A stretch of 64,000 nucleotides of DNA, taken from Owenia fusiformis (lineage: Eukaryota; Annelida; Polychaeta; Sabellida; Oweniidae). A program made the position numbers and the translations under genes. Below, piece after piece: positions 1-64,000 of the stretch. Under the pieces are notes generated by a model. That model was given only the letters and a program-made list of their open reading frames with translations, made no database searches and had not been told where the DNA came from. Each line of letters starts with the position of its first letter. Position 1 is the first letter of the stretch. The stretch lies in assembly GCA_903813345.2 (NCBI GenBank), contig CAIIXF020000012.1, forward strand, positions 6,325,001 through 6,389,000. Direction: 5' to 3'.

Positions 1-600
1 GCGTAATTAGAGAGCTTTCGATATAAGTGTTCAGCAAAACCTAGAACTGCAACTTTTATTTATATTTTAAATGACGTTAACACCACTAGGGAGGAAGGTT
101 TCTCAAATAAAGAAACCAGCAAAGTATATTTCATGAGAACATTTTTCCTCGTTTTCTAATTGAGGGAATTGATTTCTGTGAATATCATAGCAATAGCAGA
201 ATTAATTTCTAGTTATAATCATATTTTGAAACCGAACTCACGAACTACATACTTGCCAAATATTTTGTTGTGATTTGAATGATGGAGGCACCCTATCTTC
301 GTTTTCAGAGTTCCTCCCCAGTGCTATACTTGACTTGTACACGTACAGGTTTGCGTTTACGTATTCCAAATAACTTATATCGAAAGCTCGCTATTAGCAG
401 TTTAATTGGATGAACTGCTTTTGTTGAAAACGTGTGAAAACGTGTAACTTGCTCCGCATAGGCTCATTTTTCTTTTTCGTGATATTTTGAGGGAAAAATC
501 ATTATATATTATGCAATGTACTTGCCCACGGTCAGTTCAAAAACGCAGTCTAAATATTGCATATTACATATTTCTATTCACCAAAAGTAGCTTTGAAAGT
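1..600. other. Intergenic DNA downstream of gene A, nothing recognised
   Basis: AT-rich sequence beyond the 3' end of gene A. I see no exon-like cysteine pattern, transposon end or RNA gene here. It leads directly into a minisatellite. Confidence 0.5.
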
Positions 601-619
601 TACGTCATTCAAATAAGTA

Positions 620-1045
620 GGTAAATATAGGTCAAGTTGTCAAGATTTACAAGAAATTTGTGGGTATATAGGTCAAGTTGTCAAGAATCTCAAGTCATAA
701 GTGGGCAGAAAGGTCAAGTTGCCGAGCTGCTCAAATAATTTGTGGATGAATTTGATAAATATGTCAATTTGTCAAATTTTTCAATTAATTGGTGGGCAAA
801 TAGGTCAAGCAAGTAATCGATGGATAATGGTTCAAATAGTTATTGAAGTAATTGGTGGGCAAATAGGTCGAGTTATCAAGTTATGCAAGTGATTGTTGAT
901 AAATAGGTTAAGTTGTCAAGTTATGCAGGTGATTGATGGATAAATAGGTCAATCAAGTTGTCAAATTATGCAAGTGATTGGTGGGTAAATAGGTCAAGTT
1001 GTCAGGTTATGCAAGTGATTTGTTGGTAAATAGGTCGATTTGATA
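620..1045. repeat. Minisatellite, unit about 41 bp, about 10 copies
   Basis: Degenerate tandem copies of a unit built around 'ggtcaagttgtcaag' and 'gtgattggtgggtaaata'. Copies at the right end (about 890-1035) are most alike and those on the left are more diverged. The array starts about 80 bp past the polyadenylation signal of gene A. The open frame at 701-892 is only the repeat read in one frame. Confidence 0.8.
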
Positions 1046-1119
1046 ATTGTCTGCATCAAACACGTCTGTGTACTCGTATGTGAACAATTGGAAAACAACA
1101 AAGGTTATGCTGCTGAATA

Positions 1120-1244
1120 TATATTTATTTAAACATATAAAGACTATATGTAGCGCTACATATAAGAGAATGAAATCAAATATGTTGAGAATTATCCATG
1201 TAGTAGCCTAGTTTGTCATCGTTTTGTAGATATCTACACCAATG
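1120..1244 (-). other. Gene A 3'UTR exon with poly(A) signal
   Basis: An acceptor 'ttttag' precedes 1244. The exon carries AATAAA on the minus strand at 1124-1129. It shares the blocks 'caaaacgatgac' and 'atggataattctcaac' with the equivalent place behind gene B (21756-21860). Gene C has a matching exon at 62020-62129. Because it follows the stop-codon exon in all three genes, it is best read as a spliced 3'UTR exon. Confidence 0.55.
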
Positions 1245-1680
1245 CTAAAATTAAGACAAAAATTGTAAAAACACGGGGATTGAATTTGATAATCCATATC
1301 GTTTTTATTTTGATAAATCATCAGTATGTCATGATTTTCATCGTTATTATATATTTTGAACTACCTGGTTATCAAATAAAGAAGTCAAAATGACGAAATT
1401 GTTCAGATTACGCAAACATTTGTTCACGCAATATTTTTAAATACAGGGTAACCAGAAAAATGTGAAGAAAAAATGTGCGCAAAACCATAGTCACGTTAAC
1501 AGTAACATAATTATATTATAATATATCCAAATCTCCAAGTTGTATATGCTATGCAATTAGATCCTTGCAATGCATTATCTACACACAAAAATCAATGAAG
1601 ATTTGTTCATAATCGAGAAAGTTATTCCAAAACTGGAATGTCCTGTTTTTGGGCCACCCTGCAAGAGGCCTTATACTCAC

Positions 1681-1801
1681 TGCAGCTTTTGTTATTCACC
1701 AGGCGCCATTCTGCAAAGGGGGCAGCAACTCCCAGCTAAAGGTGAGGAACCATATGGACATGGGGAACAATGTGCTTCTCGACAATCGGGTTTCGGGGGC
1801 C
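1681..1801 (-). CDS. Gene A terminal coding exon, VWC-like cysteine tail (A16)
   Basis: The acceptor 'ttatttag' is at 1802 and the coding part is 1692-1801, ending in TAA. The peptide has the order C....C..C, a Gly/Ser stretch, CC..C, then a short tail ending APGE. The same pattern closes gene B (22391-22470) and gene C (62949-63142), so this is the shared C-terminus of the family. The CC..C ending resembles the second half of a von Willebrand C domain, but the module is too short for a confident family call. A donor GTGAGT follows the stop by 11 nt and leads to the 3'UTR exon. Confidence 0.8.
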
Positions 1802-4800
1802 CTAAATAAGTTTAAGATGGGTTTACGCTCTTCTTTGAGTACCTGTGCAAGATCTCTCATTTTTGATAAGCTTTTAATAATTCTTCTGGACGATATCACA
1901 CAGTACGAGTACAAGAAAGTTCTTCTCATATGACTGTATTATGGCATATTTTCAGTTTTCAACAAAAACTTAGTGAAAAAACGAAAAAACCTTAAAACTT
2001 AAAATGACAAAATCATGGAACGTTTTCCCCAAGTTTTTTTTACCATCGTTGGTGCAAATGTAAGTCTGATACTGTATGGGCATGTAGTGTATCGTATGTA
2101 CATACTTCAGTAATATTGACAACCTTACCTCCGGGTTTATGTCTTCTATGGCATCAAGACAAAACATGCTGTTTATCCATAAAATAACTAAGAAGTATTG
2201 TTTCAAAATGAAGCCCTTTTCATAGTTTAAATGTTGAAAAATGCTCAGATTGCCTCGATTTGCGCCATATTTTAAATTTTTTCATTTGCACCCCCCAAAA
2301 TCATAAGCTCAACATTCAAATAATCGAACAAGCATTTTTTTTTTATTTCTTTCAGTTTGAATGTTTAGTTCGGGCACGTCTAGTCTAAATGTTTCATTTT
2401 GAAGATAACCCCTCTTAATTATAACACGCATCGGTATAATTGATCAGAGCTGTTAACAATACAATTCTATACCCATACATACCTAATGGCAGTGGAGGAT
2501 CATCACATATCTGGCATTCTTCCATACATGGGACCACTGCTTCTTTCTCATTATCATACCCACCCAGACAACTGTCCCAAATCGTATCAACAGCGTGACA
2601 TCCCTTGAAAAAAGATAATAGCGTTGAAAGAAATAATCTCACGCATCATTCATACTATAACACGTGCATTATAACATACACAGAACTAAATGTTATCTAA
2701 ATTGCTTGTCCCAGATGCACCAATATTCGATCAATAGATTATAACATTTGTATTATATGTGATGCCTGGGTCACATTTGTTCCGATCCATCGGCAGGCGC
2801 CCGGCCGATTGAGTGTTTTGTTCAAAGTATTCAATGTTGAAAAAATAGTCAATCTGCCGGGCGCCGTAGTGAAAATCGTAGCAAATGTGACCAAGGCATA
2901 ACAGAGCAACATGCTCGACTACACCAAATCATTGCAATTATGCTATCGCGTGGATTCAGTTTAACAAGTGTTGGTTCACTAGCCTATCAATGATGAATGA
3001 TGAACAAACCGGTTTGATTATGCAGATGGAACTACATTTACTGAGATAGTATTTCTTGCATATTGTCTGACATTTGTAATATGGTTGATGTGGTGGCGAC
3101 GGTGGCGTTGGTGGCGGAGGAGTTGGTTGGACTGGTGTATGACATATCTGGCATTTCTTCATACATGGTATCACTGCAGCTTTCTTGTTGTAATAGCCCT
3201 TCCAACAGTTGTCCCAAATTGCTTCATCCGCATGACAACCCTGTAAGTAAAGAAATCACGTTGACCAGATCCAGACTACAAGCTATTGCTTCTCTCAATC
3301 GAATCGACATCCTTGGACAAGACTTATAATTTGAATTAGCCTTTAGGGGTTTATTTTCTAGATATATACAAGGGGCGATCCATATATTCTGATAAAAGTG
3401 CTCTCATTTTGTGATTTTTTCACATATCTCTCTCATCTTTTCAGAAAATGTAGATTATGTAATTACACATACAATGCTAAATATAATAGCTACATCTTAA
3501 ATTATTTATGAGATAAGGTTGCCATGGTAATTATTATTTTAAAGCATGCGGAAATCATGCATTTTTAAAAAAAAGTTCGTTATTGTTACTCCTTGTTTGT
3601 TGCTAAACAAATGTTTATTTGAGCTAACTATAACATCACAGTACAGCAACTCACAATAGCATTGTAACATGTCATGAGAAACACCAAAAATCAAAATGTG
3701 AGATGAGGTCAATGTGGCTGATGCAGAGTGTGGCATTAACAGATACATAAGGGAATACCATTAGATTTTATTTTCTATCAAGAATAAATTAGAAGACACT
3801 GTCAGAGACATACATGGACTCGTTAAGTGTATGGACAAGGTGTTATATCTGCACAAAGAATCTATAGGTAGTATTGTAAAGAGGAAGGCATGGTCACTGT
3901 TGAAGATCATCCACAATCTGGTTGCAAGAATAGCTTGCGGACAGAGAATAACACTATGATAAATTGAGATGTTACTTATGAAAAGATAGCTATCCCACTG
4001 TGTAAATTATCAGACAAAGGGCAACAGGGGTATGGAACAGTTCAACGAATAGTTGGCAATGACCGGAAGATGCATTTGATCTGCTTAAAATAGGTACTGA
4101 GGAATGATTACATGTTCTAAAAAATGAAAGGGACATGTGAAAAAATCACAAAATGAGAGCATTTTTATCAGAATATATGGATCGCCCCTTGTATATTAAA
4201 AATTAAGGTGATTCCGAGCACAACAATGTATCATATATATATCAAAGTCATGGAAGTCAATATTAGGCAAGATATTTAATTAAAAAATAACCGTTGGAAC
4301 CGTCCGGGCCACGCTGTGACAGCCGCCCAGTCAAGTATCGATCGCTGCCTATAGGAGGAGGAGGAGAAAAGAGTGGTATCGATATGGAGAACTGAATTCA
4401 ACAATGCTTTTCTCTTAAACCAATCATTGAAAACATTCTGTAAAAACACGGTATTTTATGTAATGTTGACTGACTGACATCAATTTAATGCGAAAATTAT
4501 TTAGAAATATTTTAAATAACTGTTTTTGTTAACATCTTTTGTTTTTTAGTACAATTGTTTTTGTTCCTTTCTACCAATTCTTGAGAATGAAATAAAATGT
4601 CTTTCCGAACCTTGTTGTAACAAAATAGCGTATACAACATGTTTTTAGACCTCTCAATATTATAGTTATACAAAGGAATTTTTGGTTGATTTTAGAAAAG
4701 TATTCAAAAAATTAAAACAAAATCCCCAAAATAGAAAAAAATCAAGATAAACCTTTTCTTTCATTAACAAGATACTATTTTTTAAAATCAACCAAAATTT

Positions 4801-7800
4801 TCTTTGTACAATTACAATATTGAGAGACCTAAACATGTTGTGTTTATGTCGTTTTGGTCCAATGAGGTTCAGAAAGATGTTTCATTTCACCCTGGAAACA
4901 TGATACCAAGAACAAAACAAGTGTTTGATGTGTTTTCTAAAACAATATAGATGAAAGTATTATATATATATTTTTAAATTATATTGTTACCATTCATAAA
5001 ATGATGTGTTAAATTTTTAGAATTTTTTATGACTGGTTTAAGAGAAACGTGTGTTCAAAAAGTTCTCCATATCGATACCACTCTTTTGCAGAAAAGATTA
5101 AATTGAAAAAAAGAACTGTTAAATACGAAGTAGATTTTACATACCTTCTTGATTTCACAAGTTAAACTACATTTTCCGACTTTGTATTTCCCACATAGTT
5201 TCTTGCATTTGGTGTAAATAATTGGCCCTTCATGGTCATGTCCTTCCGGAACTGCAATGAAATCTAGAAGTTTGAAACGATAAAATGGGAAACAAATACT
5301 GAAGTAAAATTATCTCGAATGTCGTTTTGTAAGAGACCGTTTTTTCTTTGCACTTTTGGAGAAGTCGTCGTGTATATACATGAAATATTAAAAAATGTTA
5401 TAAATATATCAACACGTATCAGGTACATCTCATGTATAGAAGACGAAATCAACAAAAATGAATCGGAAATATTCGAATGTAGACGCAGTTATTGAACCTG
5501 ACTGTTCAGTCATTATCCTTACACAATGTCCGGCTACTTTACATTTGGTAGTCTTGGATACATACCGAACGACATAGCAACTTGGTCAAAATGGTCGCTG
5601 ATTAGCCAAATTATCATTAAGTGTCATCAAACAGTGTGTCATGCATATAAGTATTCACATATCGAATATGAACAAAATCGCTCCTCTAGATTTCAAGTTA
5701 CAGAAAAAAGGGTTTATTCGTCGACATTACACCTGGTCTGAAAATAAAAAAATCGGGCCAACGGTATTAGGGTTATTGCCCAGATAGACGGACGAACGGA
5801 CAGACGGAGGCGTTTCCGCCATATCTTTTTTCAAGTCCGCATGTTGCTGAACAACTTCAAAAGTCTTTGCAATCGCCCAAATCACTCTATCACTTTATTG
5901 TAAATAGCCAAGGTTGTCAATATTTGAAATTGCCTGAATGTATTGATTGCCTTTTTAAAATGTTTATCCTCATGTATGCTGATGACACTGTTATCTTATC
6001 AGATACAAAGCAAGGTCTACAAAGTGGTCTTGATGCGTTAAAATCATATTGCGAGCAAAATAAACTTGTCGTTAATGCTAAAAAGACCAATGTTGTAATA
6101 TTTTCTAAGAAAAAAACCAAAGAAACATTTAGATTTTTATATGATGGAGAACAACTCAAAATTGAAGACTCATTCAAGTATTTGGGAGTCTGGTTCTCTT
6201 ATAATGGGAATTTTCGCAAACATGTTAATTTATTATTACGAAATGCAGAAAATGCTATGTATGGTGTCTTAGGCAGATGTACAGAGATGAGCTTGCCACT
6301 CGATATACAATTACATTTATTTGACTCATTAATTTTGCCAATTTTTACTTATGGATGTGAGGTATGGGGATGCTCCAAAGCAATGCTCATGTGTGAAAAA
6401 CTTCATTTAAAATATTGTAAATATATCTTGAGAGTTAAACGAGCAACACCATCGTTTATGATATACAGTGAGTTAGGTAGATACCCTATTGAAGTATCAA
6501 TAAAAACAAGGATAATTAATTTTTGGAGTAAATTAGTCACAAGTGACACTTTAAGTAGCAAAGTATATAAGGCAATGCTAAAACTATACAAGGAGGGTAT
6601 TTATAAGTCACAGTGGTTAAGGTGTGTAGAGAATATTTTAAATGAATGTGGTTTTCCAAATATCTGGATATCTCAAAGTTTTGATAGTAGATTTGCACTG
6701 AAATTAAGAGTTAAACGCAAACTAAAAGATCAATTTTTCAAAAATGGAATACAAACCTTCAGGAAAGCACATATCATTTATACAAGGCAATTAAGACCAA
6801 TATTAACTTTGAATCTTATCTCCATCACCCATTGAGCATACGTCTGTACATGACAAAATTTAGGATGTCAAATCATAATTTACCAATAGAAATTGGAAGG
6901 TACAATAATATACCAAGACTTTCAAGAATATGTAAACATTGTAACAAATTAGGTGATGAATATCATTTTATACTAGAATGCTTATTATTTAAAGATCAAA
7001 GGGAGAAATATTTAAAACCATACTTTCAAAACAGGCCAAATATGTATAAATTAATTGAACTATTTACAAACAAAACATATACAATTCAACTAAGTAAATT
7101 TTTACAATGCATTTTGAAAGGATTAAACTAAATAACTGTCATTTGATATTGTATCAATTTTGTATTACATGTATATTGTATATGTATTTATACTCACAGG
7201 TGTGGGTAGAAATAAATCTAAACTGAAACTGAAACCATCTACAACCTTAGTTGTAAAGAAATCCAATTACAGAATTAATTATTTACATATACTTACAAAG
7301 ATGTATATTTTAATATAACAACATTGTTCGTTAGCTACTCAAACATGTAACATATTCTGCTCATTCCATTTTAATACATTTGTTGCAAAATAACGAGAGA
7401 TATACCGACGTAGTAGTTTGGTCAGTTTTGACATAATTCAAAGTTCTATCAATACTCCACTAGTGTCCTTGATTTTAATTTATACTTTTACCATATTGTG
7501 ATCTAACAAATAAAACAACAATGCAAGATCCAATATACATGTGTTGAGTGCACGATAGCCAATGCGAACATATGACATTTTATTCTCACCACACGGAGGT
7601 TGATCACAGTTTTTGGACTCAGTTTCTTGAGTCTTCCCTTGACATGGAGGTAAACCTGCGTACGTTCTTGTTCTACTTCTATATTTTTTCCCGGGCCCAC
7701 ATGTTGTAGAACAATGACCCCAACCACTCCATCGCCTCCAGGGCAACCTACAATTAAATGGTATCCATGTACATTTTATCCAAACAGAATATTACAGTTA

Positions 7801-10800
7801 GTTTGTAATTTACAAAGTAAAGAGTACTTGTTATAAAAGGGTTAATGGACCTGCTTATATTATAAAAGTATGACATCTACACATACTTTTATAATTGTCC
7901 TTTATGAATAAATTACAGCTTTGTTCTGGGATTTTTTTTATAGCAATGTTTATTTAAATTTCCAAACTTTGAAGAAAGTAATAGAAAAATTCAGACATGG
8001 AGTGCATATATCTGTATTATCTTTACATCTATTCGTAATGAATTTTTAGAAATACTCGGGGATATATCCACTTCATGAATTTATTACTCAAGTATAGAAA
8101 TATATGATGCAATTATGAGTTAGTTAAATCTTTTCTTTTTTAAGATGTTTTGGAAACAATTTGATAATATAAGTCTATTCTCACAAGGTGGATTGTCACA
8201 GCGTGTGTGGCAAGTCTCACTTGAGGTACCAACACATACTGGTGGACCCCCTAATATAATTTGTTTCGTTCGTGTTCGAGTTCCATATCTCTTTCCTGGC
8301 CCGCATGTTGAAGAACATCTTCCCGAGGTTTTACATTGTCCCCAATCACTCCATCTACAGCCTATATTATAATCAATCTATGCCGTTACATATCTATTAA
8401 GATTGCAAGTCTTAATGACGACATTTTTCTCATATATGACCAGAGAATACAATTCGATGTAAAAATATCATTTTATTCTCACCGCAAGGTGGATTGTCAC
8501 AGGGTCTATTGCAAGTCTCACTTGAGGTACCAACACATACTGGTTGACCTCCTAATACAATCTGTTTCGTTCGAGTCCGAGTTCCATATTTCTTTCCTGG
8601 CCCACATGTTGAAGAACATCTTCCAGAGGCTTGACATTGTCCCCAGTCACTCCATCTACACCCTGCATTATAATCAATCCATGCCAATAAATATCTACTA
8701 AGGTTGCAAGTCATAATGACTACATGTCGTCTTATATGATCAAAGAAAACTATTCGATGTGAAATATAATTTTATACTCACCGCAAGGTAGCTTGTTACA
8801 GGTTGCGTAGCAAGTCTCACTTGAGGCACCGATGCATTTTGAACACCCTGGGACATTTTGTTTTGTTCTTGTTCGAATTCCATATCGTTGACCTGGTCCA
8901 CATGTTGAAGAACATCTCCCCGTTGCTTTACATTGCCCCCAATTACTCCATCTACAGCCTATATTATAAATAAACCTTTTTAAATAATTTTACACGTCTT
9001 CTTAAAGAGATCGAGTCTCCTAAAACACATTTAAAGTACCCCCCTGATTTTTTCGTGTTATTTGATGTAAAACAAGATTGTTTATCAACTTACCAATGCT
9101 TGAAATAATTCGTTAACAGTATCAATTTGATATTTGTTCCTAGCCATGAATTTCCACTTACATCAATAGAAATTAAAAATAAAATTTAAAAAGCACGCTC
9201 AAATTTGTTCCAGTCTGATTGGCTTTCTTCTTCAGTTTGAACAGATTGTTTTGGTTCAGAAGAGCAATGTTTAAAACATAGATAAATCCCCAAAAATATT
9301 TTTTTTACTGTTTTCGACTTATTGTGTTCAATTCTGACAGTTGGTTGTTCTGTTGGTTGTCCTGTTGATTTTTTCAATATATTGGTGAAATTGTGCTTAT
9401 GATTTGGTCTTAAGATATATCTAAGGTACCGTATATATGCTGTTTTATGAGCAATTATATTGCGACATTACTGATTGTCCAGAATAGAAATCTGGACGAC
9501 TGGATCTCTTTAAGATAAGTATTCAAATCGAAATTACAATTTTCTCACCGTAAGATGGATTGTCACAGGGTGTGTAGCAAGTCTGACTTGAAGGACCGAT
9601 ACATTGAAATGGACCTGATACAATTCGTTTCGTTCGTGTTCTAGTACCATATTTCTTTCCAGGTCCGCATGTTGTAGAACATTTTCCCAAGCCTTTACAT
9701 GGTCCCCAAGAATTCCACTTACAACCTACAAGTGAATCAACTTACAGCATTAGGTATATACATTATAAAAGATATACAGCTTTCAATAATAATTATTTTG
9801 TTAATATCTTTAAAATATCGCCACAAACATTTACATTCTATCCATTCATGCCACGTTTATCTTAGTCAGCACTTCTACTTTGTACAACTATCCAGCCAGC
9901 CAGGTTCAGGTTTAACTGGTAACGATTTTAGTCATTTATAATGTTTCCTTTAGTTATTCCTTGATAAATAGACATTAACTGGGTCAATGTTTTATGTCAA
10001 ACCTTGCTTTCATGACTTTTAAACATGAGTCGACAATTATGCAGGAAATTACATTTCCAATTGTCAGCGTGTCGACTAGTGTCATTTACAGTACATTTGG
10101 TACCATTTGTACATTTTCTGATAGGTATATTATAAGCAGTTATGTCATTGAATTGAATATATGCCTAAGGTCTGTCACCAATATAGCCCGAGCTTGCGAG
10201 GGTTATATTACGACAGACATAACTGTTGTATTACATACTTTTATATCATGGCTACGTTATATCAATGACGCCACGTGTCTGTGTGCGAGTGAAATTAGGA
10301 AGAAATGAAACATGACGTCCCGATGACGTCATAAGATTGTCATGGTAAAAGGTTTGGCGGCTATACAGGAATATATAGCCGACCTTCAGCTCCATTGACT
10401 TCAATACAAATGCTTCGCTGGGTATGTAATACAAAATAATAAACCAGAGGTCAACTTTAATTGTGGCACCATCCTCAGTAAATATTGATGATCATACGAA
10501 TTTCGTATATGACTAATAGTGACTGAACCTCACTCGACCGAAAATATATAACGTTTTATTCTAACCGCAAGGCGGATTGTCACAGGGTTTGTAGCAAGTC
10601 TGGCTTGAACCACCGACGCATTTAGATGGCCCTAAAACAACTTGTTTCGTTCGAGTTCGAATTCCATATCTTTTGCCAGGCCCGCATGTTGTAGAACATC
10701 CTCCCGAGACTTTACATTGTCCCCAAGGATTCCATCTACAACCTACTTTATAATTCAGTACACATACAGAAATATTAAAATACATTCCAATTACGATATT

Positions 10801-13800
10801 TTCTGTTCATATTTCAAAAATATTGACAGAAACATTTCACGCTCAATTCATTGCTGTGACTTTGATACATACCTATTTGTATAGAATGCCAACGCAGTTC
10901 ATCCCAATGGAATTCATAGGGCATTAATCAACAATACCCAATTGGATGACATAAGGTTCTAATTAGTATAAGTAAACTTTTCGAGGGATTTTTTCTCCAT
11001 AATCATGATTTCAAACAACTTGAATCTGCTAAAACTCCTCGGATTCCTTAAACATAGACTGATCAAATAGACTCGTTTTTTTGCGGAAAACTTTATTTAA
11101 CCCTTTAAACAATTGTTATACGTTTTTCACTTGATCCAAATTAAGCATCTTTAATAAAGAAATGATAACAGATAGCATCGAAAATATATAAGCAGATTTG
11201 TAATTTTAAGCGTGCAGTTTGTTGCTCAGCTTTAATTCTGTATGGCATTATTCTTTTAAACAGCTATGTATGCAAATATTTTATTCCATTCAGTAAAACT
11301 TTCAAGTGGTTTAAAAACACCATAATTTCACTTATCACAATCGCACAAACCGCTTCCCTAATATTAAACAAATACTGGATGACCATGAGGTGGTTATGCC
11401 AGAATACCTATCCTAGGAAAAAAATACTAGGCGAGGCGAAATTTACTTTATTATGCACCTCCCTTGGTTAATATCATATTCCTACCATTAATTTACTGTA
11501 GATAAATAAAAGATGGTGTCAAGAAATACTTTATTTTAAAGAATGGGTCTACTAAAACAGAAGCCGAGCCTCGAATTGTTTTTTTTGAGGATAGGTACGG
11601 TATTCTGGCATACGGGATGGTTGGAGATCTCGTTGCTTCAATACTGGATAGAACGAGATCTCGCTGCCACGTATGGCATAGAATCAGATTTGAGTATTTT
11701 AATGAGGTGCATGATAAATACATTTACATTTGTAACATGTTCCCCGTGTGAATTGATAATTTCCTTATTTTAGCAATTGTGATGCTACATCAATAGATTC
11801 CTTTCACATTTGGGAAACAATTAAAGAATCTTCTAATGGCATTAGCTCTGGATTCTCAGTATACGATTGCAATTAGACACCGAAATCTGACAGACCGGTT
11901 ATGGCCTTTTAAAGGTGAAAATGTAATACTATTGGAGTTGATCTTTTGTCATCAGTCCTTTGAAAAAAACATTAATTTTATATCTAAGCACAAGTGCCAC
12001 AGGGAAATAATGACCAAAATTGTAAAGAAACCTAACAAGTAAATTGTCGTAAATTTAGACCCTACATATCCCCAAAAACCATGATCTAACGGAAAAAAAT
12101 TATGACCAACTCCTCCCTTCCTCGAACACGAGTCAATATCACAATCTAGGATGAGAACATCAAAGGACATTTTATTCATACTGAAGTCCTCACAATACAT
12201 GTTGAAGAAAAAATTGAAAAAATGATCATAACATATAAAATAGTTGTAGAGATAAAGCAAGTTAGAAGAACTTTATCCAGGCCATTAAGTCACAATTTTT
12301 ATTCAAAAATACACTATCAAGCCTAGAATCTTAAGTCTAAAACTGAATTTCGTTTATATTCTCAGGTTGACTGGATCTATTCATATACCTACATACCTGG
12401 TGGTGGCGGTGGCGGCGGCGGTGGCGTATGGTGTGGTGGGTGTGGCGGATGTGGAGGGTGTGGAGGTTGTGGTGGGTGATCATCACATATCGTGCATTTT
12501 TCCATACATGGTATTACTGCAGCTTTTTTGTTGTAATAGCCTTTCCAACATTTATCCCAAATTGCTTCATCCACGTGACATCCCTTTTTAACAAAATGAC
12601 AAAGTACAACAGCATAATACTAACTGGTATATTACTCAATCCAACACAATCATTGGAAATATCAATATCTAACAAAATCATTTGCGTTGTAGTCGAGACA
12701 AAAATGTTATTAAAATTAATCGAATAATAAGTTAATGAATACTTGCAATTGTTTGAATCAAATATGTGAAGCATTATCGCTATTTCACAATGACAGCATA
12801 TTATTTAGCATATATGAAATACATGTATTTCCAAACGTGTAATAACAGCTTTGTCATACCCTATTTTTACCTCATAAGAACTACAAAATGCTTATTTGAA
12901 ACAATACATTTACGTTTTAACGTTTGAAAAGTTTTTCAATTCAGTTTTTATGCTCCTCTCGACGTTTTTTGTTTGGAAAACAATTTGTTTTATATACAAT
13001 TTAGAGATTTTTATTTGATAATCCTTATCATCTTGCCTATTGTAAATGTAGCAGAATGAGACAGGTAACAGATACTATTAAAATTATGAAACAGGGGCTT
13101 TCAATATGATGCAGATTCGACATACCTTCTTGATTATACAAGTGGAACTACTACATCTTTCGACTTTGTATTTCTCACACATTTCCCTACATTTACCAAA
13201 AACTGTAGCTCGAGGAACTAATCAGCATCAATAGAATAGGAAACAAAAATTGAATGACAACAGTTCGGAAAATATGCAAACGTTCTTCAACGTTGTCAAA
13301 GTTGTCAGAGTTCAGATAACCAGATAACCTGTTTAGCATTAGGGGACAGCGGGGCAAGACGGGCCTCCTAAGAGCAGTCATTTTTAATGGGTTGTGAAGA
13401 TGTTTTGCTACGGTTTTTGTCTGCTGAGCCGCTGTCCCCTAGTTAAAAGGTGGCCCAAGTGGTACGACGTCAAATACTATCTGTACATCACAAAATTCTT
13501 ACATTTCACACGCGGACTTTTTACGTCATAAAAACTCGTCTGCTAAAGGCGCTGCAAGCGGTCGGTAAAATACTGCGTTTTGTTGGTTAAACTTTACACA
13601 GAGTTCTTTAATAGTGAAGTGAACAGGATCAAAACATACAATTATTTAGAAACATGCTGATATGCATCATGACGAAGGACCTTCTTCAAAAATATTATAT
13701 CATAAAATAGACTTACCACAGCACTCAGGTGTCTCATTAGGACATCCGTATCCCCCCTTTAGAACTTCTCCACTATAACACCTATATCGACAAATTCCAT

Positions 13801-16800
13801 TTATAGGGTGGACTTCACAAGCTAGAAAATGGCAAATTGTTTCATGTTCAACAAAAATAGGTAGGGCATACATTTCCTATTTTATTGAACCCCGTCCTTA
13901 CTTGCATCCTACGAACTTCACCTTCATGAGATTGTGTATGCTACATATACCTAGGGTTAAATTGGAAGTTTTGGGATTTTGGTTCGCGAATTCTTGTTAA
14001 AACTACTATTAGTTCCATTACGTCCACGTATTGAACACAATTAAAATTACAACTCGCAAATATCCATTTTGCATCATTTTGGACCATTTGGGAAAGTAGG
14101 GTTTGGATTTTGGGGCTTCATACTTTTTTAATGCTGTGGGTTAAAAATCGAAACAAACATTATTTGCATTTAAGACATTTTCAGTGTTGGATAACTATTA
14201 TTTTGATGTTTCATTTGAAAACTTATGTGTGGACTTAAAGTGAAATTGGTAGAATGGATACGTGTATATCTCTATTCTTTAAAAAGTATGTTAGAAACAA
14301 TAAATGATAAAAATAAATTCAAAGAAAACTAGTTTTTTTATTTCAAAACTAGACTTTTTGAATCGTTCAGTTTGACATGTATGAATCTTGTATTCATAGA
14401 AAAACATATAAGGGACATATAGGCAGTTACATTTGAAGATAACACATGTTACCCTTTTAGTTGTTACACGGTAAATATAATACAAATATATGTCATATTC
14501 CGCAACGAATATGGAATGTTCACTTGCTGTGTATGACATATTCACCCGCGGTACATGTATATGGCATATACACTTACCAATAAGAGCGTGATACGGAAGT
14601 ACGCAATTGTCAATTACATCGATTCAACGAACGGGCTTAATTCCATAACTCATAATAACGATTACTGAATTAACATTGCATTGAATATATCAACTTATAC
14701 AATTGAATGGCATACACCAGCGGTACCTGTATTGTTTGATGTTATTTCATGTAAATGTGTTTCACGCAATAACATACTCCAAGGGAAACATCATTACACA
14801 TAAATAAACGAACCTACGTTCGTGAAGCTTATGAGTGACTTTTGTTACCAAATCAACAGACAAAGACAAGAATAAAAACCTAAAAATCACAAATATTTAT
14901 ATATTGTTGTATTGGCAATCACGATTGACACATTTCTCATACTTTCAGAAGTATCATTCAGCACTTACACGCAATAAATGTACTTAATCAATCCAGGATT
15001 TATATATAAGTACTTGAAGCGCTAAAATATTGGTAACCCAGCGCAACTTTACATTTAGAATTGATTCTTTTGACCAATCAAATTGAGGCTTTCTATATCG
15101 CGTTTTCACGTTCGGTATATGGCATATTCCGCAGGTGAGTATGCCATATTACGCAGGAGAGTATGACATATTTCACAGTGAGTATAGGGTATTCACTAAG
15201 ATCAATGTATCGCATATATGACATACTCACCTGCGGAATATGCCATATACCGCAGGTGAGTATGGCATATTCACCCGTATCACAAAAACCGCACAACCAT
15301 GAATATATGCCATATTCCGCGTAACATAAGCGACCCCTTGTTATATATGTAATTAGTAACATTGCAGAGAGCCGTTGAAAATATAATCAAAAAATATACA
15401 AAAACAGACCTGGATGACATATCTGGCATTTTTTCATACATGGTATCACTGCAGCTTTCTTGTTGTAATAGCCCTTCGTACAAGTGTTCCATATTGCTTC
15501 ATCCGCGTGACATCCCTGGAAGTTAAGAACAAAATACAACAAGAAAATTCTTTTTTTTATATATTTTTTTTATTGAATCAAACATAAAATAATACATTAA
15601 ACAAGGCAAAGATGAAATATTAAACCACTTTCACACCACCTCCATTCATTCAGACATTCGCAACAGTCATACCCAGAAGTTCTGGTATATATATAAACAT
15701 GGTATTTTCAAATTGAGTCACGTCCAAGTTGGGATTTACCTCATTAAATTGTTTTGCATATATATAATATTTGATTGCAAGTGATAGCCTGTTTTGCAAA
15801 GTGTTTTCATTATTTACAGATCTTCCGAACACCATATCATGGGCATTAAAATTAAGATTTACATTGAATGATTTCCCCAAATTATCTTTAATAGCTTTCA
15901 AAAAAATCTGAATCCGCCTACATTCCCAAAACTTGTGCTTTAAAGTGTCTCTTAATGGACAGTAACTACATCTAGCATCCTGTTTAATTCCTATCTGCGT
16001 TAAGTAAGCATTTGTGGTACAAATACCATGTAGAATCTTAAATTGAAGTCGAATTTTATTTTGTTTCGTGCAGCTATAAGCCACTTAAAGTAATCTATTC
16101 TTCCTAACTCACGATCATGTTCATTTTTATACAGTGGTTCCAAATATTTGTTTCTATTTAATATTTTTTGAATTGACTTCACTGTTAAACCATTCAATGG
16201 CACTGGTTTTTCGCCAAGTGTTAAATGCACAAGATCCGTTTGTAGGCTCGGTTTAAAGACTGAAGTTTAGTCTCGCTTCAATAAACGTTTCCACTCCTTC
16301 GGTACAGCTGATATTATAGCATAATAATCAATAAAATTAATTTGTACGTTGTATTTTGCCTTAAAATCATAATACTGTAAAAAATGTCCCTGGTCATTTA
16401 GGATGTCATTTACGTAAACGACACCATTATCCATAAGATGCTTATTTATGACCTCTTTGTTATTAATTAGGACCAATCTATTATTCCAGAGTATTTCACT
16501 TTTAACTTCAGAACTAGTTCTTGGAGCTTGGATATTCCTTATATCAGAGTAAATTTGTAAAACATTTGAGTAAAATTAATTCTGGCACGTCGTGGGCTAT
16601 TGTTTTAATATCAAAATTACATTGTATAAAGAACTTAATTCCCCCAAGCGGTTTGAAGTACAATTCTGGAATATATTTCCAATGACTTTGTCGAGGTTCG
16701 ATTAATCTTTTTAGCCACATCAGTTTAAGTGCTTTTTCCATTGAAAACATGTCAATCATTCTTAGACCACCCTCGTCGTAATCACCAATTAAAGTTCGTC

Positions 16801-19800
16801 TCTTAACCTTTTCCGTTTTTCCACCCCATAGGAATGAGTAAATTATCTGTTGTGCCTTTGTTAATATATCATTTGGGGTATTTGTCATTGACATGGAATA
16901 TACCAGTTTAGAAATACCAAGCGTTTTGATTATCAGAACTCGACCATATAAAGTTAAATTTCTTCTTGACCACATTTTCAATACTTTTTGAAGCGAGTCT
17001 AATTTCTTCTCAAAGTTAACAAAATCATTTGATTTCCTATTATATGAGACACAAATTCCCAGAAATTTACTTGGATCTTTAACCCATTTTAAACCGTATA
17101 ACTTATCTCAGTTCTAGATCTTTCTGAACCAATATACGTACATTCTGTCTTTTCTTTGTTAATACATAATCCAGAAATATCTTTAAATTCATCAAAAATG
17201 TTTAAAGCCAGTTTAAGAGATTCTTTGCTATCTACTGTCAGTGTTGTATCGTCAGTATATAACTCGATCTTTTGCTCATTATTTCCCAAGCGGATCCCTT
17301 TAATAGCCTGATCTTGTCTAATTCTAATTGTCAGGACTTCTATCACTAAGATAAATGTCAAACAACTCAAGGGGTCCCCCTGCCTACATGATATTTTAAT
17401 ATCGAACCAGCCAGTTGATCTATTATTATTCAAAACACAACTCTTTATATCTGTATAGAATAATTTTACCCATTTAATTAGTGTGTCCCCGAAATTAAAA
17501 AGTCTCAACACATAATATATACACACATCTATATAATCGAATTCAACACTATCGTAGGCTTTAAAAAAATCGACCATGCAAATAATGCCTGGAATGCACT
17601 TTTTCTTAGAATATTCAAGAATATCCTCTAGGTACCGTATGTTTTCGCCAATAAAACGATCTTTGATAAAGGCTGTCTGGTCGGGCCCTATAGGTTTCGC
17701 CAAAATAACACTAATACGGAGCGCAATTGATTTAGATGCAATCTTATAGTCAATGTTAAGTAACGTGATTGGGCGCCAATTTTTCAAAAACCAATGATTT
17801 TTGTCCCCCTTTGGTACTAACGAGATAATACCCTGTCTTTGACTTACTGAGAGGATACCCTTTTCAAATGACAAGTTTAGAGACTTAATAAGCATTTCAT
17901 TGATTTCATTCCAAAACATTTATACCACTCTGTACTCAACCCGTCACTCCCCGGGGTTTTTCTATTTTTAATATTTGTCAAGGCCTTATAACATTCATCG
18001 ACCCTCAGTAAACCTTCACATGAAGCCTTTTCATGTTCATTTAACTTATTTATGTTAAGATCTTTCTCAAAACTAACGAACTTTTGTGTGTCAGCTTTAG
18101 CCTTGGAGTCATAAAGATCTACATAGAATGCTTTAATTTGGTTAAGTATATCTGTCTCATATGTCACCACATTACCATCAACATTTAATTCAGTTATAGT
18201 TTTCTTTGAATAGTTTGATTTCTCTAAGTTGAAGGAGTAGTGTGTGCTTTTTCCCATTTTTCTACCCAGTCAGATCTTGATCTCTCGATGCCCCCCTCTG
18301 CTTTATATTGATATATATCATTTAGTTTACATTTTGCATCGTCATATTCTCTACACGCTTTTTCATTCAAATAATCATCCTTAACTAGTTCAGAGTCCAG
18401 GCTTTCAATAACTTTCAACAACTTTATTTCCTCTCCCCGTAGTTCCCTTGCCTTTTGCTTTGAAAATTCAATAGTTTTTACTTTAATCTGATATTTCAAA
18501 TATTCCCAAAATTGAATATCATCAGCGTTATTCAGAGTTGTTTTAGTTTTAGCGATAAGTTCCTTAATTAACTTTTGATATGCTTCATTTTCTATTAATT
18601 TATTATTAATTTTCCAAAAACCCGACCCTCCTTTGTGAGTGACAGATGAGTTAATAATTAACACAATACATTTATGATCGGACTTAATTGATGGCACTAT
18701 TTTGCTTTCTGATTCTTTAATCATATGTCTTTGAATAAGCCACATGTCAATTCGACTTTTACTGACAGAGTTTTGCATATTATCCTTAGCATAAGATTCG
18801 TATGTATACTGGAATTTTGTGGGATTTTGGTGTCTCCATACGTCAATTAAGTCAAAACGATTCATATACTCAATCAAAGAATCTCTAGATAGGTCCTTTT
18901 GTTGACTTACTATAGCCCTAGAATATCTATCTACCTCTCTATTTAACACTACATTAAAATCACCTCCAAATATGACATTATCAGATGCAAAATTCGTGGA
19001 TACAATCACCGATAGTTCAACAAGAAAATTCTAGATGTTGCATCGCCAAATCAAATTAGACCAGATAAGGGTCAACATCAACATGCAACAAAGTCATTAA
19101 TTGTGCGTGTCACATCTTTGTAAACCAGTTTAACCTCATGGCATAAACTTCAAACTGCTAAATGAATTGATTAAATTTAATATAGTCGCGTTTTCAATTA
19201 TTTTCAACCATTTTGCCGTGTGCACCTTTTGTTGTTCTAAAAAAAGTATTTATGAAGAAATAAGATAATGCTAAACAATTTGATAACGTGACACTTTCAA
19301 ATATGGCGGGATTAGAAAAGTAGCAAAAGGATTAAAATTATAGAACGAGGCCTTGGATTTACAAACCTTCTTGACTCGACAAGTGGAACTACATTTTCCG
19401 AGTCTGTATTTCCCACACATTTGCTTACATTTGTTGAATGGTCCTTCGTCGCCATGTCCTTCCGCAACTGCAATGCGAGAAGCTACTACTAAATCTCCAA
19501 AATGAATAAAATTGAAAACAAATACTCGAAGATAACAATTTGTGAATATATTTCAACGCACTCAATCATGTTCTTAAAATGACATATTAAACATAACGTA
19601 TTTTGAAAAATTTAATATATTTACCAAGCATAAATGTAGCAATTATTAAAACTCTGGTAAAACTCAACAATCAGACCAAAGTAGTGAATATCGTCATGTA
19701 TGTTACACTCAATTTTTAATTATTGTATCAAAATAAATCATAAGTCTTCATAATAAATACGTATCATACTTACACGATAGTCCGAATACAAGTAGAGCCA

Positions 19801-19825
19801 AGGTATAACTTATTGTTAACGTCAT
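1692..19825 (-). CDS. Gene A: secreted multi-module TSR protein (spliced gene span)
   Basis: Whole span of a spliced gene. The coding order from the 5' end is: signal peptide (19774-19825), a-b module (19367-19467, 15410-15515), defensin-like exon (13717-13821), a-b module with a polyproline tail (13126-13217, 12397-12583), five intact TSR exons (10566-10742 to 8185-8361), one frameshifted TSR exon (7590-7747), two further a-b modules (5145-5251, 3010-3240, 2483-2603) and a terminal exon (1692-1801). Without the frameshifted exon the parts sum to 2100 nt and the junction codons join in frame, giving 699 aa. The protein should be extracellular. TSR domains usually bind glycans or other proteins; a specific role cannot be read here. 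An alternative is that the a-b exons from 5251 downwards form a separate small gene, with a candidate first exon at 5566-5617. Confidence 0.75.
2483..2603 (-). CDS. Gene A exon A15, 'b' half of a-b cysteine module
   Basis: A phase 0-1 exon, acceptor 'tttcaag' and donor 'gtatgt'. It starts GCHAVDTIW and holds five cysteines with C-x3-C-x2-C near the end (PCMEECQIC), then a short Pro/Leu tail. It is the most diverged of the gene A b-exons: the usual YYNKKAA core is replaced by a Glu/Asp-rich stretch. Confidence 0.8.
2763..2899. mobile_element. Short fold-back element (MITE-like)
   Basis: About 135 bp in an intron of gene A with inverted ends 'tgcctgggtcacatttg' and 'caaatgtgaccaaggca'. Its GC-rich interior contrasts with the flanks. 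The phrase GTCACATTTG next to CGG-rich sequence recurs at 31684-32640 and near 54655-54750, so it is one copy of a dispersed family. Confidence 0.7.
3010..3240 (-). CDS. Gene A exon A14, fused b-a exon with polyproline hinge
   Basis: A phase 0-0 exon of 77 codons. The first half is a b module (GCHADEAIW ... YYNKKAAVIPCMKKCQIC). It continues through a Pro-rich hinge (TPPPPTPPSPP) straight into an a-type module with the CxxxC-x7-CxxxC core (KCQTICKKYYLSKCSSIC). Elsewhere in the gene b and a modules are on separate exons, so an intron is missing here. The donor 'gtttgt' lies at the same codon position as in the other a exons. Confidence 0.82.
3369..4191. mobile_element. Tc1/mariner-like non-autonomous element with TA duplication
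   Basis: Near-perfect inverted ends of about 60 bp: left 'caaggggcgatccatatatt', right its complement, each bordered by TA (3367-3368 and 4192-4193). The interior of about 700 bp has no long frame. A short plus-strand stretch near 3900 reads like a decayed transposase, which is weak. It lies in an intron of gene A between 3240 and 5145. Confidence 0.75.
4368..5096. mobile_element. Large fold-back element
   Basis: The ends 'agagtggtatcgatatggag' and its reverse complement are at about 4370 and 5090. The interior is also largely self-complementary: about 4610-4700 pairs with about 4790-4880, around 'gacctctcaatatt' and 'aatattgagagacc'. The whole block could fold into one long interrupted hairpin. 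No coding content was seen. Confidence 0.7.
5145..5251 (-). CDS. Gene A exon A13, 'a' half of a-b cysteine module
   Basis: A phase 1-0 exon, acceptor 'attgcag', donor 'gtatgt'. It begins VPEGHDHEGP and carries C-x3-C-x7-C-x3-C before the EIKK end. The start resembles exon A2 (AEGHGDEGP), which directly follows the signal peptide exon in gene A. That raises the option that this exon also sits near the start of a gene of its own. Confidence 0.82.
5566..5617 (-). CDS. Candidate alternative first exon upstream of A13 (uncertain)
   Basis: From an ATG at 5617 an open stretch of exactly 52 nt ends in TTCG followed by donor 'gtatgt'. The two accepted signal-peptide exons (19774-19825, 61368-61419) are also 52 nt and phase 1, and gene B's also ends TTCG. 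If used with exons 5145-5251, 3010-3240, 2483-2603 and 1692-1801 it gives an open frame of 206 aa. Against it, the peptide (MIIWLIS, then DHFDQ) is only partly hydrophobic and is a poor signal sequence. Chance is possible. Confidence 0.25.
5765..5806. repeat. GACGGAC-rich transposon tail fragment
   Basis: The phrase 'ttattgcccagatagacgga' followed by further GACGGAC units matches the tail of the repeat near 28137-28195. Similar tails occur at 31210-31265 and 43010-43055. These look like ends of one dispersed repeat superfamily. Confidence 0.5.
5807..5893 (-). pseudogene. TSR exon relic, 3' portion, split by a LINE
   Basis: The plus strand reads 'gtccgcatgttgctgaacaa' and continues to 'cccaaatcactctatcac', closely matching the middle of live TSR exons (for example 23618-23672). 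The outer part of the exon is missing or scrambled. The matching start of the exon ('ccatctacaacctt') is at 7235-7245, on the far side of the LINE, so one TSR exon was broken by the insertion. Confidence 0.75.
5894..7234 (+). mobile_element. 5'-truncated non-LTR retrotransposon (LINE) fragment
   Basis: Plus-strand coding remains of a reverse transcriptase C-terminal half. They include the catalytic YADDT motif (about 5968-5982), the FKYLGVWF motif, and a cysteine/histidine cluster CKHC ... EYHFILEC. A frameshift near 6790 separates two frames (to 6835, and about 6780-7131). AATAAA is at 7211-7216, and the 3' end is a short CTGAAA repeat. The fingers, palm start and endonuclease are absent. 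The copy is antisense to gene A and dead; its clade is not assigned. Confidence 0.85.
7235..7245 (-). pseudogene. TSR exon relic, 5' portion
   Basis: 'ccatctacaacctt' gives the start of a TSR exon (acceptor ..aag, then GTTGTAGATGG). It resumes exactly where the relic at 5807-5893 stops, so the two are halves of one exon. Confidence 0.65.
7590..7747 (-). pseudogene. Gene A exon A12, short-type TSR with a 10-nt frameshift
   Basis: In the TSR frame it reads PWRRWSGWGHCSTTCGPGKK up to CDQPPCG, a clear short-type TSR with intact splice sites ('gtag' acceptor, 'gtgag' donor). Compared with its copies at 56197-56364 and 51395-51562 it lacks 10 nt, 'accccaaggg', just after the start; the flanking GGG repeats suggest a microhomology deletion. 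Entered in phase 1, as all other family exons are, it runs out of frame and meets a stop in the next exon. It must be skipped, be a pseudo-exon, or be an assembly error. Confidence 0.8.
7748..8184 (-). other. Intron of gene A duplicated in gene B
   Basis: About 440 bp with no exon. Phrases such as 'gtatccatgtacatttta', 'ccaaacagaatatt' and 'gttaatggacctgc' recur in the same order in the gene B intron at 46419-47059. The pair of exons around it is duplicated too. Confidence 0.7.
8185..8361 (-). CDS. Gene A exon A11, long-type TSR
   Basis: A phase 1-1 exon of 59 aa: CRWSDWGQC, CSSTCGPGKRYGTRTRTKQ, then C....ETCHTRCDNPP. The donor lies three bases earlier than in most copies, so the exon ends CCA CCT T. 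The last cysteine is then made across the junction only if the next exon begins GT or GC. Exon 7590-7747 begins GT, but the next intact exon (5145-5251) begins TT. Confidence 0.88.
8483..8662 (-). CDS. Gene A exon A10, long-type TSR
   Basis: A 60-aa phase 1-1 exon. It has W..W at the start, the CSSTCGPG core, the basic ladder KKYGTRTRTKQ typical of the Arg-ladder strand of a TSR, and eight cysteines ending CDNPPCG. It is about 95% alike in design to exon 8185-8361, its downstream neighbour. The flanking intron carries the phrase 'gattgcaagtcttaatgac' that marks the duplicated exon units in gene B. Confidence 0.9.
8782..8958 (-). CDS. Gene A exon A9, long-type TSR
   Basis: A 59-aa phase 1-1 exon with the variant loop KQNVPGCSKCIGASSETC. 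The same loop appears in gene B exons 50362-50538, 31416-31592 and 28541-28717, so these form one subfamily crossing gene borders. It ends CNKLPCG rather than CDNPPCG. The extra Cys in the loop gives nine cysteines. Confidence 0.88.
9549..9725 (-). CDS. Gene A exon A8, long-type TSR lacking the last Cys
   Basis: A 59-aa phase 1-1 exon (CKWNSWGPC, CSTTCGPGKKYGTRTRTKR). The usual PPCG end is PSYG, so the final cysteine is replaced by Tyr. All else is intact, including the splice sites. The same change is seen in gene B exon 50849-51028. Confidence 0.88.
10171..10218. repeat. Short imperfect palindrome in intron
   Basis: 'tctgtcaccaatatagccc' pairs with 'gggttatattacgacaga' around a short centre. 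It may be an end of a decayed element in the 0.8-kb intron between exons A7 and A8. Nothing else recognisable was seen in 9726-10565. Confidence 0.35.
10566..10742 (-). CDS. Gene A exon A7, long-type TSR
   Basis: A 59-aa phase 1-1 exon: CRWNPWGQC, CSTTCGPGKRYGIRTRTKQ, ETC-equivalent QTCYKPCDNPPCG. It is the first TSR after the polyproline module. Its intron donor is 'gttag' rather than 'gtgag'. Confidence 0.9.
11395..11611. mobile_element. Small fold-back element (MITE-like)
   Basis: 'ttatgccagaatacctatcc' at the left pairs with 'ggataggtacggtattctgg' at the right, about 217 bp in total, in the intron between exons A6 and A7. No coding content. Confidence 0.5.
11986..12200. repeat. Dispersed repeat, second copy at 35281-35522
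   Basis: 'aagcacaagtgcca', 'accatgatctaacg' and 'acattt(t)attcatactgaagtc' occur in the same order in both places. One copy is in a gene A intron, the other in a gene B intron. Either an unknown mobile element or a shared ancestral intron would explain it. Confidence 0.55.
12397..12583 (-). CDS. Gene A exon A6, 'b' module with polyproline/histidine tail
   Basis: A phase 0-1 exon of 62 codons. A b module (GCHVDEAIWDKC, YYNKKAAVIPCMEKCTIC) is followed by DDHPPQPPHPPHPP and then a run of nine prolines before the donor 'gtatgt'. The Pro-rich tail probably acts as a stiff spacer before the TSR array. The repetitive codons (CCA CCT CAC) suggest the tail length may vary between alleles. Confidence 0.85.
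13126..13217 (-). CDS. Gene A exon A5, 'a' half of a-b module
   Basis: A phase 1-0 exon of 92 nt with the core KCREMCEKYKVERCSSSTC, ending IIKK at the donor 'gtatg'. The spacing between the third and fourth cysteines is one residue longer than in its copies. It pairs with 12397-12583. Confidence 0.8.
13339..13441. mobile_element. Very short fold-back element
   Basis: 'taggggacagcgg' and 'ccgctgtccccta' bound about 100 bp in an intron of gene A. It could be a solo MITE; no duplication of the target was identified. Confidence 0.45.
13717..13821 (-). CDS. Gene A exon A4, beta/big-defensin-like cysteine module
   Basis: A phase 1-1 exon of 35 aa, acceptor 'ttttctag', donor 'gtaag'. The cysteine order is C-x8-C-x3-C-x11-C-x6-CC, with GICRYRCYSGE across the second and third cysteines. 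This fits the relaxed beta-defensin spacing (4-8, 3-5, 9-13, 4-7, adjacent pair). The stretch before and after resembles the C-terminal domain of mollusc and horseshoe-crab big defensins. It lies between two a-b modules and joins in frame. Six cysteines within 35 residues can fit other small disulfide folds, so the family call is by pattern only. Confidence 0.7.
14480..15330. repeat. Palindrome-rich 'catatcc/ggatatg' repeat cluster
   Basis: Repeated copies of 'tatgccatattccgcaggtg' and its complement, densest at 15108-15310 and with scattered copies near 14490-14575. Arms face each other, so the block can form several hairpins. The intron interval 13822-15409 otherwise shows nothing recognisable. 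The frame at 15093-15362 is the repeat read through. Confidence 0.65.
15410..15515 (-). CDS. Gene A exon A3, 'b' half of a-b module
   Basis: A phase 0-1 exon of 106 nt: GCHADEAIWNTC, GYYNKKAAVIPCMKKCQIC, ending HPG at the donor 'gtctgt'. It completes the first module of gene A with exon 19367-19467. The two are separated by a 3.9-kb intron holding a LINE. Confidence 0.85.
15537..15551. repeat. Target-site duplication, left copy
   Basis: 'caacaagaaaattct', identical to 19018-19032. The pair bounds the LINE at 15552-19017. Confidence 0.85.
15552..19017 (-). mobile_element. Tx1/L1-like LINE, 5'-truncated and frameshifted
   Basis: A minus-strand element of 3.47 kb with a T-rich 3' end (15552 onward on the plus strand). 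It keeps the C-terminal half of an apurinic-type endonuclease (GGDFNVVLN, SRIDMW, SDHKCI at 18224-19009), a linker, and a reverse transcriptase (NWRPITLLN, FKAYDSV, RQGDPLS, YTDDT at 17089-18257). The thumb region follows at 16544-16981. At about 15900-16000 there is a zinc-knuckle end (CSYC ... KHKFWECRR). The active-site motif is YTDD instead of the usual YADD. Several frameshifts break the frame. Identical 15-bp flanks show a fairly recent insertion into a gene A intron. Confidence 0.9.
19018..19032. repeat. Target-site duplication, right copy
   Basis: 'caacaagaaaattct', the partner of 15537-15551. Confidence 0.85.
19367..19467 (-). CDS. Gene A exon A2, 'a' half of a-b module
   Basis: A phase 1-0 exon, acceptor 'attgcag', donor 'gtttgt'. 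It starts AEGHGDEGP and holds KCKQMCGKYRLGKCSSTC (CxxxC-x7-CxxxC), ending RVKK. It directly follows the signal peptide exon, as exon B2 does in gene B. Confidence 0.85.
19774..19825 (-). CDS. Gene A exon A1, start codon and signal peptide
   Basis: ATG at 19825. The 17 codons MTLTISYTLALLVFGLS form a typical short hydrophobic secretion signal. The exon ends one base into the next codon at donor 'gtaag'. Length (52 nt) and phase equal those of exon B1. An AT-rich stretch with TATATA lies about 105 bp upstream, near 19928-19934, but is not distinct enough to call. Confidence 0.8.
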
Positions 19826-21308
19826 TTTTCTTTCAATAACACATATTCAAAAGTATATTTTCCATATGAGTTTTTTAGAAGGTCTGTCCGCAATGTGAAT
19901 TTTACATAGACAAGTACTTGTATAAGTATATATTTATTCACACGTTATTTTGAACATTTCGAAATCATTTCAATGAAACTCACAATAAAACCATTTTATT
20001 TGAAATCATTTTTACGGGAACAATATGACAATTTGCAATTTAAAAATATTCCAATTTGGTTATCGTTTAAAAAATAAACTTGCAATTATTAAATCATGGT
20101 CTATAGAATCAAAAACGATAAAAAACGATTGGAGACAATGCTGGTGGGCTGTAATGACATTACGGGCAATTAAATGTTAGAAATATAGAATTACATTTAT
20201 CGTAATGTAGACAACATGACGATCCTATTTGTGATCACAATAAGTTGAAACAACGACCCTGACAATCGATATTTTGTATCCATTTGATATTGTGGATACA
20301 TTTTTTCAATTATGAGAATATAGAACACAATGAGGTTGGCATCATGTTTAAAAGTGGCTGCACCCAACTTTCAGAAACAGAAACACTGTTCCTGTTGAAA
20401 CCCTATCTTCTATACATGAGAAAATCTGGAAAGTGAATTGCAAATTGGTTACGCCAATAGACAATCTTGGCTTGGATAACGGATGAACTCAAAAAATTAA
20501 GAGAGGTAATGCAAGTGAATTCATGACGATTTTAGTTTAAATGATCATTTTGGGAGAAGATGCGATTTTTCATGTTAAATTATTGCGAAAGTTGAGTCCC
20601 CAATTCTGAACAGAACAACATTATGCACAATTTCGTTTTCTAGATAACCGTGTTATCAGTCGGGTTCGGATTGACTTATACCCGGTGAGATAAGTAAATA
20701 TCATTAAATCAATCAATCCAGAATTTAGTTTGTAGAGAGAAATTAAAACGAGGCTACTTTGTCGTAAAAAAGATGAAAGAACACAATTCTAAACAAATAT
20801 CGTTAGAATATTGTTCAAATCATTTTTAAGTGGCATTACCACAAACCACATACAAATCTTTCTCAAATAACATCGAACTTGAGAGTTGTACGAACTAGAT
20901 ACACAGACCTTCCTTTTAAAATTCTTATGCCCTCTAACGTAGCTATGATGAGGCAGACGAGGAATTTCCTCTATCAATGTTTTGTAAATTAATTGAGTAA
21001 TTTTAATAAATTTCATAATATAATCTCATATAAATTTTTGATTTGATTGAGCATAATAACGTAAAGGGTTATCATCGTGCTCTATTGCCATCATAATTTA
21101 CATTAGTATAGCCGCCATCTTTAAATCTAAATAATGGAAATGTTGTAGCATAGACAGGATGAGACAGATGAGGAAAAATATTGAATGTTGCTGCGCTATA
21201 GTGTACCGATCCTTCATATTCGATAGTCATACCATGAATTATCCCACTCTTAGTGCTTTATATGATTGTATAATAGCATTGTATAACTGCAGTATAAAAC
21301 CAACACCT

Positions 21309-21429
21309 ATCGTATACAACTCTTGAGGACGATATACAACTTCTGGATAGCTTATACAACTCCTGGATAGCGTAACTATACAACTTCTGGGCAGCGTATA
21401 CAACTCCTCGACTTGATATACAACTGTTG
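21309..21429. repeat. Short tandem repeat, unit about 24 bp, five to six copies
   Basis: Repeated 'tatacaacttctggatagc' with small changes, just downstream of gene B. Confidence 0.75.
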
Positions 21430-21481
21430 AATTTATAATAACCTTTTATTGATTAAAGATTAGGGTGGGATAATAAGATCA

Positions 21482-21618
21482 TATAATGGTTGATTAGATG
21501 TATATCGTTATACTCTCGTGAGTATATGATATATTCACTCGTTTCCTTCAGTCACTCGCGAATATATCATATACTGACTTGAGTATAAACACGATATACG
21601 GAATCAACCATTATATAA
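21482..21618. mobile_element. Fold-back element (MITE-like)
   Basis: 'ataatggttgatta' to 'gaatcaaccattat' form the outer ends. Inner pairs such as 'gagtatatgatatattcact' and its complement fold as well. About 137 bp. Confidence 0.6.
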
Positions 21619-21755
21619 CCTCATATTATTCCATGTGGAATCTACGTTGATTGCCAAAATCCAAGGGGAATCCGTGTTGAATGTGGGTAGACAACAATTC
21701 ATAGTGATTGAAAAAATCTAACTGAAGAAAGGAAATATTTGCTGCTGAATAAATA

Positions 21756-21860
21756 TTTATTTAACTAAACACGTTATGAGTTGACACTTAAACGGTGCAA
21801 CATAAGTTGAGAATTATCCATGCCATTGCCGTGTTCGTCATCGTTTTGCAGAATTCAAAA
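21756..21860 (-). other. Gene B 3'UTR exon with poly(A) signal
   Basis: Acceptor 'gtttcag' before 21860; AATAAA on the minus strand at 21756-21761. It opens TTTTGAAT, as does the gene C copy at 62129, and shares 'aaaacgatgac' with gene A. It lies about 500 bp past the stop-codon exon. Confidence 0.55.
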
Positions 21861-22373
21861 CTGAAACAGATACACATTGATGAATCAAGAACAAATCATT
21901 TTGTAAAGCTATCATTGTTGCATGTTAATTAATAGTCGCTATAGAATTGAATAAAGTTGAAATAAATCCCCCAAGTCGTCTAAACGATAATTGCTGTAAA
22001 TATAAAAATACGTGTCAACTTTTAAACAACACGCGTCTGACTTGCACTCGGTATGCGTCGAGAAATTACGTCACCAAGGTAATTACAGTTTAACGTTTTA
22101 AAGCTTTTCATGTTACAAGTATATCAATGTAACGGAAATTCCAGTGGCCTGTTTGTTTCAAAGTGTTGAATGATCATTTTCAAATAAAATATGGAATTGA
22201 ACACACTTTGCTTTTAAATTATCATTTGGGGTACATGGTTTTCTCATTGTTTGTCATAGTAATTTCTATCTGATTTTAGATACCTTATATCTATTACACT
22301 TATATGCAGTTTGTGACTATTTTACATTTGGTAGTCTCGGATACATACCGAATAAACTAAAAATGAGACTTAC

Positions 22374-22470
22374 TTTTTTGGATATTAATCTCAAGGGCAA
22401 GGACAACATTTGGTCCCTGATGAGCGACCATTGCAGAATGGACATAGCACATCATCGCAGTCCTCGTCAT
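22374..22470 (-). CDS. Gene B terminal coding exon, VWC-like tail (B22)
   Basis: Acceptor 'atttag'; coding part 22391-22470 with stop TGA. The peptide is DEDCDDVLCPFC, a short Gly/Ser stretch, KCCPCP. The pattern C....C..C...CC.C is the same terminal exon as in genes A and C, shortened at the end. A strong donor GTAAGT follows the stop by 17 nt, leading to the 3'UTR exon. Confidence 0.8.
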
Positions 22471-25400
22471 CTAAATGCAAATTGGTTTATACATATATTT
22501 CAACAACCTATGTATACAATTGTAGTCCTCTCCTGAGGTCAACTGGCGGCACAATTGTATATACCAATACTATAAACCTTGAAATTACTGTGGACCAAGA
22601 CCAGATATCAAGGTCAACAGTACGTGTTGAAAGAATAGAGAGGTTAACAATTGTTTTGTAAGTGTGAAGAATATTATCATTATCCCATGATTGCAAGGAT
22701 GTATATCGACTATCACTTGAAGATATATTTATATGTGGATCAAGTTTTTTCTTTTTTTATCAAAAAATCTCCAAACCATCGAATATCACTTCTTAAAAAA
22801 AAATTTTTTTAATTGTGAGAATTTTCAAATATTTGAGGCTTCGGCTTTATTAATGATGGACAGCGCCGTGATGGAGCATTCTGTGATTAAAATTTCCCGA
22901 CTGTTTTCAAAAATAATTAAACATCATCAGTCTCAAATGGATCCGACATTTTTACATCAGTCTTGATGCGCACTTGATAATGATGTTTGATAACAACAAA
23001 TAAGCACGTACAACAATAGCAATGATCCCAAGCAAATATCTTGAACTTTTCGCCACGTGGACAAGACTTTATTATTTCCAAACCATCTGAGATCTTCTCA
23101 CACTTGAAAAGGTTGTTTTGATACGGTTGATGCCAGGTTGCGTCGATGCAGCACCATGGAGGAGAAGCGTCATATTTCCAGTGACTCCTCGGAGGACATA
23201 TCTCTGAAAAGAAAGATATAAATTGGAGAGCATTGACAAAATCATTTTGAACACTTACATAACATTTGATATTTGAAACCAGGTTTCTGTTAGTAAGACA
23301 GCTGAGTTATTATATATACGTACGTATAATGGTGAACATATCGTCCTTTCCCTTAGAGTTTGAATTCTGTTTCAATTTTATGTTTTAATTCCTTTATGGG
23401 ATACCGTAATGATATACGGTCAAGTTTCCTAATGAAGATATGTTTATCTCTTAAGGACAGAAACGTAGTGGTATTTGTTTTGGAATTATAATTTGATTCT
23501 CACGGCAAGGTGGATTGTCACAGGGTCTGTAGCAAGTCTCGATTGAGGCACCATTGCATTGATATGGACCTAATACAATTCGTTTCGTTCGGGTTCGGGT
23601 CCCATATCTCTTTCCTTGCCCGCATGTTGCTGAACATCTACCAAAGTCTCTACATGGTCCCCAATCATTCCATCTACAACCTATAGTAAAGGTGAGCCCG
23701 TTTAGACTATAAATTATATGCACTCTTTGAGAGCTATTATTTTTGATTTAACATTTTTTTTATTATTAATGTTTTTATTATTCTTAAATCATAGTAATTT
23801 ACAAAGTACAAGAAAGCAAGACCAATCGCCATTTGGCATTACAGGTCGCTTTAACATAAATATAGTTTAGAAGCAAGTAATAATAAAACAAAAAAAGTGC
23901 ATAAAACTATTGAAAAGTTTTGTTGTTGATTGCTTAGTTGCTTAGTTGTTGGGGATATTTTGGTCCAGGAGGTTTGGGCAAGTTTTAGATTCTCAATGGG
24001 TAAATGTAACATGATCTAACAAAGTTGAGCACAATGTTAAGAAGTAAGTTTTGTGAATCACGGCTAAGGGTATTTTCATAGAGGAGATATTTGACTTGAT
24101 CATTTCGGTTGGTGTAGATGTTCTCATCATAGAGAAGGTTGTTTTGTCTAAGTGCAGTAATCATGTTTGTCCTATCATCAGTATGGCGGGGGCAAGAAAG
24201 GAGAAAGTGCTTAGTATTTTCAGGGGATCCACATGGACACTTGTTGTCGGTTACACCAATAAAATTATGAGAGAAAAAGTGTTCTTTTAAAAATAAATCG
24301 ACACGAAGTCTGTTTAAAATCTTCTCATTTGACCTTGTTAAGTTTAGCTTGGTTGTTGGAATGAAATTTATGTTTCGGAGAATTGTTGACCGAACAGCAT
24401 TTTTAAAACTAGAGATGGTTGGTAATTCTCTTATAAGTTGGCTAAGGTTGTTCCATTTTTTATAATATTTAAGACAGGGGCTTTAAGGAGTCTGATAGAA
24501 ACATTAGTTGGAATATTGTAAGGCATAGAATGTCTCAGTAGTCTGGTGGCTGGGTTTTTATATTTGTCAAATATGTCGCATATATATTGTGCTACATTTC
24601 TTTTGTTTATTTTGAACATTATCCGAACATTTTTTTCATTTCTCCTTTGACTAAGGGTTTTCCAGTTAAGGCATTGAAGAACTTTGGAGGTATCTGAGCC
24701 ATGAAGAACACCTGCACATATTACACCTGCTTGATAGTGCAATTTATCAAGTTTTGCTAATAGGGCTAATGAGGCAGACCCATACAAGGCACTGCAGTAG
24801 TCAAAATTTGATGCTACATAGGAGCTATACATTGTTTCAAGGTGTTTGGATCTTACACTATTTGACAGATACTTGAGTGGATTAAGGAGTTTTTGAACTT
24901 TCCGTGAAAGATAGTTAATATGGTCTTCATAAGTCAAATTTTCATCAAGGATAAATCCAAGATGTTTGTGTGAAGTTTTACATGGAATGACTTCTCCGTC
25001 AAAATAAAGTGGCGTTTTTTGGAAGTTTTTGATCCGGTTTGAGTGGAATATGACTTGGGCACTTTTGGAAGGTTTGAATTTAAGGAACCATTTCTTTGAC
25101 CACAGATTAATTTTATTAAGATCATTTTGAATCTGATCTGTTTGAGCATTTGATGGATGAAAAAATGAATATAGAGATGTATCATCAGCATATATGTATG
25201 CTTCAGAGTCTAAGTTGTCTGGGAGGTCATTTATATAGATGAGGAACATGAGGGGGCCTATTACTGAGCCTTGAGGAACACCAGAGTTTATGAAGTTGTT
25301 GTCTGAGAATTTAGAATGTTGGTCATTGATTGATACACAAACTTTTCTATTCCTCAGGTAAGAATCACAAAGATCAATTGTTTTGCCGTTAATTCCATAA

Positions 25401-28400
25401 GATTTCATTTTGTGTATTAAGAGCGAATGCAGGACGGTATCAAACGCAGCCGAAATGTCGAGATATACCGAGTTAATACAGTTTCCTTGTTCCATTTGAT
25501 GATAAATATAGTCAGTTATTGCTAAAAGTTGAAGTTCTGTGTTGTGGCCTGGGAGAAAACCTGACTGAAACTTGTATAAGAGGTCATTATCCATAAGGTG
25601 TTTCATGATTCTAGCATGGAGTACCTTTTCAAAAATTTTGGAGAAAGTGCTTAATAATGTTATCGGCCTATAGTTTTCAACGAATGACCGGTCAGATTTC
25701 TTATGAATTGGAGAAATATTTCCCAACTTCCAACAGTCAGGAAATTCTGACTTTTGGAAAATGAAGTTAAAAAGCGAAGAAAGTTGGATTGATAGAGTGG
25801 CTGAGGCAATTTTCACCATTCTGTTATTTATTCCATCAAGACCGCATGCTTTGTCACGTTCAAGAGACTGTATGATTTTATTTATTTCATCAGGTGTTGT
25901 CGTAATATTGTCAATTTCTTGATTGCACCTTTTTGGAAAATTAGGAAAGACCATATCCCCATGAAGCTCATCATGGTGATATTTGCCAGAGAAAAGGTTC
26001 ATGAAAAGGTTGGCTTTTTCAGTGTCAGATGTAGCAATAGAACATGAAGTTTCACTTCTGAGACAAGGGAGACAGTCATTGAATTTTTTGGAGAGAAATG
26101 AGTTTACAATATTCCAATATTGCTTGCCCTTACATGTGGACTCATTAAGTTGTTGGACTAATTTGTCCTCATGAGTTAATTTTGCTTCTTTAATAAGAGT
26201 CTTTACATGCTCTGCTTGATTGGCATAATTTTCAAAATGAACAGGGTCATCATTTGATTTTGACTTACGAAAAAGTTTTTCTTTTTTTCTGATCTCAAGT
26301 TTGATTTTTTTGTTAATCCATGGCTGGTCATTTGCCTTGGTTATGTAAGTTTTCTGCGGAATGTTATTGGAAAAATGTCAAAAACATCGCGAGTAAAGTT
26401 TTCAGTAGTTAAGTTCACATTTTCATTGTTATTTATGAAAATGTCGGTCAAATCGATATCGCTGATATTTGAGTTTATTTTATCTACATCTCCAAGATCA
26501 TAATTCCATATTGTTTTTTTAGTCACATGTTTTTTGTCTAGTTTAAGTGGAAGAGTGGTCAAAATTGTTGAATGATCAGTGTTTCCGATTGGATCAATGA
26601 CTGATATTTCTTTAACCAGAAATGCTTTGTCTGTTATTGAAAGATCTATGCAAGTTCTTGAATTTCTAGTGATTTTAGTAGGTTCCTTGACTAATTGGAA
26701 AAGGTTAAGTTCTGAAAGTATGGTATCTAATTTTGCTCCTTTTGAATCAGTTGTTCCTTCATTCCACCACTTTTTATTTTTGCAATTAAAATCTCCATTT
26801 ATGATCAAATAGTCACATTTAAATTTGGAGGCAAGTTTTAAGTTCTCTTTAAACTCTTCAAAATAAGCCGCTTCTTGGATTGCATTCATGCTAAGGGAGC
26901 GATAATGCACCCCATATAAAACAGATGTGTTTTTTAATTTAACATTTACCCACAGGCTATTTTAAACAACCTATAGTAAAGGTGAGCCCGTTTAGACTAT
27001 AAATTATATGCACTCTTTGAGAGCTATTATTTTTGATTTAACATTTCATTTACATTTTGTTAATGTCGAATTTTGCTGCTACTTCTATTAAAAATTAAGT
27101 TGAACAATACGTTAAGAAAGTTATGATCAATAACCAAAATAATTTAGGTGACCAAAAAACTAATACACAAATTAGAATTGAAATCAAACCTAAACTAAAA
27201 AAACAGCAACTCCACGGAATAGCAAATTCCACAGAACAAAATATGTTTTGAGAAATAGCGGCCATATAAAATTTGAACCAAATCCATCCACTGGTTATTG
27301 AGTTATCAAAGATTATTTTTTTATGAAACATTGTGGCCACCTTTAAAAAAATTTCTTGGGAAGAGCTCCTATGTTCGTAGGCATCGGCATATAAAATTTG
27401 ATCCAAATCTGTCTGCTGGTACTTGAGTTATCAAATACTACATTTTTTTATGAAAATGGCGTAACATTTTATAAATAGCGGCCATCTTGAAAATTTCTTC
27501 TCGAGCAAAGCTTCTTTAATTCTAGGCATCAGCATATCAACTTGAAATGAAAAATAAAATGAAAAATGGCGGTCATTTTGAAATTCGGCTGACATCTTTG
27601 AAATTTCCTCTGAAGCAGATCTCCTTCTTCCTTGGACACCAGCATATAAAATTGGAACCAAATCCATCCACTGGTATTTGAGTTATCAATGATTACGTTT
27701 TTACAAGAGATGGCGGCCATTTTGTAATTCAGTGGCCATCTTGAAAATGTCTTCTTGAGCAGACTTCTTTGTCTCTAGGCAACAGCATATAAAATTTAAC
27801 CAAATAAGTTGACTAGTATTTGAGTTATCAAAGATTACGTTCTTTTACGAAAAATGGTGGCCATTTTGAAATTTAGCCGCCATCTTGGCATATGCATGTG
27901 AAATTTGAACTAAATCCATTCACTAGTATTTGAGTTATCAAAGCTTACGATAGCATATAGAATTTGAACCAAATCGGTTCACTAGTATTTAAATAATCAA
28001 AGGTTATATTTTTTACAAACAATGGCCGCCATTTTGATTTTAGAGGCCTTATTGAAAATTCCTTCTCGAGTAGAGGTCCTACACCCATAAGGCATGAGGT
28101 CATAAAATTTGAATCAAATCCGTCAAAAGGTATTTGAGTTATTGCCCGGGCGGACGGACGAACGGATGGACGAGCGGACGAACGGACAGACGGATTTCCT
28201 ATAACTTCGTTCGGTGGGAAAAAAATGTGCTCTGTCAATTAATGTCATATCTGTGCACGTCTCTTCTTATATGATCAGGGAATACTATTCGATGTGAAAA
28301 TATCATTTTATACTCACCGCAAGGTGGATTGTCACAGGGTGCGTAGCAAGTCCTAATACATATCGTTTAAGATTGCAAGTCTTAATGACCACATCTCTTC

Positions 28401-31400
28401 TCATATGACCAGGGAATACTATTCGTTGTAAAAATATCATTTTGGTCACAGGGTACGTAGCAAGTCCCAATACCTTTCTATTAATCTTCTCATATGATCG
28501 TGGAATACTATTCGATGTGAAACTATCACTTTATACTCACCGCAAGGTGGATTATCACAGGGTCTGTAGCAAGTCTCACTTGAGGCACCAATGCATTTTG
28601 AACACCCTGGTACATTTTGTTTTGTTCGTGTTCGAATTCCATATCGTTTTCCTGGTCCACATGTTGAAGAACATCTTCCCGAGGCTTGACATTGTCCCCA
28701 ATTACTCCATCTGCAGCCTATATTATAAAATAAGTTTTTAATTATAAAGAGGTCTTTTGTTTATATTCCGCAAATATCGCCAGGTAATTAAATTAATAAA
28801 TTAATCATCAGGTTTGTTTTAGATGGACGCAATAAAACTAGTACCGTGGGTACTGGGCTCACATGGTGTTGCTCAAAAGTGAATGATGGCTAAAATGACA
28901 GAAAAAGCGGATATAATATTTTGCTGATTTTTTGTAACAAAATTATTTCAAGCCAATTGCCACTATTTTGGACTGACTGAGAGACAGATGGACAAATCGA
29001 TGTTAAGTAAATTGGCTGAAAAAACGGATATAATTTTTGCCAATTATTTGTAACAAAATTATTTCATACAACTACTGTTTACAGTAACATGGCTTTTTGC
29101 AATGCAGGACACCTGAAATTATTTGTAAAGCTAGGAAATGGGCCAAAATTGAATTTCGCGAGACAAAAATGGCGACCATTTTGAAAATAGGCAAGCTTTT
29201 GAACCAGGAGTCATAGGGGAGTTTTTTGTATTGATGTTGAACAAAAATAATTTGAAACTGGAATCCTATCGACAGAGGTTTTAAGCAAATGGTCCAAAAG
29301 ATGATTTCGCGAGACCGATGGACAAATCAATGTTAACTAAAATGGCTGAAAATAAAAAAACGGATATAATATTTTGCCGATTTTTTGTAGGAAATTATTT
29401 CATACAACTACTCTTTACAGGAAGGAAATGGGCCAAAAGTGAATTTTGGGAGACAAGAATGGCGACCATTTTGACAATAGGCGAGCTTTTGAACCAAGAG
29501 TCATAGGAGAGTTTTTTGTATTGATGTTGAACAAAACTAACTGAAAACGGGAGTCCTATCGACAGAGGGTTGAAGGAAAATGGTCCAAAAGTGGATTTTG
29601 CGAGACAGATGGACAAATCAATGTTAACTAAAATGGCTAAAAATAAAAAAAAATGGATATAAGTTTTTGATGATTTTTCGTAACAAAATTATTTCATACA
29701 TCTAGTCTTTACATTGACATGAATTTTTACAATGTATGACACTTGAAATTATTTGTAGAGCTAGGAAATGGGTCAAAAGTGAATTTCGCGAGACAAAAAT
29801 GGCGGCCATTTTGAAAATAGGCGAGCTTTTGAACCAGCAGTCATAGGGGAGTTTTCTGTATTGGTTTTGAACAGAAATAACTTAAAACAGGAATCCTATC
29901 GACAGAGGTTTTAAAACGTGCCACTGTTTTTGACGGAAAAGTGAATTTCGCGAGTCAGATTGACAAATCAATGTTAACTAATATGGCTGAAAAAAATGGA
30001 TATAAATTTTCGCTGATTTTTTGTAACAAAATTATTTCATATAGTACATGTATAGACTTATTACTATAAATAAAAAATAAAAACAAACAAAAACAAACAT
30101 ACACTCCCCTCCATAAGTTTGGCAACCTTTTTTCCCCCATTGAACTACGTGTTAAAGCCTCTTTACCTTTGAATTCTTATTTACTTAACCTGCGATGAAA
30201 ATACTTATACTATTGATGGAAACGTAATATGACTTTAATTCCAATACCTCCAAATTTTCTCAATTTTTTCCTCAATTACAGTAGGTCTAAAATTGATGAT
30301 GAATTTGATGAATTTTTGAAAATCGACATTCCCATGTTAACCAATGGGAAATGGTAGGTTTGCCGCAAGTCATATGACAGAATATCCATCCATCCGAGTC
30401 CTTGCAAAAAATACGAGTTAGGCAGGTAATTGAATTTGCTAACTTTATTTAACAAAAAATTGATATGTTTCTTCAGGTTCAACAAAGTTATAGGGCTTTA
30501 AAGTCAAAATTGTTTTTCAAAAAACCTCTCCCATTGAAATAACACAGGAGGCGAAAAATTCTTTTCAAAAATGACTTTGAAGCGCTGTAACTTTAATATT
30601 CATCAAATAAACTAAACACTTAGTGTTCAAAAAAGTTAGACAATTCAATTTTCTATATAAAAATATTTTTTGCTCAATCTTTTACTGAAAAGATATCCCG
30701 ATTTCTGATTTACCCCGAACCCTCCATTTCCCATTGGATTACATGGGAATGACGATTTTCAAAAATTCATCAAATTTATCATCAATTTTCGACCTATTGT
30801 AATTGAGAAAAAAAATTGAAAAAATTTGGAGGTATTGGAAATTAAGTCAAGTTACGTTTCCATCAATATTATAAGTTATTTCATCGCCGGTTAAGTAAAT
30901 AAAAATTCAAACATAAAGAGTCTTTGACACGTAGTTCAATGGAGAAAAAAGGTTGCCAAACTTATGGAGGGGAGTGTATATCTACTCTTTACATTGACTT
31001 GGATTTTTACAATGTAGGACATCTTAAATTATTTGTAAAGCTAGGAAATGGGTCAAAAGTGAATTTCGTGAGACAAAAATGGCGGCCATTTTGAAAATAG
31101 GCGAGCTTTTGAACCAGGAGTCATAGGGGAGTTTTCTGTATTGATGTTGAACAGAAATAACTAAAAACAGGAATCCGTTCGACAGAGGTTTTAAAACGTG
31201 CCACCATTGTTGACGGACGTACGGCCTGACGCACGCACGCACGCACGGACGCACGGACAGACGGACAAGTGAGCGATTGCAAAAGCTCACCATGTGAGCT
31301 AAAAAAAACACGAATAAACAAAATGGGCAACAATTAAATTGAAATAAAAATGATAGAGTTAAATCTATTATAGCTTGGTTTCTTTTATATACATTCCTTT

Positions 31401-34400
31401 TTATTTTTATCTCACCGTTAGATGGATTGTCACAGGGTGTGTAGCAAGTCTCACTTGAGGCACCGATGCATTTTGAACACCCCGGGACATTTTGTTTTGT
31501 TCGCGTTCGAATTCCATATCGTTGGCCTGGTCCACATGTTGAAGAACATCTTCCCGTTGCTTTACATTGTCCCCAATTACTCCATCTACAGCCTACATTA
31601 TTAGATAAGTTGAAAATTAATTATATAGATATGACGTGCACGGACCTGGGGACAATTCGGGAAATACGGGGAAATGTCACCATTACACCCCAGTCACATT
31701 TGTCGTACGGCAGTCGTACATCGACCGCATATCAATTTAATCAGTGAATTTCTGTGGCGAGAGCGTTGGAAATCTACGCTCGCCTTGCGGTCTCCGCACG
31801 GTGTATGCACATTTTTACAGGCCGCAGGGTAGGCGTAGAAATTATAACTCGGAGTTATAATATTTTTTTAATTTCTGCGGTCCCCGTAGAAATCAACAAG
31901 TCGTAGCCAGATTGCAGAAAGGTTCCACGGCGGCCGCACGTCGGGCTTACGGTCGACTTGCGTCTGCCGCAGGGGTTTGATGGGTAATGTACCTTTGGAA
32001 ACAGGTTTTTGTCATCTTTGTTGTGAACAAGTTTGCAAGACGATTGACCCGATTTCCCGGAAGATCCAGCTCGGTTTTTGGGCTTGCAATAGGCAGAAGG
32101 TTCATAAATGTCCTTTTGATGTCTAATCCACGTATCCACAAATCACATATCATATATTATCATATTTATTCTGAAAGTGTCTGAGGCAAGTCAAAATTGC
32201 AATTTGTGAGAAGGGGTTTACAAGTTTAAAAATAAAGTAGATCACATCAACTTTTTTTGGGGAAAATTAGTATCACTGAAATGCGCATAAAAATACTTTA
32301 AAATGATATATGAAACACATGGTTAGCTTTTATAATAAGGCGGGGACTAACGCTTAACACCCTTGTCACATTTGCTACGGCCGCCGTGCGGTCTGTCATT
32401 TCTGCGGTCAGTAACATTTCTACGCTCGCCGTAGAATTTCTGCGGTCGGATACTTTTGCATTCCCTACGGCAGCCGCACGGCGAATTTTGATGATATAGA
32501 AACCAAGGTTGTCGTGCAAGGTTGCCGTGTGTTAAATGGTGAATCGCGGTCGCCGTACGGTCTCCCTACGGAAGGCGTAGTTTTTTTCCGGATACATAAG
32601 CAGATTCAACGTGGCCCTGCGACAAACGTACGTTGACCATACATTACAGCTGTACAAACGTAACTGCTCAGTTTCATTTTATTTACATCTAATATAGTAC
32701 AATTTAAAAATGATATTTATAGTGCTAGGATATAATATCAAATAGAAAGTGTCGAGTGAAACTAAGACCCCGAGTAACTTAAGGGAATCGGGTAACATAT
32801 TATTGAAACTCTAGTAAATGCCATTATACCATACCTCCAAAAAGGAGACAACGCATATTAGAGGAAAGGAAGAACAAAGATACCATTCCTGATGAATCGA
32901 GTGATGAAGAGGAACTTAATTTCTCTGATACTCAGAAGATTCTTCAGAACAATATTCTGTTATACAGGATCCCTCATTTTTGCGGCGTTTTGGTCCCCAG
33001 CTGTGAGAAACGCTTCTAGGTTAGTTGAAATTGAGAGAACATTTGAAATAATAATCAAAACACCACTAAAAGTTCACATTTTGTTCAATGGACCATGAGC
33101 ATTCATGACGTCACAGCTGCGTAACGACCACAGTTGGAATTTTCTTATATGGACGATTTTGAAGGCGAAGGGGATGAGCGAGACGTTTACCTTTATTTAA
33201 TCTTCTAATTTAAGATTTGAATAAAATATTAACTGCAAAATATTATCGGTTCATGGATTTTACAAATAATATTGAAATAAGAGCTGATTTACGAGACTTG
33301 AAAAAATGTAACGCATCCATTTTTTTTACCTCAGATTCCATGCATATCAATTTTTACTAACGCTTCAAGTAAATGTCCCGGCCGTTTTTAAAAATTCAAA
33401 AACATTTTAGAAAAACTGTCCTCGAGATCTTGCTACTTTGTGGATTTTATTAGGATTGAATAAGGATAAAGTATTTTATATCTAGGTTGACTAAACTTGA
33501 CAAAATGTAACGCTTGCCGTTTTTGACGTTATAAAGCTGTTTGCTCATTGTTTTATTTTGGCATTATGACGCCATAATGTTACGCTAATTGTCCCCAGTT
33601 TCGTGCGACGTGTAAGAGATCTTTAGCTTATAATCCGAAAATATTGCCTCCATCATTTTACACTCCCGATTTGATCAACAGTCCGTAGTTTGATTTAGAT
33701 TGAAATAATCAAAAACACGAATAAACGAGGTGAGCAAAAATTAAATTGAAATAGAACTTATAGAGTGAATCGATTACATCTTGGTTTCCTTATTCATTCC
33801 TGCATATAAATACAGGGTGTTCACTAAGTAATGGCACTAGGTCTCCCATTTCTACAGTTTTTAACCAATCCTTCTAGATTTTTTCACATATTATCAGGCA
33901 TGTAATAACTTTCATTTCTCATGAATAAAAATAGTTAATTTTATCGTATACATTTCGATTTTGTAACATGGTCCTTGACACAACATCTATAATGTCACAT
34001 CTAACAACAATTAGGAACATTTAATTCTGAGCATGCCACTTCTGCAAGTGATAAAATATATATATCCGGCACTCTAGGTCCATGCCCAGTGGATATAATA
34101 TTCACTTAAAAGTAATCTGTTTCTGCTTCAATGCATTTTTGTTGTTTAGCCACCCATTCTTGGAAAACATTAAGTTTGGCCAATCGAATCTTACTTAACT
34201 TTATTTCGAATCTGACTGCCCTTAGCATTTTTTTGTCATAATGAAACTGTTGATCCTTTAGGAGTCCAATAGCATGGAAATGTTGTACAATTTAATTTGG
34301 TGAAAAATGATTAAGGTCTACATTTTTAAATCTACTCTGCATTCTGTCCAATCTATATGGACTGCTTTAAAGTATGGCACCCATGTTGCTTGTTGCAACA

Positions 34401-37400
34401 AGTTTCCCATTTCCACAAAACCTGTTTTCTGATGACGTTTTTAACTTTTGCAGACTTTTCACATGAGACTCGTGGAGATCACAGACATCCTGAAGATCAT
34501 CTTAATTAGGACTATTATGAGGTCATACTGTGAATGAACAATACTATGAATGTAACCACTATACAGGACATATTTTGAATAACAAACTGGCATTAATTTA
34601 ATGGAGAATGCATAACTCAAAAATCATGTAAATCCCCACAATATAACCCATATTATCATATTATCAAAATTGAGTAAAATTGATGTCTGTGTCAACGCGC
34701 CTGTCATCAAGTTGCTATGGCAATCAATTTGTCATTGTCTTTTTAAGATATAAGTATTCCAATCGAAATTATGATTTTTATCTCACCGTTAGGTGGATTG
34801 TCACAGGGTGTGTAGCAAGTCTGACTTGAGGCACCAATACAATCAGGTGGACCTCCTAATACCATTTGTTTCGTTCGAGTTCGAGTTCCATATCTCTTTC
34901 CTGGCCCGCATGTTGAGGAACATCTTCCGGAGGCTTTACATTGTCCCCAATTACTCCATTTACAGCCTACATGAAAGTTAAATCTAATGACAACCTACAT
35001 TATAATTTATTGATTTTTCGAAAATATTGCCTGAAACATTCAACATTCTGTACGTTTAAGGCAGACCGAGTCCAAAACACATGTATTAATTGTTAGGAAA
35101 ACATAAATACGCAAATTCAAATAAAGAATAGAGATCAAATTTAAATGTTACAGTAATAAACTGTCTTTCAGCATCATTCCTCCCCATTTGTTCATCAAAA
35201 TTATATGTACTCAGATGAAGATGTGTACCAAAATGAATATTTCATTTAAATATATGAACACTAAAAGACAAACAAATATATAAGCACAAGTGCCAAAGGG
35301 AAAAGACCAAAAGTTGTAATGGAACTTAGCAAGAAAAATCAAACTTTAATTGCATACCAGTCAAGAAAAACAAACCCCATATAGCCCAAAACCATGATCT
35401 AACGTGAAAAGAAACAATGTCTAATACCCCCTTTCCCCCCACCATTCAAGAATCAATATCACAATCCAAGACCACAAGACCAAGGGACATTTCATTCATA
35501 CTGAAGTCATAACAATACATCCTTTTCAAAAGCCAACTTTTTCGGAAAATGTATATATCGTCTGAAATATTCTACTTTTCATTAATTAATGTCACTTAAC
35601 CCCCTACCACACTACCACACCAAACTAGTTCTTACCCGTTCTTGCCAGTCCTACGAAAACGTCGTGAAACGGGCTCAATCTGACTGTGGTCGGGAAATAT
35701 GTCTAAAATAATTAGCTACTTCGTTCATCATGAACAGTCTTCAATACGTCCATCTCATTCGCAGCTCGTTCAGGTCGCACAACGTCGGTGGGCAACGTCG
35801 TATAACGCGCCCCTTAGTCTAGAAGGTCACCATGACCTGATTACAGAACGGTATGGTCGCCATCGAATTTTGAATCGATTCGAAATTCTGAATCACATTC
35901 CCCGACCGGGAAAGTCCATGAAGTTCGTAAACAGACCGTAGAACGTTGTAGGTACGTTCATTCAGGGTGTCTTCCCATTTCGCCCCTTCCCACTTTGCCC
36001 CTTCCCATTTCACCCCTCATTTATTCCCATTTCGCCCCTTCCCATTTCGCCCCTACCCATTTCGCCCCTTCCCATTTTGCCCCTTTCCCAAACTGCCCCT
36101 TTCCCATTTCGCCCCCGTCCTATTATGCCCCCTTCCCATTTCGCCCCTCATTTCCCCTTCGCCACTCCCCAATTCGCCCTTTCCCAATTGGCCCCTTGGC
36201 CTGGGAAGGGACGAAAAGGGAAGGGGCGAAATGGGAATAAACCTTCATTCAGTTCCGCACATAGTTTAAAATCGATTCGGCAACGTTTTGAAGAACGCAG
36301 TGACAACTGGTTCCTGTGTGATAGCTACTTTTGTTAATTCGTTCATAAGCAGTTTTTAATATATGTTCATCTCGTCTTTATTCCGTCTGCAGTACGTTAG
36401 TATCAAGTTTAGATCGGGTAAAACTGTGCGTTCGTCTCGTCTACACAACGTATCCAATCAGTTCAATTACGTCCTTAATCACTTCAAACCAGTTGACAAT
36501 TAGTTGTACCTCGTTCTCAATACGTTCTTATATGTTCTTGAATTGTCCACCAAAATTCCATACGATTGATCTACACGGACATTCTGAGAACTTTATGAGA
36601 ACCTACTGTGAACCTTTATAAACGGGAAGGACGTTATTCGGTCGAGTTGGATCTGTCTACGAACAGAATGAACGAGCTACGAACGGACTAGATTGGATAC
36701 TCACGGCTGCAATTTACGCCTGACTACACAACGTCGTAATACGTCCCTAGTAGGATTGAAGTACGACACTTCCGTTCGTAGTGTGTCCCCAGTGCGTCCA
36801 GGTCGTCTTAAGTACGTTGTCACTCGTTCTGATTGCAGAACGTGACGATCACCAGAAAATATTGAGCATGCTCTAAGTTCTGGAGGACCTACTCGTTCGA
36901 GTAGTTTTATGAAGTTTGTAAACAGATCCCAAACGGTTTTTAGTGGGTTCTTAGTACGTCAAATCCGTTCGTGCACAGTTTAAGCCCGTTTTCGAGAACG
37001 TAGTGAGAACTAGTTTGGTGTGATAGTAGGGTAAGATCTCATTATGTAGGCCGTAGACGTAGAAATATAAAATTATAGATGGAACGATCGAATTGTTCTT
37101 TCAATATGAGTCTTGCTTCTAATGAATCATCGATCAAGGACGGTTACGTACAATAATTCGATGCTGAAATAAATAGTTGTTCTTACCGCAAGGTGGGTTC
37201 TCGCAAAGTGTATAACAAGGCTTGATTGAGGGACCATTGCACCTAGAGGAATCGCCCAGCCCTATTTGTTTCGTCCGTGTTCGAGTTCCATATTTCTTTC
37301 CAGTTCCACATGTTGAAGAACATCTTCCCGAGGCTTCACATCGTCCCCAGTCACTCCATCTACAGCCTACATTATGATTAAATTAATTATATATATTAAT

Positions 37401-40400
37401 TAAATATTTATCTTTTACAAATTCTAATTTTGCTAATTTTTTAAACATCCATTATTTTGCACTCTATTTATTCCTGTCATTCTAAATACAGTAGCAGAAC
37501 GTATTAGACAGATATAACAAATAACACAAATATATAGGGTGGGCAATGCAAAAAACGAATTGAATTAACATTTACAAATTATAGATCGAATTTGAATCCA
37601 ACAGGTTGAAGTAAAGTGGATAACTATGGCAGTTACATTATGAGCTCATTTTACATGTGTCCCAGAACAAAAGCTGGGGATAACTTACATGGTGAACCAG
37701 AGCAAATTTTTTGTTTAGTTTGAGTTTGTGTCTCAATATGAGGAGCTGGACAATCAGATGATCGCGTCCGGGTCCCAGTCCGTCTACATGTCACAAAATG
37801 TGCGCCATGACACCCAGTGGGACAAGGGTCGCAAATCCAGTCTGACCACAACCATATAGACCATGTACAATTAACTGCAATCCATAGTGATGCGTTTTAT
37901 ATGTAATACACAGGTTTTTGACATTTTAACGTTAAAAGCTAATCCTTTCGTAATCACGATAGAATAGTACAATTGATTTCAACTGAACATTTTAAAAATT
38001 CAAAAAACCTTCAGATACGCGCTTTACTGTCATATCAGGCAAATTCTACCTCAGAGGATTTTCACGTTTTGGCATTCCAATACTGATCTTTCTGGTTATT
38101 TTGAAAAACAGGAAGAAAACTCCAAATATGAACGACTTTCTAACCCGACCTACACTAGTTTCTATTTTATTTTATGATTTTTACTAGATTTATTATTTTT
38201 TACACACGTACCAGATTGTTCAATAAGTTTACGGAAAATGCTCTCATTTCAAAGATATTTGATATTTTCACACGATGTATACAGATATTTCCTTATTAAT
38301 TCTAAAAATATCAGCTTCTCTAATTTCATTGGTAAAAAAGGGTTACAATGGCAATTTGACTTTTTGGTAGGCGGGGCACTTTTACGCCACACAATTTACC
38401 ATTACAGAAATCTATCAATATTTGCAAACGTTCTGCGGAAATATTGATCCTCATAGTTTTCATAAACATTTCCGGGATCCTGCTAGTCAATGCTGTACTA
38501 GTAGGCCAGTAAATCAACAAAGAGTATTATGCTTTATGGTAAGTTGATTAGAACTTAACCATTCAGCCAGTCTCTAATTTTTTATATCGGGATATACACC
38601 CGGCCAGACTGCTAATATTGTGTTGGAAATTTTTGATTTTTTCTGTTTTCAATATGATGATGGGTTAACTAAGAGGTGCACGCTATGGAACAATGCAACA
38701 ACTTTCGACTGGAGTCCAGATGGCCCTTCAAACAAGTTTCCCAGATGGCTCCAGAGCACTGTATCGTAAATAGGTTGAATGACAGCGACTGTGCGTTAAA
38801 CATGAGGGAGAATATTTCGAACACCTTATGGGACAATATTTGTGATTATTGTATTAAGGTATATCATGTACACGTAGAAAGCGGAGAAGAGAAAATGCAT
38901 GTGATACACTCATATTGCCTACTATTCTGTTGTTTTTCAAATAAATAATGTGACGTTAAAAGTGCCCCGTCTACCCAAAAATCAAGTTACCATAGTAACC
39001 TTTATGTTTGAACAATCAAATAAGAGATGCTGATATTTGATTAGCCTTGCCCAAGTCGGTCTGTTTTACTTATCTTGATTTCTATTATGACCGCCTTGTA
39101 CCAATGAGAAAGCCACGTGCTTAACCGACTCAATGTTTATGTCGGTAAATTTGACCAATCAACGACGGCCCTGTAGCATTAGCTCATTATCATGCACGGT
39201 CAAGACAAGTACACTTTTCACGAACAAATCCTTCGGCAAAACTTGCACAATTCATCATGAAAAAATATATTTTATAAGATAAATATCAATCTGAGTTTAG
39301 TGGATGCCGGAGCATCAATCGGATACCCGGAGGTGAGATTTCAACAAGAAACGTTGAAAAGATCTCTGAAATTGTCGAACACTAGATTCAGATCAATCAC
39401 TGAATTAGATCGACGACTACATGAACTAGGTCTTCGTGCATTGTCATCGCGAATTCAGTTTTAAATCAACATTGGATCGCATGATTTAATTAAGAAATAC
39501 AGACCGAAAAGCAGGGGTTATATCGTCGAATACACCCCGCAGGGGCTAGGCACAAGCGTTTTCTGTACCCAGAACGACCGAAGGGAGTGAGGGGTTCGAA
39601 AGCTTTTGTGCCTAGCCCCAAGGGGTGTATTCGACGATATTACCCCTGCTCTGAGGTTTATATTACGATTCGAACATGAAAACTCAACAAATTGTTTCGA
39701 ATATTCATCATGGTCCGCCATTACTACGACCCACCGTTATGACGTCACACATTACACGTATTAACTGGGTTATTGATCTCGAATATAACCCAGCTGAAGC
39801 ATTGACAGTTTATAGAAGGCGTGAAAACAGTCATGTTCGAATTTGTATTAATGACTGCTTACATTCCAATGTACATTTAATTACATGATATATTGTAACT
39901 CTGAAGAAATACTCGATCGGATCATCGAATTTCGGTCATAGTCGTAGACGGGTAGTTTGCTTTGTTTATGCCGGTGTAAAAGGGTAAGAGGTCCTCTCAA
40001 ATTATGGTCCTACTCTCCATTGATTTATATGGTGACCTCAATACAACTCTTTCCCTCATTATCTTATACGCAATCAGGGCCAGTACGGGCCGTTAAGAAA
40101 GGGACCATAATCCCTGGGGGACCATCATTTCTTTTACAACGGTAAACCTGAAAATCTTTTGATTGGTCAATCAGCCTGAAGTCACACGTCGTGTCCACGC
40201 GATCTGTCAATCAATACGGTTTCGCGATTCACCTGACAGTGTAGGAATTATGGAAATCTCGAAACCGCTGAATAACTTATCATAATATCAGCGATGATGC
40301 ATTGGTTTGTACAAGGCGGTAATAATTCAAGATCAGATAAGTAAAAAATACCGACTTGGGCAAGGCTATTATTTGATGAATCAATAACAAAATACATTTT

Positions 40401-43400
40401 AAACAGTATATGAAAATTTCATGAGAAAATATAAAAATCTTTGAAATGAGAGCATTTCCGTAAACTTATTGAACGACCTGGTAAATGCAAATATGATTTT
40501 ACTCCGAAGATAATGATTGAATAATACATGTATATATACCACATGTGCAGTTATTGTAGCCTTCTATTCTAAAGATGAACCCATCTGGACACCACTTTAT
40601 GTTTATTGTTACAACGCTTTTCCCGTTCCTCATCTCAATCATCATACAGTTGTACTCAGTCTGGTTATTTTGAAGCGGCCGGTGCCATACGGGAATATTG
40701 TTTTCTTCAAGGCAGCACCATGGTGGATTGGAAGTATACAGCGGATGTGGCGGTGATGGACAGCCTAAAACAATTTGTTTCAGATACACTGAGCTATTCT
40801 ATCTATCTAAGTGAGTATTGTACACAAAAACAAGATTGAAAAGAGTCAGAGTAGAATTTAAAGTATATTCTAACTAAAAAGTTATGTTGTGTTGTACTTA
40901 AAAACTTATTTATAAGTGTTGACATGCATAATGAGTTATGACGTCACAATAGGTATGCAAATGAGCTAATTTGCATATTGAGCACTCTGCTCGAATCTCT
41001 GATGGATAAGCTTTACAATGATGCAAACCAAATTAAAATCGGAAAGAAACTGACATAGTTACAGACAAAAACGTAAAAATCTTTATTATAGCCTAGTTAG
41101 TAACAAGCACCTGTTACAAAAGCGTCTCCTAAAAAACGTACAACTCTGAAGCCTTATTTAGTCCTGGGTCCATACACCTGAGTATATTAGCTTTCCAACG
41201 GTATATAATTTATCCATAAGGTATTTTGGAAATTAAACTTCCAGTTTTTGGCCTTCATGCTGCATGTCTATTACCCATTTAGCATAAAGAATAGCAATAA
41301 ACTTATAGAACAACACGTAGCTCAATTAATTAGGTTGGTCCAAAATAACAAACCGCAAAAAATGCTCCGATCAAGCTCTTTTTCTAGAAGTGCATTAGGG
41401 TTGACTTAAAACGATTACACACCAAATGTAGTGACTAAACTTGGAATCGGCCTCGTATGGCTTTTTTATACTTCGTTGCCATTCGGGGCCCATGTATTGG
41501 TGGCGTTGTATAGCTTTTAGGACTCTTATATCACTGTGGCTAGTCGATCTATGTGGATGCAGTCATTTATATGTAATGTATCGTGGGTGCTCGCGTACCT
41601 TATAGGGAATGGGATCATTGCAAAAATATGACAGCAAATCGAGGTAAGTGATCTCAGAGTTTCCACTTAACATTGTGACTTGAAATCTTGCATACATATT
41701 TAATATACATAGTATGACAATGTGTCAAAGTTTCAGCTACCATATTCCTGTTATAGGGAAGATATTTGAAAAACATTTCGTAAACGTCAACATATATGTA
41801 TAAAATGGATGCACCTATGTATCATTTGGATTCAGAACGGTAACAAATGGATGCTTTAATAAATTATACTTTTATCATGATGATTTATTTACTGATGGAC
41901 AACTGGCCAGATTTTCTTTGTATACATTGTTCGGATAAACATTCCTTATTCATTAAAGTTATTTGCCACCCCATTACAAGTAGTCTAAAGACACCCTCAT
42001 GAAAAATTGAAAATACTATATATAAACTGGAAAATGCCATTACAGATGAAATAAAGGACCCACGCTCCTGCTCACACAGTGTAGAACCTTCAGAGGAATG
42101 TATAACCTGATTTTCAAACAAAAGTATTGGTAAATATGAGATCAATGAAAGATGAGTCCTTTGTTGTTGGTTCAGATATGATTTGTTGTTGTCAAAGGAA
42201 AAACTATGAATTTGACCTAGATTTTGACCTAGGCCTTTTGTGTCCAAATTTTGAAGGAAAGTAGATTTTGAGGACGGCTTCTATTGTAGATTCTTATTAA
42301 GTTAGCTGCATCCAAGCTGTATCTAGTGTTGTGTTGTTACAATTGATAATTTTCTCAAGCCCCATTGACTTAACATGGGATACCAAAATAGCGATTTTTG
42401 AGATTTCAAAATGCCATAACTTCCGAACCGGAAGTCGGATCAAATCTGGTTTGCAGATTCGGATTCTTTGGACAATTCTACACATATTTCATAAATCTCA
42501 TACATTGAATTCCAACAAGTTTTTATTGTGACCTACTTTTCGGATGCCATATCTCAAAAACGGTAAGAGTGATCAAAAACAACTTGACTGTAGGGATTAG
42601 CTTTTTTCCAAGGAACATGATTAAAAACGGAGCAAAAATATTGAAGGACGACTAAGAAAATTTAAAAAAATGACAAAGTACTGGATTTGACCTAGTTCTT
42701 GACCTTTGACCTAGATTAAACCTGATTAGACCTAGATCTAGACTTGGACCTGAACTGGATCTTGACTTGGACCTGGACCTGGAAATGGACTGGACTGTTT
42801 TTTCAATCTTTACTTCACTTCTCTTGACTTTCTATAAGGCTATCATCAGATCGATTTATCACGAAATTTAAAAATCAGCAATTTCTCGGAAACCGGGTGA
42901 ACTTGGGAAATGGCGATGATAGGTCAAATAGACATTATGGATATGCATAAAATGAATGTGGAAATGACTCAATCCGAATAACAGTTTTAATTTGTGCAGC
43001 AAATGTTGACAGACAGATGGACCAATGGACGGACGGACGGACCAACGGAAGGACGCCTGGTCGATCCCATAGGCTTACTGTGTGAGCCAAAAACTATGGT
43101 TTTATCGCTAATACTGTTAATTTGAAAAAACGGGTCCATAACATGTAATGATGACAATGAAAATGTTGAAATTAGGTACGCCAATGAAGTGAATTCAGAG
43201 CAAAAGACCCATCGACCCACTGGAACCCACCCACAAATCAAGTTTCATAGCCTTGCCCAAGTCGGTCTCTTTTACTTAACTTGATTTCTATTATGACCGC
43301 CTTGTACCCAAGAGAAAGCCACGTGCTTTACCGACCCAATGTTTTTGTCGGTAAAATTTGACAAATCAACGACGAGCCTACATTGCCAGACTAGGTCTTC

Positions 43401-46400
43401 GTGCATTTCCATCGAGAATTCAGTTTTGATTTTGAATCGACATTAAATTGCATGATTTCATTTAGACGAGTATTAATGAATGCTTACATTCCAATGTACA
43501 TTTAATAACATAATATATTGTAACTCTCAAGAAACACTCGATCAGATCATTGAATTTTCTTTTTATGCAGGTCAACCTGATAACGTTTTGATTGGTCAAT
43601 CAGCCTGAAGTCACACGGAACTGCTGAATAACTTCAGCATAATATCAGCGATGATGCATTGGATTGTTTAAGGTTGTAATAAATAATTCAAGATCAGATA
43701 AGTAAATAAATACCGACTTGGCAAGGCTACAAGTTTCAGAGCCATTAACATTCCTTGAAAGTGACAATGAGCAGCCAACAGATGGACCATCCGTAAATCT
43801 TGATGGTTTTGTCAGCTCAGCTGAACGAGCCTCCAGATTCCATAAAACAAATGACCATAATTCAAGAATAATATTATCTATTTACAATTTTTTGAAATCG
43901 TGGTAAGTGGAATCTTTCCAATTACCAATATAGCATTATTATTGTTTTTTGACACTGTGGATTAAAATATTAAAAATACACACATTCAAAATGATTCAAT
44001 TGAAACCTAGCCAGTCTTTTCAATGAATCCAATCAGAACGTCTACTAATCCACATGATACATCATAATTAAATTGCTTTTTAAAAGCGGATATTTCATAC
44101 CATAACCCCAAAAATATTATAGAACGCATTGTATTTGTATTTTACTTCACACAGACATATTTGTGTATGTGAAATAATTATATTACTTGAATTTTTTATT
44201 CCCCATTACAAGGTAAACCTATAGCAAATTATACAGCCTTCTCACAGCTGTGAGCGAGATGATAAAACTGGTCGAGTGCAGTGAACTCGTTTGAGTTATC
44301 TATTCTCCGTAAAAATATCAGAGAATGTGTGTTTATAGCGTAGCTTTGGTTTTGTAAATCAATGAAGTATGATATACACGGATGAGTAAATATAGATTAT
44401 TTAAACAGAAGTGCAAAATTCTTCCATTGAAAAGTACAGAGGCGGGTACTCACGAAACATTACATGTGCCTGACTGCATCCACATAGATCGACTAGCCAC
44501 AGTGAATATAGCTCTTGAGTGATACAGGTGACCTCTGAATAAGATTAAGGGGCAGCGTAAGGTTATACAAGGATATGAGGGTCCAAAAATGTACAATGTC
44601 CGAAGCTATACTTGGGCCCGAAGTAGCCCCTCGAAAGCTTTACAGGGGTCTCCAGAAACCCACAAATTACAATAAGGCACCCGTAATATCTATGTCCTCG
44701 TTAACTGTAAAAGTAATAAATATATGGTCCCTTTGTGTCCCCAAAGAGCTAAACAAGGTCCTATAATCCTGCGACCTCAAAAGCTACACATTGGAATTCT
44801 ATGGCCTTGAATAGTTATATCCAAAGGTCGGGCCATATATCACTGAGACCTCGGGCATATATGCCACGATAGTGACATAACCTCTAAATATTGGGTGTCC
44901 CCAAAAACGTCACAGTTTTTGACTTGCACTATCTCAGTTATCCAAAAGCCATATTCTTTGAAACTTCTTAGGGACCACCTTTAGGCTGTTTGCAGCAAGC
45001 ACTGGAAATATCAAAGCGATCTGATATAAATCCTGTTAGCATTGCTCAATACACAAAAAACCTGTCCTTTAATCCCTGCTCTTTGAACTTGTCATTGTGT
45101 CCATGGTACGCTTTTCCCTCAACAAGTTCCCAGCCCTTTCCTTGAAACAATTCCCAATGGTAGCTCTATCTCCATCACTGAAAACCATGATTGCTCTTTT
45201 CCATATGACACTTTGGAATGAATCTGTCTTGGACGCAAGTGTCAATACAAGTATCTTACCAGATTGACACCTAGATGATTAAAATAGGTTGACACTGATT
45301 GTCAACTTCTGCAAGGTCAATACTGACAACATTTTAATCACCTTGGCAACCATACAGCAGTTACTATCTAACCTGCATAAGCATTCCGCCTGTTATTCCT
45401 GGGTGCATAATGCACTTCACAGATGATGCACTGATATTGCATTTTTAACATGCTTTTTTGTTCTGGGCAGTACATCAAAACTATATGATGGATTGTTTTG
45501 ATTCTTTTACAGTCAATACAAAATATCCTGATCTCAATAATAACAAAATGTTATTGATTTCAGTGCAAAGGAAGCTGAGATATTGCTAGTCAAAAAGTGT
45601 GACATTTCTTTGGGACACCTGATGTACTAGGGCCCATGGTAGTTGTACTGTACTGTACTGTACTGTACTATAGCTATACTATACTATACTATACTATACT
45701 ATACTATACTATACTATAGCTATACTATAGCTATACTATACTATACTATACTATAGCTATACTATACTATACTATACTATACTATGCTATACTATAGCTA
45801 TACTATACTATACTATACTATACTATACTATACTATAGCTATACTATACTATACTATACTATAGCTATACTATACTATACTATACTATAGCTATACTATA
45901 GCTATACAACTACTATTGAGTATCAACGAAAAGCTTATTAAATCTAGAAGAAGAGCTTGTTTAATAATTTGGATTTACACACAGTTTGATAAATAATTAA
46001 GTTCAGTACTAAGTATGCGCCATTCGAGACAATTGATTATCATATTGTCAGTAGAATATAGTCTAAACTTATGTATTCATTAATTGCACATGTATTATGT
46101 AACATTTGATTTTAAAGAGACAACTGAATCATTTAAAGAGGACGGAGACGCTCAATGGTTAAATCATATCCCAAATGGTCAATGTCAGTCAATCTAATGA
46201 TTACCAACTGACATAATGGTACATATAACTGCGAAATACTGTTTTCTTACCACAAGGAGGTTGGTCACAGTTTTTGGACTCTGTTTCTTTAGAGTTTCCA
46301 GGACACGGAGGTAAACCTGTGTACGTTCTTGTTCTATTCCTATATTTCTTTCCTGGTCCACATGTTGTAGAACAACGACTCCAATCACCCCATTGTCTCC

Positions 46401-49400
46401 ATGGACCCCAACGGCAACCTACAATAGAATGGTATCCATGTACATTTATTGCTGGTCCAAACAGAATATTGCAGTTTGAGTTTGTAATTTACTTTTTAGT
46501 ACTCCTTGTAAAAGGTTAATGGACTTGCTGTGTAAATGGAATACTTTTATAGTTGTCATTCATGAAGAATTACAGCTTTCTTCTAGCATGTTATAGCAAC
46601 GTTTATTCGAATTTCAAAAATTTGACAAAATGTAAAATCAGAATTCAAACATGGAGTGAATATATCTGTATTATCTCTAAATCTATTCATAATAGATATA
46701 TATAATGATATATCCACTTCAGGAATTTATTACTCAAGTTTAGAAAGATATGATGCAATTATGATCGCGATATTAACGACATTTTTCCTTATCCCCGTTT
46801 GGCCGTATCCCCGTTTGCTCACATACAAGTAATAATATACATTTGTACATATAGTTTATAAGGGCCTTTTACAGGGAAAGTGTAATCATAAGTATCTCAC
46901 CTGCCCTTGAAGGACAAATATATTGGGTTTGCAAAATCACTTCACTAATTAAAATTGAAATCACAAAGTGAATACAACTAGATTGAGCTTCTTTAAAATT
47001 AAATATTTTCTTTCTTGAGATGTTTGGGAAACAATTTGATAATATAATTCTATTCTTACAAGGTGGGTTGTCACAGGGTCTGTAGCAAGTCTCATTTGAG
47101 GTACCAACACATACTGGTGGACCTCCTAATACGATTTGTTTCGTTCGTGTTCGAATTCCATATCTCTTGCCTGGCCCGCATGTTGAAGAACATCTTCCCG
47201 AGGGTTTACATTGTCCCCAATTACTCCATCTACATCCTGCATGTTAATTAATTCATGCCAATGTATATCTATTGAGATTGCAAGTCTTAATAACCACAAT
47301 TATTCTCATATGATCATGAAATAATTTGCGATGTGAAAATATCATTTTGGATGGTTTTAGTTCTATCATTCAGTTGTGTTAGAGATAGATAGATTGCATG
47401 ACACGTGCGTGTTTATACGGGTGATGTCTTAAAGAGATGTTAATGAGATTTCTCCGTGGCATTATTTCCTTGTTCCTTTTTGTTTTGAATTTTTTACACT
47501 ATAACATTTACTAACTACTCAATATTCAACTTTTCACCACGTAGAATTTTAAAATATTAAGTTTGAAAATTCCATTTTTATAATGGAGCTCAATGGAAAA
47601 AATGACATAATTTGAATTATTTTTTAACGTAGCAGCGCGATTTTCTTGAAATTGACAGATATAATTAATATTGGTAAGACAAATTGTTTGAAGAAAAATG
47701 AAGAGAATTCACCGTCCTGGTTACGCAAAATATAGAAAAACGTGAAATAATCAAAAACCTGTAAAATAGATTGAAGGGGATGATATTCATTTTTAATGTG
47801 CCTTTCACTACTACAGGGTAACCATAGTTTTGGTAATGGTTTACTAATTAAGAGCATATCTTCCAGCATGTGTATCAAGCACAAGTAATAAGTGAGTTAT
47901 TATCATTAATTGGAATGGTATTATTGTATTCCTTAGCAATGGTGACAAAAAGGTAAAATCAATCATATCACAATAAGCTTACTAGTTCTTACCATCAAAT
48001 CGATCTATTATATTGCATATAAAACAAAATAGCAGTAGATCTTCAAATTCAAGAATTGAGCTAAATTGTAAGATAATAAATAAGTTGCTAATTCCTTATA
48101 ACTGTATAATCACTTTCTCCAAATCATATCAAATTATAATATTTCAGTATGCTTATTTTAGTTGCTGTAGTTTAGATCACTTGATGAGTATATTCACTAA
48201 CATGCTGTCACTTGAGACAAAACCTGACACCAAATAACCACTTGAAATAAACAATATGAATTCTTCATATGTTCTTCTTTTGCAATACATTCATTCTTGA
48301 GAATTAGCATTCAAAGCTTTTAAATGCAATCATGAATTTAGTGATCTGACCCTTAAAATACTTTTCAGGGGAAATAGTTTGTCCACTGTAGCCCTTAGGT
48401 GTAGCATCTTTTTCTAGCCATATTTTCCAAGGCCTTCTGGAAAACCTATTTCAGTGTGCAAGTTTAGCATTGTTTTCCCATTGATCATTTGAGATCTTAC
48501 GTTAATAACATATGGAAATAAGAATGATAGTCTTATTGTAAAAAATCAAAAATAAAACAAGGTTTGGTCAGGAAGGGAACAGGTGAAATCCTGGGATATA
48601 TGAATTAATTAATTAGTTAGAAACATATTCATGTTTCTACAATTTAGGGTAGCCCTGTGTATTATTCTACTGCACATGGTTATACCCGTGCAAAATATTA
48701 CAAAATGTTATTTACTTATTATCATAATTCAATGTGACAATATCAGTCTTATCTTCAAATATGTCCATAAAAGTTTGCCTGTAAGGTTGGGCAAGCCGTC
48801 TATTACGTTGATAGTATAAGATGTTGATTTTGCAAAGCTCTTATGAGCTAATTCTACAATATGTATAGTAACATATATGTAAGGGTGCCAGTATGTAGTC
48901 CAGTATGGAGTAAACAAAGGAGTAATTTGGTCAACTCAATACATCTGATAAACACTACATGAAGTCACACTTTTCTATGCAATGATTATATACAGGCACT
49001 TATTCATTGTTACCGCGAATTTTAAAAGCTTCCAAATTGTGTGGAATAGAGCATGCGATGTTTTTCAGTTTCAAGCAGGTTTTAGTACATTCTGACCAAT
49101 TGTATTTTCAGACGTATTCATTTCATGATTATGTAATACTGACCTACTTATCTGTTAAACATATCTTTAAGACAGTGTCTAAGTCACCACTCCCAAAATA
49201 TACAAATACATATCTATTAAAATTGACAGTCTTAATGACCACATCTCTTCTTACATGACCAAGGGATACTATTCAATGTGAAAATATCATCTTATTCTCA
49301 CCGCAAGGTGGATTGTCACAGGGTCGGTAGCAAGTCTCGCTTGAGGCACCATTACAGTCAGGTGGACCTCCTAATACCATTTGTTTCGTTCGTGTTCGAG

Positions 49401-52400
49401 TTCCATATCTTTTTCCTGGCCCACATGTTGAAGAACATTTTCCCGAGGCTTGACACGATCCCCAATCACTCCATCTACATCCTGCATGTTAATTTATCCA
49501 TGCCAATGTATATCTATTATGATTGCAAGTCTTAATGCCCACAACTCTTCACATAAAAGCGGGGGATACTATTTGATGTGAAAATTATTTCATACTCACC
49601 GCAAGGTGGACTGTCACAGGATCTGTAGCAAGTCTCATTTGAGGGACCAATGCATTCAGGTGGACCTCCTAATACAATTTGTTTTGTTCGAGTTCGAATT
49701 CCATATATCTGTCCTCGTCCACATGTTGAATAACATTTTCCCGAGGTATTACATGATCCCCAATCACTCCATCTACATCCTGCATGTTAATTAATCCATG
49801 CCAATGTATATCTATTATGATTGCAAGTCTTAATGCCCACAACTCTTCACATAAAAGCGGGGGTACTATTCGATATGAAAATTATTTCAAACTCACCGCA
49901 AGGTGGACTGTCGCAGGATCTGTAGCAAGTCTCATTTGAGGGACCAATGCATTCAGGTGGACCTCCTAATACAATTTGTTTCGTTCGAGTTCGAGTTCCA
50001 GATCGCTTTCCTGACCCACATGTTGAAGAACATCTTCCAAAGTCTTTACATTGTCCCCAACCACTCCATCTACAGCCTGCATTATAATTAAATCTATGTA
50101 TGGTCTTTGGGAGTGGTGACTTAGACAGTGTCTTGAGACAGCATAATTTTAGTTCTATCATTCAATTGTTGTTATCATTAGAGATAGATAGATTGCATGA
50201 CATGCGCAAGTTTATACGGGTGATGTCTCAAGACAGTGTCTAAGTCACCACTCCCAAAATATACAAATACATTTCTATTAAAATTGACAGTCTTAATAAC
50301 CACATCCTTCTTATATGACCAAGGGATACTATTCGATGTGTAAATATCATTTTATTCTCACCGCAAGGTGGATTGTCACAGGTTGCGTAGCAAGTCTCAC
50401 TTGAGGCACCAATGCATTTTGAACATCCCGGTACATTTTGTTTTGTTCGTGTTCGGATTCCATATCGTTGTCCTGGTCCACATGTTGAAGAACATCTTCC
50501 CGTTGCTTTACATTGTCCCCAATTACTCCATCTACAGCCTACATGTATATATTATAAGGTATAAGTTGTTAACAGAATTAATTATGCAGAGATCGTTGGC
50601 TTATATTCCAAAAATATTGCCTCCATCACGAAACACTGTCAATTTGATTATCAGCCCGTTTGTTTTAGATGGACACAATCGAAAACACGAATAAACAAGG
50701 TGGGCAAAATTAAATAAAAATAATAGAGTTAAATCGATTATAACTGCGGATTTCCTTATTCAATATCATTACTGCTTATAAATATTCAGCAAAGTAGCAT
50801 GTCTTCTTAAGTTGAGTATTTAAATTGAAATTACAATTTTTATCTCACCGTAAGATGGATTGTCACAGGGTGTGTAGCAAGTCTCGCTCGAGGCACCAAT
50901 GCATACAGGTGGACCTCCTAATACAATTTGTTTCGTTCGTGTTCGAGTTCCATATCTCTTTCCTGACCCACATGTTGAAGAACATCTTCCCGAGGCTTGA
51001 CATTGTCCCCAATCACTCCATCTACATCCTACATTATAATGAGTCCATTTACAGTTTTGAAATTTCATAAGATATATCTTTTAACAATGGTTGATTTCTT
51101 TTAAATATTGCCTCCAACAGTTTACACTGTACGTGCTAGTCCTATGAACCTCAGTATGTACATGTTTTAGACGGACGTACATTAATCTATGGCACCTTAT
51201 ACAGAGTTGGCCAAATACAAGACGCAAATAAAAAATGATTATAGAATTGTAGTTTCATAATTAAATGGCATCACTGATTGTACAAGATTGTACACATTTT
51301 TTTGTTTATTTCAGACCGGATATTAATTCGATGCGAACACATAATCTTATTCTCGTCGCAATATAGTTTATTTTAAATGGCATTTTATCCTCACCACAAG
51401 GGGGTTGATCACAGTTTTTGAACTCAGTTTCTTTAGAGTTTCCAGGACACGGAGGTAAACCTGTGTACGTTCTTGTTCTACTTCTATATTTCTTCCCAGG
51501 TCCACATGTTGTAGAACAACGACTCCAATCACTCCATCGTCTCCAGGTACCCCAACGGCAACCTAGAATGAAATATATGGATATTTGTTTTATTTTGATT
51601 CATCGATTATACAATAAATGCAGTTAGCTTCTTTCTGTTGTTGATACAAGAAATCGGCATTATGTATGAGTTTCAAAGGCACAAATCATAAAGATAATAC
51701 AATATGTGTGATCAAATATAGTATCATTTGACCATACGATATCTCTTAGTAATAGCGAATTTCTGCTCTTGGCATCCATTTTGGATTTTCTAAGGAGAGA
51801 ATCAGAAAAACAATACCATAATTGTAATATACTGTACCATTGCTCCAATTTGAGTATAATATAGCCATACTTTAAAGAGATCAAAAAGCTTAAGATGTAA
51901 AATCTCAAATAAGCAGTCGATATGGTACTACGAAAATGGGACTTAGAATCTGCGCATGTAACATTTTTTGTCAAAACTCGACTTTTGATACGATTGTCTT
52001 TCGAACTACAGACTTACCCCATTCGAAAGATCCTAAAAGACCTTATCTATACTGAAAATCTTAGATCCCAGCATCACACCGGAATAGCCTGACTACGGTA
52101 AAGTCAGATACCGTTGTCACAAATGGCGGACATAACCGTCGCTTCAACTGTTTAATCACTTGGTCCTCATTTCATGGGATTTTATCGTCGTTAATTCTGT
52201 GCATGCATTTAGCTCTTGTGATAATGTATCATATGAAATCCCATTTTAGATCAAATTGGGTCGTGAATCGCCACAATATAGCCTCTTCGATATCGTCAAT
52301 GACAACGGAATCTGAATTTGAGTAATTTAGAAAGACAACGGCATATTGTAATTAGTAATTACAGTGTCCGTTGTCCCGTATCTTATTTTGATCGGTTAAA

Positions 52401-55400
52401 TTAAATACTTTATTTCGATGGTAGAACATTATTAACTGTACAATGAGTATTAAGACACTTTGATTGATTGTTGTTCCAAAGGAATTTAGTCTAGGTGCTC
52501 TATTAAACATACAGTTCATCTAAATCTAATTGAAGCGACTGTTATGTTCGCCATTTGTGACAACGGTATCTGACATTACCGTAGTCAGGCTAATCCGGGG
52601 TGAGCATAGTAGAATACGCCGTCAGTCTGCTTTTGATTTTTTGGAGTGAGTTTCGTAGATCGTCAGATTTCTCCGACTGATATCTCAAATTGGTTCGTTT
52701 ATAAATACGAATTTCTTTACCCTTGTAAGACGCATGCGCAAAATTGATTTATAAACGTGATTGGTTGATGATTTTCTCCTGAGCATGCGCGAATTCTGAT
52801 GAACACTTATGAGAAAGACATGTAGCAACCATTACTAGCTCTCGAACGAAGTTCCAAGATTCAGATCATTTTTCTATGTTTGCTAAGAGTGTACACGTGA
52901 ATGACAAGCTGTTTTGAGTAGATCAGGCACGTGTTTTTGACACAACATTGATTTAGGTTGACATTGATGAGGTGCACATTCGCACTTTTGAACATGCTAA
53001 TACAAGTTTTTATATCCTTAGCAGGAGATGGGTTTTCGAACAATCTGTTATCTAATTCACTCGATTATCGTATGGATATGTTTTCTGCTGACATTTTAAC
53101 ACCACAGCACATACAATTACGATGCAGAATGATAATAAAACACAAAACAACTACTAAATTTCACTTGTTACTTCACAGGAGGTAAAAATGCACACTGCCT
53201 AGATTTTTGTAAGGGTTGTCAGACATCGGATTGGCCGCCATATTTGAAACGAAAATATCACTAAATAGAGCTTTGCGCATGTCATCATAACAGATCGACT
53301 GTAAGGTGGCCATTTACAATTTTACGAGACTCGAATAAAAATAATGATTAAACAAAGCATTAACATGACAAAATGTCACCACCTTGTTCCTCACAATATT
53401 ATGAGTTCAGTATTAGTCAGATTTGAATTTCTTAGAACTTGTAGATGATTTTGAAAAAATAAATTGGTCAATTTGAAGCAAGTTGTAAAAATACATTTTT
53501 TGACCCTTAGAAGGTCATTGAAGATGGAATCTCAAGTCAGATTTAAACTTATGAGAACTTGTAGATGATTTTGAAAAAATGGTCAATTTGAAGCAACATG
53601 AAAAAATATCTTTTTGACCTTGAGAATGTCATTGAAGGTCAAATCCTTTTTGACCTTGAGAATGTCATTGAAGGTGGAATCTATAGTCAGATTTGATCTG
53701 CTGAGAACTTGTAGATGATTTTGAAAAAAGGATTGGTCAGTTTGAAGTTAGTTGAAAAAATACTTTTTTGACCTTGAGAATCTCATTGAAGGTCAAATCG
53801 TTTTTGACCTTGAGAATGAGATTGAATATCAAATCTATAGTCAGATTTGAACTGTTGAGAACGTGTAGATGATGTTGAAAAAAAGATTGCTCAATTTGAA
53901 GTAAGTTGAAAAATACCTTTTTGACCTTTTTTGACCTTGAGAAGGTCCTCGAAGTCAAATCTCAAATCTAAAATCAGATTTTAGTTTTTGATAACTTGTT
54001 GATGATTTTGAAAAAAAGAAATTGGTCAGTTTGAAACAAGCTGAAAAAAGACCTTTTTGACCTTCTTTTGACCTTGAGAAGGCAATTAAAGGTCAAATCT
54101 TAAGTAATATCTGAACTTTTTACAACTTGTATATGATTTTGAAAAAAAAAGAATTGGTCGATTTGAAGCAAATTGAAAAATACCTTTTTGATTTTTGTGA
54201 CCTTAAGAAGGTCATTGAAGGTCAAATCTCAAATCTAAAGTCAGATTTGAACTTCTGATAACTTGTACATGATTTAAACAAAAAGAATTGTTCAATTCGA
54301 AGCAAGTTGGAAAAATATCTTTTTGACCTTTTTTGACCTTGAAAAGGTCATTGAAGGTCAAATCTTAAATAAAAAGTGAGTCTTAACAGTTTTGTTAAGT
54401 TATTTGAAGTTGTAAGACTTTGTTACAGACGCCGATCGCCAACTTCCAAACCGCCGTCAAAAAAGGGAGACCATAGAAATATGTCACCACTTATTGGTGG
54501 TGACATAAAATTAATCTACTCTAAATTGTCTTCCATTTGAGTATAATAAGCTTCACTTCGGAAAGATCTCAAAATCTACGCAATTTTCTCCCCTTGGAGT
54601 CAGGGTGAAAAACGCGGAACATATGTGAAATATAGACAGATGTTTTTTTGTATCCGACCGCAGAAGAACTACATGTAAAGCGACCGTATGAATGTTATTG
54701 GCCGAAGAAATTATGAACCGTACGGTCGCCGTAGCAAATGTTACTGAGGCCTAGAAAGAATATATGAAATAAGGTAAAGAATATCAAAACCAAAATATTA
54801 TATGATTTTGCAAGACATTTAAGAAGTTATTTTATATTAAATATAGTTTTTGTGACGAGGATTTAAATCAAACATACAGCCCCGGTAGGTTTCTTTATAT
54901 CAATAAAACCGAGGAAATATTTGAATGAAATACTCTCTTATATTACTCGTAGGAATACTTTTTCCAAAATTCATAGTTTCTTCCGGCTTCCTCTATTAAA
55001 TAAGTAATCGACAGTGCGTCTCTTAACAGGTCACATATTTATGCAAATAACGTATCTTGTAAGCAGGCATTTTGTTGTAAAATTATAGCTTTCAAGATTA
55101 TCTACTATTCCAAGTGGACCAAAATGAGTTAAGTTTTCAGCCGAGGGAAATACCATTCCCTGGAACATCAAAATATGTTCAAATGCTGACCAATGATAAG
55201 CGTCTCTTACATGGTGGGTTATCGCATGTCTCCGTTCTTTGTTCATATGAGTTTCCAATACATTGACCGTATGAAGCTGGTTGTCTTGTTCGTGTCCGTC
55301 GTTTTACCTTTGTACCACGGCCACATGACACGGAACAGAGTGAGTAGGTCCAGTTTCCATATGGACTCCACTTACAGCCAATTGGATCTGAACCTAAATG

Positions 55401-58400
55401 TCCAGGATAAAATCGGAGGTCATATATTTGCCATAATTCATGAGTCGAGGTCTTTGTTACAGTTCTCAGATAATAAAAGAACAAGAAAAACAGCAATTCA
55501 AAATGACACCTCCCCCTTCAATGTCAACCTATGTTAACTAGTGGTGTCAATTAACCGCTTGAGCATTAACCGGTTAACCGGGTGTTTTTACCGGTTAAAG
55601 TCGGTTAACCGGCGGGAAATTTGAACTGATAATTTCAAATGAAATCTTCATCTTCGATCTTGAAAGTTGAAAAAATTGGAAAAATGATATATCGGCGTTT
55701 ATTTTTTACGTTCGTCAAGCTTTACTCTATTCTATGTAAGTAAGCGCGGGAAAGCAATGTGGCAGGAATTAAAGTTGCTGATTGGATGTTTGTAAGGAAT
55801 TATCGGACCTATCACATGTATGAGTAGCTCACATGAAACTGACGCTTGAAAAACAAACAGATTAAAATGCAAAGTAAGCGCGGGAAAGCAATGTGGCAGG
55901 GATTAAAGTTGCTGATTGGATGTTTGTAAGGAGTTATAGGACTTATGACATGTATGAGTAGCTTACGTGAAACTGACACCATAAAACCAAACGGATTAGC
56001 ATGCAAAATAAGTGCGGGAAATAACAGAATTATACACGGTCAACTAACCGCCCATAAAAACACAGACCGGTCAAGGCATTATCGGCGGTTAACCGGTTAA
56101 CCGGTTAACCGGTTAATACTTGACACCTCTAATGTTAACCCTTCAAAAACACAATGCTACATATACATGTAACTGCGTTATATAGTTTTTTCTCACCACA
56201 AGGAGGTTGGTCACAGTTTTTGGACTCAGTTTCTTTAGAGTTCCCTGGACACGGAGGTAAACCCGTGGATGTTCTTGTTCTACTTCTATATTTCTTCCCT
56301 GGTCCACATCTTGTAGAACAATGGCCCCAATCACTCCATCGTCTCCAGGGACCCCAAGGGCAACCTAAAATAGAATGAAAGTAATGTGTCATTGTTTATT
56401 CTGATAAAGTATACAATGAATTCCAACAATCTTCATTTAGTTGTGGAAATTCGACGTATACATACACTGAAAAAGGGTATGGTAAAGGCTATGCCAAGAT
56501 CTTTACATTAGTTTCAAAACAAATATTCGCATATATGAAGCATTTTAATAACGCACTGCCCGATCGTCCATAAGAAAAATAATTTAGGGATGCAAGCCCT
56601 GGATCTAGACTCAGTGCAATGTGGACCTAATCATTCCTCAAAAAAATGTTATTTCAACCTTTGCATGAGATGTGTAGTGAAATGAATCAACCACGATGCA
56701 TCAAGTATTGTGTTTAATTTGTATTCACACATAGCTAGGTAAGATGTGTCCGATTCAAGCCAATCCGAAGAGAGTATTCACATAATGTACAGTGTGTGAA
56801 ATATCAATAACACATGCAAGATCTCTAGTTAAACAGTTGTCATAGTGATGAATGGATTTTTCACATTGGATTTGATGATTTGCCAATTTGATCCTTGCAA
56901 AAAAATTAATTGAAAATGCTTTCTTTTAGTGATTTCGTTCCTTTTAGATGATTTTTGAACTTAGGCGCACACTTTAAAAGATAAGATATTACTAAAAGAA
57001 CATATTTTAAGTGGAACTTTTTGCAAGGGTTAAGTTGGTTAAGTATTAATTTGTAGAATCGAGTTGTCACCTTGACAACCATTCAACGGATGAGCTTTGG
57101 TGAGTTATTGGTTATATAATGCAGCGAAACTATATGGAATACTGTGTTCGGATTGACTGGAAGCGGACACACCTTGCTTAGCTATGTGTGAGAATAATAT
57201 ATTTTTCCTTTTTTTATAAAAATGATACGTTTGGCTTGTGCAGCTTTCGTATATACGTATAAACAAATAGGGATCTCCTTAAAACAATCTCAGACGACAA
57301 TCGATTGCAAAAAATCATAGATTACTGTAAATAATTTTCCTTATTACTATAAATAATCTTCTACAAATAGGTGCAAATATATTTAATTCTGCAAACAATT
57401 TATCTTCATTCGTATAAGTAACCAAATTAAAAAGAAGATGTATATTTGTTTCTTTGAAATCATTACGGAAATATTGTCTACACTGTATCTCGTTATGCCA
57501 TGTGGAAAATAAAAAAATGCCAAAATACCAATAACAACATAAAGGGGATATGAGTTTTACTAATGACCGACTGGCTTTTAGAACTATTAATGAGTTCTTA
57601 TCGTATATTTACGTATAGTTGTTGTTGTAGATGGTGTCGTTGTTGTTTGACAATGACGAATCTTAATCATGCATTCTTTCACTGCATATCTCCTTTTTGA
57701 ATATCTATAGCTATAATAGCACTTGTTCCAAAGGGAGTCCTCTACACGACATCCCTGAAATATTGATGAGATAAATAGTAAAAGGAGACGAATTTACATG
57801 TAAAATAGTGTGGTGACGGAGAAATAATAGCATTTTCATGGGGAAACTGAAAATTACATAGTATTTACGCTTTAAAATCACTTAAATATAATTTTCGATA
57901 AGGATAATATTTCAAAAACTTGTTAAAATTTTGTGTAAAAATATTGAGTAAAGCGGGAGATATCATTATAATATTGATGTGAATGTTTTTTATGCAACAT
58001 AAAATGTTTTGTGGGCGACCGTATCGTTGTCTCAATAGCATCATTATTTTTTCCACGTCGTTAATGTTTCCACTTCTACAGTATATTAAATGGGTAACGG
58101 GTTGGTCAAGTGGTTGTTTGACCACGCGGTCTTTATTATAGGTAGCGGAGTTTAGTTTAATTCCAGTGCAGCATCCTGTTGGTCACCTACTTTTACTTGT
58201 AGTGATCATAATTATTATTTGTATTTTATCATTATTATACTATAATCACCTACTATGCTAGTATACTATTGGACATTTAATTGAACATTATTATCTTTAT
58301 CAAATCGTTATATAATTAAAGGATTTAAGCCCAAGACTCAATGCATTGTTAGCTGAATCATACAATGAAGGTTGTATCCATGACTGCGCAGCGGGAATGC

Positions 58401-61400
58401 AAAGTTTAGGAAGCAACGCCTGAATGGAATGAAGCAGCTACAACGCATTGGGTCTGGGGCTTGAATTCTTTTCACACATTGCAAATTGTTTCTATAAAAT
58501 AATCTAAAAGGAACCAAATCACTAAAAGAACACATTTTCAATGAATTTTTGCAACGGTCGAGTTGGCAAGTCATCAAACCCAATGTGAAAAATCCATTCA
58601 TCACCATGACAACTGTTTAACTATTTACATTGCCTGTGTTTTCACACACGGATTTTCGTGTATGTACTAACCCATTCTGATAATGCAAAAATGTATGTAC
58701 TAAGTGTATGTATCAACCTATACACAAAATGCACGAAGGCGAATCCTGAGTGCATTATCAGAATGTACATACACTCATGCTTTTATATTTCCAATATATA
58801 ATGATACATGATTCTTTATTCCTTAATTATACGACTAGCCATCCACATTATGGCGCAATCGCTCAAGCACCATCAACATTATGGGGATTCCAGACTCGAG
58901 CACCATCCACATTATGGCGCTCCCAGACTCCAGCACCATTCAAATTATGTGGCTTTCCGAACCAAGCACCATCCACATTATGGCGCTTTAAGACTTATAC
59001 AGCACCATCCACATAATGGTGGTTTCAAATATAGTACTTTCCTCATTATGGGACTACCGAGTTCCATATTGTCTTGAATTAGAATTCAACTTCCATTGAA
59101 GTCGCAAACGACGACGCGACTGAATAGTACGTGACAGTCTTTTCATGAGATGCCCAGATGAGTGATAAGTATATGTTTAATTCCTTTAAATGTCTTTTAT
59201 ACAGGCTCATAGGGCCTATCAACATTTTGGTATAACTTTTTCAACCTCTTTCATGAAAAGGTTCCAATTGTGGAATACCGTATAAAGTTTGAATAGATAA
59301 TAAGAAATGTTTTAACAAGAAAACGAACAAAAGGAAGATAAACAAAGTTTTTAATATAAATATTAGAGATTTTTGATTTTATGAGTTCAAATTTTGAGTA
59401 ATATGAAGTTATGGTAGCTTCATATACGCAGAATACGCAGCCACGTACTCTTGAGAGTGGAGATTAAGTGTTAATTGAAATAATTCATGTTTGATCCTAG
59501 TATCGCTCAGAACGCGCCAAACCAGCACAAAACCCCAATTATTTCTAAATCAAATAATATATTTTGATCCCACATTTACCCTGAACGTGCCAAATAAGCC
59601 CAAATATCCATAATTTTCAAGAGGACCCCCTGGTTTTGTTCAGCCTACGGACTCGAGTACTAGCACTATTAATCCTGGCTAATACGTTGAAGGTTCTGTG
59701 ATAATTGATCAGAATTTGTATATACCGCCCTGGCTTGATATGGTATGATTTGATCATTGTCTCAAATATCTAAAAAATTAAAATATACTTGTAATATCTC
59801 ATGCATAATTAAAATTGAATTATGAGACACTTCTGACACAAAACTGTACTCCCCTAAAATATTAAAGAATGTCTAACTGCTCAATTTAAACTCGAGTAAA
59901 TGAAGTGTACGAACCGCCTTAATTTCGCAAGTGGTTTCGCAGTATTTTAGTCTGTACCTCCTGCATCTACTAGAGCATTTTCCATAGATTCCAGGGCCAC
60001 TCTGCCCTGTTCCTGTAACTGTAACTGCAATTTTAAAGATAAATGCTGTTTACGTATCGAATCACGAGTATGATTAATACAGACCAAGCGTTAATGAGCC
60101 GACAATTGTTATGGTTTATCTTGCATAACGTTTCATCCTTATTTGTTTTCAGTAGCAAAAATAAAGTTTGTTTCTTTGAAATCATTTTGGAAATATTGTC
60201 TACATTGTATCACGTTATGCCATATTGAAAATGAAAATGCCAAAATACCAATAAAAATCCACCAAACTGCTCAATACTCAATTATAAAATAACAAAGAAA
60301 AATATTCTAGTATGTTAAAGCTAATTTGAAAAAGGGAGACTAATCAAGAGTCAATAAAAGGCAGATGTCCTTAAACCACGCCTGGTGATCGAGAAAAATC
60401 AACAAGGGGGGGGGGGGGGGGTAGCCGATCTTTATTTATTTTTTAAGAGAGACTTTACAATTGAATCGCTAATGGAATAGTTGCATGACACGAGGAAATC
60501 TTCGCGTATTTTTTTGAACTGATGGGATTGTAAGATATATGATCTGTTACAAAAGGCGCGGCGTCACCAACGTGCTAATGCCAATGTTTTTGCTATAATC
60601 GTACACGACCTGTGATACTAACAAATACTTATAAGGGACGTTATTATCACAAAGTTTATGTCATTACTGTTTTTTAAAAAATAAGTTTCCATACGTTAGA
60701 TAAAAAATAATCGAACATTATTAAAATTGAACGAAGGGGGACTAATATGTCTTTAAGGAGGAAGATTTTTTTGCGAATTCGTGTATTTGGAAAATGAACT
60801 CCGTTACATCTGGATGGACTTTAGGAGTTATTGGAAATAAAGTCAAATTACAACTCTGAACACATGTCTTCAAGACACATAGCCCCCTCCCCCTCCGTTC
60901 AATTTTAATTATAAACAGTATATCTATGAAGCCCATCAGTTCCAAAAAAAACCTAAAGACCTAACATATTTCCCCGTGTCGTGGGCCTATTCAAATAGCG
61001 ATTCAATTTCTTGCAAAAATAGACCTTCCAGATTTGTTATTTTTTCTAGCAAAAATCAGCTCCTCTCCCTCCGTTCATTTCCTCCGATCACCGGGCGTGT
61101 AAACGCGGTACGACATTTAGGTTTATCATTACGACCAGGTGTATCATTTCATTTCAATTTGGCGTCGTTAACATGGTGCAAGTGACGTAACATCTGTATA
61201 CCTCCAAAAATAAGATGGTGATGTTAATGTACGCAGTCTTGATAATTGCATTCTCCTCAGTATCTACGATGTTCAAATGGGTCTATATTAACTGCAAGTA
61301 CCTTACCTAAGATTTGAATCCTCAATCGAAATCTGTTTTACAATAAAATATATCAAAGAGTACTTACCGAATACGCCAGATACAAGTATAACTAAAGTCA

Positions 61401-61419
61401 AACTTATCATGAAATTCAT
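22391..61419 (-). CDS. Gene B: secreted protein with a long TSR array (spliced gene span)
   Basis: Whole 39-kb span. From the 5' end: signal peptide (61368-61419), one a-b module (59915-60024, 57613-57754), ten TSR exons (56197-56364 down to 46251-46418), a PPWCC module (40540-40764), a divergent TSR (37689-37874), five long-type TSRs (37187-37366 to 23504-23680), a second PPWCC module (23012-23203) and the terminal exon. All 22 coding exons are intact, their junction codons join in frame, and the sum is 3639 nt, or 1212 aa. TSRs in metazoans act outside the cell in matrix, guidance or innate immune proteins (properdin, for example). Which applies here is unknown. Since most exons are phase 1-1, isoforms lacking any subset would stay in frame. 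Confidence 0.78.
23012..23203 (-). CDS. Gene B exon B21, PPWCC module
   Basis: A phase 1-1 exon of 64 aa, acceptor 'ttttcag', donor 'gtacgt'. It has SPPWCCIDATWHQPYQNN, then a cysteine, CPRGEKFKI and an ending HCYC. It matches exon 40540-40764 in the order PPWCC, W..P.QNN, C, CP.G..F.I, C.C. I do not recognise the family; the paired CC and the closing C.C are faintly VWC-like. It lies between the last TSR and the terminal exon. Confidence 0.75.
23504..23680 (-). CDS. Gene B exon B20, long-type TSR
   Basis: A 59-aa phase 1-1 exon: CRWNDWGPC, CSATCGQGKRYGTRTRTKR, ETCYRPCDNPPC. The last base before the donor is C instead of G, so the junction codon with B21 is CAG (Gln). Its acceptor region is contained in the 81-bp duplication at 23676-23756. 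Confidence 0.88.
23676..23756. repeat. 81-bp direct repeat, left copy, flanking a LINE
   Basis: Identical over 81 bp to 26966-27046, from 'acaacctatag' to 'atttaacattt'. It includes the first five bases and the acceptor of exon B20. Confidence 0.9.
23757..26965 (-). mobile_element. Jockey/CR1-type LINE, 5'-truncated, nearly intact ORF2
   Basis: A minus-strand element of 3.2 kb. An endonuclease fragment (INGDFNCKNKKWWN, NTDHSTIL; 26341-26910) is followed after one frameshift near 26345 by a linker. Then comes a long reverse transcriptase frame of 523 aa (24431-26002) with NYRPITLLS, LDISAAFDTV, SGVPQGSVIGP and the catalytic YADDTS. The palm motifs are all present, so only the endonuclease N-terminus, any ORF1 and the frameshift disable it. 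It sits in the intron between B19 and B20, in the same orientation as gene B. Long identical flanks indicate a young insertion. Confidence 0.9.
26966..27046. repeat. 81-bp direct repeat, right copy
   Basis: The partner of 23676-23756, with no mismatch seen. It carries a duplicate of the B20 acceptor (polypyrimidine tract and 'ctatag') not followed by an exon. Confidence 0.9.
27260..28215. repeat. Diverged tandem repeat with 'aaaatggcggccattttg' units
   Basis: About six copies of a unit of roughly 130-180 bp containing 'tttgaaccaaatcc', 'tatttgagttatcaaagatt', 'atggcggccatttt' and 'aaatttcttctcgagc'. It ends in a GACGGAC-rich tail near 28145-28195. It looks like one end of a dispersed repeat that amplified in place. 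The reading frames in it are repeat artefacts. Confidence 0.7.
28318..28352 (-). pseudogene. TSR exon remnant (last 35 bp)
   Basis: The donor end of a long-type TSR exon (GACTTGCTACGCACCCTGTG, then ACAATCCACCTTGCG) is present. It then jumps directly into intron sequence of the upstream exon unit, so the rest of the exon is deleted. Confidence 0.75.
28445..28466 (-). pseudogene. TSR exon remnant (22 bp), donor lost
   Basis: 'gtcacagggtacgtagcaag' followed by tc matches the same part of a TSR exon, without the donor end. It lies between repeated intron phrases ('tactattcg.tgtaaaaatatcatttt'). It is a second, more reduced copy of the remnant at 28318-28352. Confidence 0.65.
28541..28717 (-). 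CDS. Gene B exon B19, long-type TSR
   Basis: A 59-aa phase 1-1 exon: CRWSNWGQC, CSSTCGPGKRYGIRTRTKQ, with the variant NVPGCSKC loop and a CDNPPCG end. Two exon remnants lie just downstream, so this unit was once part of a larger tandem set. Confidence 0.88.
28840..31303. mobile_element. Composite repeat element inserted between duplicated intron halves
   Basis: Inverted ends 'gggctcacatggtg' (left) and 'caccatgtgagct' (right). The flanks 'tttagatggacgcaat' and 'acacgaataaac' are contiguous in the paralogous gene B intron near 50660-50695, which acts as an empty site. Inside are three to four tandem copies of a roughly 300-bp unit ('aggaaatgggccaaaagtga', 'aatggcggccattttgaaaa', 'ccaggagtcataggggag') and a GACGCACG-rich tail at 31210-31265. 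No coding frame was seen. Confidence 0.7.
30102..30976. mobile_element. Tc1/mariner-like MITE nested in the composite element
   Basis: 875 bp with long inverted arms starting 'cactcccctccataagtttg', each bordered by TA (30100-30101 and 30977-30978). The arms reach about 240 bp ('aaattgatgatgaatttgat' pairs with its complement near 30775). The interior shows no transposase. The CTCCATAAGTTTGG start is typical of Tc1/mariner ends. Confidence 0.85.
31416..31592 (-). CDS. Gene B exon B18, long-type TSR lacking the last Cys
   Basis: A 59-aa phase 1-1 exon: CRWSNWGQC, CSSTCGPGQRYGIRTRTKQ, NVPGCSKC loop, ending CDNPSNG. The final Cys position is Asn. It is nearly the same as gene A exon 8782-8958 through the core. 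Confidence 0.87.
31684..32640. repeat. GC-rich 'cacatttgctacggc' repeat block
   Basis: Two stretches (about 31684-31990 and 32355-32640) rich in 'gtacggtcgccgtag'-type words in both orientations, each opening with 'gtcacatttg'. Related words occur at 54655-54750 and 2763-2899. Probably decayed fold-back elements. The rest of 32640-33800 shows nothing recognisable. Confidence 0.5.
33812..34720. mobile_element. Possible decayed DNA element in intron
   Basis: Intron phrases shared with other TSR units ('acgaataaac', 'gattacatcttggtttcctt') stop at 33810 and resume near 34720. The inserted stretch opens 'cagggtgttcactaagtaat', which resembles mariner ends. A matching right end was not found. Confidence 0.3.
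34787..34966 (-). CDS. Gene B exon B17, long-type TSR lacking the last Cys
   Basis: A 60-aa phase 1-1 exon: CKWSNWGQC, CSSTCGPGKRYGTRTRTKQ, QTCYTPCDNPPNG. The last Cys is replaced by Asn. Splice sites are intact. Confidence 0.88.
35603..37034. mobile_element. Fold-back element carrying a minisatellite
   Basis: The ends 'accacaccaaactagttctt' (left) and 'gagaactagtttggtgtgat' (right) are inverted copies. Inside, further inverted words ('acgtcgtgaaacgggct', 'agcccgttttcgagaacgt') support one long fold-back of about 1.4 kb. TTAA or TAA lies at the borders, but a clean duplication was not seen. It lies in the gene B intron between B16 and B17. Confidence 0.65.
35976..36235. repeat. Minisatellite 'cccatttcgccccttt', about 17 copies
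   Basis: A pyrimidine-rich array of a roughly 14-16 bp unit inside the fold-back element. The strand asymmetry is strong. It yields overlapping artefact frames in all three phases (FAPSHF-type repeats), which are not genes. Confidence 0.85.
37187..37366 (-). CDS. Gene B exon B16, long-type TSR, diverged
   Basis: A 60-aa phase 1-1 exon: CRWSDWGRC, CSSTCGTGKKYGTRTRTKQ, a loop GLGDSSRC and IKPCYTLCENPPCG. The usual ETCY is KPCY. It completes the preceding exon's last cysteine (T + GC). Confidence 0.87.
37689..37874 (-). CDS. Gene B exon B15, divergent TSR
   Basis: A phase 1-1 exon of 62 aa, acceptor 'attgcag', donor 'gtaagt'. CTWSIWLWSDWICDPC provides the Trp ladder and CRRTGTRTRSSDC the Arg-ladder segment, then KQKICSGSP with the last Cys built across the junction. 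It clearly differs from both main TSR types and follows the PPWCC module. Confidence 0.82.
39042..40368. mobile_element. Mutator-like non-autonomous element, long copy
   Basis: Inverted ends 'tagccttgcccaagtcggt' at both sides. Flanking 9-bp direct repeats are 'atatttgat' (39033-39041) and 'ttatttgat' (40369-40377), with one mismatch. A shorter relative with perfect 9-bp flanks is at 43248-43729. It carries an internal hairpin at 39510-39652. Confidence 0.75.
39510..39652. repeat. Nested hairpin inside the Mutator-like element
   Basis: 'agcaggggttatatcgtcga', then 'atacacccc', faces its near-perfect complement ending 'ttacccctgct', with 'ggggctaggcacaa' arms inside. About 140 bp, with GC content well above the surroundings. 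It could be a third-level insertion or the element's own hairpin. Confidence 0.65.
40540..40764 (-). CDS. Gene B exon B14, PPWCC module
   Basis: A phase 1-1 exon of 75 aa, acceptor 'gttttag', donor 'gtatat'. GCPSPPHP leads to NPPWCCLEENNIPVWHRP, then a cysteine, WCPDGFIFRI and a closing NCTC. Seven cysteines. The module recurs at 23012-23203 with the same anchor residues. It separates the first TSR block from the second. The family is unknown. Confidence 0.78.
41526..44511. repeat. Inverted repeat pair about 2.9 kb apart
   Basis: Arm 41526-41600 ('ctgtggctagtcgatctatg', 'tggatgcagtca') is the reverse complement of arm 44441-44511. The arms could be the ends of a large element whose interior (including the Mutator-like copy at 43248-43729) has no coding frame. 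Within it, 42685-42790 is a short 'gacctggac' word repeat, and a GACGGACC tail lies at 43010-43055. Confidence 0.5.
43248..43729. mobile_element. Mutator-like non-autonomous element, short copy
   Basis: 482 bp with the same ends as 39042-40368 ('tagccttgcccaagtcggt'). It has perfect 9-bp flanks 'caagtttca' at 43239-43247 and 43730-43738. Internal words such as 'gattggtcaatcagcctgaa' and 'gcttacattccaatgtac' match the long copy, so it is a deletion derivative. Confidence 0.85.
45640..45912. repeat. (ACTAT)n microsatellite with AGCT interruptions
   Basis: About 50 pentamers: TACTG units at the left edge, then ACTAT units broken at intervals by 'agct'. The interruptions keep the array close to palindromic (tatagctata). 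The intron 40765-46250 contains no exon that I can see. Confidence 0.95.
46251..46418 (-). CDS. Gene B exon B13, short-type TSR
   Basis: A 56-aa phase 1-1 exon: CRWGPWRQWGDWSRC, CSTTC-type core TTCGPGKKYRNRTRTY, LPPCPGNSKETESKNC, CDQPPCG. It has the full Trp ladder (three W) and six cysteines plus the first C. It starts GT, so it completes the last Cys of exon 47060-47236. Confidence 0.9.
46419..47059 (-). other. Intron of gene B duplicated in gene A
   Basis: The counterpart of 7748-8184, with the same ordered phrases and extra insertions near 46760-46960. Confidence 0.65.
47060..47236 (-). CDS. Gene B exon B12, long-type TSR
   Basis: A 59-aa phase 1-1 exon: CRWSNWGQC, CSSTCGPGKRYGIRTRTKQ, ETCYRPCDNPP with the last Cys split over the junction (T + GT). 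It corresponds to gene A exon 8185-8361 in sequence, donor shift and neighbour. Confidence 0.9.
47237..49301 (-). other. Intron of gene B, 2 kb, no recognised content
   Basis: AT-rich. The first part (47275-47345) carries the phrase shared by exon units ('gattgcaagtcttaa'). I saw no exon or element ends in the remainder. Confidence 0.5.
49302..49481 (-). CDS. Gene B exon B11, long-type TSR
   Basis: A 60-aa phase 1-1 exon: CRWSDWGSC, CSSTCGPGKRYGTRTRTKQ, DCNGASSETCYRPCDNPPCG. It begins a run of closely similar exon units (49302-50076). Confidence 0.9.
49600..49779 (-). CDS. Gene B exon B10, long-type TSR
   Basis: A 60-aa phase 1-1 exon: CRWSDWGSC, CYSTCGRGQIYGIRTRTKQ, ECIGPSNETCYRSC, CDSPPCG end. 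The core differs from its neighbours (Y for S, RGQI for PGKR), but the second half is the same as exon 49897-50076. Confidence 0.9.
49897..50076 (-). CDS. Gene B exon B9, long-type TSR
   Basis: A 60-aa phase 1-1 exon: CRWSGWGQC, CSSTCGSGKRSGTRTRTKQ, ECIGPSNETCYRSC. Donor-to-donor distance to exon B10 is 297 bp, and the intron between them is almost a copy of the one after B10, marking a recent tandem duplication. Confidence 0.9.
50362..50538 (-). CDS. Gene B exon B8, long-type TSR
   Basis: A 59-aa phase 1-1 exon with the NVPGCSKC loop, CRWSNWGQC start and ETCYATCDNPPCG end. It is the closest relative of gene A exon 8782-8958 (same ETCYATC). Confidence 0.9.
50849..51028 (-). CDS. Gene B exon B7, long-type TSR lacking the last Cys
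   Basis: A 60-aa phase 1-1 exon: CRWSDWGQC, CSSTCGSGKRYGTRTRTKQ, VCIGASSETCYTPC, ending NPSYG. Tyr is at the final Cys position, as in gene A exon 9549-9725. Confidence 0.9.
51395..51562 (-). CDS. Gene B exon B6, short-type TSR
   Basis: A 56-aa phase 1-1 exon: CRWGTWRRWSDWSRC, TTCGPGKKYRSRTRTYTG, LPPCPGNSKETEFKNC, CDQPPCG. It begins GT, so it completes the last Cys of the upstream exon 55211-55393 across a 3.6-kb intron. Confidence 0.9.
52070..52605. mobile_element. Fold-back element of about 536 bp
   Basis: Long inverted ends: 'gcctgactacggtaaagtca', 'gataccgttgtcacaaatgg' and 'cataaccgtcgcttcaa' at the left have near-perfect complements at 52530-52600. The interior has no frame. It lies in the gene B intron between B5 and B6. 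Confidence 0.8.
53419..54375. repeat. Tandem repeat, unit about 110-130 bp, about eight copies
   Basis: Copies contain 'cagatttgaact', 'acttgtagatgattttgaaa', 'tggtcaatttgaagcaa' and 'tttttgaccttgagaaggtc'. Units differ by small indels. 'gaccttgagaaggtcattga' is partly self-complementary. Confidence 0.85.
54655..54750. repeat. GC-rich fold-back fragment
   Basis: 'gtatccgaccgcagaa' to 'gtacggtcgccgtagcaaat' matches words of the block at 31684-32640 and of the short element at 2763-2899. Confidence 0.4.
55211..55393 (-). CDS. Gene B exon B5, divergent TSR
   Basis: A 61-aa phase 1-1 exon: GSDPIGCKWSPYGNWTYSLC, CSVSCGRGTKVKRRTRTRQ, GQCIGNSYEQRTETCDNPP. CSVSCGRG is closer to classic TSRs (CSVTCG) than the main array. 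The last Cys is made across the junction. It differs from both array types and sits upstream of them. Confidence 0.87.
55539..56123. mobile_element. hAT-like non-autonomous element
   Basis: 585 bp. Its 12-bp inverted ends are 'tagtggtgtcaa' and 'ttgacacctcta' (one mismatch). Identical 8-bp flanks 'atgttaac' are at 55531-55538 and 56124-56131. Just inside both ends are 'accggttaaccgg' clusters. The middle is a tandem duplication of about 133 bp (55735-55870 and 55868-56005, 'taagcgcgggaaagcaatg'). Confidence 0.88.
56197..56364 (-). CDS. Gene B exon B4, short-type TSR
   Basis: A 56-aa phase 1-1 exon: CPWGPWRRWSDWGHC, TRCGPGKKYRSRTRTS, LPPCPGNSKETESKNC, CDQPPCG. It is the first TSR after the a-b module. 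It gives the intact reference for the broken gene A exon 7590-7747. Confidence 0.9.
56830..58625. repeat. Inverted repeat pair flanking exon B3
   Basis: 'acagttgtcatagtgatgaa', 'tggatttttcacattgga' at about 56833-56880 are complementary to 58570-58618. A third, diverged copy lies near 57060-57110. Exon 57613-57754 sits between the arms. The arms may be ends of a decayed element. Confidence 0.45.
57613..57754 (-). CDS. Gene B exon B3, 'b' module with Thr-rich tail
   Basis: A phase 0-1 exon, acceptor 'atttcag', donor 'gtaaat'. GCRVEDSLWNKCYYSYRYSK, then AVKECMIKIRHC, then TTTTPSTTTTI. The spacing follows the gene A b exons, but the cysteine that makes CxxxC near the end is absent (CMIKIRHC), leaving four cysteines rather than five. 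The Thr-rich tail, a likely O-glycosylated spacer, replaces polyproline. Confidence 0.8.
58846..59053. repeat. Minisatellite, unit about 34 bp, six copies
   Basis: Repeats of 'caccatccacattatggcgc' plus a more variable 'tcccagactcgag' part. The overlapping short frames here (HYGAPRLQHH-like) are repeat artefacts. Confidence 0.85.
59915..60024 (-). CDS. Gene B exon B2, 'a' half of a-b module
   Basis: A phase 1-0 exon, acceptor 'attgcag', donor 'gttcgt'. TGQSGPGIYGKCSSRC, RRYRLKYCETTC, EIKA: the CxxxC-x7-CxxxC core at the same place as gene A exon 19367-19467. It directly follows the signal-peptide exon. Confidence 0.8.
60406..60421. repeat. Poly-G run of 16
   Basis: Uninterrupted G16 on the plus strand (C16 on the gene strand) within the first intron of gene B. 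The length is likely to vary between alleles or to be an assembly error. Confidence 0.8.
61368..61419 (-). CDS. Gene B exon B1, start codon and signal peptide
   Basis: ATG at 61419 (a second in-frame Met at codon 4). MNFMISLTLVILVSGVF is a strongly hydrophobic signal. The exon ends TTCG at donor 'gtaagta', 52 nt, phase 1. Both the length and the phase match exon A1. Confidence 0.82.
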
Positions 61420-61477
61420 GTTCAATGGCTTTATTTATATTTGTATATTTGATTCAAAGTCAATATCCAGTTTTCAT

Positions 61478-61484
61478 TTTTATA
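61478..61484 (-). promoter_or_regulatory. Possible TATA box of gene B
   Basis: On the minus strand 'acatataaaaatg' lies about 60 bp upstream of the gene B start codon. That would allow a 5'UTR of about 30 nt. The AT-rich background makes chance matches easy. Confidence 0.35.
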
Positions 61485-61489
61485 TGTCC

Positions 61490-62019
61490 ATTCCCAAGGA
61501 ACTTCTGTAGCGTTTTGAAAAAATATTCAAAATGTCTCTGCTAAATAGCAGTTTCGAAACTCAAAAAAGTCATTTCATTTTTTTGAAACACTGAAAGAAA
61601 CAATGCTTATACAATGCGACACAAAGTATAAACCCATTTTGTTTATTTTGTTTAAACATCACCAAATCATTAAAAAACAAAGTTCATAGAATGTTCAGGA
61701 TAAACTGCAGGTTGGAGACAATGAGCATCTAGTTTGCGGTTCGATAAAGTCATTATACAACCCATTTAGTGTTAGGACAGTATACAAAGTCATTATCACA
61801 ATGTGATCGAACAATACAAAATAAAACAATACTTTTACAAATGCGCACAGTATTTATTAATGTACGTTGCACGAGCTTTAGAATGGGTAATATTTTTTTA
61901 TTCATTATATTACCACCGAGGATCAATTATCGTATCGATAAAAATGATGTATGATTGGATTCTCAAGCTTATTTCATAGAATAAATCCAATTTGAATTTC
62001 AAACAACTGCAAGCCAATA
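61490..62019. other. Intergenic DNA between genes B and C
   Basis: Only about 0.6 kb separates the start of gene B from the 3' end of gene C. No other feature was seen. Confidence 0.5.
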
Positions 62020-62129
62020 TATGCTACTGAATATGTATTTTATTAAATAAATTATACATTTGATAAAGGTTTAATCTTTATGTTTAAACATGTCCGTGTT
62101 ATTGCTTTGTCGTCGTTTGCCATTCAAAA
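62020..62129 (-). other. Gene C 3'UTR exon with poly(A) signal
   Basis: Acceptor 'atttcag', opening TTTTGAAT as in gene B; AATAAA on the minus strand at 62039-62044. It is the third member of the conserved 3'UTR exon set. Confidence 0.55.
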
Positions 62130-62941
62130 CTGAAATACATAAACGTAATAAAATTAATACACAATTGCATCATACAAACAAGCGCATTCAATGTGTTTTG
62201 AAATAATCAGTGAAACATAAATTTAAATTGATACAGGAGTACATATACTTTGGTGAACTGATATGATATTAAATCCAACGATATCGGTAAATGCTCAAGA
62301 ATGCCGCATTTACCATCAGCTAAAACAATGTTAAAAAATGTTATACATTTAACAGCTTTCACAGAGTTGAGTAGAATCAACGTTTTTTATTTGTGTCGAC
62401 AGAAACATTAATGAAGAGTAGGATACTTAAAGAAATAAATAAACTAAAATCATTGATCAAGTAATTTGAAGTAACCAAGCACAGAAATGTCACGAATAGC
62501 CTAGTATGTACTTATGTATTAAGCACATGTAAGAAATGTAAAGAAATAGAATCGAGGCTACGCAAAATTAGCAACAAGATTAGTTCACAAGATTTTCAAC
62601 AGATAAGATTTCAGAATGATTATTCAAAAATCGACTCATTAACGTTTTCAAATATGACTTCTATAGCTATAGCAGAAATCCCCAGAGTTTGAATCGGGTA
62701 AACATGGATTCAAAGACAACAAATCAATACTATAGTAATGTCTGCCTAAAAAGTCAACTTTTAAGCTAATGATTATATATCTGACGTTTAGCCTGCTTGA
62801 CACGTGAAGACGAGAATAAGATTAAGATACCCATCTGCTGTCAGTTGAGCGCTTGGCAAACTACTTTACCAAAGGATAGAATATAACCCCCATTAAATGT
62901 TGTATTCTGAAAGCCAAAAGAAAAACTAACCGTACTTTTAC

Positions 62942-63142
62942 AATGCCATTATCCTGTCCCAGGGGGCGTCTTACATAAGCCACAGCAGCTGCCTTCTAAC
63001 GGGTCGGAGCCAAAATCACATATTGGGCATAACTCGTATTTGCATTTATCCTCGGTGGTTGTTGCAGGTTCTTCAGTTGTTGCAGGTGATATGGTTGTTG
63101 TAGGAGATGTGCTAGCTGTTGTTTCAGCTGCTGCTACAGAAT
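62942..63142 (-). CDS. Gene C terminal coding exon: Thr-rich linker and VWC-like tail
   Basis: Acceptor 'gatttag'; coding 62949-63142, stop TAA. DSVAAAETTASTSPTTTISP and a further Thr/Pro-rich stretch form a mucin-like spacer. They are followed by CKYELCPICDFGSDPLEG and CCGLC, the family's terminal cysteine set. A donor follows the stop by 7 nt and leads to the 3'UTR exon. The linker is longer than in genes A and B. Confidence 0.82.
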
Positions 63143-64000
63143 CTAAATCATAAATTCGTTTTATAATTAATAAATATGATACTGAACGAGTAGGTAGACG
63201 CGTGAAAATATCACCCTTAACTTGAAATTCAATCGGGCACAAGGAAATACAACAAAAGGGAGAAATTATCCCAACATGACCATTATTTCACATATTCAAG
63301 ACGTGAATCTTTAAGAAGTTTAGATCTTCGGCCATATTCGGCCATCTTCGGCCATCTTCGGCCATCTTCGATTGCAGTAAAAAATTCGTTGCCTTATATC
63401 CCATTGTGTAAAGTTAAGAGTAAAACGGATCCTACCGAGGCCACTCATAAAGGGACAACATATGAGATGTTGTTTGTATTGCACGTGTTCTCCGATGCAA
63501 CTCCCTTCTGAATATCGCCCATCTTTCATGCAGGGGCACTGTCTACTGCGTTGGCATACGTTGTAACCCGAATTGCAGCCGGATCTTTTCCTTCTATATG
63601 TCCGTATCGGTGTACAATGACAAACCCATGGTGTCCAAGGCTCGTATGTGTTGCATGTGGGTTTTGGAGTCGTAGCTTAAACACAATTAATAAACACGTT
63701 TAATAACAGACATCAAACCATATTCTAACATTTTAAAACCTAGAATCCTATGACTAATTTGCTATCTCCGGTTTCAATTCATTAAATCAACGGTGAAAGT
63801 ATAATGTTCCCAATTTGTTTTTGGAAATTTTTATCCTACGTTTTCGTTGTGCTCTACGTTTACTTCTCAATACAATCAACTCGTATTGTTTGGGTCTCCG
63901 TACGTACCACACGTTTTTGCATAGCAGAGCTCGTCTGTGTGTTCGTAATTCTTTCCGTCACATGTCGTCGATCCTCCAGTTGTTCCATATACCTTAGTTC
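62949..64000 (-). CDS. Gene C, 3' part of a third TSR-family gene (runs off the window)
   Basis: At least three coding exons: 63908 to beyond 64000, 63436-63675 and 62949-63142, all phase 1 and joining in frame. The terminal exon and the 3'UTR exon match those of genes A and B, and the strand is the same. Gene C is therefore the upstream member of a head-to-tail cluster. Its modules before the terminal exon are more diverged than those of A and B. Confidence 0.8.
63436..63675 (-). CDS. Gene C exon, divergent TSR fused to a Cys-rich tail
   Basis: A phase 1-1 exon of 80 aa. CNTYEPWTPWVCHC, then RTYRRKRSGC, then CQRSRQCPCMKDGRYSEGSC and HLICCPFM. The Trp pair and Arg run suggest a TSR start. 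The second half ends in a CC pair like a VWC or small disulfide domain. The family is not certain. Confidence 0.65.
63908..64000 (-). CDS. Gene C exon, TSR-like C-terminal part (cut by window edge)
   Basis: Open to the edge; it ends at donor 'gtacgt' in phase 1. GGSTTCDGKNYEHTDELCYA and KTCG look like the last third of a TSR (C.......C...C). The start lies outside the window. Confidence 0.55.

Follow-up and report, generated by a model that had tools for sequence, protein, structure and literature searches.

A beta-defensin-like exon in the gene of a predicted secreted TSR protein of the annelid Owenia fusiformis

Genes and features of the locus

We analyzed a stretch of 64,000 nucleotides of the Owenia fusiformis genome (contig CAIIXF020000012.1, positions 6,325,001 to 6,389,000), here called the window. 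On its minus strand, the seven exons of gene A form a single open frame that would encode a signal peptide, a Cys module, a defensin-like module, a second Cys module, a Pro-rich stretch and one TSR, followed by a stop. Further TSR open frames and a paralogous gene, B, lie downstream.

19774..19825, minus strand: gene A exon 1, with the start codon and a signal-like peptide, MTLTISYTLALLVFGLS, ending in phase 1; signal peptide judged by eye
19367..19467, minus strand: gene A exon 2, opens Cys module 1 (first half, EGHGDEGPFNKCKQMC...), phase 1 to 0; acceptor picked by visual likeness to genes B and C
15410..15515, minus strand: gene A exon 3, completes Cys module 1 (second half, GCHADEAIWNTC...CQIC), phase 0 to 1
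13717..13821, minus strand: gene A exon 4, beta-defensin-like module with Cys spacing 8-3-11-6-0, phase 1 to 1
13126..13217, minus strand: gene A exon 5, opens Cys module 2 (first half), phase 1 to 0
12397..12583, minus strand: gene A exon 6, completes Cys module 2 (second half) and adds a Pro/His-rich linker, phase 0 to 1
10566..10742, minus strand: gene A TSR exon 1, Pfam TSP_1 E 2.6e-4, in-frame TAG directly after
7483..9741, minus strand: downstream TSR open frames (9526-9741, 8753-8989, 8433-8771, 8123-8377, 7483-7791), same transcript uncertain
2418..5309, minus strand: gene B open frames, paralogue of gene A
5058-5309, minus strand: gene B Cys module 1a, open frame
2959-3255, minus strand: gene B module 1b, Pro-rich linker and module 2a, one open frame
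2418-2645, minus strand: gene B module 2b, open frame

All modules of gene A start and end in phase 1. For its Cys modules we considered a likeness to ShKT; neither matched the PDB, and one of the two had no match in Pfam. The other gave a sub-threshold Pfam match to RNase_P_Rpp14 (E 0.011), taken as spurious. The half-module of exon 3 had five matches at E<=1, all on contig C12. No defensin exon was found between the two Cys modules of gene B or in the covered portion of gene C.

TSR exon 1 scored 21.6 bits against TSP_1, exactly at the cut-off of 21.6, and runs into an in-frame stop (CG/GTTAG). Among 14 TSR-type donors, listed with a pattern that required GTNAG, 11 read GTGAG and two GTAAG, while GTTAG occurs once, at TSR exon 1. 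Given this stop and the unusual donor, gene A may therefore end after one TSR, with TSR exon 1 as its last coding exon. The first-pass annotation had placed a TSR array in gene A: one TSR stands, but the array is doubtful, and its presence in the same protein as the defensin module is uncertain.

The defensin-like exon and its family

Exon 4 measures 105 nt, enters and leaves in phase 1, and is bounded on the minus strand by the acceptor CATTTTCTAG and the donor GTAAGTCT; its peptide, including the junction codons, is ACEVHPINGICRYRCYSGEVLKGGYGCPNETPECCG. Of the six Cys the last two are adjacent, and the spacing of 8-3-11-6-0 falls within the range of beta-defensins and other trans-defensins (near C-x4-8-C-x3-5-C-x9-13-C-x4-7-CC), whose disulfides join Cys1-5, 2-4 and 3-6; the first loop is longer than in typical beta-defensins. 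Judged from its sequence, the exon is a beta-defensin-like module. The symmetric 35-residue exon with defensin-pattern spacing was found as first read in length, phase and cysteine array; it has AG/GT sites, and the flanking exon ends at 15410 and 13217 are compatible with it. The frame of gene A is kept equally well when the exon is skipped.

More than a lone pattern match, the exon is one of at least 15 family exons in this genome. Specifically, we found at least 14 further exons of this kind, nine of which are preceded, within about 5 kb, by a matching signal-peptide exon, and the distance from signal exon to defensin exon in stand-alone genes can exceed 4 kb. The window peptide itself matches four other genomic places, best at C8:953981 (E 9e-12, 75% identical) and at E 0.03-1.9 for the remaining three. 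Across the 15 modules, all from one genome and several of them found through the Cys pattern near signal exons, the six Cys are invariant (15/15) and Gly9 occurs in at least 90%. Phase-1 donors were counted in 15/15 modules by a filter demanding GTAAG after CC plus a six-Cys frame, a count that leaves out the CCG-GTAAG site of C4_304 (near position 800), which failed that filter. Four stand-alone paralogues have a phase-1 intron 5' of the Cys-rich region, as read by eye, and the stand-alone paralogues have a signal peptide and lack any long N-terminal domain. One conserved block in two C4 genes points to a third exon in stand-alone genes, made up of a short basic tail and a stop. On contig C10, tandem defensin exons lie behind a single signal exon, and degenerate partial copies of the defensin exon are present downstream of the C3 gene.

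The net charge of the window module is -1, compared to +2 in its nearest paralogue, C8a (the charges of C4_303 and C4_2973 are rough, since both peptides carried extra upstream residues). With this charge, the immune half of the "immune or matrix" protein proposed earlier is one option only.

Profile comparisons and predicted fold

With the window exon held out of its construction, a family profile ranks this exon first (E 3e-13; next best 0.087) among the 2108 six-frame open stretches of at least 20 residues in the window, and another held-out profile gives E 1.1e-11. A profile of eight rows (three C10b copies, five C4 genes), which is not the most distant subset and has two rows 53% identical to the window peptide, still gives E 2e-5 (next best 0.15). 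By these scores the exon belongs to the family.

The Pfam check proposed in the first-pass annotation gave a divided answer: beta-defensins were the sole family matched, but below cut-off, and there was no credible Defensin_big member. The only Pfam match of the window exon was Defensin_beta_2 (PF13841; E 0.16, 12.9 bits), short of the curated family cut-off of 22.2. Among the 15 members it was also the sole Pfam family at E<=1, matched by five, each of them below cut-off when scored singly (best member 18.8 bits; two paralogues at E 0.002-0.004). Searched across the whole genome, Defensin_beta_2 returned nothing over cut-off and three weak matches (E 1.93-9.77), none at family sites, and big-defensin (PF14862) returned no credible member (best E 5.39, with three stops). 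In the PDB, phmmer with the single window peptide gave no match; the family profile listed four, an unrelated protein at the top (E 0.27) and then three beta-defensins (E 0.43-2.8).

An AF2 model of the window exon from 15 input sequences, which supersedes a five-sequence run with pLDDT 60, reached a modest pLDDT of 74 and has predicted short strands at 10-12, 21-22 and 33-35. With this model alone as query, all 23 Foldseek matches in the PDB are alpha-, beta- or big-defensins or helianthamide, but all are weak (E 1.1-9.1, VIA Z <=3.0), including the big-defensin structures 6qbk, 2rng and 8bgk; the structure prediction suggested earlier may point to a defensin fold, at E above 1 throughout. 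Overall, the defensin likeness now extends beyond spacing to family, gene structure and predicted fold, but includes neither a big-defensin N-terminal domain nor an above-cut-off match.

Origin of the exon

DNA homology to stand-alone defensin genes reaches beyond the exon edges: counted from the exon start, it runs from -4 to +146 in C8a (79%), from -164 to +27 in C8b (71%) and from -80 to +124 in C3 (69%). The presumed copied segment, delimited by the outermost ends of these matches (about -164 in C8b, about +146 in C8a), therefore includes flanking intron.

13676..13986, minus strand: minimum extent of the putative copied DNA, with homology to stand-alone defensin genes

We consider DNA-level exon shuffling the likeliest origin. 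Specifically, a secreted Cys-module/TSR gene probably received, in one of its phase-1 introns, a copy of a defensin-like exon with its intron flank, giving a mosaic protein. The source would be one of the animal's own stand-alone defensin-like genes, from which the exon and some flanking intron were copied; since exons of the donor family are in phase 1 on both sides, such a copy could enter another phase-1 intron and be spliced in-frame. The product would be a predicted secreted mosaic of signal peptide, Cys module, defensin-like module, Cys module, Pro-rich linker and TSR. There, a small disulfide-knotted fold would be tethered in an extracellular protein and would probably serve in binding or recognition, not as a free membrane-lytic peptide. 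The cassette in gene A read by the first-pass annotation is consistent with phase, orientation, splice sites, continuous frame and the lack of a recognisable signal exon of its own, although we infer, rather than observe, its use.

A broader reading, which we regard as possible but lean against, takes the phase-1 sites on both sides to mean that, in this lineage, the defensin exon works as a mobile protein cassette, shuffled here into a TSR matrix-type protein; the C10 tandems may then encode poly-defensins or alternatively spliced defensins. If so, extracellular mosaic proteins would draw on the defensin fold as a general building block.

Copying could also have left a relic, i.e., an exon that sits in an intron of the TSR gene, is normally skipped, and survives by chance or decays slowly. 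Between the window exon and C8a there are 22 differences, with an overall dN/dS of ~0.36 and a marginal synonymous excess (one-sided Fisher 0.02 or 0.05, by rounding). Eight changes fall on the window branch and six are unassigned, in an assignment for which one loop codon was removed from each of 3/4 outgroups for codon alignment. The window-branch changes are close to neutral (six nonsynonymous, two synonymous) and have removed basic residues at positions 13, 30 and 31, which speaks for a relic, and constraint on this branch alone is not demonstrable. The degenerate copies near C3 likewise fit slow decay. However, the exon retains all six Cys, Gly9, its reading frame and an intact splice site at either end, and the donor GTAAGT fits the consensus. 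In neutral simulations, frame, six Cys and GT/AG were kept together in 29% of cases at 0.05 substitutions per site, which a relic could accommodate, but in 8% at 0.10 and 2% at 0.15. We judge a relic unlikely, while granting it an appreciable chance.

A nested stand-alone defensin gene, lying in the TSR-gene intron with a diverged signal-peptide exon of its own, is improbable. Its appeal lies in the nine of 14 other modules that do have such an exon upstream, sometimes more than 4 kb away, and in a genome-wide signal-exon search (17 matches, 0 on C12) that was not exhaustive and missed the C8b signal exon. However, leave-one-out promoter/signal-exon profiles recovered all four held-out genes (E 1.8e-29 to 6e-55). 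The full profile also recovered a gene outside its training set (E 3e-72), but in window positions 1-24000 it gave no match at E<=100 with default filters. Over the same positions, tblastn with four signal exons gave no convincing minus-strand match, and by eye no ATG-started peptide in intron 13822-15409 resembled a family signal peptide. Since no family signal or promoter exon was found in window 1-24000, we class the exon as a beta-defensin-like module and do not call it a beta-defensin gene.

That the six cysteines form a chance pattern, or belong to a small Cys-rich fold other than a defensin, would suit the weak single-sequence Pfam score, the empty phmmer search and the unrelated top PDB match, but is highly improbable against held-out family membership at E 2e-5 to 3e-13, structure and Pfam matches confined to defensins, and the lack of the CxC motif typical of CS-alpha-beta defensins.

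Comparison with known systems

Beta-defensins are usually treated as small stand-alone peptides. Like vertebrate beta-defensins (PF13841), the window exon has six Cys ending in CC, a G-x-C-[RK]-x-x-C-like motif and a phase-1 intron just before the Cys-rich region. Unlike them, it has a second phase-1 splice site after that region, which makes the exon symmetric, lies inside a multi-module gene rather than encoding a small secreted peptide with its own signal peptide, and scores below the family cut-off. Gene A resembles class 1-1 extracellular mosaic proteins, e.g., TSR proteins, in its phase-1 modules and TSR, but differs in the defensin module between two lineage-specific Cys modules. In the literature searched we found no description of a defensin module in that position, nor an earlier account of a defensin-like exon in a TSR-protein gene.

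According to PMC7203481, beta- and big-defensin genes share a phase-1 intron immediately 5' of the Cys-rich region, and the window exon has one there too. Big defensins (PF14862) have it at the same place (PMC7203481), but gene A lacks their N-terminal hydrophobic domain and has a Cys module as its upstream exon. Crustacean panusins, as described in that source (PMC7203481), combine a beta-defensin-like cysteine array with no big-defensin N-terminal region; the likeness is by description alone, and panusins are small peptides, whereas the window copy sits in a mosaic gene. As told in the same source, Zhou and Gao give exon shuffling of the Cys-rich exon as one of two hypotheses for the origin of vertebrate beta-defensins from big defensins (PMC7203481). 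If our preferred reading, copying of exon and intron flank, is correct, gene A would be a direct case of defensin-exon shuffling, with a donor-family exon and its intron flanks in an unrelated secreted protein, and a tethered recognition role for the defensin fold would become testable.

A defensin-like exon within a TSR gene

The minus-strand gene A (window G000:C12:6325001-6389000) is predicted to encode a secreted protein with cysteine modules and a thrombospondin repeat (TSR). Its exons join into one open frame:

19825-19774, minus: exon 1
19467-19367, minus: exon 2
15515-15410, minus: exon 3
13821-13717, minus: exon 4, defensin-like, 105 nt, phase 1 in and phase 1 out
13217-13126, minus: exon 5
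12583-12397, minus: exon 6
10742-10566, minus: exon 7

The predicted order is signal peptide, Cys module 1, defensin, Cys module 2, Pro/His-rich linker, TSR and stop, and the frame is preserved also when the defensin exon is skipped. Exon 4 is bordered by AG before and GTAAGTCT after, and encodes ACEVHPINGICRYRCYSGEVLKGGYGCPNETPECCG, junction codons included; re-reading the sequence confirmed both the cysteine spacing and the neighbouring exon ends given in the first-pass annotation. Our literature search (titles and abstract openings, subscription journals mostly outside) found no description of a beta-defensin module within a TSR protein.

We evaluated family membership by searching the genome (498 Mb, 525 contigs). 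One search with the window peptide matched four other places, the best at 75% identity (E 9e-12) and the remaining three weakly (E 0.03, 1.6 and 1.9). Further queries and reading of the retrieved stretches gave a set of 15 modules, window exon included, with the six cysteines invariant in all 15 and Gly9 in 90% or more. Run against the window's 2108 open stretches, a profile built without the window exon recovered it at E 3e-13 (runner-up 0.087). Recovery held when the row of C8a, another defensin-like gene, was also left out (E 1.1e-11; runner-up 0.012), and with an eight-row profile of three C10b copies and five C4 genes (E 2e-5; runner-up 0.15). Judged by sequence, these held-out matches and the invariant cysteines make the window exon a family member and exclude a chance pattern.

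Beta-defensin likeness

The defensin likeness proposed from the cysteine pattern found support. Defensin_beta_2 was the sole Pfam family matched (5/15 members, best E 0.0022), and members scored singly fell below the curated cut-off. A PDB sequence profile search at E ≤ 10 returned four chains, an unrelated protein at the top (0.27) followed by three beta-defensins (0.43-2.8). For an AlphaFold model from the 15 sequences (pLDDT 74), all 23 Foldseek matches in the PDB (E 1.1-9.1) were defensin-type folds. One was helianthamide, a sea-anemone peptide with a beta-defensin fold; the other 22, with gallin among them, were defensins of the alpha, beta or big type. VIA-align Z-scores reached a maximum of only 3.0. 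Each line is weak because the query has 36 residues; combined, they agree on a beta-defensin-like family. Since the window exon lies under the Pfam cut-off and showed no family signal exon of its own in window 1-24000, it is classed by family and gene structure as a beta-defensin-like module, outside beta-defensins proper.

Origin of the exon

DNA homology to the window exon spans -4 to +146 in C8a (79% over 156 columns), -164 to +27 in C8b (71% over 204 columns) and -80 to +124 in C3 (69%). This reach into introns points to a DNA-level copy, intron included. A retrocopy origin was rejected, as the flanking intron is homologous to stand-alone genes. A promoter/signal-exon profile from eight genes found no match in window 1-24000 at E ≤ 100 with default filters; it recovered 4/4 held-out genes in a leave-one-out control (E 1.8e-29 to 6e-55) and a gene outside the training set (3e-72). 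Promoter and signal exon would have been left behind in copying, or be beyond recognition in window 1-24000. We infer that the TSR gene was recipient of the exon, not donor, because stand-alone genes are many and gene B, a paralogue of gene A in the window (open frames 2418-5309, minus), lacks it, with a Pro-rich linker at that position.

Constraint and charge

Against C8a, dS was 0.49 and dN 0.18, a marginal synonymous excess (p 0.02 or 0.05, depending on rounding). Changes on the window branch, 6 non-synonymous and 2 synonymous with 6/22 differences unassigned, give no proof of constraint after capture. Frame, six cysteines and splice sites would be retained by chance with probability 0.29, 0.08 or 0.02 at 0.05, 0.10 or 0.15 substitutions per site, respectively.

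Net charge was -1 for the window module, +2 for C8a and C10a, +3 for C8b, +4 for the first C10b copy and +7 for C3; another C10b copy is also at -1, and C4_303 is acidic. Given the module's charge, we consider tethered binding a likelier role for it than membrane lysis as a peptide.

TSR exons and neighbouring sequence

A TSR array had been proposed to follow the defensin exon. The first TSR is in frame, and its donor carries an in-frame stop. This donor is GTTAG, the only one among 14 TSR-type donors (GTGAG 11, GTAAG 2; the pattern demanded GTNAG), so gene A may terminate after a single TSR. Five downstream TSR open frames may belong to another transcript or require a weak donor.

Half a Cys module as query gave five matches, all on C12, the contig of the window. 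Many TSR open frames occupy 7483-60049 (minus), with a further Cys-module-like start at 59876-60049, suggesting several tandem genes of the gene A type. Two look-alike Cys-rich stretches (PPWCC...C...C) lie between TSR exons at 22920-23306 and 40502-40798 (minus). Reverse-transcriptase-like open frames, probably LINE pieces, were seen by eye at 16547-19030 (minus; in the intron that separates gene A exon 2 from exon 3), 23988-26961 (minus) and 5771-6832 (plus).

Stand-alone paralogues

In the C8a, C8b, C3 and C10b genes, a signal-peptide exon (MN-[SFY]-L-[TS]-LL-[VL]-CIV...) ending in phase 1 precedes the defensin exon. A genome-wide signal-exon search, not exhaustive in that it missed the C8b exon, matched 17 places, none on C12. 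Same-strand matches lay within ~5 kb upstream of 9/14 other modules, a count that covers 12 of the 14 and in which three C10b copies have one signal exon in common. All 15 modules have a phase-1 donor after the terminal CC, under a filter that itself demanded GTAAG, and a conserved downstream block in two C4 genes would be a last exon coding ...VSNLKRR-stop or ...VPYPLRR-stop; the defensin exon thus seems symmetric by nature in O. fusiformis. According to PMC7203481, big- and beta-defensin genes share a phase-1 intron directly 5' of the Cys-rich region, and most big-defensin genes have three exons, of which the final one encodes that region; compared with the genes described there, the O. fusiformis family has an additional intron 3' of this region.

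At C10:13350001-13360000 (minus), a signal/promoter exon (~13359118) precedes four same-strand defensin exons of phase 1, and the signal-exon profile gave no second match within 20 kb; this may be a poly-defensin or alternatively spliced gene. Signal-exon matches recur across C4:30360574-30519442 at offsets of ~94.8 and 90.5 kb, pointing either to tandem duplication of a large segment or to a haplotig in the assembly. Two near-alike Cys-rich modules (CEETCRVDNDCLQY...) flank the C8b gene on either side (C8:20708896-20709120 and 20722371-20722652), and degenerate partial copies of the defensin exon 3' half lie downstream of the C3 gene (C3:4457427-4457886).
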